NCBI GenBank assembly: GCA_016647705.1
Contig: CM028328.1
Location: 34,634,501 to 34,698,500 of the forward strand
Length of the DNA: 64,000 nt
Direction of reading: 5' to 3'
DNA from: Eucommia ulmoides
Taxonomy: Eukaryota > Streptophyta > Magnoliopsida > Garryales > Eucommiaceae
The position numbers and the translations under genes are program-made. Each line of letters begins with the position of its first letter. Position 1 is the stretch's first letter. This document shows positions 1 to 64,000 of the stretch, in pieces. The notes beneath the pieces were generated by a model. It was given only the letters and a program-made list of their open reading frames with translations. It searched no databases and was not told the DNA's origin.

Positions 1-1132
1 ATGATAAATTGTATAGACGTTCTTTCTCACAACCATTGTTACTTTGTATAGGGCCGAAAGAAGTGAACTACGTCCTACAACAGATACATGAAGGAGTTTG
101 TGGGAAGCACCAAGAGGGACGAATCTTGGTACACAAAGTGCCAAGAATGGGATACTACAGGCCAACCATGCGCCTTGTTGCCCAAGAATACGTTAAGAGA
201 TATGACAAATGCTAACGATTCTCTAATGACATCAAAGTTCATGTTCAACAACAAACTCTAATAACCAGCCCATGACCATTTGCCCAATGGGGGATGGATG
301 TGCTGGGACCTTTCGCACCAGCACCTAGAAATAAAAAGTACCTGCTGGTGGTAATTATTATTTTACCAAATGGGTCGAGACAGAAGCATTTGCAATGGTA
401 AGAGAGAATGAAGTAAATAACTTTCTTTGGAAAAACATCATCTGTTGTTTTGGTATTCCTCCAGTCCTCATTTCTAATAATGGGGCATCTTTTACTGGTA
501 ATAAAGTTGCATGGATGTTTAATGAGCTGAATATTTAACACAGAACATTTAGTCTAACCTATCCACAAGCCAACAGGTAAGCTGAGGTGACAAATTGTTC
601 TATCAAAGAGGCGCTCAAGAAACGACTGGATGATACCAAAGGGAAGTGGGTTGTAGAACTCCCAGGTGTACTTAGGGCTTATTATACTACCCCAAGATCT
701 ACTGTTGGAGAGACACCCTTCTCCCTGACTTATGGAACTGAAGCTGTCATTCTAGTAGAGATAGGGATACCATCCAGACGAGTTGATACGATCAACTTGG
801 TGGAGAATGAAGAACTCATACGAGAAGAAATGGACCAGCTGGAAGAGAAGCAAGACAGGCCATTGTTGCGGATGGCGGCATACAAGTCAAGGATGACACG
901 AATGTTCAATCATGCAGTCCGTCCACGATACTTCACCATAGGAGACCTGGTACTTCGGAGGGTAATGCCTCATCTCCCAAAAGCTCGCTTGGGAAAGCTA
1001 GCTTCTAACTGGGAAGGCCCTTATCGTATAACCAAAGTAAACAAACCAAGGACCTATTGGCTTGAAGATCTTAACGGAGTAACAATCCCCAGACCATGGA
1101 ATAACTCACATCTGCGCAAGTATTTCGTATAA
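1..1132 (+). pseudogene. Ty3/gypsy polyprotein, integrase part (broken)
   Basis: C-terminal part of a retrotransposon polyprotein that inserts the cDNA into the genome. The zinc-binding domain is at about 9-215 and ends with a C-x-x-C type motif (KRYDKC). The catalytic core follows at about 216-580, with the first acidic residue in GMDVLGPF (about 288-311) and the third in AEVTN (about 580-597). The C-terminal region runs from 587 to 1132 with the GPY motif WEGPYRI near 1010 and a natural-looking end near HLRKYFV. It is dead: there are stops after the zinc finger (213) and within the core, and the usual SDNG-type motif reads SNNG (about 473), so the second catalytic aspartate is lost. Upstream pol domains are outside the window. 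Confidence 0.9.
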
Positions 1133-1309
1133 ATCCTTGATAATTTTTTCTGAATTTTCTGTTTTTGATTCAGTATTTTGGAATTATTCTTTTTGGTTTT
1201 GAGAAACATTATGAATAAAGGAAATAAATTTTCTTTCTTTCAATTTTGCAAACATTTATTATTGTATTATTATACTTCTGTATCTTTTATAACACTTAAC
1301 AAATTAAAA

Positions 1310-2390
1310 TAAGTGTGGCACAGATAGTTGACATCGAGGTCAGCAGCTAACTGAGCACATCGACTCAACAATAAACTGGGCGCCTCAACCTAGCAACAAA
1401 TGAGTTCTCTAACTTAGATTTCAATTGAGCACATCAGCTCAGAAATTAACTGGGCACCTTAGACCAAGAATAACTGAGTTCTTTAACTCAAAGTTTAACT
1501 GAGTTTGTCAGGTTATAAATCAATTAGGCACTTCAGCCTAACAACAACTGAGTTCTCTAACTTATATTGCAACTGAGTTTGTCAACTCAGCAATAAACTA
1601 AGCACCTCAGCCCAACAACAACTGAGTTCTCAAACTCAGATTTTGATTGAGCACATCAGCTCAAAAATCAATTGGGCACCTTAGCCCAACAATAACTGAG
1701 TTCTTTATCTCAGAGTTTAATTGAGCTTGTCAGCTCAAAAATCAACTGGGCACCTCAGCCCAACAATAACTGAGTTCTCTAACTTAGATTTCAACTGAGT
1801 TTGTCAGCTCAGCTATAAAACTGGGCACCTCAATCCAACAACAATTGAGTTATCTAACTCAGATTTTGACTGAGCATATCAGCTCAGAAATCAACTAGGC
1901 ACCTCAGCCTAGCAATAATTGAGTTCTTTAACTCAGAGTTTAACTGAGCTCATCAACTTAGAAATCAACTAGGCACCTCAGCCCAACAATAACTGAGTTC
2001 TTTAACTCGGAGTTTAACTGAGCTTGTCAGCTCAGAAATCAACTGGGCACCTCAGCCCAGCAACAGCTGAGTTCTCTAACTCAGATTTTAACTGAGCTTG
2101 TCAGCTCAACAATAAATTGGGCACCTCAGCCTAACCACAATTGAGTTCTTTAACTCATAAATCAATTGGGTAGCTCAGCCCAACAATAACTGAGTTCTTT
2201 AACTTAGAGTTTAACTGAGTTCTTTAACTCAGAAATCAACTGGGCACATCAACCCAACAATAACTGAGTTCTTTAACTCAGAGTTTAGCTGAGCTTATCA
2301 GCTCAGAAATTAACTGGGCATTACAACCCAACTATGACTGAGTCTCTAAAACTCAGATTTTAACTGAGTACTTCAGCTCAGAATTTTTCT
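1310..2390. repeat. 74-bp minisatellite between pol and the antisense ORF
   Basis: About 14 tandem units of roughly 74-75 bp. The GGGCACC landmark recurs at about 1674, 1748 and 1823, with a variant AGGCACC near 1897. Each unit holds three short inverted repeats: CTGAGTT..AACTCAG, TGAGC..GCTCA and TGGGC..GCCCA, so one unit could form three small hairpins in a row. It begins about 180 bases after the pol stop. Base changes between units are common but the paired arms are often kept. No coding potential is seen. Confidence 0.9.
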
Positions 2391-2785
2391 CATGATTACA
2401 AAGAAGGGCAACACCGCCTGTCAAACATTAGCAATACAATTTTTAAGAAGAAGATCCAATTTAACTTACTGTCATGAGCCTAACATGTAATTCATAACTA
2501 GTTCAAATTCTTAACCTAGTTATGAAGGATGGAAGGCAAGGGTAAGAGACAACTCAAGCAACTCGAATAGTTAAAGAAACAACAAGAGATCAAGAATATC
2601 AAGAACCCCATATATTTTCATTGATAAGAAAGAAAAAAGGGGTAGATGGCTACAAAAAACAAAAAGAAACAGAAAAGACTATTCTCAAGAATAGAAACAT
2701 GATTGTTCTCAAGAACATAAATAATATTGTTCTTTAAAAAAAAATATTTTTTTCTTTGTCTTTGACCAGGGCTGAGAGATAAGCC
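2391..2785. other. Spacer between minisatellite and antisense ORF
   Basis: About 400 bases without a gene. It contains A-rich and purine-rich runs (for example near 2625-2700) and a T-rich stretch just before the antisense ORF stop. I see no feature of its own. It is probably part of the retrotransposon's 3' region. Confidence 0.5.
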
Positions 2786-3289
2786 TTATTCCGACGCTGG
2801 AGAAGCAGGTGAACCCAGATCCTCTGAATCCGAGTTGGACAAATAGAAGGCATGTTCCTCATACTTACTAAGTTTGTTGATCAATTCATAGATCTTGGCC
2901 CTCTTTTGTTCTCTTTTTTCCAGAAGTTTGTCCCGCTTTGCCTTCATGGTGTCAGAAAAGAGCTTATGATAATTGAAGTTAGTGGCTAGGTCGCATTTTC
3001 TCTTATTGACTTTTTTCAACACAACCTTGAGTTCATAAAGGCGTGAAATGTCTTGAAAGTGCGTTGTGTCCATGGCGGCAAAGACTGTGGTTGCTTCCTT
3101 AAGGGCACGCATGCGGGGATGATCTTCCATAGTAGGTTTCGCTACCTGCATTAGGGAATAGAAGCATTTTTCCAATTCTATCTCATTGCACCTTTCGGAC
3201 TGAATCATTGCAAAGGTAGAAATGTTGGCCCATGAGGTGGATCCCATGACTATAGAAGGTAGAAAAGAAAGAGATTCTTGGAAAATCAA
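2786..3289 (-). CDS. Antisense ORF of the Tat-like element, C-terminal part
   Basis: Open frame of 167 codons on the strand opposite to pol. The product is rich in charged residues: a mixed helical first half, then a lysine/glutamate-rich stretch (about residues 95-145) likely to form a coiled coil, and an acidic, serine-rich tail (SNSDSEDLGSPASPASE). The internal Met within IVMGSTSWANIS may be the real start. I recognise no catalytic domain. Position and strand match the extra antisense ORFs reported for Tat-lineage elements, and it probably belongs to the same gene as the frames at 3829-5812. Function unknown. Confidence 0.55.
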   Translation of the reverse strand: MIFQESLSFLPSIVMGSTSWANISTFAMIQSERCNEIELEKCFYSLMQVAKPTMEDHPRMRALKEATTVFAAMDTTHFQDISRLYELKVVLKKVNKRKCDLATNFNYHKLFSDTMKAKRDKLLEKREQKRAKIYELINKLSKYEEHAFYLSNSDSEDLGSPASPASE

Positions 3290-3828
3290 GATTGAAGCAA
3301 AAAGGAAAATTTTTGGAGGTGTGAAGAATAATCAACACCCGGTTTGGCTTTAAATAACCAGATAGATGAAGAGAGAGAATGAATTGAAGCATCGAAAAAA
3401 GAAGCATTAAATGTGTGAGTGACATGTGCTGGTAAAGTGCATACGACAATTATCACAAATTCTTGGGACTTAAAACGGTGGTTACTATTTTGATACAAAT
3501 CATGATGATAAAGTATTATCATTACTAGAAATTAATTATAGACGTGAAAAAAAAGAAAGTTGAAAAGACAGAAAAATAGTTCAGGGAGTAATGCTTTGAT
3601 CGGTGACGTTTGGTTAATTTGACATCAGCTCTGCAGCAACGTCATCTGATGAGGCCTAGTTTAAAGTCTGCGCTGAGCTCTCCACTGGTACCTCAGCTGC
3701 CAGTGTGGGTAATTCTTCTTTATTTTTAGCAATCTCTTCCTTACCTTCCTCAACATTTTTTTTTCTGGCTCGTCTTCAAGCTCCACCACCAAGAAAGAAA
3801 GGTTTAAGTCAGGGAATTCCTCTGACAC

Positions 3829-5812
3829 TCACTTTTGGCAGTAAGAGAAACCTACATTCTGAAGTTTCTTTGACTCACCCTTGAAGTTATTCCAGAGGTT
3901 TTCGATGTCCTGTTGGGACTTCCTAGTCACAGCTATTAGCTCGGCCGCCAGGCGATCTCTCTCGGATTGCAGTTGTTGGATGGCAGTCTCTTTCTCTTGA
4001 AGTACATCATCTTTGTTCTGGAGGGCAGCATTCTTATTCTTTATATTAGCATCCTTTTGATCGATCACTAGGTCAGCTGAGTTGAGTTCTTCAGATAAGA
4101 TGCGGGAATCATCCCTTAAAGACGAGCACTTTCCTCTTACGGTAGTGATCTCTGTTCTGAGCTTTCTATTCTCTGTGCAGAAGAGTGCATTGCTTTTTTG
4201 CAGGGATTTTCTTTGCTCATTAGCAGAACGTAATTCTAGTTCGTATCACTCTTGAGAGGATCTTTCCAGTGCAAGGTCTGTAGCTAGGCTCAGTTTCTCA
4301 TTCTCCAAGGTCGGGTTCTTTTACTTCAGCTTGCTGAATTCAGTCATCTGGTGCATTAGTTGGCATCCAACTCATTTTCATCCTCTGTACAGTTGACTAG
4401 GGCAGAGGACATATGCATACACTACAATAATAAATTCAGTGACAAAATAATCAACCAAGCAGTTTGAAAAATTCGGAAAACATAATGAGAGTTGTGAAAA
4501 ATACCTGGAGAAGCACACAGATCACTATTCGGAATATCTTAAGCCTGTTTCGGCCCTTAGTTCTCTTCTTTCCTTTATTCCAGGATTGCTCGTACAGAAA
4601 TTTGATGGCATCATCAAAGATGGCATAGCAACCTGGGATAGAGGGCCCAACTTCATCAATGAGTTGGCGTATTTATTGTTTTGTCGTACCCCATCTACTA
4701 GAGGTCCTCTGGTTGGGTGCACGGGTTGGAGAGGTCTGACGACTAATAGAAGGAGGATCAACAATATGAATGTCTACTGACCTCGAAGCAGATTCTAGTT
4801 CCCTACGCTCTTGCGAGCTGGAAACAGGAAGGGGAGGAACCGCAACCGAAATTATCCTAGAGGAACCGCAACTGAAATTATCCTACGCCTACGTACACTC
4901 AGAGGCTAAGAATCATCATCTGATTCAACAACTTTTGGGTCAACATAATAGACAGGCTGATGGACTTCTGGGATAGTAGGAATCTCATAACGATAGGTCG
5001 CTGGACTAGCAACAGTTGTGGAAGTAGGTTGGGATGATGATTGTCTAGTCTTATTGGTGAGCCTCTTGGCTGGATTTTTTCATTTTTTTGTGCCAAGTTA
5101 TAGCTCGGCCAGATCAAAGAAGCAAGATAGATCCATTTCAAGCCTGTTAAATGAATGATGAGTTAGTTCCTTGTAAGAACTCTCTACTGGGACTAGCAAC
5201 CTCCCAAATTCTTCTTCGATTCTGGATGTGAGACTGAGACTTTGACAAGCACTATCACCTATATTAGAAACCCAATAAAAGAGATTAATATCACTTGAGT
5301 AGAATTTCAAATAGGAAATAGACTGTTAAGTGAATGATGAGAAAATTACTTGGGGTATTGAAGCACCTCGGTACAATTGAGGGTTGTCCCACTTCTTCAG
5401 GAAAAAACTCTCAGCCACTAGAGAAGAAAAAAGTACCATTGTTGCCAGTCCCTTTCTTTGACTGGAAGGTCGGTGAGAAACGATTTTTTTTTTGGAAGAA
5501 GAAAGGTAATAGGGATGCCTTATTTATTCTAGCAAGGGCAATGGCCCCTATGATTTGGTGAAAACTATTTGGGATCAATTGGACAGGAGTAATTTTCAGT
5601 TGACGAAAAAGGTTACGAAGAAGTAAACAAAAAGGAAAAGTAAAACCATATTCGAACATCCATAAAAAGAGACATATTTCATTCTCTTCAGTATCATAGG
5701 GGTGTTCATTTTATGATGGAACTCTAATCGACACTAAGGAAAGAATGTTATATTGTTCCCTAAATAATGAATCCATTCTTGTGGGAACTTGCTTGCGCCA
5801 TGGTCCCCCATG
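3829..5812 (-). pseudogene. Antisense accessory ORF of the Tat-like element (coiled coil, broken)
   Basis: Reading leftward from an ATG near 5811, broken frames appear. The first is a short start (MGDHGASKFPQEW...). Next is a segment at 5659-5411 with a PF..LLRNLF.QLKI.P.QLIPNS pattern like the N-terminal domain of plant retrotransposon antisense or putative transposon proteins. Then come low-complexity linkers and a coiled coil at 4068-3829 (heptad-like, rich in K, E, Q and L, ending with a stop). Several frameshifts and stops separate these parts. A DNA- or protein-binding structural role is possible but unproven. The plus-strand frames over the same stretch look like shadows. Confidence 0.5.
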
Positions 5813-6115
5813 TTTTCTGAAGGATTGGAGGGCTGCGTAGCCTGAGCCGTCGTCGTCTGTTCCGCTATGGGATTCGACAACGAATTGGCTTCAGTAGGAC
5901 TATTATGATAGGACAAACAAAAATAAAAATAAAAATAAAATAAAGAATAAAAATGCCACTGAAGGATCAAGGGAAGATAAGAACTTATGCAAAATGAAAG
6001 TGATCTTTCGCCTCTCTTCTGTTGAAACGTTGCGAAAGTCAAGAGGGAAAATGATATGAAAAAACTCTCGCTCATAACTAACATAGATGTATAGCCATAA
6101 ACGGGTCAAATCGCG

Positions 6116-6649
6116 TGTTAAACTTGATCCAGAACAAACAGACCCAATGGATTATCTGGACCGAAGAATGACAGGCCCAATTGGGTGCTAATTTTGGCAT
6201 TCTTTTGAGCAAGACTCACGGGCCCTTAAGGAGGCCCATATTTGGGTATACTCAAACCCATGGTGTACAAGTCTAAGGAATGAATAGGTTAGTCCAATGT
6301 GAATGTCTTTCCTACACTTGAAGAGATGAGCCAGATTGACTGTAACGACTCATATTTAATAGGGACCATTACATAGATCTCTCCTGAAATTATGGAGGTA
6401 TTGGTTATCTTCTAAGTTATTAGGAATGTATCACAGGATTGGCAACCTTTCCAAAGTAACAGTAACATATCTTTTTTTCATTTTTTATTTTGGCGCTAAA
6501 GGAAGGGTAGATATCACTAATAATTTTTTACAATTCTATCTACGTATTACTTTTTCCACATACCAGATTAACTTATTTTAACGCTGGAGGTTATTTGGTC
6601 GACACTACACCAGTGTCCCCCATTAGAACTCACAGTTTTGCAGGTAACA
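6116..6649 (+). repeat. Putative 3' LTR of the Tat-like element
   Basis: The segment starts TGTTA and ends TAACA, a 5-bp terminal inverted repeat of the TG...CA type. It lies after the antisense ORF, where the 3' LTR should be. It contains a short inverted repeat near 6350 (TGTAACG...CATTACA). The matching 5' LTR is outside the window, so the ends cannot be confirmed by comparison. No TSD can be tested. Confidence 0.45.
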
Positions 6650-6714
6650 GTAGGAAGGTGAAGATATTTTCCACACGTGTGGAGCTGTTATATGTGTCAG
6701 AATTTTTTTATAAC

Positions 6715-7790
6715 ATCAAATAATAATAGTAAAATAATTTAATAAATCATTTTTATGTTGTTCAATAGTTTTTATTATTTGATTAATAATTGTTAGAATA
6801 CTCTTTGAAGCACTTGAAAATGAATAACTTTAATATGTAATTAAAGATGGAGAGAGAATTTTTATTAAACTGTTGGAGAGAGAAAATACGAGGAAAAAAA
6901 TAATGTGACATATAATTAATTGTAATGAAAATAATCATCAACCAAAATATGGATAAATTTCAGTAATATTCCTGGTCATTGAGTAAACCTACAACGATAC
7001 CGCTTGTTATTTGAAAAATATCTCCAACACCCTTTTCCTTTGATGTTAAATATAAAATTATCTATTTATCTATGTTGCAATGTCACTGCACTATTAAAAA
7101 TTAATTAAAACTATTTAATAAATACAACCCTTATAACCCTCTTAAAAGAATTACGATTTTGGTTAGTTTGATTTTAATTTTTTTATTGCAATACAATTCC
7201 AATTCAACCTGTTTTTATTAGTTTTGAGATCAAATGGTGATTGTTACATTTTTTTTGGGGTATTTAAAAAGTATTTGGTGCTGAATTTATAAAAGTAAAA
7301 ATTATTTTGAGAATTAAATATTTTTTATTTGTGTAACACATTTCCAATACTAATTTTTTATTATTTTTGGGATTAAATATGGGTTGTTGCATTTTTTTAA
7401 GCATTTAAAGAGTAATTACTATTATTTTTTTAAAAAAATTAAAATTATTCTGAAAACGAAATATTTTTTTATTTATGAAATTTACAATTTATATGTAAAC
7501 TTTTTCATTTAGCATTTAATATTTTTTTTTTGAATTGTGTGAAGTCTTGATATAAGACTTTATATTGTAATGGTTTCACTCATGTTCAAATAATAGGCTT
7601 GTGAATTTTCTAATTGTTATTTTTAATTATTTATTGTGTTTTTTCTTTTTAACTCGTTTGGTATATGAAATTTCTTACATACAAAATAATATTTTTTTCA
7701 TTACTTCTATCAACACTTATATGAGAAACAAATAATATAAAAATAGAAAAAGAAAAGAATTATTTCTTAAAATAAAAAATAGAAAGTCTA
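6715..7790. repeat. AT-rich dispersed repeat, copy 1
   Basis: Very AT-rich, non-coding. By eye it matches the reverse complement of about 62110-63040 along its length. Shared landmarks include a TTGGAGAGA segment, AATAATCATC, TTATAACCCT.TTAAAAGAATTA and ATCAACACTTATATG. Its right end (about 7600-7790) also matches 18306-18490 on the same strand. No ORF above background. The family is unclassified; it may be a non-autonomous element. Confidence 0.7.
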
Positions 7791-7859
7791 GTAAGTGAAA
7801 CATTTGATTTTTTTTTTTTATATATTTATTTTTTAAAATTGTATTTTATTTAAAAGAAA

Positions 7860-8350
7860 TAGAATTATCATTCTATATAAAGAATAAATTATAAAAGTGT
7901 AAATATTTTAAACAAAATTAGATGTTATCAGTTCACAGGAGTTTTGAGGTAACGTTGGGTTTCTAAAATTATAGGAGGAGCAAAAATATTTTTCTAAATG
8001 AAAAGGGGTGTTTTTGTAGGTTTTTCCGAATGACAAACGATGTCCGTGAAATTTACTAATGAAAATATTCATTAAATTTAAAAAATTAAAATTCACCAAC
8101 ATACTATATTATTAATAAATAGTAATTAAATTCATTAAATCAATAAATTGATGATAAATAATATTTAAAACTTATTTAAATATAAAAATGTTAAAGAGAG
8201 ATAAATTGAGAAAAATCAAGAGATAGGATATTTTTATTTTTTATTTTTTTATCATTTAATAGATTTGGAAATGGAGAATCAATGAGAGGACAAATATTAG
8301 ATTTGGTGAGCTAACATTCATTTCAAGGCAAAGTCATGCAATTTTAGGTA
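7860..8350. repeat. AT-rich duplicated block, copy A
   Basis: This roughly 490-bp block has a second copy next to it. Its first half matches 8375-8655 (shared GTGTTTTTGTAGGTTTTT and ATTAGATGTxATC). Its second half matches 10283-10500 (shared GATAAATAATATTTAAAACT and GGAGAATCAATGAGAGGACA). The second copy is therefore split by the 8656-10282 insertion. No gene. Confidence 0.75.
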
Positions 8351-8655
8351 TTAGTATTTTATTTAAAGGGAATAAAATTGTCATTATATGTAAAAAATAA
8401 ATTATAAAAGTGACAATATTTCAAACTAAATTAGATGTCATCTATTCGCAAGAGTTTCGAGGTGTTGTTGGGTTTCTAAAATAACAAGGGGAGCGAAGAT
8501 AATATTCTAAATGAAAGGGGGTGTTTTTGTAGGTTTTTTCAAATGGCATGAGATGCCCGTGGAATTTATCGATGAAAATATTCCTCAAATAAAAAAATTA
8601 AAATTTACTTAACACACTATATTAATAATAAATAACAAATAAATTTATTAATTGA

Positions 8656-10282
8656 GAATTTTATTATTTGGTCATTGTAAGATAGTGTATTGAGAAAATG
8701 GTTCTCCAAATATCTACATTAAATTTTTGGTCCCCATAGCGTTCTTAGAGTTTAGTCCCTAGTCATTGCCCCTTATTTGTGTTGTATTTATAATTTATGT
8801 CATTCTATTAAAAAATGTAAAAGTTCCATTTTTTAAAAACCACCGAATCACCGAAATCATCTCACGCGATTCACGGTTGATAGAAATTAAAAAAAAAAAT
8901 ACACCAAATTAATCTACGAAAAATCCTCTTTTCGACGCCATAATTTTTTTGTTTTTTATAAATTTTTGTTGGTTTGTGAATGTTCATGTTTTTTAGAAAA
9001 TGGAGATCACATTTGTTTGAACAAATTCATAATTGATAGAAATTCAAAATAAATTTGAGAACATTTAGACAAGATCTGAAAATGAGAACAAATTAACATG
9101 AACATTCAAACCAATTCCAGATCTGGAATTTTTCAGATTTGGAAATGGAGAAACAAAAATTCCATGAACACACTGTCTGAACATTCACATAGAAAAATGC
9201 ATTTATATGAATATTCATAGACTAAAAACAAAATCAACAAAAAAATTCAGGAGAATAACAAAAACTTCACATAAATCAACAAAAAAATACATGAACATTC
9301 ATAGATCTTGAATGTGAACACTAAACACACACATTCATTATGATGTTAATACTCACATATAAACAAAAACCTCACACAGATTACAGAGTTGAAAACATTG
9401 ACATAATTTGAAAGTTTTTAGATTTGAAAAATCTCACCGTCGTTTTATCGTCCGTTCATCATCACTGCTTTGTCCGTTCTCTGGAGGATTTGAGGAACTG
9501 GAGCACGGTAGCGATAGGAGAGGGTTGCGAGTACAGGCTAAGAGAGAGAGAGAGAAAAAAAAAAAAGAGACGCCATTGTCAATCGACTACAGCGACGATC
9601 GTCCACCATCGACACCATCGTCAATCGACCACCACCATCAATTGATTACCCCCGCAATCGTCCCCGCTGTTCTCGCACCGCAATTATCCATCGCGCGGTC
9701 GTCGTTTTACCCCACAGATCGAGAGCATGGTATCAGGTTTCTGCAAAGGTGAACAGACGCGGTGTCGGCCAGACAACGACAATGGGGATTGCAAATGGTC
9801 GGTGGCCGTGACGATGGCGAAGATCATGTAGATATAGATGAAGAAGGTGGATATTGAATGATTAGGGCTCCAGGCGGTTGTGGTGCTTTATTTTGAGAGG
9901 AATGCTACTATTGTGATGGTGTGCACAGATGGCGACAATGGCGATTATGAACGGACGACGGTGGCGATTGTGTAGATAGAGATGAAGAAGGTGGATATTG
10001 AATGCTTAGGGCTCCAAAGGCTGTGGTGCTTTATTTTGAGGAAAATGTTACTACTGCGAGCCTGCGATGCTACGATTGTGGTGCTTCATTTTAATTAATT
10101 AGGGTTTTAGGTTTTCTATATAGAGGAGTAAAATCGTCCATCCATGTCTACTTTTAACTACCAGGGACTTTTTTCTAACAATGTTCTTAAAAAGGTTTAA
10201 AAAATAACCTTTTTTAAAAAAATGTTAATCGAAAAGAGAGAAAACCAAATAAGGGGTAAATAATTAAAAACCCTTTATTTTT
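8656..10282. mobile_element. 1.6-kb insertion of unknown class splitting a duplicated block
   Basis: The flanks 8375-8655 and 10283-10500 together match the continuous block 7860-8350, so this segment is an insertion. A short direct repeat close to TTTATTAA sits at both edges and could be a TSD of 7-9 bp. I see no clear long terminal inverted repeat. Inside, the ends are AT-rich. The centre (about 9420-9830) is richer in GC, with CGAC/CACC trinucleotide-like runs, and a 144-bp repeat occurs twice (landmark GATGAAGAAGGTGG at about 9837 and 9981). A plus-strand frame at 9408-9752 is low-complexity and probably not a gene. A non-autonomous MULE or hAT with captured host sequence is possible. Confidence 0.6.
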
Positions 10283-11258
10283 ATTAAATCATTAAATTAA
10301 TGATAAATAATATTTAAAACTTATTTAAATATAAAAATGTTAAAGATAGATAAATTGAAGAAAATCATGAGATATGATTTTTTTCTTACCATTTAATGGG
10401 CTTGAAAATGGAGAATCAATGAGAGGACAAATATGACATTTGGTGAGCTCTCATTCATTCCAAGGCAAAATCTTCTAATTTTAGGTATTAGTATTAGATA
10501 TTAGATTAAATATTAGATTTGATAACAACTATTATTTTAAATTATTTTTTATTTAATTTATAAGAAGTATTTATTTATTTTTATTTTATTAAATATACGA
10601 TAATAAATATACACACTTCTAATCATCAGTACCAATACCAAAAAACAAACAAAAATAAATTCATTTATAATATTAATTAAAAATAAATATCTAAATTTTT
10701 CAGATATATTAAATATAAAAGCATGTCCTTTCATAAATTATACAAGAGATTGTCAATTCTATTTTTTTTTTACTTTAAGACAACAACGAGAACAATAAAA
10801 AGAAATAAATAGAAGTAACAACAAACGTATTGAAGTTTTTTATTTTTTATTTTTTTGATAATTTCACCATGAAAATGGTTTAGTTTCAGAAAATAATGTT
10901 CCACTTCATCATCAATATAGATAAATTTTTCCGAAATGATGGAGGATTTCAGCATGATTACTTCTTCAATCAAATTCAATCATGTAGAAGTTTCAATTTC
11001 CATGGAAAAAATAATATTAGATCTGAAATTAATTTAAAAAAGCAAAAAAACTTTCGATTAATTACACATTATCGAATTAAAAAAAAAAAAAAAAAAACTA
11101 GATTCGAAAAATCGTATCTGTAAAGTAAAAATATTTGCAATATTTTTTACAAATCAATTAAATAGAAAACCAAAGAAGATATTTTCCTGGATAAAAAATG
11201 TCCAGATTCTAAAATAAATTGTGTTTTCTAGTTTCCATGGAAAATAAATTTTAGATAC
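10283..11258. repeat. AT-rich repeat DNA flanking the solo LTR
   Basis: No gene. The first 220 bases are the displaced half of duplicated block B. Around 11030-11230 is a degenerate unit (GATTAATTACACATTATCGAA, AAAATCGTATCTG, AAGATATTTTCCTGG) that recurs just past the solo LTR at 13630-13800, so the LTR landed in a small tandem repeat. Confidence 0.55.
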
Positions 11259-13620
11259 TGTTGATCCCTAGGGTTTTGATGGATAATTAAGTGTTAATAA
11301 TTTTTATGGAACTAATGTATTTGTGAGTGTTTCATAAAAAGAGTTTCATCTATTGATTGTGTTGAAGATATCATGAAGAAAATGTTAAGCATGCAAAGAT
11401 GAACAGTGTGAAGAAATAAAGAGTGTTGAAGATATTGAAGAAATTAGGTGAAAAGAACTCAATACTCTTATACCCTTAATAATACTCTTAATGCAATCCA
11501 AATGAGGATCACACACGACACTTAAATGAATTATCTTTTGTGTGTTGAAATGATAGAGTTTAGGATCCTAATTATTGATTTATTATGTGCTCCTTAAGTG
11601 AAAATCAAAAATAAAAATTGACCTAATTGAAAATCATGATTAAAGTATAAAAAGTTGAAGTTTAGGGTCAATTCAGTCAATCGAGAAAACCAATTAGTTA
11701 ACCGAATCAAAACAGTAGATTTTAGAGCAAAAATGGTGAAGAAATTGACTAATCAGCATCAATCGGTTAACTAATAAGAAAGGATCCGTTAACCGTTTGA
11801 AACAGTGAGGTTTTCAAAGCAAAATGTGTAGTTCCTGCATTAATCGGTCAACCAACCCATTGAGATCGATCAACTAATGGAATTATTTATCTGGCAAGAT
11901 AACTCTCTAAACTAATCGATCAACTAATTGGGACCTAATTGGTCAACCGACTATGTTGGAGCTTAGTGGGAAAAACTCCATAAACCAATCGGTTAACCGA
12001 CCGAAGGAGGATTGGTCAAACGATTGGCTAATTTGTTTGGCCTGGTTTCTACAATGTATCAATCGGTCAACCGATAGCCAGGGATTGGTCAACCAACTCT
12101 TTTGCTTGAGATTTCGAGGAACTTGGTATTTTGGTAAAAAACTAGCTGTTTTTTATGATTCCAAGGGAGAATTTTAGGGGATTTGATCTCATTGAAGATA
12201 TGGTACATGTATTTGTATATCCTTATTGAATTGGTCCATATAATTCAAATTTATGTCAATTTAAGTAGCTAAATACTTCCTCTCTTTGCGATTGATAATT
12301 GAAAAATATTTGATGGACTTATTTGAGAGTTTTGAAAGTTATTTTTAAGTGAATTATACCATAATTGAATGATTATGTTATATAGGGTCTAAGAATACCT
12401 TTCAGAGGCATATCGTTTAAAAAGTAGCCGTTGGAGGGTTTGATATCAATATATATATAGACCTGCGAAAATTAGATGAAATATATCAAGAACAATCAGT
12501 TCCTACGTTTTTCTAAGAGTTATCGTTCTACTGAGATTTTTCAAGAGAGATTTTGTGCTAAAATTCTTGATCTAAAGTGCTGATTGATTTGCCGTCATCG
12601 ACTTGAGCTATCATGTAATTTTGTTCTCATTCTTCAGTATTTTCCTGGTGAGATCTTTCTAAATTTTTGTTCTTAATTTAGATTGTATATTATTATTATT
12701 TGCTTGGATTTAAGATCGTTAGAAAATTGTTTTCAAATTTAAGAGTCTAAAAATCTTTTTAAATTGATTTTATATGTGTATCTGATTATGTGCTTTAATT
12801 TGTGTTACCTATACATGTTTATTAATCTGATATTAATTTGTCTCATATTGAATCTATGATGTAGTAAATTTCAGGACATTAATCGAGTATAACTGTATTA
12901 AGATGGTAGAAGCTTCTTGTGGGAAGAAACTTATTACTTTTTATATTTGTGAGTTTGAGCAGATTAGACACACTTGGGTAGGTGTCTAGTCAAGGTAGCT
13001 AGGTTTCAATCTTTTCCGGTGAAAAAAGATTGAGGTTTAATCTTTGTCCTAAGTATAAAAATGTTAGGTTATTCTTTTCCTTGAAAATAGCTAGGTCTTA
13101 ATTCTCCCTGAATTGAATTAATTTTGAGTGAATTGTAAAAGTTCAATCCTTACCTGGGAAAATGATACTTGTGAAAATTGTGAGGTTTTGGTTCTTCTTC
13201 TAATAGAATTATGTTAGTCTTTAACCTGATAAAAAGATAAGGTTCTTCCTTGACCTTAGAAAAAGGTAATTGTAAAGGTTGATTATGAGCCTAGGAAAAT
13301 AATCATTGTTAGGGTTTGATTCCTACCATTAAAGGAATCAGGGGTTTAGGGGTTGCAAATCTCCATGGAGCTCAGGAGACTGGATTAGATAAGGCTAACT
13401 TACTTAATCATGACATATCTTGGTGTGCTGCATTATTTACTTTCTTTATATTTTGTTTTGGTGTGCACCTAGAATTAAACACTTGTCTGTTACGTATCAA
13501 AGATAATAATTACTTTAGGAAAAATTGATTATATAATAATTAACTGTTGAAAGATTTATTTGTTTAAATATTTGTAACTACCCAATTCACCCCCCTTTTA
13601 GGTAGCTCATTGGGCCAACA
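11259..13620 (+). mobile_element. Solo LTR, 2.36 kb (LTR family shared with 58.3-60.4 kb)
   Basis: Starts TGTTGATCCC and ends GGGCCAACA (TGTTG...CAACA). It is flanked by near-identical 5-bp repeats GATAC (11254-11258) and GATAT (13621-13625), so the ends are well supported. A TATA-like box (ATGTTATATAGGGTC) lies near 12390. Upstream of it, at 11690-12110, are about eleven copies of a palindromic motif close to TCGGTTAACCGA. No coding region. The related copy at 58312-60424 shares the block order, including TAGCCGTTGGAGG, CAAGAACAATCAGTT and TTCTTGATCTAAAG. No internal retrotransposon domain adjoins it, hence solo LTR. Confidence 0.8.
11690..12110. repeat. Array of TCGGTTAACCGA-like palindromes in the LTR
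   Basis: About eleven degenerate copies of a 12-bp palindrome (variants GGTCAACCGA, GATCAACTAA and others) at irregular spacing, just upstream of the TATA-like box. The sister LTR has a similar set at about 58710-59010. Position before the promoter suggests binding sites or transcribed hairpins; function is not known. Confidence 0.7.
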
Positions 13621-14570
13621 GATATGAAATTAATTAAAAAAAATAGAGAAAAACTTCTAGTTAATTACATAGTTCGAAATTAAAAATAACATATCTGAAA
13701 AATCAAATGTACGAAGTAGAAAAAACTAGAATATTGATAAAAAACAATTAAATAAAAAATGAGAGAAGATATTTTCTTGAAAAAAATCGTCTATATCCAA
13801 GAAAAATGAAAAAAATAGAGAAACTTCTAATTATTTGCATTTTAGAATAAAAAAAAGCATAGATCTGAAAACCGGAGCTATAATGAAAACAAATTCGGAA
13901 TATTTTTTTTCTATAATATTCATTGATTTACATGTTTGTTTGGATCGTTTTTTTGTGGATTTGGAGAAAAAATATGTAGATCATTTCTTTCTGGATAGAG
14001 AAAAAGTTAAGATCTACAATGAAAAATGCCCATGTATATGGATTTGAAGAGAGATCTATAGTCAATATTCATAAATCTAAAAAAAAAAAAAATACAACTT
14101 TTTGGAACATAATTCACATGTTTGCATTGATTTGCATGTTTGTTTGGATCATTTCTTTGTGGATCTGGAGAAAATATTATTTAGATAATTTCTTTATGGA
14201 CATGGAAAAAGTTAATATCTACAAAGAAAAATGCTTATATATATGGAGTTGAAGAGAAAAATCCATAGATCTATAGTCAAAATTCATAAATTCGAAGAAA
14301 AAAAATACAAGTTTTTTGAAATATGACTCAGACATTAGGAGAGAATGTTAGAGAAAAATAAATAGAAAGATAAGAGAGAGAGAGAGAGAGAGAAAGGGAA
14401 AGAGATGGGAGAGAAAAAAAAAGAAAAGTGGGAACCAGGTGCGAACCGAAACTTAAAGCGAGATAGAGGTCTTTTTCAAAGTGAATGTCTTCTTTAAGCC
14501 GATGCAATATATATAGATGTGAGAGGAAAACAAGAAAAAAAATCAACAATTTTGCCTCAGAGAAGGGGAA
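13621..14570. repeat. AT-rich block with a 204-bp tandem duplication
   Basis: Gene-free. A segment beginning CATTGATTTxCATGTTTGTTTGGATC occurs at about 13920 and again at about 14124, period about 204 bp, each copy ending with ATCTATAGTCAA and ATTCATAAAT. A (GA)n run lies at about 14376-14394 and a TATATATAGA stretch near 14510. Short open frames here are AT-rich chance frames. Confidence 0.7.
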
Positions 14571-15548
14571 GATAGGAACTCATTAAGTTTTCAAAAAATA
14601 TCGAGCGTGTCCTTTTTAAAAAATAGTTTGGGAATAGTTTTTGTGGGAGTAAAACGACATCAATTTTTTTATTTCTCAAATTCTTAGGAATTCAGGGTCA
14701 CATCCAAATTTTTGAGAACATTTGGGAACAGAAACATGTTTGATAAACATGTTAATGTATATTTATATGTTTATGTAAATGAACAATGTTAGAATAATGG
14801 AGAAGCAAAATATTGAGAGAGAATATAAAACTATATAATGATATGTGTGAAGCATACATTAAACAAAGATTTATAAATGTGCTAATATATAAGCAAGGAT
14901 TAAGGTTTGGTATATTCGGATTTAGGTGACCTAGTGGACCAAGGCCCAGATGTACACATATATTATCATCTCCTCAAATATTGATATACTCGTGAAAACA
15001 AAAACATTGTGGACGATTTGAATAGCACTTAAATTATCATAATTTAGAGCAATAGTCGAAGTGGAGGAGACACATATGTTAAAGAAAAACAAGGTCAATG
15101 AAAGTAGTTCTTGTGTTGGTTTAGGGATGACACGATACTCAAATTCAGTACTAGAACGACTGTAGGCACCGCATTATGTCCCACCACTCACCCTATATCT
15201 ACATGACATCCTAATTGGAAAAACAAAATGTATATAAATTAGCAACGAAAAAAAAGAGAGTATTTGAACTCGTGCTCAATTGAGAAATCTTCAAGGGAAT
15301 TTGGAGGAAAGCGTTTCGGTTGAAAATCGGGATTTTGGGAAGTCAATTTTGAATTTTGAATAGAAGAGAGAAATAGATCATTCTAAATAACTTTTTGGAT
15401 TCAAAAGTAAACTTGAATGAGTTAATTGGTTTCGAGGATGTATTAGTTGGAAACCATGAGCCTCATATAGTAATCTAGGTTTAGGTGTTGCCAGAACCCT
15501 TATAGGACACTATGATGTAGGACATGGAAGAAGATTTTAGTATGTTGC
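14571..15548. other. Gene-free stretch with LTR-like fragments
   Basis: No gene seen. TGTTAGAATAATGG near 14789 resembles the start of a copia LTR. TGTAGGCACCGCATTATG at 15161 resembles the start of Ogre/Tat LTRs and of the LTR at 34.1 kb. Neither can be paired with a 3' end, so both are only suggestive. Confidence 0.35.
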
Positions 15549-16906
15549 ATATTATGTATGAATTAATGGTTTTTTCCCCCCTTCCTTTGGTCCTTTCTAA
15601 TGTTATAAGACCACTACATAAATATTATGTGAAAAAAAAGAAAAGAAAAAAACAAAGTTATAAACATAAAAGATTATTTTGGAAAAAAAAAATAGTTTTC
15701 TGCATAAAAATCGGGTAAAAGAAACATAAAATAGAATAAAATAACACTTACGTATTTATTATGAATTCAAGAGTTGTGTTTACTTCACTTGAACAACATG
15801 GATAAAAATTGAAATTGTTAGAGTCGATGGGTCCATAGCCAACAAAATCGAGAGTTCCTTTGAAAAATTAAAAATTACAAGTACAGATAATAAGGTTCAC
15901 AAACTCTCATGAATATCCTAAAACTAAAAGCTCAATAAATCTAAATTATAAGAGACCTACCCAAATATCAAATGAATAATGAATAATGAATAATTGGTTA
16001 TTTCTTGAAGTCTCAAATTTTCATGCAAGCATTCTTGATTCTTCACCACTAGCCTTCAATCTTCCATCAACGGACTAAGAAATCTAATTTTTCATCCAAT
16101 TTTCCACTCTTAATAGTACCATATAGATAACTGAAATCAAATAGAAGAATCATAATAATTTAATGACTTACCAATAAAAAAAAAATCATGATGATTTAAT
16201 TATAAATGAAGAAAAACATTATTGCTTACCTCATGTGCAGAATGATGCATGCAACTGACACTCTATTAAACTCACAAAAATACTCTAAATCAGATTTATT
16301 AACTTGGAGTGTTATTTGGCCTCCGAATATTTCTTATACCAATTGAATGTTCACAACTTCATCATATTCTGAGGGCCCTATATAATTTTCAATAAGAATG
16401 TTTATGCAATCTAAGTTACCATTACCATTAATGTTTATGCAATCTAAGTTATCATTACCATTCTTCTCTCTCAAAGCTACATGCGATATAACAAATCCAA
16501 TATAAACTCCCAATTGTTAATGAAATGTACAAACAATTTAGAATTTAATAATACAGAAGTTCAATACCTCATCAACTACTATTATAAGATTCTTAGGCTA
16601 CGCCACAAAAGATCCTCAACATCTACAACCTTGTACATCTCGTCATGTATAGGTATTGAAAGAAGAACATTTATCTTAATTACACAATCTACAGAAACAT
16701 AAATATTTAAATCCCCTAACGGAACAATGTGTATCATTTCATTTGCTCCAATTCTGTCATATAGGGTGTCATGGGCAACAATATTTCTGTTGAGTTCACT
16801 GCCAATTTACATGCTTTGCTCTATAACATTTTCAAACAATTTATATTACAAGAAATAACATACCAACAAGCATATAAAACACAAACTAAAAGTAACAAGG
16901 TGTGAA

Positions 16907-17098
16907 TTAATGAATTACCTTTCTCACGATCACTCTAGGTGCATTTTTATATTTTTTTTGGAGTATCTTTTCTTTTGACATGGATTTGACAAGTGGTTTC
17001 AAAGAATTGTGTAAAATGTTAGAGCTCACATTATCAGACTCATGTGTTTGGTGATTATTGGCACCTTGTTGTTTCATTACACGAAATTCTTCTTGCAA
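16907..17098 (-). pseudogene. Second CACTA gene, C-terminal fragment (duplicate)
   Basis: A 63-codon frame nearly identical in pattern to the one at 19747-19938 (shared KQQGANNHQTHE.DNVSSN and SMSKEKILQKK). It is the C-terminal tail of the Transposase_24-like gene, duplicated with its module. The upstream part continues across the MITE at 17421-18132: a KEGNEILDK-like segment is at 18271-18160. It is non-functional. Confidence 0.65.
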
Positions 17099-17420
17099 TT
17101 ATAACAATATTGCCTCCATTAACTTTGTTTTTGTTTTTTTCTCCACCTAAGCTTTATTTCTCTTTTTAGGAATATGGAGGTAGACACTTGGTATGGAAGT
17201 AGACACTTGGTGTCACACAACCACCCATTCCCCTCACCCGGCCTAGGTGCTCAGGAGTTTCCATCACCATGCTAAGAATATCATTACTCCCTTGAGTTTG
17301 TAAACTTCCATCTTGGACCTCGTGTCAACTTATCCTATGAGATTGTTATCATACAAAATTGTAAGTACAGATAAAGTGTATACAAATATTTTAAATATGT
17401 GTACATTGTAATAGAAAATA

Positions 17421-18132
17421 GGGAAAAATACATTTTAAACCCTTTAACTATTGACACGTTTCTATGTTGTCCAATAAGTTTTTTCGTTTAAGTTTAAACC
17501 CTCTAAGTATGAAGGTGATTTGAAAAAAATCATTCTGTTAGATTTTCCATCCAAACTAACAGAATTAAGAGAATAAATTGTAATCGTCTATTTTTTTTTT
17601 ATATATTTTTTTATTCATTTTTTTTTTTTCTTTTTTCTTCTTTTCTCTTCTCTTCATCGGTGAAGCTCTCTCTATCTCCTTCCCCCTGTTTTTTTTCTCC
17701 TTTTTCACCAAACTATTCTCTCTCTCTCTTTCTCTTTCCACTACCTTTTTTTGTCGTCATCACCGATGTCGCCGCCACCCCCTGTTATAGGGGTGGCCGC
17801 GACATCAGTGGTGGCGGTGGAGGAAGAAGGTAGTGGAGAAAGAGAGAGAGAATAGTTTGGTGAAACCGTGGGGGAGGGGGATGGGAGAGAGAGAGAGAGA
17901 GATAGAGCTTCACCAATGAAAATAAGAAAGAAGAAAGAAAAATTGAATAAAAAATTAAAAAAATAGAAGATTATGATTTTCCCCTTAATTCTATTAGTTT
18001 GGATATAAAATCTAATAGAATGATTTTTTAAAACCCCCTGCATACTTAGAGGGTTTAAATTGAAACGAATTTTTTTTATTGGACTACATAGAAACGTATA
18101 AATAATTAAAGGGTTTAAAATGTAATTTTCCC
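17421..18132. mobile_element. Foldback MULE-type MITE, 712 bp, 9-bp TSD
   Basis: Starts GGGAAAAATACATTTTAAAC and ends with the inverted form (GTAATTTTCCC). The two halves are inverted copies over nearly the whole length, including ACCAAACTATTCTCTC on the left against GAGAATAGTTTGGTGA on the right. The flanks are TAGAAAATA at 17412-17420 and 18133-18141. The paralogous module copy has a single TAGAAAATA at 20208-20216 with no element, an empty site. The 9-bp TSD and long TIR fit Mutator-type transposition. The frame at 17741-18271 runs through it and is not a gene. Confidence 0.92.
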
Positions 18133-18305
18133 TAGAAAATACTATTATTTCAACAATCATCCTCGTCACATCATCATATTCTCCTTTTTTATTTTGTCGA
18201 GCTTTCTTCGAATAAAACCTTTTATCCAAAATCTCATTCCCTTCTACGTAAGGTTGTTGTAAGAAAAGCATAATAAATAAAATAATATATTACAAAAGTA
18301 TGAAC

Positions 18306-18490
18306 TATGAAATTTTTTAATTGTTATTTTTAACCATTTATTATGTTTTTTCTTTTTAACTCGTTTAGTATATGAAATTGCTTGAATACAAAATAATATT
18401 TTTTCATTACATCTCTCAACACTTATATGAGAAATAAAAAATAGAAAAAGAAAAGAATTATTTCTCAAAAAATAAATAAATAGAAAGTCT
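18306..18490. repeat. Fragment of the AT-rich dispersed repeat
   Basis: Matches 7600-7800 closely: AATTGTTATTTTTAA, TTTAACTCGTTT.GTATATGA, CAACACTTATATGAGAAA, then AAAGAATTATTTCT. It sits exactly between the two CACTA module copies, so it may mark a duplication junction or a truncated insertion. Confidence 0.75.
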
Positions 18491-20360
18491 ATTATGTGTG
18501 GATTAATCGTTTTTTTTTCCCCTTCCTTTGGTCCTTTCTAATGTTATATGAGGACTACATAAACATTATGTGAAAAAAAAGTTATAAACATAAAAGGTTA
18601 TGTTGAAAAAAAACAAAAATAGTTTTTTGCATAAAACCCGTGTAAAAGAAACATAAAATATAATAAAATAACACTTACGTGTTCATTGTGAATTCAAGAG
18701 TTGTGTTTACTTACTTGAACAACATGGATAAAAATTGAATATTGTTAGAGTTTATGGGTTAATAGTCAACAAAATCTAGAGTTCCTTGAAAAATTAAAAA
18801 TTACAAGTACAAATAATGAGGTTCACAAACTCTCATGAATATCCAAAAACTAAAAGCTCCTTACATCTAAATTATAAGAGACCTACCCAAATATCAAATG
18901 AATAATGAGTAATTGGTCATTTCTTGAATTCGCAAATTTCATGCAAGCATTCTTGATTCTTCACCACTAGCATTGGATCTTCCATTGCTAATGGACAACA
19001 GACTAACAAATCTAATTTTTTCATCCAATTTGCCCCTCTTCATAGTACCATATAGATAACTGAAATCAAACAGAAGAATCATAATATTTTAATGACTTAC
19101 CAATAAAAAAACAAACATGATGAATTGATAATAAGTGAAGAAAAATATTATTGTGTACCTTATGTGTAGAGTGATGCATGAAACCGATACTTTGTCAAAC
19201 TCACAAAAATACTCTAAATCATATTTATTAAGTTGGAGTATTATTCTGTCTCTAAATATTTCTTATACCAGTTGAACATTCGCAACTTCATCTTCTTCTG
19301 AGGGACTTATACAAATTTTAACAAAAGAGTTTAATGAAATGTACAAACAATTTAGAATTTAATAATAGAAAAGTTTAATACCTCATCAACTACTATTATA
19401 AGATTCTTAGGCTAAGCCACAAGAGCCCCCCCACAACATCTATAACCTTGTACATCTCGTCATGTGTAGGTATTGAAAGAAAAACATTTATCTTACTTAC
19501 ACAATCTACGGAAACATACATATTTAAATCCCATAATGGAACAATGTGTATCATTTTATTTGCTCCAATTTTATCATATCAGGTACCATGGGCAACAATA
19601 TTTCTATTGAGTTCACTGCCAACTTACATGTTTTGCTCTATAACATTGTCAAACAATTTATATTACAAGAAATAACATACCAACAAGCATATAAAACACA
19701 AACTAAAAGTAACGAGGTGTGAATTAATGAATTACCCTTCTCACAATCACTCTTGGTGCATTTTCATCTTTTTTTTTTGGAGTATCTTTTCTTTTGACAT
19801 GGATTTGATAAGTGATTTCAAAGACTTGTGTAAAGTGTTAGAACTCACATTATCACACTCATGTGTTTGGTGATTATTGGCACCCTGTTGTTTCATTGCA
19901 CAAAGTTCTTCTTGCAATTCTAACAATATAACCTCCATCGACTTTTGTTTTTTCTCAACCTAAGATTTCTTTCTCTTTTTGGGCATATGGAAGTAGACAC
20001 TTAACGTCACACAACCTCCTAGTCCCCTCACCTGACCTAGGTGCTTAGGTGTTTCCATCGTCATGCTAAGAATATCATTACTCCCTTGAATTTGTAAACT
20101 TCCAACTTGGACCTTTTGTGTTAACTTATCCTATGAGATTGTTACCATACAAAATTATAAGTATAGATAAAATGAATGCAAACATTTTAAATATGTGCAC
20201 GTAGTAATAGAAAATATCATTATTTCAACAGTAATCCTCGTCATATCATCATATTCTCTTTGTTTATTTTGTCGAGCTTTCTTCCAATAAATTTTTTTAT
20301 CCAAAATCTCATTCCCTTCTTTGTAAGGTTGTTGTAAGAAAAACATAATAAATAGAATAA
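18491..20360 (-). repeat. CACTA 3' module, copy 2 (empty MITE site)
   Basis: Paralogue of 15549-18305, directly repeated. It carries the C-terminal frame of the second gene (19938-19747) and the unoccupied MITE target at 20208-20216. Divergence from copy 1 is visible as scattered substitutions and short indels. Confidence 0.8.
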
Positions 20361-20740
20361 TATATTACAAAAAAATAAGAAGTACAACTTTTTTATTTAT
20401 TTAATTTATAATGAGTAAATTATACAAGAATTAAAGATGGTTACCTTCACAAAACTCCATATCTTGTTTTTTTAAATCTTATGGTACCTTCCGCCATTCA
20501 TAATAATTGATTGGAACCATAGTATGAGCCAATACTCAAAGATAACTTGTGTACTCTATCGCACTTGTTCCTATTGGTACTCCATTTTAGTTATATTCAA
20601 CTACTTTATGCACATCGGAACTTCTATCTTTGATTAAATTGGGTAGAAATGTTGCCCCTCGACTATTGTTTTTTGCAGCACTTGTTAATGATCCTTCTTT
20701 AACATAGTTATTTAGAGGTTGACATGGATTTTTCTAATGG
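19747..20740 (-). pseudogene. Transposase_24-like second gene of the CACTA element (broken)
   Basis: Reading leftward from about 20740, conceptual translation gives pieces in the order expected for the plant Ptta/En/Spm (Transposase_24, TNPA-like) family. They are an NSRGATFLPNL segment, a GVPIGTSAIEY segment, then VPINYYEWRKVP (about 20510-20470), a KEGNEILDKKIYWKKARQ segment (about 20310) and the C-terminal frame 19938-19747. Several stops and frameshifts break it. In CACTA elements such proteins bind subterminal repeats. It follows the TNP2-type gene on the same strand. Confidence 0.6.
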
Positions 20741-23548
20741 AATCACAATATGGAACAAATAAACAAGAAAAAAATATGCAACTATTAAAAGTTTATATTA
20801 ATCTAAGTCACCCAAATTTAACCAAACTGTAAGGGACTCAATTTCAAATTTCAAAAGTTCGCTTTCATATATTGGCATTTATTTCAACAAAAATATTACC
20901 TTTCATGTAAAATTATGAAAAAAATATGAAGCACTATTAAAAAGTAAATAGATAAGAGAAGTTCCAAACCAAGAAATCCTAGCAATAAAACCTACTACTA
21001 ATCAAGTTTGAAGATGTATTGCCTATATCCATATCCCCTCACATTCAGGTCGTGCATAAAATATATTGTTATTTCTCTCATCTTCATCGTTATCATCTTC
21101 TAGATCGATATCGTTATCATAATCTAGATCCGTGGTATTAATACTAGGAGTTACTGAAGCGAGGCAATTATGTTCATTACAACAATTATTCATCTCAACA
21201 TCAACCCCATCACCCTGATAGTCTTTTCGATGAGCAGTACAGCTGACCGTCTCGAATCAATTGGAACTTGACCATTAAAAAAAACAAAAAATGAAGTAGA
21301 AGAAGAAGAAAATAAAAAACACTTGTTTGGCTTGTGAAAAAATGAAAGAGTTGGATTTATGTCCACTTCTATAGAGTTTCACTAGAGTGAAACCAAGATC
21401 ATCTATTTTAACTCTATTCTTACTGCCAACCAAATAACATTTGAAAACTGGAATCACGAACTTGTTATAGTTAAGTTTCCATATCTCAGTTATAACTCCA
21501 TAATCAAACATATCTGCATAAACGAGATCTTTATCCTTTGCACTTGAAATTTGCATTGTCGAAACCACTAAGCTCACTTCACTATTCTCGGTGACTCATG
21601 AATTATCCCGACTCCTCGTGTGGAAACGAAATCCATTAATGATGTATACTTGGATCTTTATTACTTCATGTCAAGGTCTATTTGCTATCCACTTTAAGCT
21701 GTCTGAGATATCATTTTCATCTACGACCTACAAATGTTGGCATACTTTCTTCATTTGAGAAACGATAATGAACAATCAAAACTAAGGAGCAAACTAGTGT
21801 ATACCTTTATACACAACCAATCACTAAAGGTGCTGTTGTGTTCAATTCATAACCATTATTGGTTTTTAGTGGGATATTTTTGCTTCAACAAAGTCATATG
21901 CTTTCTGTAAATAATATGAAGTAATAACGACTACTTTATATGGATATTTTTATTAAAAACATCAAAAAATAAACAAGAGAATAATGTGCATACTCAATGT
22001 GTGGTAGAATATTGTTTGTATTCTCCAGCACATATCTATGCACTTGTTACGATTGTTGCTGATCAATAGCAACAACAAGACCACCGGGTAAAGGCCTACC
22101 TGTGTCTATACTATCCTCAACCATATTTCTATCTAATGGAATGCCATTTGTACCCATCCTAGATAGATATGAAGCATAAAACTCAACAACTTCTCTTGCA
22201 GTGTAACATTTTGCAATATAAGCTTCTCGATGATTACCATTTTGAACAAATCCTTGATGAGATCTTCCTATTGTGTTTTAATCTAACTTCAAATGTTTCT
22301 TCACCGCATATTGGACACGCGTGATATCCCTTGAAACGACAACCACTCAAATTTCCATTTGCAAGAAAGTTATCAATTGTCCACAAAAATACAACCCTTA
22401 ACATAAATGATTGATTTTTATAAATATCATAAGATTCGACTCCAACATCCTATGGAATTTTTAAAATCATCAATCAATGGTGCAAGATAAATATTGATGT
22501 CTTTCCCAGGTTGTTTTGGCCCCGATATTAGCGATGGTAGCGTTATGAACTTTCTTTTCATGCATAATCACAATGGAAGATTGTAGGTAACCAATATAAC
22601 TAGCCAAAAACTATATCTACTACTCAGAGAACTGTGTAGATTGATTTCATCTACGGAAAGGGCTAGTTGAAGGTTTCTTAGTTCTGTTGTAAAATCTAGC
22701 CACTTGTGATCTACCAACTTCCATGAAGGGGAATATTCTAGATGATGTAGTTATCCTTCAACTATTATTTCTTCGGTATGTCAGACTAAATCTTTGGCTA
22801 TTTCCATCGATTTAGACATCGTTTTAGACCGTGGTTGTAAGACCCTAACTTCTGCACGTGCATATTCATTAGCCGCATTTTAGAACATTTAGAAAATAAC
22901 GGGGTTGAATGTGTCATTTCTAATTTAAATTAAAAATTTAAGGGTCAATTAGCAATTTTAGAAATATTTATTTTAAATTTTGGGATTTAGATAATAACCT
23001 AGAGAAAATTTGGGAAAGGTTAACGTAATTTGGGAAAAAGATTATATATATACACACATATATTCATACGATTGTGAGGAAATATGGATCAACATGGCAG
23101 TATTTGGGGTCAAAGAAACATCACTTCTATCATCCATATATATATATATATATACATGCAACCCATATACACACATTTTGATGGAGCCTCAAAAGAAGAA
23201 GAAAACAGAAAGAGGAAAGGAGAGAGAGAGAGAGAGTTCGGTTGGCGATTGCATGGGTGAGGTGTGTGTTTCGATCGTCGCCGGAGTGTGTCGTTGTTCG
23301 TCTGGTGGCGTGGGGGTGTTGTCGTTCGGTGGGTTTCCGTGTTGTGTTCGTTGCGGACGGTAGGTTGTGTTGATCGGTTCGACGGGTGTGTATAGGGGTG
23401 TCGACGTGTGTGTGTGTGTTGTCACCGATTTCAGGTGAGTGAGTAATAGGCCATCATCGTTGGTCTACTGTGAGTGTGTGGGTGTGTGTTCTGTCCACCG
23501 GTAGTGTGTGCATGATCGTCGTCGTTCGCCGGCGTGTGCGTTCGGTTC

Positions 23549-26500
23549 GTCGTCGAGTGTGTGGGTTGCCGACGGTAGGTGTGTTCTAGTTGTTCGGCGA
23601 TTGTGTAGGGGTGTGTGGTGGCGTCGTTTGGTCTGGTGTGTGTGCATGTGTGTCATCGTTTCAGTTTGACAGGCGTGTGGGTGGTCGGCCGTCGGCCGGC
23701 TGTGATGGGGTGTGTGTGTGTTCTGCTTTGCCGACAATGTGTGTGTGTGTGTGTGTGTTCTGTTCGCTAGGTGAGTAGTGAGAAGGTCACCGGCGGTCGG
23801 CTGAGCGAGAAGTGAGAGTGGCGTCAACGCCGGTCGGTTGAACCAGGGAACTCAAAACAGAACCGAAAAAGAAAAAAAAAAAAAAAAAGAAAAAGAAGAA
23901 AAAAAAAAAGAGGAAAAAAAAAAAAGAGAAAAAAATGATTTCACAAAAAAAATAAAATAATAATAATAAATAAATAAAACTCGAAGACCGAAAAATCAAC
24001 TTCTCGACCGGCGGGCGATTCGGAATAGGTAACGATTCCGTTGGTTAATATTTTAATCGTTAATTATTATTTTCATCAAATTAAATTATTGGCATTAAAT
24101 TTTGTAATCGCTACATAATTTTGTAACGGTTAATTTTAATAATGTTGTACAATGAATATTAACATAGCGAGACGAACGAAATAATATGATTTCATAACTA
24201 AATTTGGGGAATGGGAAATTAGGTAACTTAGGGCCATGCATTGCATATTAGGGTTGTTTTAAATAAAATGTTAATTTAGACTTATCACTGTTAGGTTCGC
24301 AGGCGCTCGCCCGGTAGGTTTAGGGTTGTCTTAAATAAAATGTTAATTTAGACCTATCACTGTTAGGTTCGCAGGTGCTAGCGTCCCGGTAGATTTTGGA
24401 CGGTGATAGTTTTGTTGTGCGGAAATCGAGATGAGTGTACTGTTTTCTATGTAAATTTATATATCTTATTTTCGTATAAATTGTGAAAAATGTGTTTATT
24501 TAAAATGGACTGTTTTGTAACTTATATGGATCAAGTTGGTTTTAAAGGTGGAAAATGATTTTTGGATCAAGTTGGTTTTAAAAGTGGAAAATGATTTTTG
24601 CATCAAGTTGGTTTTAAAGGTGAAAAATGATTTTTGAATCGAGTAGGTTTTAAAGTTGGAAAGTGAGTTTTTTGCCCGATTATGCCATAGTTTTGGTCAC
24701 GTCAAGAGGGCATATCCTACGGGATGGTTTTGACCTGTTATGAGGATTAGTCCTACATGTGGTTGATTATTATAATCTGTCAGGAGGGCATATCCTGCAT
24801 GTGGTTGATGATATTATGACCTGTTAGGAGGATTAGTCCTACATGTGGTTGATTATTATGACCTGTTAGGAGGGCATGTCCTGCGGATGGTTAATGATAT
24901 TATGACTTGTTAGAAGGATTAATCCTACACCTGATTGATTATTATGACCTATTAGGAGGGTAGTCCTGCAGGTGGTTGATTATTATGACCTGTCCGGAGG
25001 ATTAGTCCGACAGGTGGTTTGATTGACCTGTCAGGAGTGCAAATCCTGCGGGTGGCACCCCTACCATTAGAGATAATAAATGGCCATGACACTGGTAGTC
25101 ACTTTAGATGGCACAGTTTTACATGTTACGGTACCGTTGTAACTCCCGATCGTGAGGTAAAAACGATCATATGGCTAATAGAAAATGAGGTGTGGTGTAT
25201 TTTATTATACGTTTAAAATATTTGGATTGGTGGATTTAAAATATTTGAATTGGTTGACTTAAAATATTTGAGCGGGTGTTAATTATATTACTTCATTTCA
25301 TTGGTAGTAGTGGAATTTGATTTTTTTTTTTTAACGAAGTATTCGGTTATATTATTATATTTTGAAACGTGGTGTTTAATACTTCTGCTTGTTTTAAACG
25401 TATTAGTATTTCGTCGTCAAGTGTGTGGGTTGCCGGCGTTGGGTGTGTTTTGGTTGTCCGGTGACTATGTGGGGGTGTGTGGTGGCGCCGTTTTGTCTGG
25501 TGCATGTGCATGTTTGTGATCGTTTCAGTTCGCCAGGCATGTGGGTGGTCGGCTCTCAGTCGACTGTGATGGGGTGTGTGTGTGTGTTCTGCTTCGCCAA
25601 CAGTGTGTGTGTATGTGTTCTGCTTCGCCGATAGTGTGTGTGTTCTGTTCGCTAGGTGAGCAGTGAGAGGGTCGCCGGCGGTCGGCTGAGTGAGGAATGA
25701 GAGTGGCGTCGACACCGGTCGGTTGAACCAGGGAACTCAAAACAGAACAGAAAAAGAAAAAAAAAAAGGAAAAAAAAAAAAAAGAAAAAAAAAAAGGGAA
25801 AAAAATGATTTCACAAAATAAAATAAAAATAAAAATAATAAATAAATAAAACCCGAAGACCGAAAAATCAACTTCTCGGCCGGCAGGCGATTCGAAATAG
25901 GTAACGATTCCGTTGGTTAATATTTTAATCGTTAATTATTATTTTCATCAAATTAAATTATTGGCATTAAATTTTGTAATCGCTACATAATTTTGTAACC
26001 GTTAATTTTAATAATGTTGTACAATGAATATTAACATAGCGAGACGAACGAAATAATAATTTTTCATAACTAAATTTGGGGAATGGGAAATTAGGTAACT
26101 TAGGGCCATGCATTGCATATTAGGGTTGTTTTAAATAAAATGTTAATTTAGGCCTGTCATTGTTAGATTCGCAGATGCCAGCGTCTCGGTAGGTTTTGGG
26201 CGGTGATAGTTTTGCAGTGCAGAAATCAAAGTGAGTGTATTGTCTTCTATGTAAATTTACATATCTTATTTTCGTATAAATTGTGGAAAATGTGTTTATT
26301 TAAAATGGACTGTTTTGTAACTTATATGGATCAAGTTGGTTTTAAAGGTAGAAAATGATTTTTGGATCAAGTTGGTTTTAAAAGTGGAAAATGATTTTTG
26401 CATCAAGTTGGTTTTAAAAGTGGAAAATGATTTTTGAATCGAGTAGGTTTTAAAGTTGGAAAGTGAGTTTTTTGCCCGATTATGCTATAGTTTTGGTCAC

Positions 26501-29058
26501 GTCAAGAGGGCATATCCTGCGGGATGGTTTTGACCTGTTAGGAGGATTAGTCCTACATGTGGTTGATTATTATAATCTGTCAGGAGGGCATGTCCTGCAG
26601 GTGGTTGATGATATTATGACTTGTTAGGAGGATTAGTCCTACATGTGGTTGATTATTATGACTTGTCAGGAGGGCATGTCCTGCGGATGGTTAATGATAT
26701 TATGACTTGTTAGGAGGATTAATCCTACACCTGATTGATTATTATGACCTATTAGGAGGGTAGTCCTGCAGGTGGTTGATTATTATGACCTGTCCGGAGG
26801 ATTAGTCCGACAGGTGGTTTGATTGACCTGTCAGGAGTGCAAATCCTGTGGGTGGCACCCCTACCATTGGAGATAATAAATGGCCATGACACTGGTAGTC
26901 ACTTTAGATGGCACAGTTGTACATGTTACGGTACCGTTGTAACTCCCGATCGTGAGGTAAAAACGATCATATGGCTAATAGAAAATGAGGTGTGGTGTAT
27001 TTTATTATACGTTTAAAATATTTGGATTGGTGGATTTAAAATATTTGAATTGGTTGACTTAAAATATTTGAGCGGGTGTTAATTATATTACTTCATTTCA
27101 TTGGTAGTAGTGGAATTTGATTTTTTTTTAACAAAGTATTCGGTTATATTATTATATTTTGAAACGTGGTGTTTAATACTTCTGCTTGTTTTAAACGTAT
27201 TAGTATTTTGTCGTCAAGTGTGTGGGTTGCCGGCGTTGGGTGTGTTTTGGTTGTCCGGTGACTATGTGGGGGTGTGTGGTGGCGCTATTTTGTCTGGTGC
27301 GTGTGCATGTTTGTGATCGTTTCAGTTCACCAGGCATGTGGGTGGTCAGCCGTCGGTCGACTGTGATGGGGTGTGTGTGTGTGTTCTGCTTCGCCAACAG
27401 TGTGTATGTATGTGTTCTTCTTCACCGATAGTGTGTGTGTTCTGTTCGCTAGGTGAGCAGTGAGAGGGTCGCCGGCGGTCTGCTGAGTGAGGAGTGAGAG
27501 TGGCGTCGACACCGGTCGGTTGAACCAGGGAACTCAAAACAGAACAGAAAAAGAAAAAAAAAAGGAAAAAAAAAAAAAAAGTAAAAAAGAAAAAGGGAAA
27601 AAAATGATTTCACAAAATAAAATAAAAATAAAAATAATAAATAAATAAAACCCGAAGACCGAAAAATCAACTTCTCGGCCGGCGGGCGATTCGAAACAGG
27701 TAACGATTCCGTTGGTTAATATTTTAATCGTTAATTATTATTTTCATCAAATTAAATTATTGGCATTAAATTTTGTAATCGCTACATAATTTTGTAACCG
27801 TTAATTTTAATAATGTTGTACAATGAATATTAACATAGCGAGACGAGCGAAATAATAATTTTTCATAACTAAATTTGGGGAATGGGAAATTAGGTAACTT
27901 AGGGCCATGCATTGCATATTAGAGTTGTTTTAAATAAAATGTTAATTTAGGCCTGTCACTGTTAGATTCGCAGATGCCAGCGTCTCGGTAGGTTTTGGGC
28001 GGTGATAGTTTTGCAGTGCAGAAATCGAGGTGAGTGTATTGTCTTCTATGTAAATTTACATATGTTATTTTCGTATAAATTGTGGAAAATGTGTTTATTT
28101 AAAATGGACAATTTTGTAACTTATATGGATCAAGTTGGTTTTAAAGGTGAAAAATTATTTTTAGATCAAATTGGTTTTAAAGGTGAAAAATGATTTTTGG
28201 ATCGAGTGGGTTTTAAGGTGGAAAGTGATTTTTTTGTCCGACTACGCCACAGTTTTGATCCCGTCAGGAGGGCATGTCCTACGGGATGGTTTTAACCTAT
28301 TAGGAGGATTAGTCTTACAGGTGGTTGATTATTATGACTTGTCAGGAGGGCATATCCTGCAGGTGGTTAATGATATTATGACCTGTTAGGAGGATTAGTC
28401 ATATAGGTGGTTGATTATTATGACTTATCAGGAGGGCATGTCTTGTAGGTGGTTGATGATATTATGATTTGTTCGGAGGATTAGTCCTACAGGTGGTTGA
28501 TTATTATGACCTATCAAGAGAGCATGTCTTGTAGGTGGTTGATGATAGTATGACCTATTAGGAGGATTAATCCTATAGGTAGTTGATTATTATGACCTGT
28601 CAGGAGGGCATATCCTGCAGGTGGTTGATTATTATGACCTGTCCAGAGGATTAGTCCGGCAGGCGGTTTGATTGATCAGTCAGGAGTGCAAATCCTACGG
28701 GTGGTACCCTTACCATTGGGGATAATAAATGGCCCTGACACTGGTAGTCACTTTAGATGACACAGTTGTACAGGTTACAGTACCTTCGTAACTCCCGATC
28801 GTAAGGTAAAAACGATCCTATGATTAGTAGGAGAGGAGGTGTGGTGTATTTTATTATACGTTTAAAATATTTGGATTGGTGGATTTAAAATATTTGAATT
28901 GGTTGACTTAAAATATTTGAGCTGGGTGTTAATTATATTACTTCATTTCATAGGTTGTAGTGGAATTAGATTTTTTTTTTTAACGAAGTATTCGGTTATA
29001 TTATTTTATTTTGAAACGTGGTGTTAAATACTTCTGCTTGTTTTAAACGTATTAGTAT
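23549..29058 (+). repeat. Three tandem 1.8-kb units inside the LTR
   Basis: Units run about 23549-25408, 25409-27208 and 27209-29058. The landmark GTGGGTTGCC falls at 23561, 25425 and 27222. Copies 2 and 3 look nearly identical. Copy 1 is longer because of an extra roughly 70-bp duplication at 24254-24375. Each unit runs from a GT/TG-rich part, through a poly-A/purine tract and AT-rich DNA, to two minisatellite blocks (ATCAAGTTGGTTTTAAAG and the 40-45-bp hairpin repeat). High similarity implies recent amplification. Confidence 0.95.
24690..25060. repeat. Hairpin minisatellite (in LTR unit 1; repeated in units 2 and 3)
   Basis: Short units of about 40-45 bp alternate two hairpin motifs: AGGATTAGTCCT and CAGGAGGGCATATCCTG, each followed by GGTGGTTGAT and ATTATGACCTG. 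The same block occurs at about 26490-26860 and, with more units, at 28250-28710. Arm-preserving changes (AGGA/TCCT, CGGA/TCCG) suggest the pairing matters or that units spread by conversion. Confidence 0.85.
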
Positions 29059-29559
29059 CCTTACATGGGTGGCAGTGGAACTGGATTCTCAACCTGATAT
29101 GTGATTATAAAATATTATATTTTGAACGGTGATATTTAACAATTGTACTTGATCCATTAAATATTTTTATTATGAAGACAGTATACCGATAAAAAAATTA
29201 TTTGGTTTTAGGTAACGCGGCTAGGAGTTGGTCCACTACTGGCACTAGGGAAAGTCCAGAGGCAGTGTCATTTTGGAGGTGAGTTGGTCGAATGTGAACC
29301 GTGGAAGGTTCAAGTATTATTGGGCTTTTGGGTTGTGAATATTTAGGACTAGTATATTCCCAAATTTTGAAATGCGTATATGGATATATATATTTTTGGG
29401 AAAAAATAAAATTTACAGTAGCGCGAGTATGGATGTATATATGTATGTATGGATATTCGTGGGTTGGTCAGGTAACGTCAGGTCGACATCATGCCCGGCC
29501 TCGGGTGACGGGTGCTCGGGGTGGGGTGTGACAGTGGTATAGGTGAAAAAGACCATCAC

Positions 29560-31145
29560 TGGTGGCCGCTAAATAAGCGCTGCCACTTTCACCGCAAGCG
29601 TATGAATCAAGTTTTAGTATAATGGACTTTTCGGTCGGGTATCGTATCCACATGGATGGTATTGTTACTATCGAGTATCGCGATTGTCATAACCTAACTT
29701 TATCTAAGCGACAAAAATGGAATTTAATTTAATACTAATACTAAACTAAAATACTAATTAAGTTAACTATACTATAAATACTAATTTGAGATTGTTTAGG
29801 GGAGTAGATTAACTAGGGGTTAACTTTATTTACTTAAATGCGTTTGATTTTGTTTTAGTTAATATTAATGGCGTTCGACGTATCCGACAATCTCGGTTCA
29901 TAAACTTCCTCGCCACCTCTTCCGAGTGTAAGACTAGGGAATACGTGACTTCATGTCAACGCCGAAGTCCCCCTCAATATCTTAACGACTCTAGGTTACG
30001 TGAGTCTCGCCCCAACGTCATCGATTGCACATTTTCTAACACCCTCCTGGGTCGTTAGATTGTCGTGTCATGTTAACCCTAGTCCGAATCCGGGGTTACC
30101 TCTCCCGAGTGTCAAACCTCGTATTCTTAATATATCTAAACTAGCATATAATCATAGAAAACACGGCAACACAATCAAAATTATAAGGAACAACCATAAA
30201 TGAAACACAAATTCAACCAAAAACTACATTTTCATAAATAATACGTTAATCCCTATTACAATCCATGTTTAACTCATGGCCCTAACCGTTTATACAATGT
30301 AAAACGATCTAAACATACTCAACAATTACCAAAATGAAGAAAACAAAGAGAGAAAACGAGCGACTTAGCTAATATCCGAAGATTTGCCGCTAGAAACGTC
30401 GATCGATCGCTTCCTCATTGATCCTCCACCTTGGGTTGAGAGGTCTCCCTCAAAAATCCCTTATCCTAACCCTAAAATATGGCCTAAGGCCTTAGGAGCT
30501 GAAGAGGGAGGAAGAGAGGAGGAGAGAAGAGCTTAAATGGGCCAAAAAATATCTCCAAAATATCTATTCTGCGTAGAGGATTTCGCCTAGGCGAAGTTAG
30601 GTCGGTTAACATTCTGTCGGATTTTCGCCAAGGCGAAGTTACTGCAGGTTTGTAATTTTATTTTGACTGTAACTTCTTCATCCGAACTCCGATTGAGGTG
30701 ATTTAAAAACCTATGGAAATATAATAAAAAGATATACAACTTCCATGTTTTGAGTGTTTCCAAAATCAGATCGCATGGTACTCCAAAATATCCTTGAAGT
30801 TACAGTACCTGTACCGGATTTGCAGGTTTGGTGACCGCCTAGGCGAAGAAGTAGGCGGTGGACTTGGAAATATTCTCAGCAATCTTCACAGCCTAGGCAG
30901 AGGTCTGGACGCCTAGGCGGTGGGCTTCTTTCACAATGTTGCCTCCTTGCTCATTTATCCACCATAATTTCGTTTGCTTTGGTTCGATCACATTGTTTTC
31001 ACTCTGATTTCATATCTGTTCACTCCACACACCTATTTTAATACAAAAAGAATAAAAATATATTAAAATATATAAAAATAACTATAAACGTACTCGAAAA
31101 CTAACAAATTCGGATTGAAAATACATAGGTAATTTACACCTGTCA
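29560..31145 (-). mobile_element. Solo LTR, 1.59 kb, in the TNP2 gene
   Basis: On the minus strand it starts TGACAGGTGTAAATTACC and ends GCGGCCACCA. The plus-strand flanks are ATCAC at 29555-29559 and 31146-31150, a 5-bp TSD. Closing the site rejoins the TNP2 segment before FSPIPR apart from a frameshift. On the minus strand the last 120 bases (GGATACGATACCCGACC, then CGCTTGCGGTGAAAG) resemble the 3' end of plant Ty3/gypsy Athila/Tat-type LTRs (inference). It contains several CGCCTAGGCG-type palindromes (about 30585-30925). No gene. Confidence 0.8.
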
Positions 31146-31943
31146 ATCACCTTTGCCATTACTTCTTCTTTTGTCTCAGTAGAATTCTAAAATTTTCTTT
31201 TCCATCTAGATTCAATGCATGAGAGACAAGTAGTTGCATCCATGTAATTTTATCTATACAAGATGCAATCATTAGGAAATGCGTAAATCTTCTCATATTT
31301 AATGCCTAATGCAGTCAACATCTTCTTAGCCCCATAGGTTGATGGTGACATTTCTTTATCGAGCGGTAGCATGTTCTTCAACAACATCAATAGTTCAGAA
31401 TAGCCAACACTAGACAACCAAAAACTTTCCTTTAAATTGTAAAGTTTTACCAATGGTGACAACTTTGTATACTTGGTACACCTTGGTACAAAGCTTTTTC
31501 AGTATCTTCTAGATATTTTCAAAACATGCTAGGGTCTTCTGATAATTGATTAAATATTTGCTTGAACAATTTCAACTCTACCAACTTCATCATCTGAATA
31601 AGAGCTTCTAAATTGTTGATGGAAAAAATAATGGTTATTCTATTTGGATTTGCATCATTAGGAGTTGTCTCATTAGGAGCCATTTTATATGCCATATCCA
31701 CACACGGTATCTCTGATCCATACCATTAAAAAATAAGTAATTTTTTTTTTATATATCTCGAACATGTTGGATTCTTAGGTTACCATATTTCCTACATGGA
31801 CATTGTATTGAATCAGGATTACTAGCAATCATCACAAGGAAGTCTAAAAAAGGTTCCACCTTATTCTCTTGATCTTCTATCTTTGCATAGCCATGATTTA
31901 TCCATGAGTAGACAAAATCATGTAATAAATATATTTTATGCAC

Positions 31944-33640
31944 ATACTAGTATAGATTATTTTAATTATTTATAAAAACAGGAATACATCATATTCCCCG
32001 ACAACAGCATGGAGGGGAGGATGCCACAACAACCCAAGGTAGGGTGGGGGAAACTCAAGGGGTGAGAGCAAAGAGAGGCAGAAATTTGGAGTTGTATCGA
32101 GGTAGATTTTATACATAAGGAAAATTATGATAAATTGGTTGGTCGGGTAAGAATTGCTCCCGTCACCGGTTCAACCGATAGGTTCGCATGTTTTCCTTGA
32201 CTTTAACCCTCACATGGTTATTAAAGGCCAAGATAGGTCCCCTGAAGCCTAAGCGCAACGCGTGAGGCAAGGCATGGACTAGAGCAAAGTAAGACGCATA
32301 ATTTACAAACAAAAAAAAAAAAAAGTACTAAATAATTGATAGTTTTGTTACATTGCAAATCTACACTGAAAAAGTTAACTATATATGAAACATAGTTATT
32401 AAATGTTATAGGAGCATCGTGGCGCAAAGGTTCCCTATAGCCTAATCGCAAAGGCGCCAGCCTACGCAAAGTAGAAGAGTAGAAGAAACAATAGGGCCTT
32501 GGGTAGAAAAAACAACAATAGAGCCTCAAACAGAAAAAACAACAACAATAGAGGAGGCCCTGAGGTGTGCTTCTTATGCAAGGCCTGCGCTTTGATCATT
32601 TTAAGTAATACCCGAATAATTATTTTGCAGTCAATTGTGTCCCTAGTGATTTATTATTTAATTCTTATATGTTTAAATTTTTTAAATAAAAAATCTACTT
32701 TTCATCTAACAGTGAATATTTTGTTATAAAATAGTTAAAATTTATAAAATTAAGGGTTTCAGTGTATTTTTGCCGCTGTAGCACTTGACAAAAAAAGGGT
32801 TTCGGTGTATTTTCATTTCCTATTCCATCAAATTGCATAAATAATGTGTCAAAATTGAGTTTAGGATTGATGAGGCATAAAGAATTAAAGAGGACGTTCT
32901 AAATAATTATTGCTAAAAATATTTTGATTTTAGAGATTTTATTGAACAATCCTTTAGGAATTGTAGTGAACAATCATTAAATTAGCATGGAGAAAGTATA
33001 ATATAGTTATTGCATTATATAATATTGCCACAAAATCAAAATTTAAACCGTACTCATGTTATCTAAATTCAATAGTTAATGAAACGAGCTCAAACAAAAA
33101 ACATAAATACAAAACTAGAAAATATTCATGAGAATTAACTTCAAAAGTCACAATGTTGGATAAAACCTTGAGCATAAATGTACAAACTTTAGTAGGAAAT
33201 TCCCTTGGGGTATGTTTGATAATGTAATTAAGTGCTTAAAATTGATTATATTAAGTACTTAATTAAATAAATTTGTTTAATAAATATAATTAGTATCACT
33301 TAATTCATTAAATTAATTTAAAATTTCACCCAAAATTTAAGAGAAAGGTGACCCACTTATTTTATTTTGGTGAATGTGGTCATTTGTGTTTTCCTTAAAA
33401 AAATATTATAATGTGACCATTTTACCCTTCAATCTCTTTCTAGGGTTTCTCATTTCAGTGAACAGAGAAGTGAGAATGGAGAAGAGAGACGATTGTGTGA
33501 GAGAAAAAGGAGAAGCGATCGACTGCAAATTTTCTGTGAAATTGTTCCTCGGCTGCAAATTTGTTTGTATGGATGTTAATACAGTATTTTCGTCTTCAAC
33601 TCTTGATTAACTAGGAGATGTTGGTGTTCCGACATTCTCC
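31944..33640. other. Gene-free region right of the CACTA transposase
   Basis: No gene. The 5' flank of the CACTA gene is expected at about 31950-32200 but no terminal repeat is visible. At 32213-32590 a pair of related segments (TTATTAAAGGCC...GCGCAACGCG and TTATTAAATGTTATAGG...GGCGCAAAGG) looks like a degenerate small repeat rich in GGCGC. From about 32600 to 33640 it is AT-rich; the short plus frame at 33374-33610 has no recognisable domain. Confidence 0.45.
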
Positions 33641-33649
33641 ACCCTTACG

Positions 33650-33865
33650 TCGCAGCGTAATTGTTTGATCACTTTATTTTAGCAATAAGACTAGTCATAG
33701 CCTACAACTGTTTGTTTAATCATTTACTTTAACAGTGAGGCGGTCATAGCTCGGAACCGTTCGTTTGTTTACTTTATTTTCACAGTGAGGTCAGTCATAG
33801 CCCGGAACCATTTGTTTTATCATTGTAGTAAGACCGGTCATAGCTCGGGACTGTTTTGTTTTTCT
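33650..33865. repeat. Tandem repeat of about 60 bp, four units
   Basis: Four degenerate units, each containing an AGTGAGG/AATAAGAC-type start, GTCATAGC(C/T)CGGAAC and TGTTTGTTT with CACTTTATTTT. It lies about 230 bases upstream of the putative Ogre-like LTR. Non-coding. Confidence 0.75.
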
Positions 33866-34097
33866 TTAATTCTAGATAGTAATTGGCACTTTTCACTTTC
33901 CCTGGAAAGTGAGGTGTGCTTTCGGTGATTCCAGAATGCCCCTAGAAATACCATTTTTATTTCATTCCCAGTTAAAAAGACCGACTTAGTCTGATCTAGG
34001 TTTAGTTTTTTCATTTTAGATTTTTCAGCCGAACAAAATGGTGCGAGTTTTCTATCTTTGTTATCATGAGTAAGCTCGTATGATGAAGATGGACAGC

Positions 34098-35582
34098 TAT
34101 AGACACCGCATTTTATTCCGCTCGTTTTTGTATTTTGTAAAAGTATCGGGTCTAAAGTGCAAATTCAGACAAACTTTATACTATGTTTAAAGGGACAAGT
34201 TCATGCCTTACATTCATGTGTTTAATTTTTATTTAATGTATTGGGAAAAAAAAAGACAATTTGAAGAAATTCGAAAAAGAAATAAAGTTTCGGAAGATTT
34301 TAAATGTTAATTGGGGACTAAATTAATTAAATTGAAAATATATTTTCATAGAATATCACTTTAAATATAGTTAATTTCATTTTCGTCCCTTTCATTTTAA
34401 GAAATTTCACCAAGTTTAACTACTTTTCATTTTGGCAAAAAAAATTGTATTTTTTCGTTAGTTTTGTCAAATTTGATGACCAAGTGAGTCTTTATTTTCA
34501 AAAATTAACATTCCAATATTAAATTTGACCGTTTAATTTCATTTTTATCATTTCAATTTTATTAAAAAAAAAAAATACATTCAATTGACAAAAAGTTGCC
34601 AAATCACAAAATTCACCTCATGTACCCCTCCTCAGAATGAGACGAAGTATTGAGATTCAAAATTGGAGTGTATCTAGCCTCCTAGGGAATTCCCCATTTG
34701 ATTTCCATTAGTGTTATCACTTGATTTTATGAAAAAATAAGATTCTACACGCAATACCGTAAATAAGGGGCCTATTATGTAAATTTTACGAAATAGGAGG
34801 GGTAGCCCCCATCAATCAACATTAAATGAAACCAAGAGGGCTGGCACACTCCTAAGTGTATTTCTCTTCGCCTATAAATAGGGGGGGGGGGGGGGGGCGC
34901 TCTTTTCATTTTTCATTACTAATTTACATGCTCTTGCTTGTACACTCTCAATTGTTTGCCAAGAACACTTTCTCTCTCTAGAAATACTACTTAAAAAAAT
35001 TAATTTTTTACAAGTCTAGGAATCTCTACAAATAAGAGATAAAAAAAATACAAAACACAAAAGAAAGAAAAGAAAGAGAGAAGAAGAAGAAGAAAAAGAT
35101 GAAGGAAAAATAAAGAACTTTCTTCCATCAAAGTAAGGTAAGTTCTCTGAACTCCATTGCACATTTTTATTTTATTTTGTCTAAAGAAAGACAAACAAAA
35201 ACGGGCAAAACCAAAAAGTAAAATAAAAAATACAATCGTTCCAAGAGAACGTCAAAACAAATTTATTTTCTTGCATTTATTTTTATCATCATTTACTTTC
35301 TCATTCTGCACCTTTCTGTGTTTCTGCATTTACTTTACTGTTCTGCACTTTAAATTTCCTATATTTTTTTTCTCACTCAAGTCCTCCCTAGCTAAAGGTC
35401 GAATAAGAGAGGAACCTCTTACCCCCCATGTCAAGTAAGAGGGGAGAATGGCCGTCCTCACCAAAAGTGTATCGTCTTTATAGCCATGGTTAGGACTAGC
35501 ATTATACATATACTAAGTCGAGTCTCTAGACTGGCACTATACCTATACTATTATATGTATTGAGTCGAGTCTCCAAACTGGC

Positions 35583-35633
<51 letters not shown>

Positions 35634-36290
35634 TTTTTAGGCTATTATATACACATTTCTTCTTTTCTTATGTTCTCTCCATATCAAAATAAATAAATAA
35701 ATAAAAATTGTTTTGCCTAAATTAAAACCCGTAAAAGGAGGATAATCTATACATCGTTTTTAGGTTTCCCATTTTGTGAGAAACTTTAAATGAGTGTTAG
35801 GGAAGATCATTCTACCAAGAAATACATCTATAAATATGTTTTGTTCAAAAAATAAAAACGCAAAAAACAAGTCTCTTTGTTTTTTTTTCCACAAAACAAA
35901 TGAAACTTTCAAAAAAACAAAAATTTAAAAGCTCTTTCCATAAAACAAGTTTTTCAAAAGAAATGTTTTCTTCATCCAAGAAAACCCCAAAATGATTTTT
36001 TTAAGGAAATAAATTTCTTAAATAAATCTTTATAGTTTTTCCTTCATCTTTAAATAAAAAATGATTTTTCTTCTTTGCAAATAAAACAAAAGATATTTTT
36101 TTTAATTATTGTTTTTACTGAAAAAAAATAGTTTTTTCGTAAAAATATTTTTTTCTCCAAAATGTCTTCTTCATAAGAAGGACAATTTTTTATTTTAAAA
36201 AAATGTATTTAAAAAAAAAAAAAAAAAAACTAAAAGTGTTTTTTCTTAAAACTCTTTTTCTTTCATTTATTTTAACGAGTTTTTATTATA
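34098..36290 (+). repeat. Ogre/Tat-like LTR, left part (interrupted by a MULE)
   Basis: Begins TATAGACACCGCATTTTATTCC, like Ogre/Tat LTR starts. A promoter-like TATAAATA (34873-34880) is followed by a 17-G run (34881-34897) and then a CT-rich leader. A (AT)n microsatellite lies at about 35589-35631. From 35780 on it is A/T homopolymer-rich (repeated CAAAACAAG, TTTTCTTC) up to the MULE end. The companion right part is at 46838-47700. Assignment to one interrupted LTR is inference from composition and end motifs. Confidence 0.5.
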
Positions 36291-36829
36291 TAATCCCCCA
36301 TAGAGAAATCACTTAGACTAAAACCCTTTTCACAAGATCGTTTAGGGCTCAGACCATCCCGTACAATGGGTTTAATTTTCAGTCCTCTGACGAAGACAAG
36401 GCAAACGGCGATAGACGATAATACCCTTGTTCACTCTGACGAGCCAGGTGGACGGATCAATTCGGTTATGGTAAGCGACAAAATAAAGTTTTTTCAGGCT
36501 GATTCAAATACATGTACGACATTCCTTACACAGGGCGCGGATTTTCAAAAACATTCGCTTCAAAATTGTAGGTGTTGCAGAATTGGTACGAGGTGAAGAT
36601 TTTGAAACGACGGCGACGGTGAATATATAACGCGACAACATTCGGACTGTATTTAAAGGCGAAACAGGTCAGTTACTCAATTGTATTCATTGAAAAGTTA
36701 TATAATCACGTTTAATCTCATTTTTTTTGGGTTTTTTGGCGTTGTTACAACGTTCCGAAGTTGGATGTTCGAGTTTTGGTGATGAATAAATGCCCATTTT
36801 TGAGGGCACACTCTCTAAGGGAACGTGAG

Positions 36830-37715
36830 CAATGCGTTAACGTTGACGTATTTGGTGTTATTTTGTGTACCATGAACGTAATAACAATGGGAATAGAAGC
36901 AAATACAGTCAGGGAATGGGCGTACATGGTAAAGTTAGGTAACTCACAGTGTTTTCAGTTTTTTCTGAAAAGTAAGATGCTCCAAGTTACAGAGGTTCTC
37001 GTTTGTATTCAATTAAACGTTTAACGTTAACATGTTTAACATCAACTATTTGCGCTAATGTTAATGTAAAAACAATGTGAATAGAAGCAAATACAGTCAG
37101 AGAATGGGTGTACATGGTAAAGTTAGTTAACTCACAGTTTTTTCTGAAAAGTAAGATGCTCCAAGCTACAGAGGTACTTGTTTATATTCAATGAAATGTT
37201 TTAACGTTAACATGGTTAACAAGCAATTTATTTATGTTAACGTTAACGCATTTAAGTTCATGCGTTAACATTTACGCAATCATTCTAAGTGCTAGATAGA
37301 CTAACGTTTAACGTTAATGACAACGTTACAATGTTTTACAAATGCAACTTAATTATGTTAACGTTAATGCAATCAAGTCCATTCGTTAACGTTTACGCAA
37401 TAAGTATAAGCGCTCAACCAAACCAATAAGCATATTGAAATCTAAACTTTCTGACGCATATTAATGTTTTATCTAGACTGTTTTTTCTCGCACAATTTTG
37501 GGGATGCATTCTTCTTGATTTTCGCAGATTTACTGGGGGGGTCAAAGCAGTTTAGTTGCGTTAATGTTAACACATTTTAAGTTTATGCGTTAATGGTTAC
37601 GCAAAAAATCTAAATACTGGACCAGAAAAGTGTTAACGTTACCCCTGTTTTACAAGGCAACTTGATTGCGTTTAATGTTAACAAACCAAGTCAACGCGTT
37701 AACGTTTACGGAATC
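36830..37715. repeat. GTTAACGTTAACG palindrome cluster, 5' of mudrA
   Basis: About a dozen full or degenerate copies of the GCGTTAACGTTAACGC core, together with two imperfect direct copies of a 200-bp segment (AATAGAAGCAAATACAGTCAG at about 36892 and 37079) and a further duplicated part (AATAAGCATACTGAAATCTAAA-type, near 37420 and 37738). Non-coding leader of the MULE. Confidence 0.85.
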
Positions 37716-37851
37716 AGTATAAGCGCTCGAACAAACGAATAAGCATACTGAAATCTAAACTTTTCCGAAGCATATTAATGTTTATCTAGACTGTTTTTTT
37801 TTTCCGCACAATTGGGTTGCATTCTTTTGATTTTGTAGATTTACGGGGTCA

Positions 37852-40269
37852 ATGGCTACGCGCATATTTTTGATGTGCAAGTTTGATGGTTACTCGTTGG
37901 GCGTCAAGGTGGATGATGATTTCACACACGCGGTGCTTATTGAAAATGTGTTGTTGCGGTGGGACGTGTTAAGGGATATTTTGTTCGAGATGTTTTATTC
38001 TATACCAGGGTATGACAGGTGCCTAATATCGTGTCAGGACGATGTAGAGGTAATGGTTAGCCTTGCACGAGCAATGAAGCTTAAATATGTGGGGTTGGAG
38101 ATAAAGGTGTGCGGCATCGGTAGTGGACTAAGTAGCAGTTGGGACAGGACGTTATTTGAATAGCCAACGGGCCGGGGGGCCCGGGATGGCATGGACGGAG
38201 AGGACGACCTGTTGTCCATTTTCTGCTTATTGCCTAAAAAGACATTATTGTTCGATCATTGGGCTGAAGATCTTAAAGAAGTCGGACAGATTTTTAAGGG
38301 TCGAATACCGAAATTCAAAGAATCACTAAGGAAATATGCTGTACAAATGAGTTTCACATTTCAGTACATAAAGAACGACAAGAAGAGGGTGACAGCTGAA
38401 TGTTCTCTCAAGGAAGAGAGGGAATGCAAATGGAGAGTGCATGGTAGACTAGACGAAATAAATTTTTTTTTTTTTTTTTTTGGGAGTTCCAGAGAAATCA
38501 TAGTTGCGGCGCTGCTTATAGGACAACGAGGAATAAAAAGATGAACTGTAGTGTTGTGAAATCATGTCTTTTAGACTTAGTTCGGAATACCCCGTCAACT
38601 CGTCCGATTGACGTTGTTCACACATTCAATAACGACTATGGGATTGAGATCCCATACCACATTGCATAGAACGGCGTGGAAAAAGCTCGGGATGATTTGT
38701 ATGGTGACCACGAATCGTCTTATGATCAATTGCGCTGGTACTTGGATGCATGCAGGCCGACGAACCCAAGAAGCCATTTGGCGTTGGATTACGATAAAGA
38801 AACGGAGCATTTCAAGAGACTGTTTGTATCGTTCTATGCGACTGCGCACAGGTTCAAATACTGCAGGCTGATGCTGTTTCTAGATGGGACATTTCTGAGG
38901 GGTAGGTACAAGGAGTGTTTGTTGGCGGCCAGCGCAAAAGATGGGAACAATGGTAGGTGTTGTTTAATTCCTTATTACATAAAAACAATAACATTTAACG
39001 TTAACACATTAGATGCAAGTAACGTTTTCTTATATTTTTTTACATTTTTTCAACAGTTTTTTGGGGAGGGAGGGTTCTGACGAGACGAGCTGATCATGTT
39101 TGGGGATGACACATGGGAACCTTTTTAACGTTAACGTTAAATGTGTTAACGTTAACGTATATAAACGGGCTTTACATACAATGTTTTTTTTATTACATGC
39201 TGATCTGTTTTGTGTTTTTCATAAATGGACAGGTCTTTTTCCGGTGGCATTCGCTGTTGTTGATGCGAAGAACGACGACAACTAGAATTGGTTCATGACC
39301 AATTTAGAAAAAATTGTGACGAAAGAACATGTGTTAACCTTCATTTCCGATCGACATAGTGGCATTCTTGAAGGAGTTCGGAAGATGTTCCCGGATTGTT
39401 TTCATTTTTATTGCTTGAACCATCTGAAGAATAATATGAGGGACAAATTAGTGGGTTTGAAACAAGCGTGGAAGGGGAAGCTAGTGCACAAATATTCGAT
39501 GATGGCATATGCGACGACGCTTGACAAATACTACCAGCTGAGGGAAGAATTAAGAACAGAAGGTATGGGATGAGTAGAGAATTTCCTAGAGGATGTGCCA
39601 CCTGACAACTTCTATAACATGTTTTTCAAAGGCAAAAGATATGGGGAGATGTCGTCCAACCTAGCGGAGTCATTCAACGCATGGATTCGTGATTATCGAT
39701 AGTTGCCAATCATATTAATGGTCAACAAGATTAGGTGCAAGGTAATGAACCAGTTGTCAGTGAGACGTGCCGAATCACTTCTAATGACGGGTTTCCTATG
39801 TCCAATACGCGATCAAATGCTGTCGCGGATGATAAGTGACAGACGGACGTGAAATGTTGTTGAGTACGGCAACAACGTATACGAAGTGCACTCGATCCCA
39901 TCCGTTCTGGTTGATATGGATAAAAAAAATGTGTTCCTGCTTCAGGTGGCAGGAAAACGGCTTCCCGTGTGTTCATGTTTGTGCGGTGATACAAAAAAGC
40001 GACCAGAATATATATTCATCCGTTGAGCCATTTTTCTTGTTGGAATATTATCGAATGACCTACTAGGAAGGTATATATGGTGTACCCACGTTCGAGAAGC
40101 CGGAATGGAATGCATCAGAAGCTGTAATCATCCCCCCGATCACAAAAAAATAACCTGGTTAACCGTGGAAGAAACGCATCCTATCAAGGGGTGAGATCCT
40201 AGAAATAAGATATGCTAGATGCAAAAAGAATGGGCACTACAATAGGAAGACATGCACCACTTCAATTTA
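37852..40269 (+). pseudogene. mudrA-like MULE transposase
   Basis: ATG at 37852. After the N-terminal region and an in-frame TAG (38161), a Mutator DNA-binding domain follows (GQIFKGR, KKRVTAECS, CKWRVHG; about 38285-38450). A T-run at 38463-38481 shifts the frame. The finger continues at about 38500-38640. The MULE catalytic domain has LDGTFLRGRY (about 38880), then a 280-bp intron (GT 38953 to AG 39232), AFAVVD, ISDRHSG (about 39340) and NLAESFN (about 39658), placing the D-D-E residues. A SWIM finger (CSCFRW...PCVHV, about 39932-39977) and a CCHC-like knuckle (about 40204-40255) end it. In-frame stops at 39283, 39571 and about 39700 make it inactive as read. Confidence 0.9.
38953..39232 (+). 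other. Predicted intron of the mudrA-like gene
   Basis: The donor GGTAGGTG and acceptor TGGACAG join the exons in frame between the first catalytic Asp block and AFAVVD. The intron carries several GTTAACGTTAAC copies (about 38997 and 39125-39160), while the flanking exons carry none. Confidence 0.75.
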
Positions 40270-40459
40270 AAGCACACATTCATCAAATATTTCTTTTTAT
40301 ATAGTTTTGACACAACAACACTTTTCGTGTTCAATGTTTGGCCCGGAGGGGGAGGACCTTGTTTTTTTCACATGATATTTTTTGGTAAGAAAGATCACCG
40401 GGAGAAAGGATGTGGTTTTTGTTTTGCGTAAACTGTTATTATACACACACAAACTTTTT

Positions 40460-41160
40460 TTGTGTTAACGTTAACGCAAATACGATTTGTAAATTTTAAT
40501 GTTTTTAACGCTGTCATAATGGTATATAATTTAATTGCATTAACGTTAACGCAATTACAAAATCGACCTCAATAACTAATCGCGTAAATGTTAACACATT
40601 TTTTTTTTTACAAACCAATACAAGCAAATTACAGTTTGCGTTAACATTAATGTTAACGTGAACGCAATTACAACTAAAAACTCAATACTAATCGGATAAA
40701 CATTAACGCATTTTTTTACAAACCAGCACAAGCAAATTACAATTATGTTAACGTTAACGTGAATGTAATTACAACAAAAAAACTCAATAAGTAATTGCAT
40801 TAACATTAACGCATTAAGGAACCCATCACATTTAACTTTGGTGCGTTAACGTTAATGCAATTACAACTAGCACATGTAAAATTACAACCAGCACATGCAA
40901 AATTACTAATTGCGTTAACATTAATGTCATTGCAACAAAAACCCAATCACTAATTGCGTTAACGTTAACGCATTAACAATCCAACACACTTACTTGAGTT
41001 AACGTTAAAGCAATTATACCCCAACAATAAGTCAAAAGGCAACACATTTAACACAGTATAATCAACGGATGCAATAAGAGTTAAAGAAGTACATTTTTTC
41101 TTAAGTTAACGTTAACACATTTTTTGCACGTTAACGTTAACGCTGTTTGCACATTAAACC
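40460..41160. repeat. Dense GTTAACGTTAACG palindrome array between the two MULE genes
   Basis: About 15 copies in 700 bases, mostly GCGTTAACGTTAACGCAATTAC-like, separated by 15-60 bp of ACAA-rich sequence, between the convergent 3' ends of the two genes. Variants are mainly CG to TG or CA. No coding potential; the minus frame 40591-40806 is a by-product of the repeat. Confidence 0.9.
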
Positions 41161-41358
41161 ACCCATTATACACACACAGCTATCATCGCAAAAAATGAAT
41201 TAAACAGAGAAATATATACATTTTCTCAGATTTTTGTCTTGTATCATTGATCAACCCTCCTCTAGATCAGGGTGTGCCCTGATCTGGTTGGGTTTTTTCA
41301 ACATCGCCGACTACCACGGGGACCCAACTGTAGTGTGGATGGTTGAGTAGAGCATGTA

Positions 41359-42400
41359 TTACGTCTTTCTGGACACCCCGTACATTCGCCACCAACAGTG
41401 TTTCCCGACAGGCATATTTCCAGCATATTGTTTCATTATGTACATGACATAAACGCCACAATCAGTCCTGCAAATGGGGGGGGGGGGGGGGGAGGGGAAG
41501 GTAAACAGATGAGAATGATAAATTTGCATAGACATACGATTTTTAGTACACAAGTTTCGGACGGGTAAACTTACGCCCCGCGTTGTTGCAGTGAATCTAG
41601 ACATTGTTCTATAGGTGCGTCGCCCCAATTTGGCCGTATTTCCATGTTGATATGTCGTTCAACAAACTTTATCGGTTCAGAATATAGGTTAGTCAAATAA
41701 AACAGAGTGTAGTTATAGACAGTCAAAGTAGTTCAATGTCAAATCACATACTACTGTAAGCGTATCGTTATAACAATGATTAGTTGTGTTCTTCCTAGTT
41801 CAGATGGAATTGTAGAACGTCCATTTTTTATCATGTATGTGCAAAATCATTACAGTCCTGTGATTGGGTGACGCATGACGACCGTTAGTGTTCATCGGGA
41901 ATATAACATAACGGTTTTATTTGCTGAATGCGGTGGAGATTGTGTAGTAGAGATCTTTATGCAACAACTTTTTGTCCTCTCTTATAACATTCTATGATTT
42001 TTTTTTACGTGTTAGCAAGTTTGGATGAAAAAGGAAAAAAAGATAACATGTGCTAAAGCGTTTTACCCAAATGCATGATATTGCGAACCGCGTTTCGTGC
42101 AACAGCATGATTGACGTTGACATCCGCATGTGATTGATTGATCTAATTTCAAATTCCAAACACTCTCCGTACGAATCAATAACCTGTGGGAGAAGGGAGG
42201 GGGGAGTCAGTATGTTAACGTTAACGCAAATTTTGTTAACGTAAACATCTTTTCACGAAACAAGTTGATGTAAGCATTTAATCAATCAGAAATATTATGC
42301 AGTCGGTTTCATACGTTATCTGACACACGACACTCCATAAGCATGCAAATGACATCGCCACATGAAACTGTGGCCATGGGTTTCCCGCCTCTAAACACGA
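41359..42400 (-). pseudogene. Ulp1-like (C48) cysteine protease domain of the MULE
   Basis: Reading leftward, the pieces are: a short segment near 42400-42310; a spacer with a palindrome copy (42212), perhaps an intron; a helix-rich segment near 42185-42040 (YGECLEFEI); FPMNTNG and WTFYNS (about 41910-41810); then TDCGVYVMYIMKQYAG (41460-41410), matching the catalytic Cys block of Ulp1 proteases (DCG). The usual His-Trp pair is not clear: the expected place reads GRHAS. Stops and frameshifts occur, and a 17-G run (41476-41492) sits just before the Cys block. Ulp1 enzymes cleave SUMO; here it is a transposon-borne accessory, probably the C-terminal part of one gene with 42547-44760. Confidence 0.75.
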
Positions 42401-42546
42401 ATGTACTGGGACATTGTAAAAAACAACATATCACATGATCAACAAACATTTTATAAAAAAAAAGGCATTTTAAAAGTAAATAGGCACTTTGAGTTAATTT
42501 TTGTTTTTTACCCTGGGCCCTCTTCGGAAATCACTGACAACTTCTC

Positions 42547-43622
42547 CTAATAGTCATCAACAAGCATCGCACTAACGGTCGTCGCATTACGAGCTGGCAG
42601 TCTTGCATTGTCTTCATACATTGTTGCCGGCGAAAGCTCATCGAAATTAACTATGTCATATTTCTCTTTTTGCTTCCCCTTCTTTTTTGCTTTGGGGTAG
42701 ACAAAATCACTACCTTGTTTCTTCAGTTGCCTCTCCTTTTTCTTTACTCGTCCAACCATGGAGCTAACTTTTTGCGTTGACCCCCCATGCGATGTAGGCA
42801 TCGAGACTGGCGATGGTGCATCGGGGGCGTCCGTTGGCATGACCATAGAGAGCTGTTGAGGCTTGAGGACTGCGAGAGTGGTAGGGGTACCCCTCCCTCC
42901 CGTTTGCATATGGGCGTTCAATTTCGTCTGGAGGTCCTGTATTTGTTTATTTAGCACCACACGCATTTTAACGTTTGATTTGGCTATTTCTTTTTTCTTC
43001 TCCCGCAGCAGTTTGTTGATTTCTTGTTCTGTTTTCAAGTCAAGAGCAAGATCATTATATTTCTTCTTCATTTTCTCAGCATCATCAGCATGTTGTTGAT
43101 TCAACGTTTCGATTGTTTTTTTCAGTGTCTCCACCTCCTGGGCGAGCTCGTGACATCTCCGCCTAAGGTTATCTTTCTCAGTATCGACGGGGGCTTCCTA
43201 TACTTGTGAGTCATGTCGTGCACGCTCATTTCCGTCAGGATGTCTGTCTTCTCCCCAATTGATTTCACTAATTTCGCAGAGAGGTTGGAGATAGATCGCT
43301 CATAACTTTTCTTTTTTTGCAATGACGATGCTTTCAGATGATCAATCTCCTTTTTCTACTCGACGTTGGCAGCGGTTATGATTGCAATTACCCTATGCAA
43401 CGCCACAATGGTCTTCTCTTTTTCTATTTTATTCGTTGCGAACTCACCCTGTATGTGTTCGATCTGTTTGCGGATGTCATCAACTGTACGCGCGACCACA
43501 GACGGTAGTCCCAAGGAACCCTCTGAAGGTGTGCAAAATGCACTCTCAGCGGGGGCATAATCATTACCCAAATCAGTAACGTCAATGGTAACGCAATAAG
43601 GCCATCGCGTTAACGTTAACAC
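42547..43622 (-). CDS. Coiled-coil/basic linker of the MULE accessory gene
   Basis: Three overlapping frames (43622-43356, 43322-43122, 43134-42547). The last gives 195 codons: a long coiled coil (about residues 1-80, rich in K, E, Q and L), a glycine/proline/serine-rich linker and a basic nuclear-signal-like block (KKKGKQKEKYD). The frame from 43622 starts inside a GTTAACGTTAAC copy, so that Met is doubtful; an intron boundary is likely there. It lies between the DUF1985-like and Ulp1-like parts. No enzymatic motif. Confidence 0.6.
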
Positions 43623-43988
43623 AAATTAGTACACCTGTTCAACCATACCAATAAACAAACCAAACCTAAACATTTTAACGTTAACTTAAATGTTGATTTT
43701 TTTAAACACAATCAGATGTGTCAATCAGACTCAATATATTGTTCAAAAGCTTCAATGCATTTGTCCCCCCCATCTCATTTTTATTTAAAGCACAACATGT
43801 TTTTTTTGTTTACCTTATCAGCTAGCAGGAGCTCGAGGGGGATGCCACCTAGGTTGAAAGAAAACGTGGTGAGGCACCATCGCTCCAAACGCGGCACACT
43901 ATGCTCCCTGCCCTCGGTGTGGTCAACCAACGTTGTGTGCTCACACAATCAATACTATAAAGCAAAAATTGTACTATGTCAAGTAGGT

Positions 43989-44760
43989 TCAACAAACAAC
44001 GCTTTTTAATTTTGGGAAAATGTTTTCACAATGTTTATGTGTATACCTAGAGAGCAAGCATGCACCCCGTGACCGACCGGGGTTCCATGTACGATTTCTT
44101 GAGGCTCGTTTCCAGATCTGTGAATATTGCAACTGTCCAGTTGTAATTTTCCATGTCTTCAATCGTTTTAACATAGCAAACTAACTACTTCGGGACCTAC
44201 TGCCCAGTTATCGCAAAGAAGCATGTGGTCATCAGGTACAGAATGACCATACGCACAATATCATGTACTGTTTCATCGTCTGTGGCGTTCACATTCGCTT
44301 GCACTTGTGATCTCAAATACGCGACACTAAACCCGCTGTTTGCGAATATCAGTTTGGATATGAAGGGAGAGTCGGATTTTGTGTAGCGGCTCACAACAAC
44401 AGGTTCTTCGCCCGTCGCTATTCCGAATATCAGCTGTATGTCCAGCGGGGTTATCTGGATGAGCCTACCCCCCTATCCTAACCACCTCCCCCGGCATAGG
44501 GTTGTAGCATCGGATGATCATTTTAATGAGATCATCATTTTTGTGTATGTTTTTTAGAGTCATTCTCTGCTCATATAACGTCTCGAATAATTTTACAAAT
44601 GGGGTCCTGGCTAGCAGCGTCTTATGCTGATCTTTGAGTTTGTATTCTTTCAGCAGTTCATACGTCTGTTTCAGGTTGGAGCGATAACGGAACGTTCGCT
44701 AGCTAGAGCTTTCTTTTTTGGGTTTCTTAAGGAGTTTTACTGCAAGAACTACGGGGAACA
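43989..44760 (-). pseudogene. DUF1985/plant-mobile-domain-like part of the MULE accessory gene
   Basis: Leftward translation gives ELLKEYKLKDQHKTLLARTP, then DLIKMIIRCYNP, ITPLDIQLIFGIATGEEPV, the open frame 44394-44197 and, after a stop, DMENYNWTVAIFTDLETSL (44160-44095). The order resembles the DUF1985 and plant mobile domain pattern often found N-terminal to Ulp1 in transposon proteins: a D.QLI.G...G.PV strand, a hydrophobic helix, then YNW.....L. I rely on pattern resemblance only. At least one stop interrupts it. Confidence 0.6.
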
Positions 44761-44779
44761 CAATTAATGCATATTACAA

Positions 44780-46545
44780 GCCGCACGTTAACGTTAAAGA
44801 AATCATCCATATCCCTCTTTACGTAACAAAAACGGTACCAAATCTTAAAATTAATGCACATTAAAGTTTACTCATCCACACCTCTATTTACAAGCAAAAC
44901 CCGTTTGCGTTAAAACAGTCCACCTTTTTTTACACAGACAAACTGGGGTCACGTTAACGTTAATGTAATTAATATTTATGCCTTACGTTAACGCAACAGG
45001 CCCTTCCCTTTCACAAGCAACTATTTGTGTTAACGTTAACGCACTACAATAAACGCGTTAACGGTAACGCATCCCCTTCAAACCAAAATGTTGTACCAGA
45101 TTTGAGAAATTCACGCAAAAATAGTACCAAATCCTAAAATTAATGCACATTAAAGTTTACTCATCCACAGCCCTATTTACAAGTAAAAGCCATTTGCGTT
45201 AAAACGATCCACATTTTTTTACACAGACAAACTGGGGTTGCGTTAATGTTAATGCAATTAATATTCATACCTTACATTAACGCAACAGGCCCTTCCCTTT
45301 TACAGGCAACTATTTGCGTTAATGTTAACGCACTACAAAAAACACGTTAACATTAATGCATTCCCTTCAAACCAAAATATTGTACTAGATTTGAGAAATT
45401 AACGCAAAAACAATACCAAATCCTAAAACTAATGCACATTAAAGTTTACTCATCCAAACCTTATTTACAAGCAAAACCCATTTGCGTTAAAACGGTCCAT
45501 CTTTTTTTACACAGACAAACTGGGGTTGCGTTAACGTTAATACAATTAATATTCATGCTTTACGTTAACGCAGCAGGCCTTCCTTTTTACAACCAACTAT
45601 TTGCGTTAACGTTAACGCACAAGAAGCGCGTTAACATTAACGCATTCCCTTCAAACCAAAATGTTGTATCAGATTTGATAAATTAACGCAAACAAACCCT
45701 TCCTTTTTACAGGCAACTATTTGCGTTAACGTTAATGCACTACAATAAATGTGTTAACGTTAACGCATTTCGCTCAAAACCCAAATGTTGTGTCAGATTT
45801 GAGAAAATAACAATTACTGACGAGTAACACAAAACGGTTCCTCATTACAGGCAAGTTCTTTTACATTAACATTAACACAATTACATTCACGCGTTAACGT
45901 TAACACAACCTAGTACATAGTGGTGTACTAGACAAACAAACATACCTAAATCTAAACATCTGACTCACATTAATGTTAACGTTAACGTAAGTATTCTTTT
46001 TTAATTTATGTTTTTTTTAGGCAAAACAACAGGTGGGTAAACCCAAGAAACACATGAAGGTTTTCAACATCGTAAACCCACGAAACAAAACACAACATAC
46101 AATATAAAAAAAAACATAAATCCAAAACCGGGAAACAGAGTATGTCGGAGTCGGGGAAAATAGACGAACATCATCGTCTCGTTTGTGATTTTGATTTCTA
46201 AACGCTTTTCGCTGAACAAAAGTGTATCGATTTTAGGGTTTCACATTCTGTCGGGACTGAGGATTCCTCGTTTCTATGTGGAAGATGACGGGGCGCGTTC
46301 AAAATTCTCCATTATCTGAAGACGACGGGGCACGTTCGAATTATTAGTTATATCGCCTCTTTAGTTTTAGGGTTTCGGAGTTTTTAAGCGTGGAGAGAAT
46401 AGAGAACGTTTAGACGGTTTTTGTATGCAGTCGTGTAGATAGTGGAACGGGCAGCAGGACATATCGGAATCAGAACGGACGCGGTAACACAACGACTGCT
46501 AACAGTGCGTTAACGTTAACACAATCCGGTAATGTTAACAGGAAA
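44780..46545. repeat. GTTAACGTTAACG palindromes in the MULE 3' subterminal region
   Basis: More than 20 copies. The strongest is GCGTTAACGTTAACGC at about 45603, with many CG to TG/CA variants. Included is a tandem repeat of period 289 bp (see next entry). The region ends with a GC-richer stretch (46140-46500) free of the motif except at 46507. Confidence 0.9.
44836..45700. repeat. 289-bp tandem repeat, three units
   Basis: The landmark CACATTAAAGTTTACTCATC occurs at 44857, 45146 and 45435, giving period 289 bp twice. Each unit carries four or five palindrome sites at fixed positions plus TTTTTTTACACAGACAAACTGGGG. A partial fourth unit follows to about 45800. Confidence 0.93.
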
Positions 46546-46837
46546 AAAAAAAAAACCATTGCAAAAATATCGGCGAACTCTTTAATTTGATCACATTTTT
46601 ATATGATTTAATTAAGAAATCAGGTCTATAGAGGCGGATTACATATTGAGTGGGGTTTATTTAGTGCACTGTTCATGTTATAGTGGTTTGTAGCCTCAGA
46701 ATGACATATTCCGTAAATAAACTGTAACAGGAAGGGCAAAATTGAAGGATTTTTTCCTAAAGAATTGGTATGGTCTGAAAACTTAATACACATTGTCATG
46801 GGGTTTGAATAGTGAATGAGCTCCTAACAGAGGACTA

Positions 46838-47700
46838 AAAAATAAAATTCCCTATTTAAAACAAGTTTGTTTTGTTTTTCATTAAAAAAAAAAAAAAAAA
46901 AACTCATTTTTTCCACTTAAAATGTTTTTCATCACAAATAAAATTCTTTTTTCAATTTTTTTTTTTCATAAGAAAACCAAACCCTTGTTCTTCTTAAAAT
47001 ATTTTTTCAAAAATAAAAAATGTTTTCTTTATTTAAATTTGTTTTATCAGCTTTCTTCATTAATAAAAACAACAAAAATATTTTCTTAGTCTTTAATTGT
47101 TTTATCAAATAAAGGAAATATCTCTTTCATAAAAAGATTGTCTTCATGGAAAGTCTTTCATTTTAAAATTTTATTCCTTTCTTTTTTCATACATAAGTTT
47201 TTTTTGCCATCATAACTTGAACTAAAATCAAAATCTTCCCATGAGATCAAACTTGTCGATTCTTCCATAACCGATAAGTGGTTGAAAAGGAGATTATTTT
47301 TGTATTTTATTTTACTTATTTTATTTGCTTGTTTATTTTTGAATATGTGTTTAATAGTTTTACTTCATTTGCATGCAATAATAAAAAAGATAAGGAAAAA
47401 AAATTTTGTCAGCCAACCAAATAAAATAAAACTTGGACTTAGTTTAATTTAATAATTAGACACTGGGTATCATTTTCGAACGGGTGTATTAGAGTGCCTA
47501 ACACTTCCCTCGGAACTTAAAGAATACTCTGATTAAAACTTTTTGAGCCAAAATTTTGGGCCATTTCAAAAGTTTCTCCTTGTTTTTGTTTGAAACCCGA
47601 TAACCTAACACACATTTTTGAAACCAATATTAGGTAGCGACTCCAATTTTTTTCATAAAATTCACCTAAGTAAATTTGTTCAAAATCGACGCCTAGAAAA
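46838..47700 (+). repeat. Ogre/Tat-like LTR, right part
   Basis: A/T-homopolymer DNA like that left of the MULE, then the segment GAACGGGTGTATTAGAGTGCC...TTCCCTCGGAAC (about 47478-47520) and TAGGTAGCGACTCCAA (about 47632-47650), which resemble the 3' portion of Ogre/Tat LTRs. The exact LTR end is unclear. No gene. Confidence 0.5.
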
Positions 47701-50700
47701 ACCGCTTGAACTTATTTTCTATAATTATTTTCAAAATTAAAAACTTATCCAAAAGCATTTTAAAAGGGATAAGCTTGTTTTAAAAAAAAAAGAACGGGAC
47801 TGACACTCAGTTGGTGTTTTCATTCGTGAACAAAACCAGGGTATGTTGGTTCCGTGATTGATCTTATAAAGCTATTTTACAAATATCTTGAAGCATATAT
47901 TGAGCAAGAAGAACATCTCTTCAATGATGAATAAATCCGACTAATGGATCAAGCAACATGAAGCCAATGAGCAACTTATAAAACCATGAGTTATGTATGA
48001 GATTAGATGATCTTAATAGGATTATATGTATGAGATTTGTCATATATTACTTTAAGGTGCGCACAAACCATTTTGATAGTTAAATATTAAATTTAACAAA
48101 TTGTTAGAATTTTTGGCTACTTTAATTGATTTATTAAAGTGAAACCCATTAATTAAATTAATCGGATTATTAAAGTGAAACCCATTAATTAAATTAATCG
48201 GATTAATATTCCGTTACGTTCCTCGTCGTTTAAGGAATGACGTAGTATATTTATATGCCAAAAAATGATTAAATTTTGAATGAGATTTTAATTTTCGAAG
48301 GAAGCCACTTGAGATCGGTTGAAAACTATAATATATGAGTTATTCCACATTACTTGGGAAAGGAGAATTTGAGTACCTTTTCAAGATATAAGTTAAGTTG
48401 TAAGTTATCCCACATTGGTTGTGGAGGAAAAATTTAAGTTTGTATCAATTTATAAGTTGGAAATAAAAGCAAGCCACTAACCAATAATCGTTTAAACTCG
48501 AATTGGGTTGGGACCGAGTCGGGTCGGATCTTGACTCGTCAAAACAGTTTAAACTTTAATAAAGTGATAGTTAAGTAGTTAATTAACTGCGAAACAGTTA
48601 ATTTTGAATTTGCACTAATGAATAAACATGAAGGTCCATTGGTGACGGTTTGCGTTAATGTTCACGTGAAGTTCGCCGAAATTTTTTGTTTCAAGTATTT
48701 GTACCAAAAACTTGAAGTTCGTTGTATGCTGGGAGGCAGATGCCTATTTAACCATTAGCACCCGTGTGGAAGCGCAGATCTGCTTTAAAAGCATAGAGTC
48801 AAACTTTAATCTCGATCTACTTCAACATTTTTCATTGTTTGAATATCCTGGTAAGTCTTTATTTAAAATTTAATACACTGTTTCTATTAGGTAAATGTTT
48901 ACGTCCCATCTCTGTTTTGTCTTAGGTTTCTGTTACGTAAACATATACTTCTCTTTCGGTTGTTGTCTCTGTTACGTAAATGTTCACTCACGTTTCTAGT
49001 TATATGTACCCTTTAAAATCTTTCAGAGAATTTTCATATTATGATTTTGTTGCCCATACATGATTAATTAATATTCTCATTAATATTGTTTAAATATTCT
49101 TAGTTTTATTTTATGATTATTTAAATATTTATTTTGGAATTTCATAATTATCTCCCACACAAATATGATTACAATAAAAGATTTAGAACTTGAACAAGTA
49201 TGATTCATATCCATGCATAAACCACAAACTGCTCGAAGTTTCTTGGTTTCTATCGTAATCGGATTCATTCAACCATGCTTCGAATCAGCTAATTGGTTCG
49301 AATAAGTCAAATAACATCCTGGAGAGACATTTCTCCTCTTTGAAAAGTTATAAAAGATAGAATTGGAAGTCAAAGAAATCAAAAATATAAAATCTCTTCG
49401 TCCATTCCTGTTACATCGGCTTATCAACTATTTCTCAGGTCAAATTAAAGAAAAACGTCAATATGCCAACTATCACCATGTAAGATGGATATGGATGACA
49501 TGTTTGTGAAAGAAGACAACGAATGCGAGAGATTGAGAGTCAGAGATAAGAATTAATTCAATTTTAAAACAAATATTAGGGCAAATTAAGAAACAAATTG
49601 AGATGGGAGGATGAACACATACCTCGCCGCGAGTGATTGAATAGCTAGCAATAAAGGCTGCGAGTGATTGAGAGCGATTCAGAGCCACAACAGAGAAGAG
49701 AAGGTCCTGTAGACTGTTGACGAGTAGCGTCGGATGCTTCGGATTGGGGCTTTGTATCGCGGAAGAGAAATGTAATGCTTCGGATTACGGCTTGTATAGC
49801 GAGAGTGAAAGGGAATGCTTCGGATCTATAGGGCCTCCTTTACAATCACAAAGAAACACGCGAAAGAGATGAAACAGAGCGCGCCGTGTTTTGAGATTAG
49901 GTGCTAATTTGTTTTATAACATTTATCTCATTTAAATTAAATAATGTGATAAAACTACTTATTTTGTATCACATTTTCCAAAATATGATATAAATAATAT
50001 CTATAATCACATAATTTATTTTAACCGATATTTTATGCCTTGTATAATTTAACTATCACAGTTTATCCAAAAAAACAAGATTTTTTTTTTTACCAAGAGG
50101 GATAAATCTAATTTATTGTAGTAGTGTAAAGCGTGCACTATGATCTTTCTAGGGCTAATTTTGATGGGTTTTCATGTCGTAGGAGTGTAAGGCGAAAATA
50201 CACCATGTAAGTGGTTCTATTCTATGTATCAAGGTTTCTATGACTTTTTGCTCATTCAGGAGATATTAGATCTTACAATTAAAAATATCACACTTGTTCC
50301 CATTTAATTTCTCAACTTTAGAAAGACCTGACATAATATTTGTCAAAATCATATCTTTACATTTTATGCACATTAAGATATTGACGCACACTTATTATTA
50401 TTTCTCAATAATAAAACCTAATAACGATACATAATCCAATAGCATAGGATAAAAAAGGTCGTTAAACTCATAATCGTCTCGCTTATTTATGGATCTAAAT
50501 ATCATTTTCAGGCACATCATGTGCAAAATGAAAATTTGAAAAACATATTTCAACTTATTACTATCCACATATTTAATCACACAATTTTTTAAATATATAT
50601 AAAATATATACCAAATAAATAACAAAAAAAACTTACATATAATTCATGTATAAAATTAAATGATGAATTTTTTTTTACACAAAATTGAGCATATAATTGA

Positions 50701-50914
50701 TTCATTGTAATTTAATGACATAAAATAAAATTAGCATTCAACAAAAAAATCACTATCGTAGAAGTAAGGGGCACGAAGACTAACCCTAAGGCGTCTAAGT
50801 CGAAATGCTCTCCTTATTATTTTTTTTAAAAATTAATTTGATAAAAACATACACATTTAACAAAATTATCTTGGACGAAATAATGGGAACTAATGATGTA
50901 GCGTACTCGGTGCG
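47701..50914. other. Gene-free region with LTR-like and CACTA-end-like fragments
   Basis: No protein domain recognised. TGTTAGAATTTTTGGC at about 48109 resembles an LTR start. A 36-bp unit (ATTAAAGTGAAACCCATTAA) is duplicated at 48133 and 48169. At 50116-50126 TTGTAGTAGTG looks like the right end of a CACTA element (inverse CACTACTACAA), with AT-rich subterminal DNA to its left, but I could not find the left end. 49400-49880 is GC-richer with a repeated ATGCTTCGGATT motif. From 50150 to 50860 AT-rich DNA shows nothing. Confidence 0.45.
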
Positions 50915-51593
50915 TAGGGATGCCCAAAAAACCCGAACCGACGGGATAATCGAGAGAAACCGAACCGAATGGTTCAGGTTGAAACCGACTAAATAATTTT
51001 GGTCTTGGTTCTGGTTTTAAATTTAGTAACCGAAACAGTTTTGGTTTTGATTTTGATTTTGGGATAATAACTGCATAACCGAACCATGTAACCAAACCAC
51101 GTGACCGAATTATGTAACCGATACACACACACATAAATAAAAAATTTACAATTTAATCCCTATATTTTATTTATTTATTTATTTATAAGTTAACCCTTTT
51201 AGCTTTTACCCACTAACCATAGTATAAATATATGGTTATAGGTAGGGTTCTCAAATCTCACTTCTCATATTTTCTCTTAAGAATCAATCAGTTGATTTGA
51301 CAGGATTAAAAATTAATTGTATGAGATTGATTTGGAGATTATATTTTAGTTATTTTTTTTTTTAAAAAAAAGAAACAATGGTCTGCGGTTTTGGTTTTGA
51401 TTTTATTTTTTTCTTATAAAATTTAAAAATCTTAAACGATTTCGCGGTTTTGATTTTGGATTAAATTAAATGGTCCAATTTTAAAACCGTTTAAAAGAAA
51501 TAGGCAGTTTTGGTTTTATATATATTTCACGGTTTTGGTTTTGGTTTTGGTTTTGTATAAAACCGAGCCAAACCCGGACCGTGGGCATCCCTA
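50915..51593. mobile_element. hAT-like MITE, 679 bp
   Basis: Terminal inverted repeats TAGGGATGCCCA...TGGGCATCCCTA. The 8-bp flanks TCGGTGCG and CTGGTGCG agree at 6 of 8 positions, which fits a hAT TSD with mutations. The interior is rich in GGTTTTGGTTTTG and CCGAACCGAA runs, inverted with respect to each other across the element. The frames on both strands come from this low-complexity sequence and are not genes. Confidence 0.8.
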
Positions 51594-51610
51594 CTGGTGC
51601 GGCATTACCA

Positions 51611-52050
51611 TGTTAGGAGATTAATAATTTCCTATTATGGGCCCATATGATTAATTAAACAGTTACAATATGAGCAAGTTTTATAGGGGCCCAAATAAGT
51701 GATCCGATTAATGAGCTTTGGAAATATTTAATGGATATGGGCTTTGCAATGTGTAGTTACTCATATTAGGCAATTAGGGTTAACGGGTCTGGGTTGACCT
51801 GTTATATAAAGGATATTCTATCAAGGTTATGGTCCCTAAGGCTAATCAGACAACTACTCATATCATCTTTTCTATCTGTGAGAGAAAACCCATTGAGTGG
51901 CATCAAGTGATTAGTCTGCGGAAGACCTCTATCCCGATGATTCATCGCCATGGACTCAGGTGCGCTTGCTTATGTATTATGAAATTATTTATTATTTAGC
52001 ATGATAATTTGAGATTAAGAATCTATTAACATTGATATTTATTTCTAACA
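51611..52050 (+). repeat. 5' LTR of the copia element, 440 bp
   Basis: TGTTAGGAGATTAATAATT...ATTTCTAACA with a TGTTAG/CTAACA terminal inverted repeat. It contains a TATA-like TTATATAAAGG near 51803. The following AGTGCTATTAAAGTC (52050-52065) is a degenerate primer-binding site of the initiator-Met type. Compared with the 3' LTR it keeps an extra roughly 45 bp near 51905. Confidence 0.9.
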
Positions 52051-53063
52051 AGTGCTATTAAAGTCTGCTTCGTGTTAAATTATTAGGAATTACAAAATTT
52101 TTCTGATGAACACTCAAAAAAAACACTCATAATTTTGGAGAACTGAAGTCGAATTGTCTACTAAACATATATTACCAAAACTGGGTGTTACAACAAGAGA
52201 GACCAATGAAGGCTCGCATCTAGCCCAAAGAAATAATAAGTTCAAGGTTGAGTTAGGATAAGCATGGGCAGAAGCTTTTCAAAACCCTTGAGAAATAGGA
52301 AGACATAAATCTTATGATGGTGCGCTAAACATTATTGCACGGTATAAACAAAATAATTTTCCAATTGTGAACCTAAAGCATCTATCTGATTCTAGTTCTT
52401 GACTAGGAAGGTTGTTTAGCTTTATTTAACTACTAGGAGAAGAAATCAAATCTAACCATACTCCTACTGCCATTGGTGCACCAATGTTCTCTAAGGTACA
52501 GATCTATAGTCGCAATAAAAGGCACAACTCTCTAATTAAAAGGTCACAATTCTGAACGCCTTTATTTTATTTATTCTGTTCATATAGAAGAGTTATATGT
52601 GTTAAATAAGTTTCAACTTAAAATTGGTCTCAACTGGAATAATGTTTTTATTGCACAAATTGTCTTATATCTTGGAATAAACTAATTGAAGATTGATTTT
52701 TTTTTGGGGATAAGATGTGTATGTTTGTTATTTATGCAAGCAATGACCGGCCCAAAGAAAAGTTATTATTTAGCCAAATAATAGGCATACATGCGAGGAT
52801 AAATATGTGATGGTTATCAAGTTTCCATGTGAACAATTAATCGGTCTAAAGAAGGCTTATTATTTGACAAAATTTATTGTCAACATTTGATCATTGCATG
52901 TAGAGTACCACTTACAAGTTAGTGTTTCTATCCAAGACTAAACATCAATGTTGTGTTACGTATTTTGTGATGGGGCCCACCAATACAATTGTTTTGTTTA
53001 TGTCATGTATATAAATATGTGTTGATGTTTTGATTAATAATTTGACATAAACCTCACAAGATT
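52051..53063 (+). other. Copia element leader, non-coding as read
   Basis: Lies between the primer-binding site and the gag ATG. It contains T-rich and repeat-like stretches (TTATTATTTAGCC, TTATTATTTGAC) but no recognisable domain. It may include eroded leader plus a small insertion. Confidence 0.4.
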
Positions 53064-54090
53064 ATGAGCTCATTATTCGTCATTGTTTTCTATTTAGTTA
53101 CTGCTTTTGCTACTTCTATTACTGCGAACATTATTTCCATTCCTGTGCTTAACGGCACAAACTTCAAGAGTTCGAAAGAGAATATTTCAATTGTTCTCGA
53201 CTGCATGGATTTTGCCCTTGTGTGAAGGAAAGAACAACCTTCACCTCTCACTGATAAAAATTCCTCTAAGGTTAAAAAGGAATATGAGAGGTGAGAGTGT
53301 TCTAATTGCAAGAGTCTTATGATGATGAAACACATCGTTCTAGAAATATTCAGGGGCGCAACATCCGATGAGGTAAATGTTAAGACGTTCTTTGAGGAAA
53401 TAGAGAAACGTTTTGCAAAGTACGAAAAAAGCTAAGACGAGTATGTTGTTAGCTAATCTTATATCAATGAAGTATAAAGGAAAATGAAATATAAGGGAGT
53501 ACATTATGGAAATATCTAATGTCGCTACAAAGCTAAAAGCACTAAAGTTAGAGCTGTCTGAAGGCTTGCTCATGCATTTAGTACTTATTTCTCTTCTTGT
53601 ACAAGACAATCGTTTTACAATGAGTTATAACACTCAAAACAATAAATTAACTCTCATTGTATGCAAGAAGAAGAAAGAATTAAGCGAGAAAAGACTGAAA
53701 ATGCTTACTTAGCCATTATTTTTAAGGGAAAGAAACAACAAAGTTATAAAGGTTAGAAAGTTGTAATTGGAACACAATAGTCCAAATTGCAAAACAAATA
53801 GGATTTGGAATTTACCTGTTTCTTCTGCAAGAAAGCTCGATATATGAAGAACGAATATTCCAAATACGCCGCATGGCGTGTAAAGAAGGGTACGCTTCTT
53901 ACTCTTGTTTGTTCTGAAATTCATTTAGATTTTGTACCAAGTTACGCTTAGTGGGTAGATTTTGGTGCTACTGATTATGTAAGTGTGTCTATGCATGGTT
54001 ACCTGTGCAGCCGACAACTAATTGATGTTGAAATATTCGTCTATATGGGAAATGGGAAAACAATTGTTGTGGAGGTAATAGAATTTTAGG
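53064..54090 (+). pseudogene. Copia gag and protease region (broken)
   Basis: ATG at 53064. The N-terminal gag signature IPVLNGTNFKSSKENISIVL is at about 53139-53200; stops follow at 53223 and later. Gag continues in fragments (VNVKTFFEEIEKRF near 53370, MEISNVATKLKAL at 53506). An eroded zinc-knuckle region is near 53810-53870. A protease-like WVDFGATDYVS segment (about 53953-53985, where WxDSGA is usual) is followed by a YMGNGKTIVVEV strand at about 54040-54080. Not functional. Confidence 0.8.
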
Positions 54091-54229
54091 TTGTCTTTAA
54101 AGACTGATTATTTTTATGATTTGGAAGAAACATATGTATGTCATTTAGACGAAATTTGATTTCTATTTCTGCTTTGGACACATTTGGTTTTTCTTGCTCA
54201 TTTAGAAATGATAAATTTGTCTTTTTCAA

Positions 54230-55430
54230 AATTCAAGTATTGTTGCAATTGGTTCTTTGATTGAGAATCTATACTTATTGGATATTATTAATTCACATAA
54301 TGAAACCTTGCAAACAATTACTTGTGGTACAAAACGCAAATTAACTAATGAGATTTTCGCCGTACTTTGGTACAAGCATTTATGACATATCTCCAAACAG
54401 AGAATAAAGAGGCTTGTGTCTGACAACATTCTTGTCCCCCTTGATTTTTCCAATTTCAAAGTTGTATTAAATGTGTAAAAGGGAAATAAACAAACATTAA
54501 GAAATTAGGTGTCAATAGGAGTTACGTCGTCTTAGAACTAATACAAACTGATATCTGTAGATCATTCCCTATGGTATCTTAGAATGGACAAAAATATTTT
54601 ATTACGTTCATAGACGACTACTCTCGTTATGCGTATTTGTATTTGGTTCATGAGAAGTCTCAATCCTTAGACGTATTTAAGTCATTCAAAGCTAAAGTTG
54701 AAAATCAACTAAGCAAGAAAATCAAGGTTGTTATGACGAATCAGGAGAACAACGTTTAAGACCCTTACAAAATTCCTAGAGAAATAAGAAATCATACCAC
54801 AATACACAATGCCAGGAAAACCTAGCATGAATGTTGTTACTGAGAGACATAATAAAAAACTTAAGGACATGGTACAAAGTATGATAAATCATTTTTCTTT
54901 GCCAGGATCACTTAGGGGAAAAGCATTTAAGACTATAGCATATATCCTGAATAGGGAACCAAGTAAAGTGATAGCCAAAACCCCTTATGAACAGTGGTTA
55001 GACAAAAATCCTAGCATAAGGCATTTACGCATTTGGGGTTGTCCAGCTGAGGCAAGACCTTTTAGTCTAAATGAAAAGAAACTTGACTCAAGAATAGTTA
55101 GCTACTACTTTGTTGGGTACACTGAACGGTCGAGAGGCTTTAAGTTTTATGATCCCTCAACTAGGACCTTTTCGAGACGGGAAGTGCGCGATTCCTTGAA
55201 GATGTTGAGTTTGAAGGGGGAGATAAGGTTATTAGGAATGTTATCTTTAAAGGGAAATTAATTTCTCTTCCAAACATTGCTATTGACAATGATTAGGCTC
55301 CTGACATTGTTCAAGACACAATTCAAGATAATAGTGAAGAACTTCTTACTCAAAATCAAAATATTGCTCTTGAAGAGCAAACTCAACAATCTCAAAAAGA
55401 AGTGCCACAAAGGCAATCTAAAGAAATCAT
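54230..55430 (+). pseudogene. Copia integrase (broken), plus strand
   Basis: Pre-integrase region with LWYKHL..IS (about 54365-54400). The core has TDICRSFPM (about 54548) and FIDDYSRYAYLYLVHEK (about 54608-54655). The motif expected at the second Asp reads TNQENN (about 54738). ERHNKKLKDMV (54842-54875) carries the expected N/E region. The C-terminal part is open from 54809 to 55261 (WGCPAEARPF; YYFVGY). The linker to reverse transcriptase is cut at about 55430 by the inversion. Confidence 0.88.
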
Positions 55431-55479
55431 ATAAGCCCACAATAGAAAATTATTAATTTCCTAAGAATCTCCAACTTGG
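55431..55479 (-). repeat. Displaced start of the 3' LTR plus polypurine tract
   Basis: On the minus strand: CAAGTTGGAGAT (polypurine-tract-like) immediately followed by TTAGGAAATTAATAATTTTC, which matches the first bases of the 5' LTR, ending near ATATGATT at the breakpoint. The rest of the 3' LTR is at 57553-57912 on the other strand. Confidence 0.8.
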
Positions 55480-55912
55480 GATACATATGAAATTCCGGAA
55501 CAATTATATTCCATAGTTTTAAGTGTGCACAAAAGTGCTATCTTCTGTAAGACATTGTTTAGTTACAATCTGGTCCATCTCCTATACCAACATTAGATCA
55601 AAGTGACATTCATTACATTCATATTCGTAATTAGATCCATCAATAGTCACCATACCAAGTATATTCAATGACATAGATCAAGTATGGATGTACAACAGAA
55701 AATTACATCTAATGTGATCTCAAACATGCATATTTCCAACTGGTCCTTCTTTATTCTGTAGAGATCAATCTTTAATCTTTTTATCCTTATGCTTAAACCA
55801 CAATCAGAAAGAGTACATTCAGAGTAAACAAAATTTAAACTATCTACTTCATTCTGTCAAAAATCAAATATATGTATCCAACAAAAGAACATTAAACAAA
55901 CATAAACTCCCG
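55480..55912 (-). other. Copia 3' untranslated segment, inverted
   Basis: On the minus strand this lies between the RNase H stop (55913) and the polypurine tract. AT-rich, no frame of interest. Its position fits the 3' UTR of the inverted block. Confidence 0.55.
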
Positions 55913-57550
55913 CTAAACCATCATATCACCAAATAAAACCACACCCATATGAGTAGTGTGGTCATGAAACACCTTAGGTAGTAAACCTTTAGTGAGTGGA
56001 TCCGCAATTATGGAGTTCATTCTCATATGTACTACAAATACTATTTTACTCTGAGTTCTCTCTTTAACAACTAGAAACTTGATGTCTATATGCTTTGATT
56101 TTGTGGAGCTCTTTTTGTTATTAGAATATAACACTGTAGATTTATCGTCACAATATATCTTTAGTGGTCTTTCAATACTATCCACTACTCGCAACCTAGC
56201 GACAAAGTTTTGCAACCATATTCAATGATCTATTACCTCGTAACAAGCTATAAATTCAGCTACAATGGTAGAAAGAGCTATGAGTAACTGCTTAGCACTC
56301 CGCTAGGTGACAGCACTTGCAACCAACAAGTAGATATAGCCTGAAGTCGATCTCTTAGTGTCTTGGCAACCCACAAGATCGGAATTAGAATACCCAATGA
56401 TCTCCCAACGATGCGTCTTCCGATAAGTGACCATGTAGTCTTTTGTTCTATGTAAATACCTCATAACCTATTTGGTTGCTTTCTATCCCAGGATTACTTA
56501 AGTACATGCCTAACATTCTAACTATGAATGGTAAATTTGGATGCGTACATACTTGAGTGTACATAAGACTCTTCACTGCCGATGTATAAGGAATCTTTTG
56601 CATCTCTTTCTTTTTCATCTCATTCTTGGGACATTGAGTGAGACTAAACTTGTCACCCTTAGCGACAAGAGTATCTCCAAGTGCACAATCTTTCATGCCA
56701 AATCTAACAAGTACATTTTGATATAAATCTTTTGTGATAACCCTAGGATACCCTGAGAGCATTCTTGATGTATTTCTATTCCTAATATAAAAAAGGCATC
56801 CTCAAGATCTTTCATTTCAAAATTCTTAGTTATAAATCTCTTAATTTTGTGCAATAAGTTTGTAACATTGCTAGCCAATAGTATGTCATCGACGTATAAC
56901 ACTAGAAAAATGAATTTACTTCCACTAAACTTGTGGTATATACAATTATCAACTGCTTTTACCTAAAAACCATATGAGATAATGACTTGATGAAATTTGT
57001 GATACCATTGATGAGAAACTTGTTTGTGACTATAGATAGATTTCTTTAACTTGCAAGCCATAAACTTTGGATCTTCTGGCGCAGAGTTTTCTGGTTGTAC
57101 CATATATGTAGTTTCATCAATGTCTCCATTGAAAAATGCAGTCTTTGCACCCATCTGATGTAACTCTAAATCAAAATGAGCTATAAGTTCTATTATAATC
57201 CTAAAAGAGTCTTTTGATGAAACTGGAGAGAAAGTCTCTTTATAATCAATGCCTTGCTTTTGAGTAAAACCCTTAGTGACTAGACGAGCCTTATATTTCT
57301 CAACATTACCTTTCGAATCCCGCTTAGTTTTAAATATCCATTTGCAACCAATGGGTCTCGCATTTTCAGGTAACTTGACAAGATCTCAAACGTCATTGTT
57401 TTTCATAGATTTTATCTTATTATTCATGACATCAATCAACTTTTGAGAGTTAGGACTTTATTTGACTTGATGAAAGTTGATTGGATCTTTCATTGACACT
57501 ATATCAAACTCATGTTTTAGAGAAAGACGCTATAATCACTTGAAATCATA
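55913..57550 (-). pseudogene. Copia reverse transcriptase and RNase H (broken), minus strand
   Basis: Reading leftward: linker DYSVFL (about 57535), RT start with IGCKWIFKTKRDSKG (about 57350-57305) and KARLVTKGFTQKQGIDY; AKTAFFNGDIDETTYMVQPE (57150-57090); LYVDDILLAS (56900-56870), the polymerase active site; IPYTSAVKSLMY (about 56600); then RNase H with DKSTVLYSNN and SKHIDIKFLVVKE (56150-56060) and ADPLTKGL (about 56010-55985). Stops and frameshifts separate these pieces. The whole is opposite in orientation to gag, protease and integrase of the same element. Confidence 0.9.
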
Positions 57551-57552
57551 CT

Positions 57553-57912
57553 TTAAACAATTATAATATGGACTATCAATTTTATAGGGGCCCAAATAAG
57601 TGACCTAATTAATAGGCTCAGGAAACATTTAATGGGTAAGGGCATTGCAATGTGTTGTTACCCATATTAGGCAATTAGGGTTAATGGGGCTTGAGTTGAC
57701 CTAATATATAAAAGATATTCTATTAGGGTTATGATCCCCAAGACTAATCAGACGGCTAATCATCTCTTTTTTTCCATCTATGAGAGAGAACCCATTGAGT
57801 GGCATTAACATGGATTCAGGTACACTCGCTTATGTATTATGAAATTCTTGATTATATAACATGGTGATTTGGGATTAACAAAATCTATTAAGATCGGTAA
57901 TTATTTCTAACA
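57553..57912 (+). repeat. 3' LTR of the copia element, main part
   Basis: Matches 5' LTR positions from about 51660 to 52050: TTTTATAGGGGCCCAAATAA, GGCAATTAGGGTTAA, TATATAAAAGATATTCTAT, ACCCATTGAGTGGCAT, TTATTTCTAACA. It lacks about 45 bp present in the 5' LTR and diverges by many substitutions, so the insertion is old. Confidence 0.88.
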
Positions 57913-58004
57913 TACCATTCTAAAGTCACGGGGTCAAAAGCTAGAACCATATTTTAATTTTCTGGATATTTTTTGAACTAGTTCATTGCCAATAAACATG
58001 TAAA

Positions 58005-58075
58005 GATCCACTGGTGCAGTGGTTGAATCTGCAGCCTCTTACCAACGTGGGAGGGAGTCGAAACTAATCAGTTTA
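58005..58075 (+). repeat. SINE-like tRNA-related head (candidate)
   Basis: TGGTGCAGTGG at 58012-58022 fits a pol III A box, and GAGTCGAAAC at about 58055-58064 fits a B box at tRNA-like spacing (about 33 bases). This is the pattern of a plant SINE 5' end. No poly-A or T-rich tail with TSD is clear, so the rest of the element is undefined. Confidence 0.35.
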
Positions 58076-58311
58076 ATATTAGTTAAAAAGTTTGGGTTAA
58101 ATAATATATCAAGTGAACATGTGCACATGCAACTTTACTTGAATTGGTTGGCATTGCGACTGTCTAAAACGGCCTGATCGGTTTAATTGTCACATCACCT
58201 TGGCCAAGAATTTTTTTTTTTATCATGTCATCATAAATTACATTAGATATATTTTTCTTTATTAAATATTTACATATGGTTCACAGGTGATAACCATGCT
58301 CAATGAATATA

Positions 58312-60424
58312 TGTATCCAATAACCCAAAATTTTGATAGATAATTAAGTATTGATATTTTTATGGGACTAATATTTTTACTAAGTGATTTCAGATTTATA
58401 GTTCCATAAAATTAAGAAAATAAATTGTTGAATCGTCAATGAAAAGGAAAATATAACGGGTGCAAAATGAAAATGATGAAGACGTGAAGAGTTTTGAAAA
58501 CAACTAGGTGAAAACACCTCTTTACTTATATATTCTTAATGCAACCCAAATTAGGATCAAACATGACACTTTAAAATGAATTAGTGTTATATGTGCCATG
58601 GTTAATTTATGTGTTTTAAGTATGTTTTTCTATGTGCTAAATATGTGAAATAGTTTTGGTTAATGACTTATGTGAAAAATGGGTTTTCATGCTTAAAATG
58701 AGAAGTTTTTGAGACAATTCGGTCAACTGACGAAAGGGGTCGGTTGACTAACTAAAACAATGAGTTTTGGAAATGGAATGGGTGTCCTATTGATCCATTT
58801 GGTCAACTGGCAAGATGGATTGGTCAACCAATGAAAATAAAAGCTAAAAAATGAAGGAAAGAGACCATTCTGGTCCAATCGGTCAACTAACCGAAAGCGA
58901 TCGATAAACTGATCGAATCAATGTAATGATTAATGGATCATTACAAGGGTCGGTTAACCGATGGCATGGTGTTGGTCGACCGACGAGTTTAGTCAATCTT
59001 TAACTGAGTTTGTTTTGGTCAATCGTATCCTTTTTTGATGATTCCAAGGGATGTTTTTAAGGAGATTTGAATTAATTTCATAAATTGCTATATGATATGT
59101 GCTCCCTAATCATTTGGTCTATGTATTTTAATATTCTTCTAATTAAAGTGATTTGATTCTTCCTATCTCAATGGATTTTGATTTTAAAATGTTTTAAGGA
59201 CCAAAATGAGATTTTTCAAGAATATTTTTAAATGAAAAATACATATTTTGAACATATATGATATATAGGGTCTTGGGGTGTTATTTAATGACATATTATT
59301 TGAAAACTAGCCGTTGGAGGTCTAGTTACTAGTCTATTCATTTAGCCCTGCGGGATTAGTTTTAATCACATCAAGAACAATCAGTTTGAGCTTTTTGAGA
59401 ATGAGATTATTGCTGAGATTTCTAAGAGAGATTATTATTCAAATTCTTGATCTAAAGCGCTCATTGTTTACATCACTGGTTTGCGTTACTTATTGTGAAA
59501 TCATTCTTGTTTTCGATGAATTCTAGTGAAATCCTTCTAAACTATATTTATTGCTTTCTAATATTATTTAAAATTCCTTGCTTGGTTAAGGGATATTAAA
59601 AAAATCATTTTTGAACCTAATTCTTGAAAATCTTTTAAAAGCTTTTTGATTGATTATCTAATTACGTGTTACTTGTGTGCTACCTGCTTATTTTTATAAT
59701 TAGATTTATATGCCTCATATTGTATCTATCACGTAATTTTTATTTTGGTCATTAATTGAGTATATTTATATTGAGGTGGTAGAAACTCTTTGTGAGAAAA
59801 AACTTGCCATTTTTTTGTATTTGCAAGTTTGAGCAAATTATATATGTTTGGGTCGGTGTCTAATTAGGGTAGTTTGGGTTTCGATATTTTTCATGTGAAA
59901 AAGGTTAGAGTTTGATCTTTGTTTTGCAAAAATGTTAAGTTATTATTTTCCTTGAAAATATTAGATTTTAATTCTTCCTATAATTGAATTAAGTGTGATT
60001 GTACAAGTTTGTCACGAACCTGTGAAAAAGATATAGTGGTAGGTTGATTCTTAACCTGTAAAAAGAATCTGGGATTGTAAAGGTTGATTCTAAGTCTGCA
60101 AAAAAAAAAAAAAATCGAGATTGTGAGAGTTTGTTTTGTACTTGGTAAAGGAATTAGGGGTTTAGTAAATTGAAAATCTCTGTGAAACTCGGGGGACTGG
60201 ACGTAGGTAAGATTAGTTTGTCGAACCAAGATAAATTTTTGTGTGTTGTATTGTTTATTTCTTTCTGAATTGTTTGGGTGTGCGTTTAGATTAAATAGAT
60301 TTCCGCAGCTAATAAAAATAATAATCAATTTAGGATAATTGATAATTTGTGTTTAAATGTTTAAATTACTTAATTTTTTTATCTACCCAATTAATCCTTT
60401 ATTGGGTAGTTCTTTAGGCCAACA
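58312..60424 (+). mobile_element. Second copy of the 2.1-2.4 kb LTR family
   Basis: Homologous to the solo LTR at 11259-13620 in the same orientation. Shared segments include TTTTGATxGATAATTAAGT, the TCGGTTAACCGA-like array (about 58710-59010), GATATATAGGGTCTTGG (TATA-like, 59262), GCCGTTGGAGG and CTACCCAATT...GGCCAACA at the end. The left end is eroded (TGTATCCAATAACCC) and no TSD is visible. It interrupts a local duplication: 58089-58307 plus 60431-60890 matches 60891-61072 plus 61095-61560. Confidence 0.75.
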
Positions 60425-60430
60425 GTTGGT

Positions 60431-61590
60431 TCAAAGTACATTGTTAGAATGCGTGATCTAATACTATCGAAGTATAATAACATTAAGAGGAAAATTTCGA
60501 GAAGACACAATTTTTACGTGTCATACATCATCAGTCACATGGTTGGCACGTGACACTCAAACCAACTCCACAAGTAATGTCAAGCTAGAAAAGAGAGACT
60601 AGATGAGTAAACAATTGCTCGAGGAGCTCCACCTGAGACCCAACATCGACATGCAACTGCACTACACTCAAGCCAGAGGTTGGACGCCCCTAATCTCAGC
60701 TCAGTATGATGAGCCAAGAATGTTCGCTTTGATATCCCGAGTATGGTTGTTGACCCTGATATATACATCGAGATGTTGATATGGTTGTCGATCCTGACAT
60801 CGACACGCAACACTATTACACTCGAGCCAAAGGCTAGACCCCGTCATCTCGTCTCAGTATGATGAGTCGAGAACTTTTGCTTTAACAGTTTTGGGTTAAA
60901 TAACATGTCCAGTGAATATGTGCACATGCAACTTTAGTAAAGTGGTTGGCTTGATTGGTTTAGTTATCACATTACCTTGTTTTTTATTATGTCATTATAA
61001 ATTGCATAAAATATATTTTTCTTTGTTGAATAGATTACATATGGTTCACACGTGATAACTATACTCAATGAAATTCTATACTGAAAGAATATCATTCAAA
61101 GTACGTTGTTACAATAGGTGATCTAATACTATCAATGAATAACGAAATTTTGAGAAGTCCTATGTTTTAGCCACATGTCATGCATCATCGGTCACGTGGT
61201 TGGCACATGATGCCTAAGAAGACTCCACCAACAATGATAGACCACAAATGATAGACTGGACGAGAAAACAAATGCTCGATGAGCTATACCCACGACGCGA
61301 CATCGATATGGAACACTACTACATCTAAGCCAGAGGCTAAAGACCTATCATCTAACCTCGGTACGATGAGTCGGTAACTTTCACTTTCACATTCGAAGCA
61401 TGGTTGCCAACCTTGAGATGTTGGCATGGTTGTTGACGCCAACATCGACATGCAACACTACTACACCCCGAGCTAGAGACTGGACACTCGTCATCTCGGC
61501 TCGTTACGATGAGCCGAGAACTTTCATTTTGACATCTCGAGTATGGTTGCCAACCCCAGATATACTTGGTCATTGGTATCTCTGCACAGA
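60431..61590. repeat. Duplicated block with a minisatellite (CATCGACATGCAACACTAC)
   Basis: Two related copies (about 60431-60890 and 61095-61560) starting TTCAAAGTACxTTGTTA and containing GATCTAATACTATC and CACxTGGTTGGCAC. They end in units of about 110-150 bp with CAACACTAxTACA, GAGCCAxAGGCT, CATCTCGGCTCAGTATGATG and GAGxCGAGAACTTT. The connecting DNA (60891-61072) repeats 58089-58307. LTR-like, non-coding; the short frames on both strands are repeat by-products. Confidence 0.7.
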
Positions 61591-62109
61591 AACTGTGCAA
61601 TAACTCATTAAATATGGAAGGAGTGGTTAACACTTTAAAGTAATGGCTGATTAACCCATATCCCACAAAATCCTTGATATTAGTGGGAATGGACAGGTAT
61701 TCATGGGAGACTTGTGAAACAAGTCTTCCATCTCCTATAAATAATACAACAATTGGGGTCTATAAAGTTCGCACGCATCTCTTCTAGGCATTACTCTACC
61801 CAATTTTTATAAAAAAAAAAAAAACACTATTGATACTTACACTGGAGATGCAATGTTGGCAACCCTATTTGAGATGCATTGTTTTGTTGGAACCGATTGG
61901 AGAGATTCTCATTTTAATCTCAAGAAACAATTTTTGACCATCCAAATTTTAACTTCGTCAACATATATATGAATTAGATAATATTACTGTTGTCAAAATA
62001 AAATGCCAACAAAATTTCAGGGTCTTTGGAATATAATAAAATAAAACTAAAATATAAGATGTAAATTAAGTATAGAATATTTTAGCAATTATATTGTCAA
62101 CAAAAACGC
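61591..62109. other. LTR-tail-like, TATA-containing region
   Basis: CTCCTATAAATAATAC (about 61732) is followed by ACTCTACCC and a poly-A run (61810-61825), then ACACTGGAGATGC. This resembles the promoter and downstream part of a gypsy LTR belonging to the preceding repeat. The ends are undefined and there is no gene. Confidence 0.4.
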
Positions 62110-63040
62110 CACGCAAAATTATCCAATTCCTAGTCTAATATTTTTTCTTTTTCTTTTTTGAGCTTTTTATATTCTTTATTTTGCATATAAGTGTTGATAG
62201 AAATAATAATATTTTTTATGAAAAAAATTTCATAGAACTAGTTTAAAAATAATAAAGTCTCATACCAAAACTCTAGCAAACAATTCAATATATATATATA
62301 ACTAAATGAAACAATTTATATATAAATAAATAGTAACTAAGTTTGATAAATAAAAAATGTTTAATTCTTAGAATAGTTTTAAATTTTAAAAATTCACTAG
62401 CAAATACTCTTTAAATAATAAAAAACAGTAAAAATCCATCATTTAATCTCAAAAGTAATAAAAAATAGAATTGAATATGTATTAGATAAATCAACAATAT
62501 TTATTTCTCAGAATAATTTTAAATTCAAAACTTAACACCAAATACTCTTTCAATACTTAAAGAAAATGTAACAACCATCATTTCATTTAAAAATAAAAAT
62601 AAAAAAATAATAGAATTGAAAATGTATTACATATATAAAATTTTAAAACAAAATCGACCAAAATTATAATTCTTTTAATAGGGTTATAAGAGCAGTTATT
62701 TCATTAGATACTTTTAATTAACTTTTACATAGTAAATAAAAGGAACAAATAAATAATTTTATATTTAATATCAAAAGAAAGAGGTTTCAAAGATATTTTT
62801 TAAATGACAGAGTGCTTAACTGAAATTTACTCATATTTCGGTAGATGATTATTTTTATTATAATTAATTTTATACGACCTTATTTCTTCATCTCCTTTTA
62901 TCTCTCCAACCATTTAATAAAATTCTTCTTCACCATTTACTAATCACATATAAAATTTATTAAATTTCACGTGCTCCAATAAAAGTTATTGAATAACATA
63001 GAAATAGCCTATTAGATTATTTTGAAATTATTATTTAAAA
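62110..63040. repeat. AT-rich dispersed repeat, inverted copy
   Basis: Reverse complement matches 6715-7790: TTATAACCCTATTAAAAG.ATTA, ATAATCATC, TTAAATATAAAATTAT, TTGGAGAGA. No gene. It lies about 55 kb from its partner in opposite orientation. Confidence 0.7.
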
Positions 63041-63241
63041 AAATTTACAAAATTTTAAAAAATCATCTAGAAACTTATTGAATTATTATTTACTATTAAT
63101 GAGTGATAAATATTAATCTTGTTGGATGTTGACATTAATAGCTTTTTAGGTTAGAATATTATTTTATGTTTTATTATTAATTTTTTTTCAATTAATAGTA
63201 TGTATTAAATATAAAATTAAAAAATCAATTGTATATCATTC

Positions 63242-63244
<3 letters not shown>

Positions 63245-63288
<44 letters not shown>

Positions 63289-63420
63289 TTTATTATTATT
63301 TTGTTAATGCGGGTCTAAAGAAGCCCAAAGAAAATTACTATTGTTTTCTAAAACGGGACCTTGTTAATGCGGGTCTAAAGAAGCCCAAAGAAATTTAGTA
63401 TTGTTTTCTTAAACGGGACC
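63245..63420. repeat. (AT)n microsatellite and a 60-bp tandem duplication
   Basis: An (AT)n run at about 63247-63281, then T-rich DNA, then TTGTTAATGCGGGTCTAAAG at 63301 and again at 63361, with the 60-bp units differing at only a few bases. This is a recent local duplication. Confidence 0.95.
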
Positions 63421-64000
63421 TAAGACCAACCAAATTTCCCTTGTAGCTATTATAATATCCAACGGCAACATTTCAACTACTTGTTGAAATAAACTGTTGA
63501 CATCAATGATGAGGACACCTTACTTTATCTCCAAATTAGACAACGGAAAAATGTAAATATATTGATTTTCTTCAACGCAATACTTACTAGTTTTCCATTC
63601 ACGGATTTAGAAAAATAAATTAAATTTATAATGATGTTCAAAAATTAATTGTCAGAAATATAGTTCAATTGAGGTTCGGAATATGATCCACTTTAAATTT
63701 TAGATCCCGCAAAATAATACACCATGGCTAAGCTTATCGATGTTGCACCATCGGTGTGAGAATCAATAGAATGTTCTAGTGAAAGTTTAGCAGAGTAATG
63801 ACTACGAAAAATTATGTGTACCTTTACCTGACTTCCCTCTTAGTGCTTATCTTCCCTAACTCTCAGTTGATCCAACTCCCTAATATAGCGGGATTCCATA
63901 ATTGATCCCAAGCTAGTTGTAACGGCCCCTGAGCATGGGGTATGTCCTTGATCATCCTCGACTCATCCCGAGGATGATATTTTTCTAGCACGTTAGGACA
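63421..64000. other. End of window, gene-free; candidate LTR start and hairpin
   Basis: No gene seen. TGTAACGGCCCCTGAGCATGG at 63918 resembles the start of a gypsy LTR, truncated by the window. ATCATCCTCG...CGAGGATGAT (63951-63978) is a perfect 10-bp-arm inverted repeat with an 8-base loop. Confidence 0.4.

What the first reader, a model, noticed from the sequence alone, without database searches (positions are those of the whole stretch)
36830..46545. A MULE peppered with the palindrome GCGTTAACGTTAACGC
At least 40 full or near copies of a self-complementary 16-mer, made of two overlapping GTTAAC sites, lie inside this one element. They are in its leader, its intron(s), the gap between its two convergent genes and its 3' subterminal region. 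They are essentially absent from exons of the transposase and do not continue outside the element. Most variants are CG to TG or CA changes, the mark of methylated CpG decay, so the ancestral array was more uniform. Such an array could bind the element's own DNA-binding transposase (as subterminal repeats do in CACTA), seed cruciform structures, or be a target or evader of silencing. I know of no described MULE with internal palindrome arrays of this kind.
Basis: partly seen in the sequence, partly recalled or inferred. Interest (0 to 1): 0.9.

Follow-up and report, generated by a model that had tools for sequence, protein, structure and literature searches.

The report
Palindrome arrays marking a plant transposon
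A plant "jumping gene" carries dozens of copies of one palindromic DNA word in its non-coding parts, and related elements carry different words built on the same frame, which looks like an address label read by a protein that the transposon itself encodes, probably to escape silencing, as is known for VANDAL elements of Arabidopsis.

Summary
The window copy is a 10,576-bp Mutator-like element (MULE), 36277-46852. It holds 40 windows within 3 mismatches of GCGTTAACGTTAACGC (shuffle mean 0.06); 0 of 48 non-overlapping sites lie in inferred exons. The genome holds 12,979 sites against 147 for the reversed word. Five full-length copies with perfect 9-bp duplications carry 30-47 sites each. The convergent gene ORF2 encodes a plant-mobile/DUF1985-like domain (below cut-off), a coiled-coil-like middle and a Ulp1-like domain: the layout of ULP1-carrying (Kaonashi) MULEs and partly of VANC, the VANDAL anti-silencing protein that binds motif arrays in non-coding DNA. 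Of 16 relatives chosen by ORF2 similarity, 15 lack this word and 14 carry other words; motif class largely follows the ORF2 tree. By eye all words fit GTNNAYRTNNAC. Best reading: the array is the recognition address for ORF2, a VANC-like self-specific anti-silencing system. Binding and demethylation are inferred. The kind is known; the dyad words and their diverging series look like a new variant. CpG decay explains only part of the variation.

The parts
36277..46852 (.). Whole MULE copy (10,576 bp); ends GAGTTTTTATTATATAATCCC... and ...AGGACTAAAAAATAAAATTCCC
   Evidence: Ends shared with five sister copies that have perfect 9-bp duplications
36268..36276 (.). Left target-site duplication TATTTTAAC
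   Evidence: 7 of 9 bases match the right one
46853..46861 (.). Right target-site duplication TATTTAAAA
36834..37711 (.). Leader array, 11 of the 48 sites
37852..38953 (+). Transposase, first exon (inferred limits; broken by a stop and a frameshift): PB1-like start, MuDR DNA-binding domain PF03108
   Evidence: PF03108 2.1e-15; donor site seen
38992..39158 (.). 3 sites in the transposase intron (inferred 38954-39231)
39232..40280 (+). Transposase, second exon (inferred limits; broken): MULE domain PF10551 and SWIM finger
   Evidence: Joined translation: PF10551 1.5e-15, SWIM 3.1e-4
40462..41143 (.). Array between the convergent genes, 14 of the 48 sites, partly on a ~108-bp tandem unit
41270..44745 (-). 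ORF2 (inferred limits, several exons, broken): plant-mobile/DUF1985-like N-terminal part, coiled-coil-like middle, Ulp1-like C-terminal part
   Evidence: Peptidase_C48 7.7e-7 from this copy and 3.1e-11 from a sister-copy query, PMD 1.1e-4 and DUF1985 5.2e-4 below cut-off
42212..42227 (.). One site in an ORF2 intron (inferred 42192-42312)
43579..43622 (.). Pair of sites 28 bp apart in an ORF2 intron (inferred; the acceptor is ambiguous)
44785..46522 (.). Array upstream of ORF2 (right end of the element), 17 of the 48 sites
44827..45692 (.). 289-bp tandem unit in three copies, each carrying several sites

Best explanation
The array is the element's own address label. The element is a MULE with a transposase gene and a convergent second gene, ORF2 (plant-mobile/DUF1985-like part, coiled-coil-like middle, Ulp1-like part). 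ORF2 most likely works as VANC does in Arabidopsis VANDAL elements: it binds the clustered sites in leader, introns, gene gap and upstream region, removes or blocks silencing marks over the element, and so allows expression of this family only. On this reading density gives specificity, exons are free of sites because they must code, and sites multiply partly by tandem duplication. Related subfamilies have moved to other words within one dyad frame (GTNNAYRTNNAC) while ORF2 diverged. Shown: the array, exon avoidance, genome-wide enrichment, element ends, gene content, purifying selection on segments of both proteins, different words in relatives, and their association with the ORF2 tree. Inferred: that ORF2 is the binder, that it binds as a dimer, and that binding causes loss of methylation.
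For: Site-rich elements with perfect 9-bp duplications and no <=2-mismatch site in the flanks held (5 full copies and the window copy). 0 of 245 ungapped <=3-mismatch windows in exon columns across six aligned copies. Flanks of sites in different regions unrelated (33% v 32% random) while the 16-mers are 77% alike. dN/dS 0.20-0.55 for transposase segments and 0.26-0.48 for ORF2 segments, ten pairs each. Ulp1-like domain 3.1e-11, weak PMD and DUF1985 matches. Of 16 relatives chosen by ORF2 protein, 15 have no <=2-mismatch site of this word and 14 repeat another word; 1 of 71 own-word sites in L025-L029 overlaps a detected exon hit. ORF2 tree: rows with this word form one 100/100 branch, all labels need 6 changes v 13.5 shuffled, 0 of 200 as low. 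The ORF2 middle diverges faster (28-44% identity to six relatives) than the transposase C-terminus (64-71%, detectable in three of them); in VANDALs VANA is likewise much more conserved than VANC. Precedent: VANC21/VANC6; a review says the same of ULP1-carrying VANC genes.
Against: No binding or methylation data. DUF287, named for Arabidopsis VANC, was not found, and DUF1985 and PMD stay below cut-off. Among five young copies motif columns are as variable as other non-coding columns (A/T 46 of 375 v 310 of 2,629; CpG 49 of 186 v 81 of 320), so no constraint after insertion is visible. The 10.5-bp spacing was not seen. 11 of the 12 rows with this word in the tree were chosen by the motif; L038 shows no word, L036 is weak. 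The relatives' words were defined after looking at the loci, and repeated words also occur in non-element parts of the window. The most frequent 9-mer of L030 is an unrelated one, CGCTTAGGC.
Confidence: 0.62

Rival explanations
1. The sites bind the transposase (MuDR-type DNA-binding domain PF03108) and serve as internal and subterminal assembly, titration or self-regulation sites.
For: The transposase has a clear DNA-binding domain (2.1e-15); sites reach to within about 0.35 kb of the right end; the transposase also differs between subfamilies (64-71% at the C-terminus).
Against: Most sites lie in the gene gap, introns and the two long gene-flanking regions, as VANC sites do; the terminal ends shared by the copies lack the word; the words differ completely between subfamilies whose transposase C-termini are 64-71% alike.
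Confidence: 0.2
2. The sites are promoter or enhancer elements for a host transcription factor that binds GTTAAC-like dyads; different subfamilies use different factors.
For: High density beside both genes (9-14 sites per kb in four regions); dyad form suits a dimeric factor.
Against: Host factors would not be expected to change with the ORF2 tree or to need dozens of sites in introns and the gene gap; the word is rare elsewhere.
Confidence: 0.08
3. The arrays have no function: short repeats that spread by slippage, conversion and tandem duplication, excluded from exons only because coding sequence cannot absorb them.
For: Tandem units multiply sites; motif columns are no less variable than flanks among young copies.
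Against: Sites in different regions share the 16-mer but not their flanks; 22 flank clusters remain after a gapped comparison; relatives have other words in one frame, in comparable non-coding places.
Confidence: 0.07
4. The self-complementary words act through structure (cruciforms, hairpin RNA, small-RNA production).
For: The leader folds as RNA better than 20 shuffles (z -4.5), as expected from many mutually complementary words.
Against: In three relatives the word is not a strict palindrome and sits in one orientation (35 of 36 sites in L025, L027, L029); structure does not explain subfamily-specific words.
Confidence: 0.03

Closest known systems
VANDAL MULEs and VANC anti-silencing proteins of Arabidopsis (VANDAL21/Hiun, VANDAL6)
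   Same: MULE with transposase plus a second gene; dense arrays of a short word in introns, intergenic and terminal non-coding DNA; words differ between related families and spread with tandem repeats; second protein with conserved and fast-changing parts (PMC5735166)
   Different: Words here are dyads, one a perfect CpG-bearing palindrome, against YAGTATTAY and AGTTGTCC/AGTTGTAC; ORF2 carries a Ulp1-like part and no detectable DUF287; DUF1985 only below cut-off; no VANB-like gene was looked for; no binding or methylation data
ULP1-carrying MULEs (Kaonashi/KI-MULE and relatives in melon, rice, grapevine)
   Same: Ulp1-like gene downstream of and opposite to the transposase, as in KI-MULEs (PMC2528002); a review places these genes among VANC genes that recognise motifs of their own elements (PMC13317346)
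   Different: No word of those elements was available to compare; the Ulp1-like part here has Asn where SENP5 has Asp in its YDS stretch in the nine copies where it could be read
CACTA elements with subterminal repeats bound by an element protein (recalled, no call)
   Same: Many copies of a short word in one transposon, thought to be bound by an element protein
   Different: Here sites lie mainly in introns, the gene gap and gene-flanking regions, not only near the ends; different superfamily

Membership tests
Mutator-like element (MULE) | MuDR/MULE transposase domains | tested here: met
   PF03108 2.1e-15, PF10551 1.5e-15, SWIM 3.1e-4
Mutator-like element (MULE) | About 9-bp target-site duplication | tested here: met
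   Perfect 9-bp in five of five copies with both ends held, 7 of 9 in the window copy
VANDAL / VANC system | No or short degenerate terminal inverted repeats | tested here: met
   No significant inverted repeat from the window alone; the shared ends are at most short and imperfectly inverted, judged by eye
VANDAL / VANC system | Family-specific short word dense in non-coding regions of the element | tested here: met
VANDAL / VANC system | Related families carry different words | tested here: met
   16 relatives chosen by protein: 15 without this word at <=2 mismatches, 14 with another
VANDAL / VANC system | Second protein with DUF1985 | tested here: inconclusive
   5.2e-4, 20.4 bits against a cut-off of 35.1, from a sister-copy query; no hit from the window copy
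VANDAL / VANC system | Second protein with DUF287 | tested here: not met
   No hit in the N-terminal or Ulp1-like part at E<=10; in the middle part none in the window copy at E<=1
VANDAL / VANC system | The second protein binds the word | not testable with these tools
   Needs binding assays
VANDAL / VANC system | Its expression removes DNA methylation from the family | not testable with these tools
   Needs transgenic lines and bisulfite sequencing
VANDAL / VANC system | Transposase inside the VANDAL clade | not tested
   No Arabidopsis VANDAL transposase was in the 120 listed homologues; no tree was made
ULP1-carrying (Kaonashi-type) MULE | Ulp1-like gene in reverse orientation to the transposase | tested here: met
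   Peptidase_C48 7.7e-7 and 3.1e-11, above cut-off; minus strand
CACTA-type subterminal repeat array | Words confined to subterminal DNA | tested here: not met
   17 of 48 sites in the gene gap and introns, 28 in the two long gene-flanking regions

The most novel reading that the evidence does not exclude
Within one plant genome a radiation of ULP1-MULEs holds at least three or four nearly mutually exclusive protein-site pairs in which a fixed dyad frame, GTNNAYRTNNAC, is kept while other bases change with ORF2. The protein would read both half-sites as a dimer, and in this window's subfamily the site itself contains three CpGs, so that binding could sense or oppose methylation directly. This would be a natural series of orthogonal, sequence-specific anti-silencing factors outside Arabidopsis with a DNA-recognition mode different from VANC21 and VANC6.
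Probability: 0.35. Interest if true: 0.78.

Novelty: new variant of a known kind. Interest (0 to 1): 0.64.

Why it matters
How a transposon can undo its own silencing without harming its host, and how such a protein and its target words change together, has been worked out mainly in Arabidopsis (PMC5735166, PMC10398659). Here one genome offers several subfamilies with different words in one frame, many copies of each (12,979 sites for one word) and stop-free ORF2 exons at 97% to 58% identity, so specificity could be mapped by swapping proteins and sites. Sequence-specific anti-silencing factors could also serve epigenome editing, as the VANC authors note.

Tried and rejected
Element ends from the window alone: no significant inverted repeat or duplication; solved only with sister copies. 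CpG decay as sole cause: rejected. Helical 10.5-bp spacing: not seen; a 28-bp spacing recurs instead (8 pairs; the commonest spacing in 5,000 random placements had a mean count of 2.8 and never exceeded 6), partly through shared descent of tandem units. Purifying selection on sites after insertion: not seen. ORF2 homologues in the protein database: none at E<=0.001 for the whole (7,998 candidates scored) and none at E<=0.01 for the N-terminal part (595 candidates), although plant proteins are in that database. Loose motif refinement filled its quota in shuffled sequence as well and was discarded; fixed-word counts with shuffles replaced it. The label M3 of L035 rests on 3-mismatch counts; its repeated word is the GTGAACATCAAC of its own clade. 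Genome-wide count of the L025-type word: not completed. The 2022 EMBO J paper on co-evolving VANC systems is not held; I saw only its title, in reference lists. What I recall of its abstract (gain and loss of DUF1985, DUF287 and Ulp1; motif density and helical periodicity) comes from no call.

Papers: PMC5735166 outline, parts 1-3 of 6 and a term search; PMC10398659 part 1 of 6 and passages; PMC13317346, PMC6446971, PMC2528002 and PMC12312487 passages only; all others search listings only.
Full report
Observation. Between 36830 and 46545 there are 2, 15, 27, 40 and 53 windows within 0-4 mismatches of GCGTTAACGTTAACGC; 200 dinucleotide shuffles give means of 0, 0, 0.015, 0.06 and 0.47. Removing overlaps leaves 48 sites at <=4 mismatches: 11 in the leader, 3 in the transposase intron, 14 between the genes, 3 in ORF2 introns, 17 upstream of ORF2, none in the inferred exons, which make up 4,875 of 9,716 bp. 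Exon limits are my inference from frames and splice sites; for the pair at 43579-43622 it depends on which acceptor is used. Outside the element the window has one <=3-mismatch site, at 48652.

What varies in the sites. The TTAA parts are nearly fixed and information falls off outwards; T before and A after the 16-mer are common. C>T or G>A changes make up 75 of 108 mismatches here, 52 of them at CpG positions; the outermost non-CpG G and C vary at least as much as the central CpG. In five sister copies 260 of 497 mismatches are C>T/G>A. The element is not CpG-poor (1.11; flanks 0.72 and 0.74). Methylation decay is part of the story, not all of it.

Not one local expansion. Sites of different regions have unrelated flanks (33% identity against 32% for random non-coding pairs) but 77% identical 16-mers; a flank comparison with gaps leaves 22 clusters. 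Tandem duplication does multiply sites locally, for example a 289-bp unit in three copies, and a 28-bp spacing recurs (8 pairs; random placement gave at most 6 for any spacing in 5,000 trials).

The element. The transposase gene has MuDR DNA-binding, MULE and SWIM domains; 160 homologues were found, 120 listed, the named ones from plants, the top ones from Camellia at about 40% identity. The convergent gene, ORF2, ends in a Ulp1-like domain (7.7e-7 from this copy; 3.1e-11 from a query based on sister copies). Its N-terminal part matches the plant mobile domain (1.1e-4) and DUF1985 (5.2e-4), both below the curated cut-offs. The residue aligned with the Asp of the SENP5 YDS stretch is Asn in the nine copies where it could be read: window, E2-E5, L025, L027, L028, L029. 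That this Asp is the catalytic one is recalled; if so, protease activity is doubtful.

The genome. The window lies in an assembly of 946.7 Mb, which holds 12,979 sites at <=2 mismatches against 147 for the reversed word (the word is its own complement, so both strands give the same count). I fetched 13 site-bearing places, all on contig C1. Five (E1-E5) hold full-length elements with both ends and perfect 9-bp duplications, 10.6-11.6 kb long, with 40, 38, 37, 30 and 47 sites at <=2 mismatches and none in the flanking sequence held. In the other eight one or both ends were missing from the stretch or not recognised. The same ends place the window copy at 36277-46852, with a 7-of-9 duplication. 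Across six aligned copies 0 of 245 ungapped <=3-mismatch windows fall in exon columns; of 80 site columns 36 are shared by four or more copies and 31 are private. Segments of the transposase and of ORF2 (about 377 codons each) show dN/dS of 0.20-0.55 and 0.26-0.48 over ten pairs of E1-E5. Against my reading: among these five copies motif columns are as variable as other non-coding columns, so the sites are not visibly conserved after insertion.

Relatives chosen without the motif. A protein search of the genome with the ORF2 N-terminal part scored 150 of 2,383 candidates, 97% to 58% identical, many without stops. On contig C1, 7 of the 9 scored places lie in loci with exact sites of this word; the 72% place and a 64% place have no exact site listed near them. 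I fetched 16 relatives of 58-67% identity. Fifteen have no <=2-mismatch site of this word in the stretch held; L030 has two. Instead L025, L027 and L029 repeat TGTGTATGTTAACTCA (8, 8, 7 at <=2 mismatches), L026 repeats ATGTGAATGTTCACAT (13), and L028 AGTGAATATTCACTCA and ACGTGAACATTTACGG (6 and 3). At <=2 mismatches the first three of these words are absent from the other loci tested and the last occurs once each in L029, L030 and E4; shuffle means at <=3 mismatches are 0-0.5. Of the ten relatives fetched last, five show the L025 type (L032, L033, L036, L037, L040), four the L028-like GTGAACATCAAC/ACATTTACG type (L031, L034, L035, L039) and one none (L038); L036 is weak (2 sites). 1 of 71 own-word sites at <=3 mismatches in L025-L029 fell in a detected exon hit. 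The L026-type word is enriched in the genome, 2,374+2,383 against 340+376 for its reverse; the count for the L025 type did not complete. By eye all these words fit the self-complementary frame GTNNAYRTNNAC. They were defined after looking at the loci, and repeated words also occur in non-element stretches of the window, so the weight rests on the shared frame, the mostly non-coding positions and the recurrence in independently chosen relatives.

Motif class and ORF2. In a tree of 27 ORF2 N-terminal domains the 12 rows with this word form one branch (100/100); all labels together need 6 changes against 13.5 for shuffled labels, 0 of 200 as low. Eleven of the 12 rows were picked by the motif, which inflates this; the independent part is L030 and the split among the other fifteen. 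The decayed copies E12 and E13, only 58-62% identical to the query, still fall in the branch of this word and carry it, so it is the branch, not mere identity, that goes with the word. To six relatives the ORF2 middle is 28-44% identical, the N-terminal exon 58-67%, the Ulp1-like pieces 30-68%; the transposase C-terminus, detectable in three of the six, is 64-71%.

Explanation. VANC21 of Arabidopsis VANDAL21 binds YAGTATTAY arrays in introns, intergenic and terminal non-coding DNA of its own family and causes loss of methylation over the element; related families have different motifs that spread by tandem repeats (PMC5735166; PMC10398659). A recent review states that ULP1-carrying VANC genes (Kaonashi) likewise recognise motifs in their own elements (PMC13317346), and Ulp1 genes opposed to the transposase are known from several plants (PMC2528002). 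What could be tested here agrees with that system except that DUF287 was not found and DUF1985 stays below cut-off. I therefore explain the array as the target of a VANC-like protein, ORF2. The transposase as binder is the main rival.

Novelty. The kind is known. New, as far as the searches and the passages read show, are the palindromic CpG-bearing word, the common dyad frame across subfamilies and the series of such arrays in this genome. The most relevant paper (EMBO J 2022) could not be read, so part of this may be in print.

Noticed in passing
window 1363-2383: A long tandem array of a 74-bp unit (10.6 copies in one row; overlapping rows with 123-222-bp periods) rich in ACTCAG/CTGAGT words.
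   Followed up: no
window 24248-28673: Three similar blocks about 1.8 kb apart, each with a 36-bp and a 42/86-bp tandem array (TGACCTGTTAGGAGG..., TGGATCAAGTTGG...).
   Followed up: no
window 41270-42428 and sister copies: The Ulp1-like part has Asn where SENP5 has Asp in its YDS stretch in the nine copies where it could be read, window, E2-E5, L025, L027, L028, L029.
   Followed up: partly
window 48652 and 16425: Two isolated motif-like sites outside the element (weight-matrix score >=10).
   Followed up: no
L030 and L027: The most frequent 9-mers of L030 are CGCTTAGGC/CGCCTAAGC; L027 has CGCCTAGGC six times. These G+C-rich words do not fit the dyad frame and may be a nested repeat.
   Followed up: no
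L022 (E11): An unrelated repeated word, AATACCTATC (10 copies), lies in the fetched stretch.
   Followed up: no
window 54809-55261: Open frame with a retroviral-polymerase SH3-like domain (3.1e-15), probably a retrotransposon remnant.
   Followed up: no
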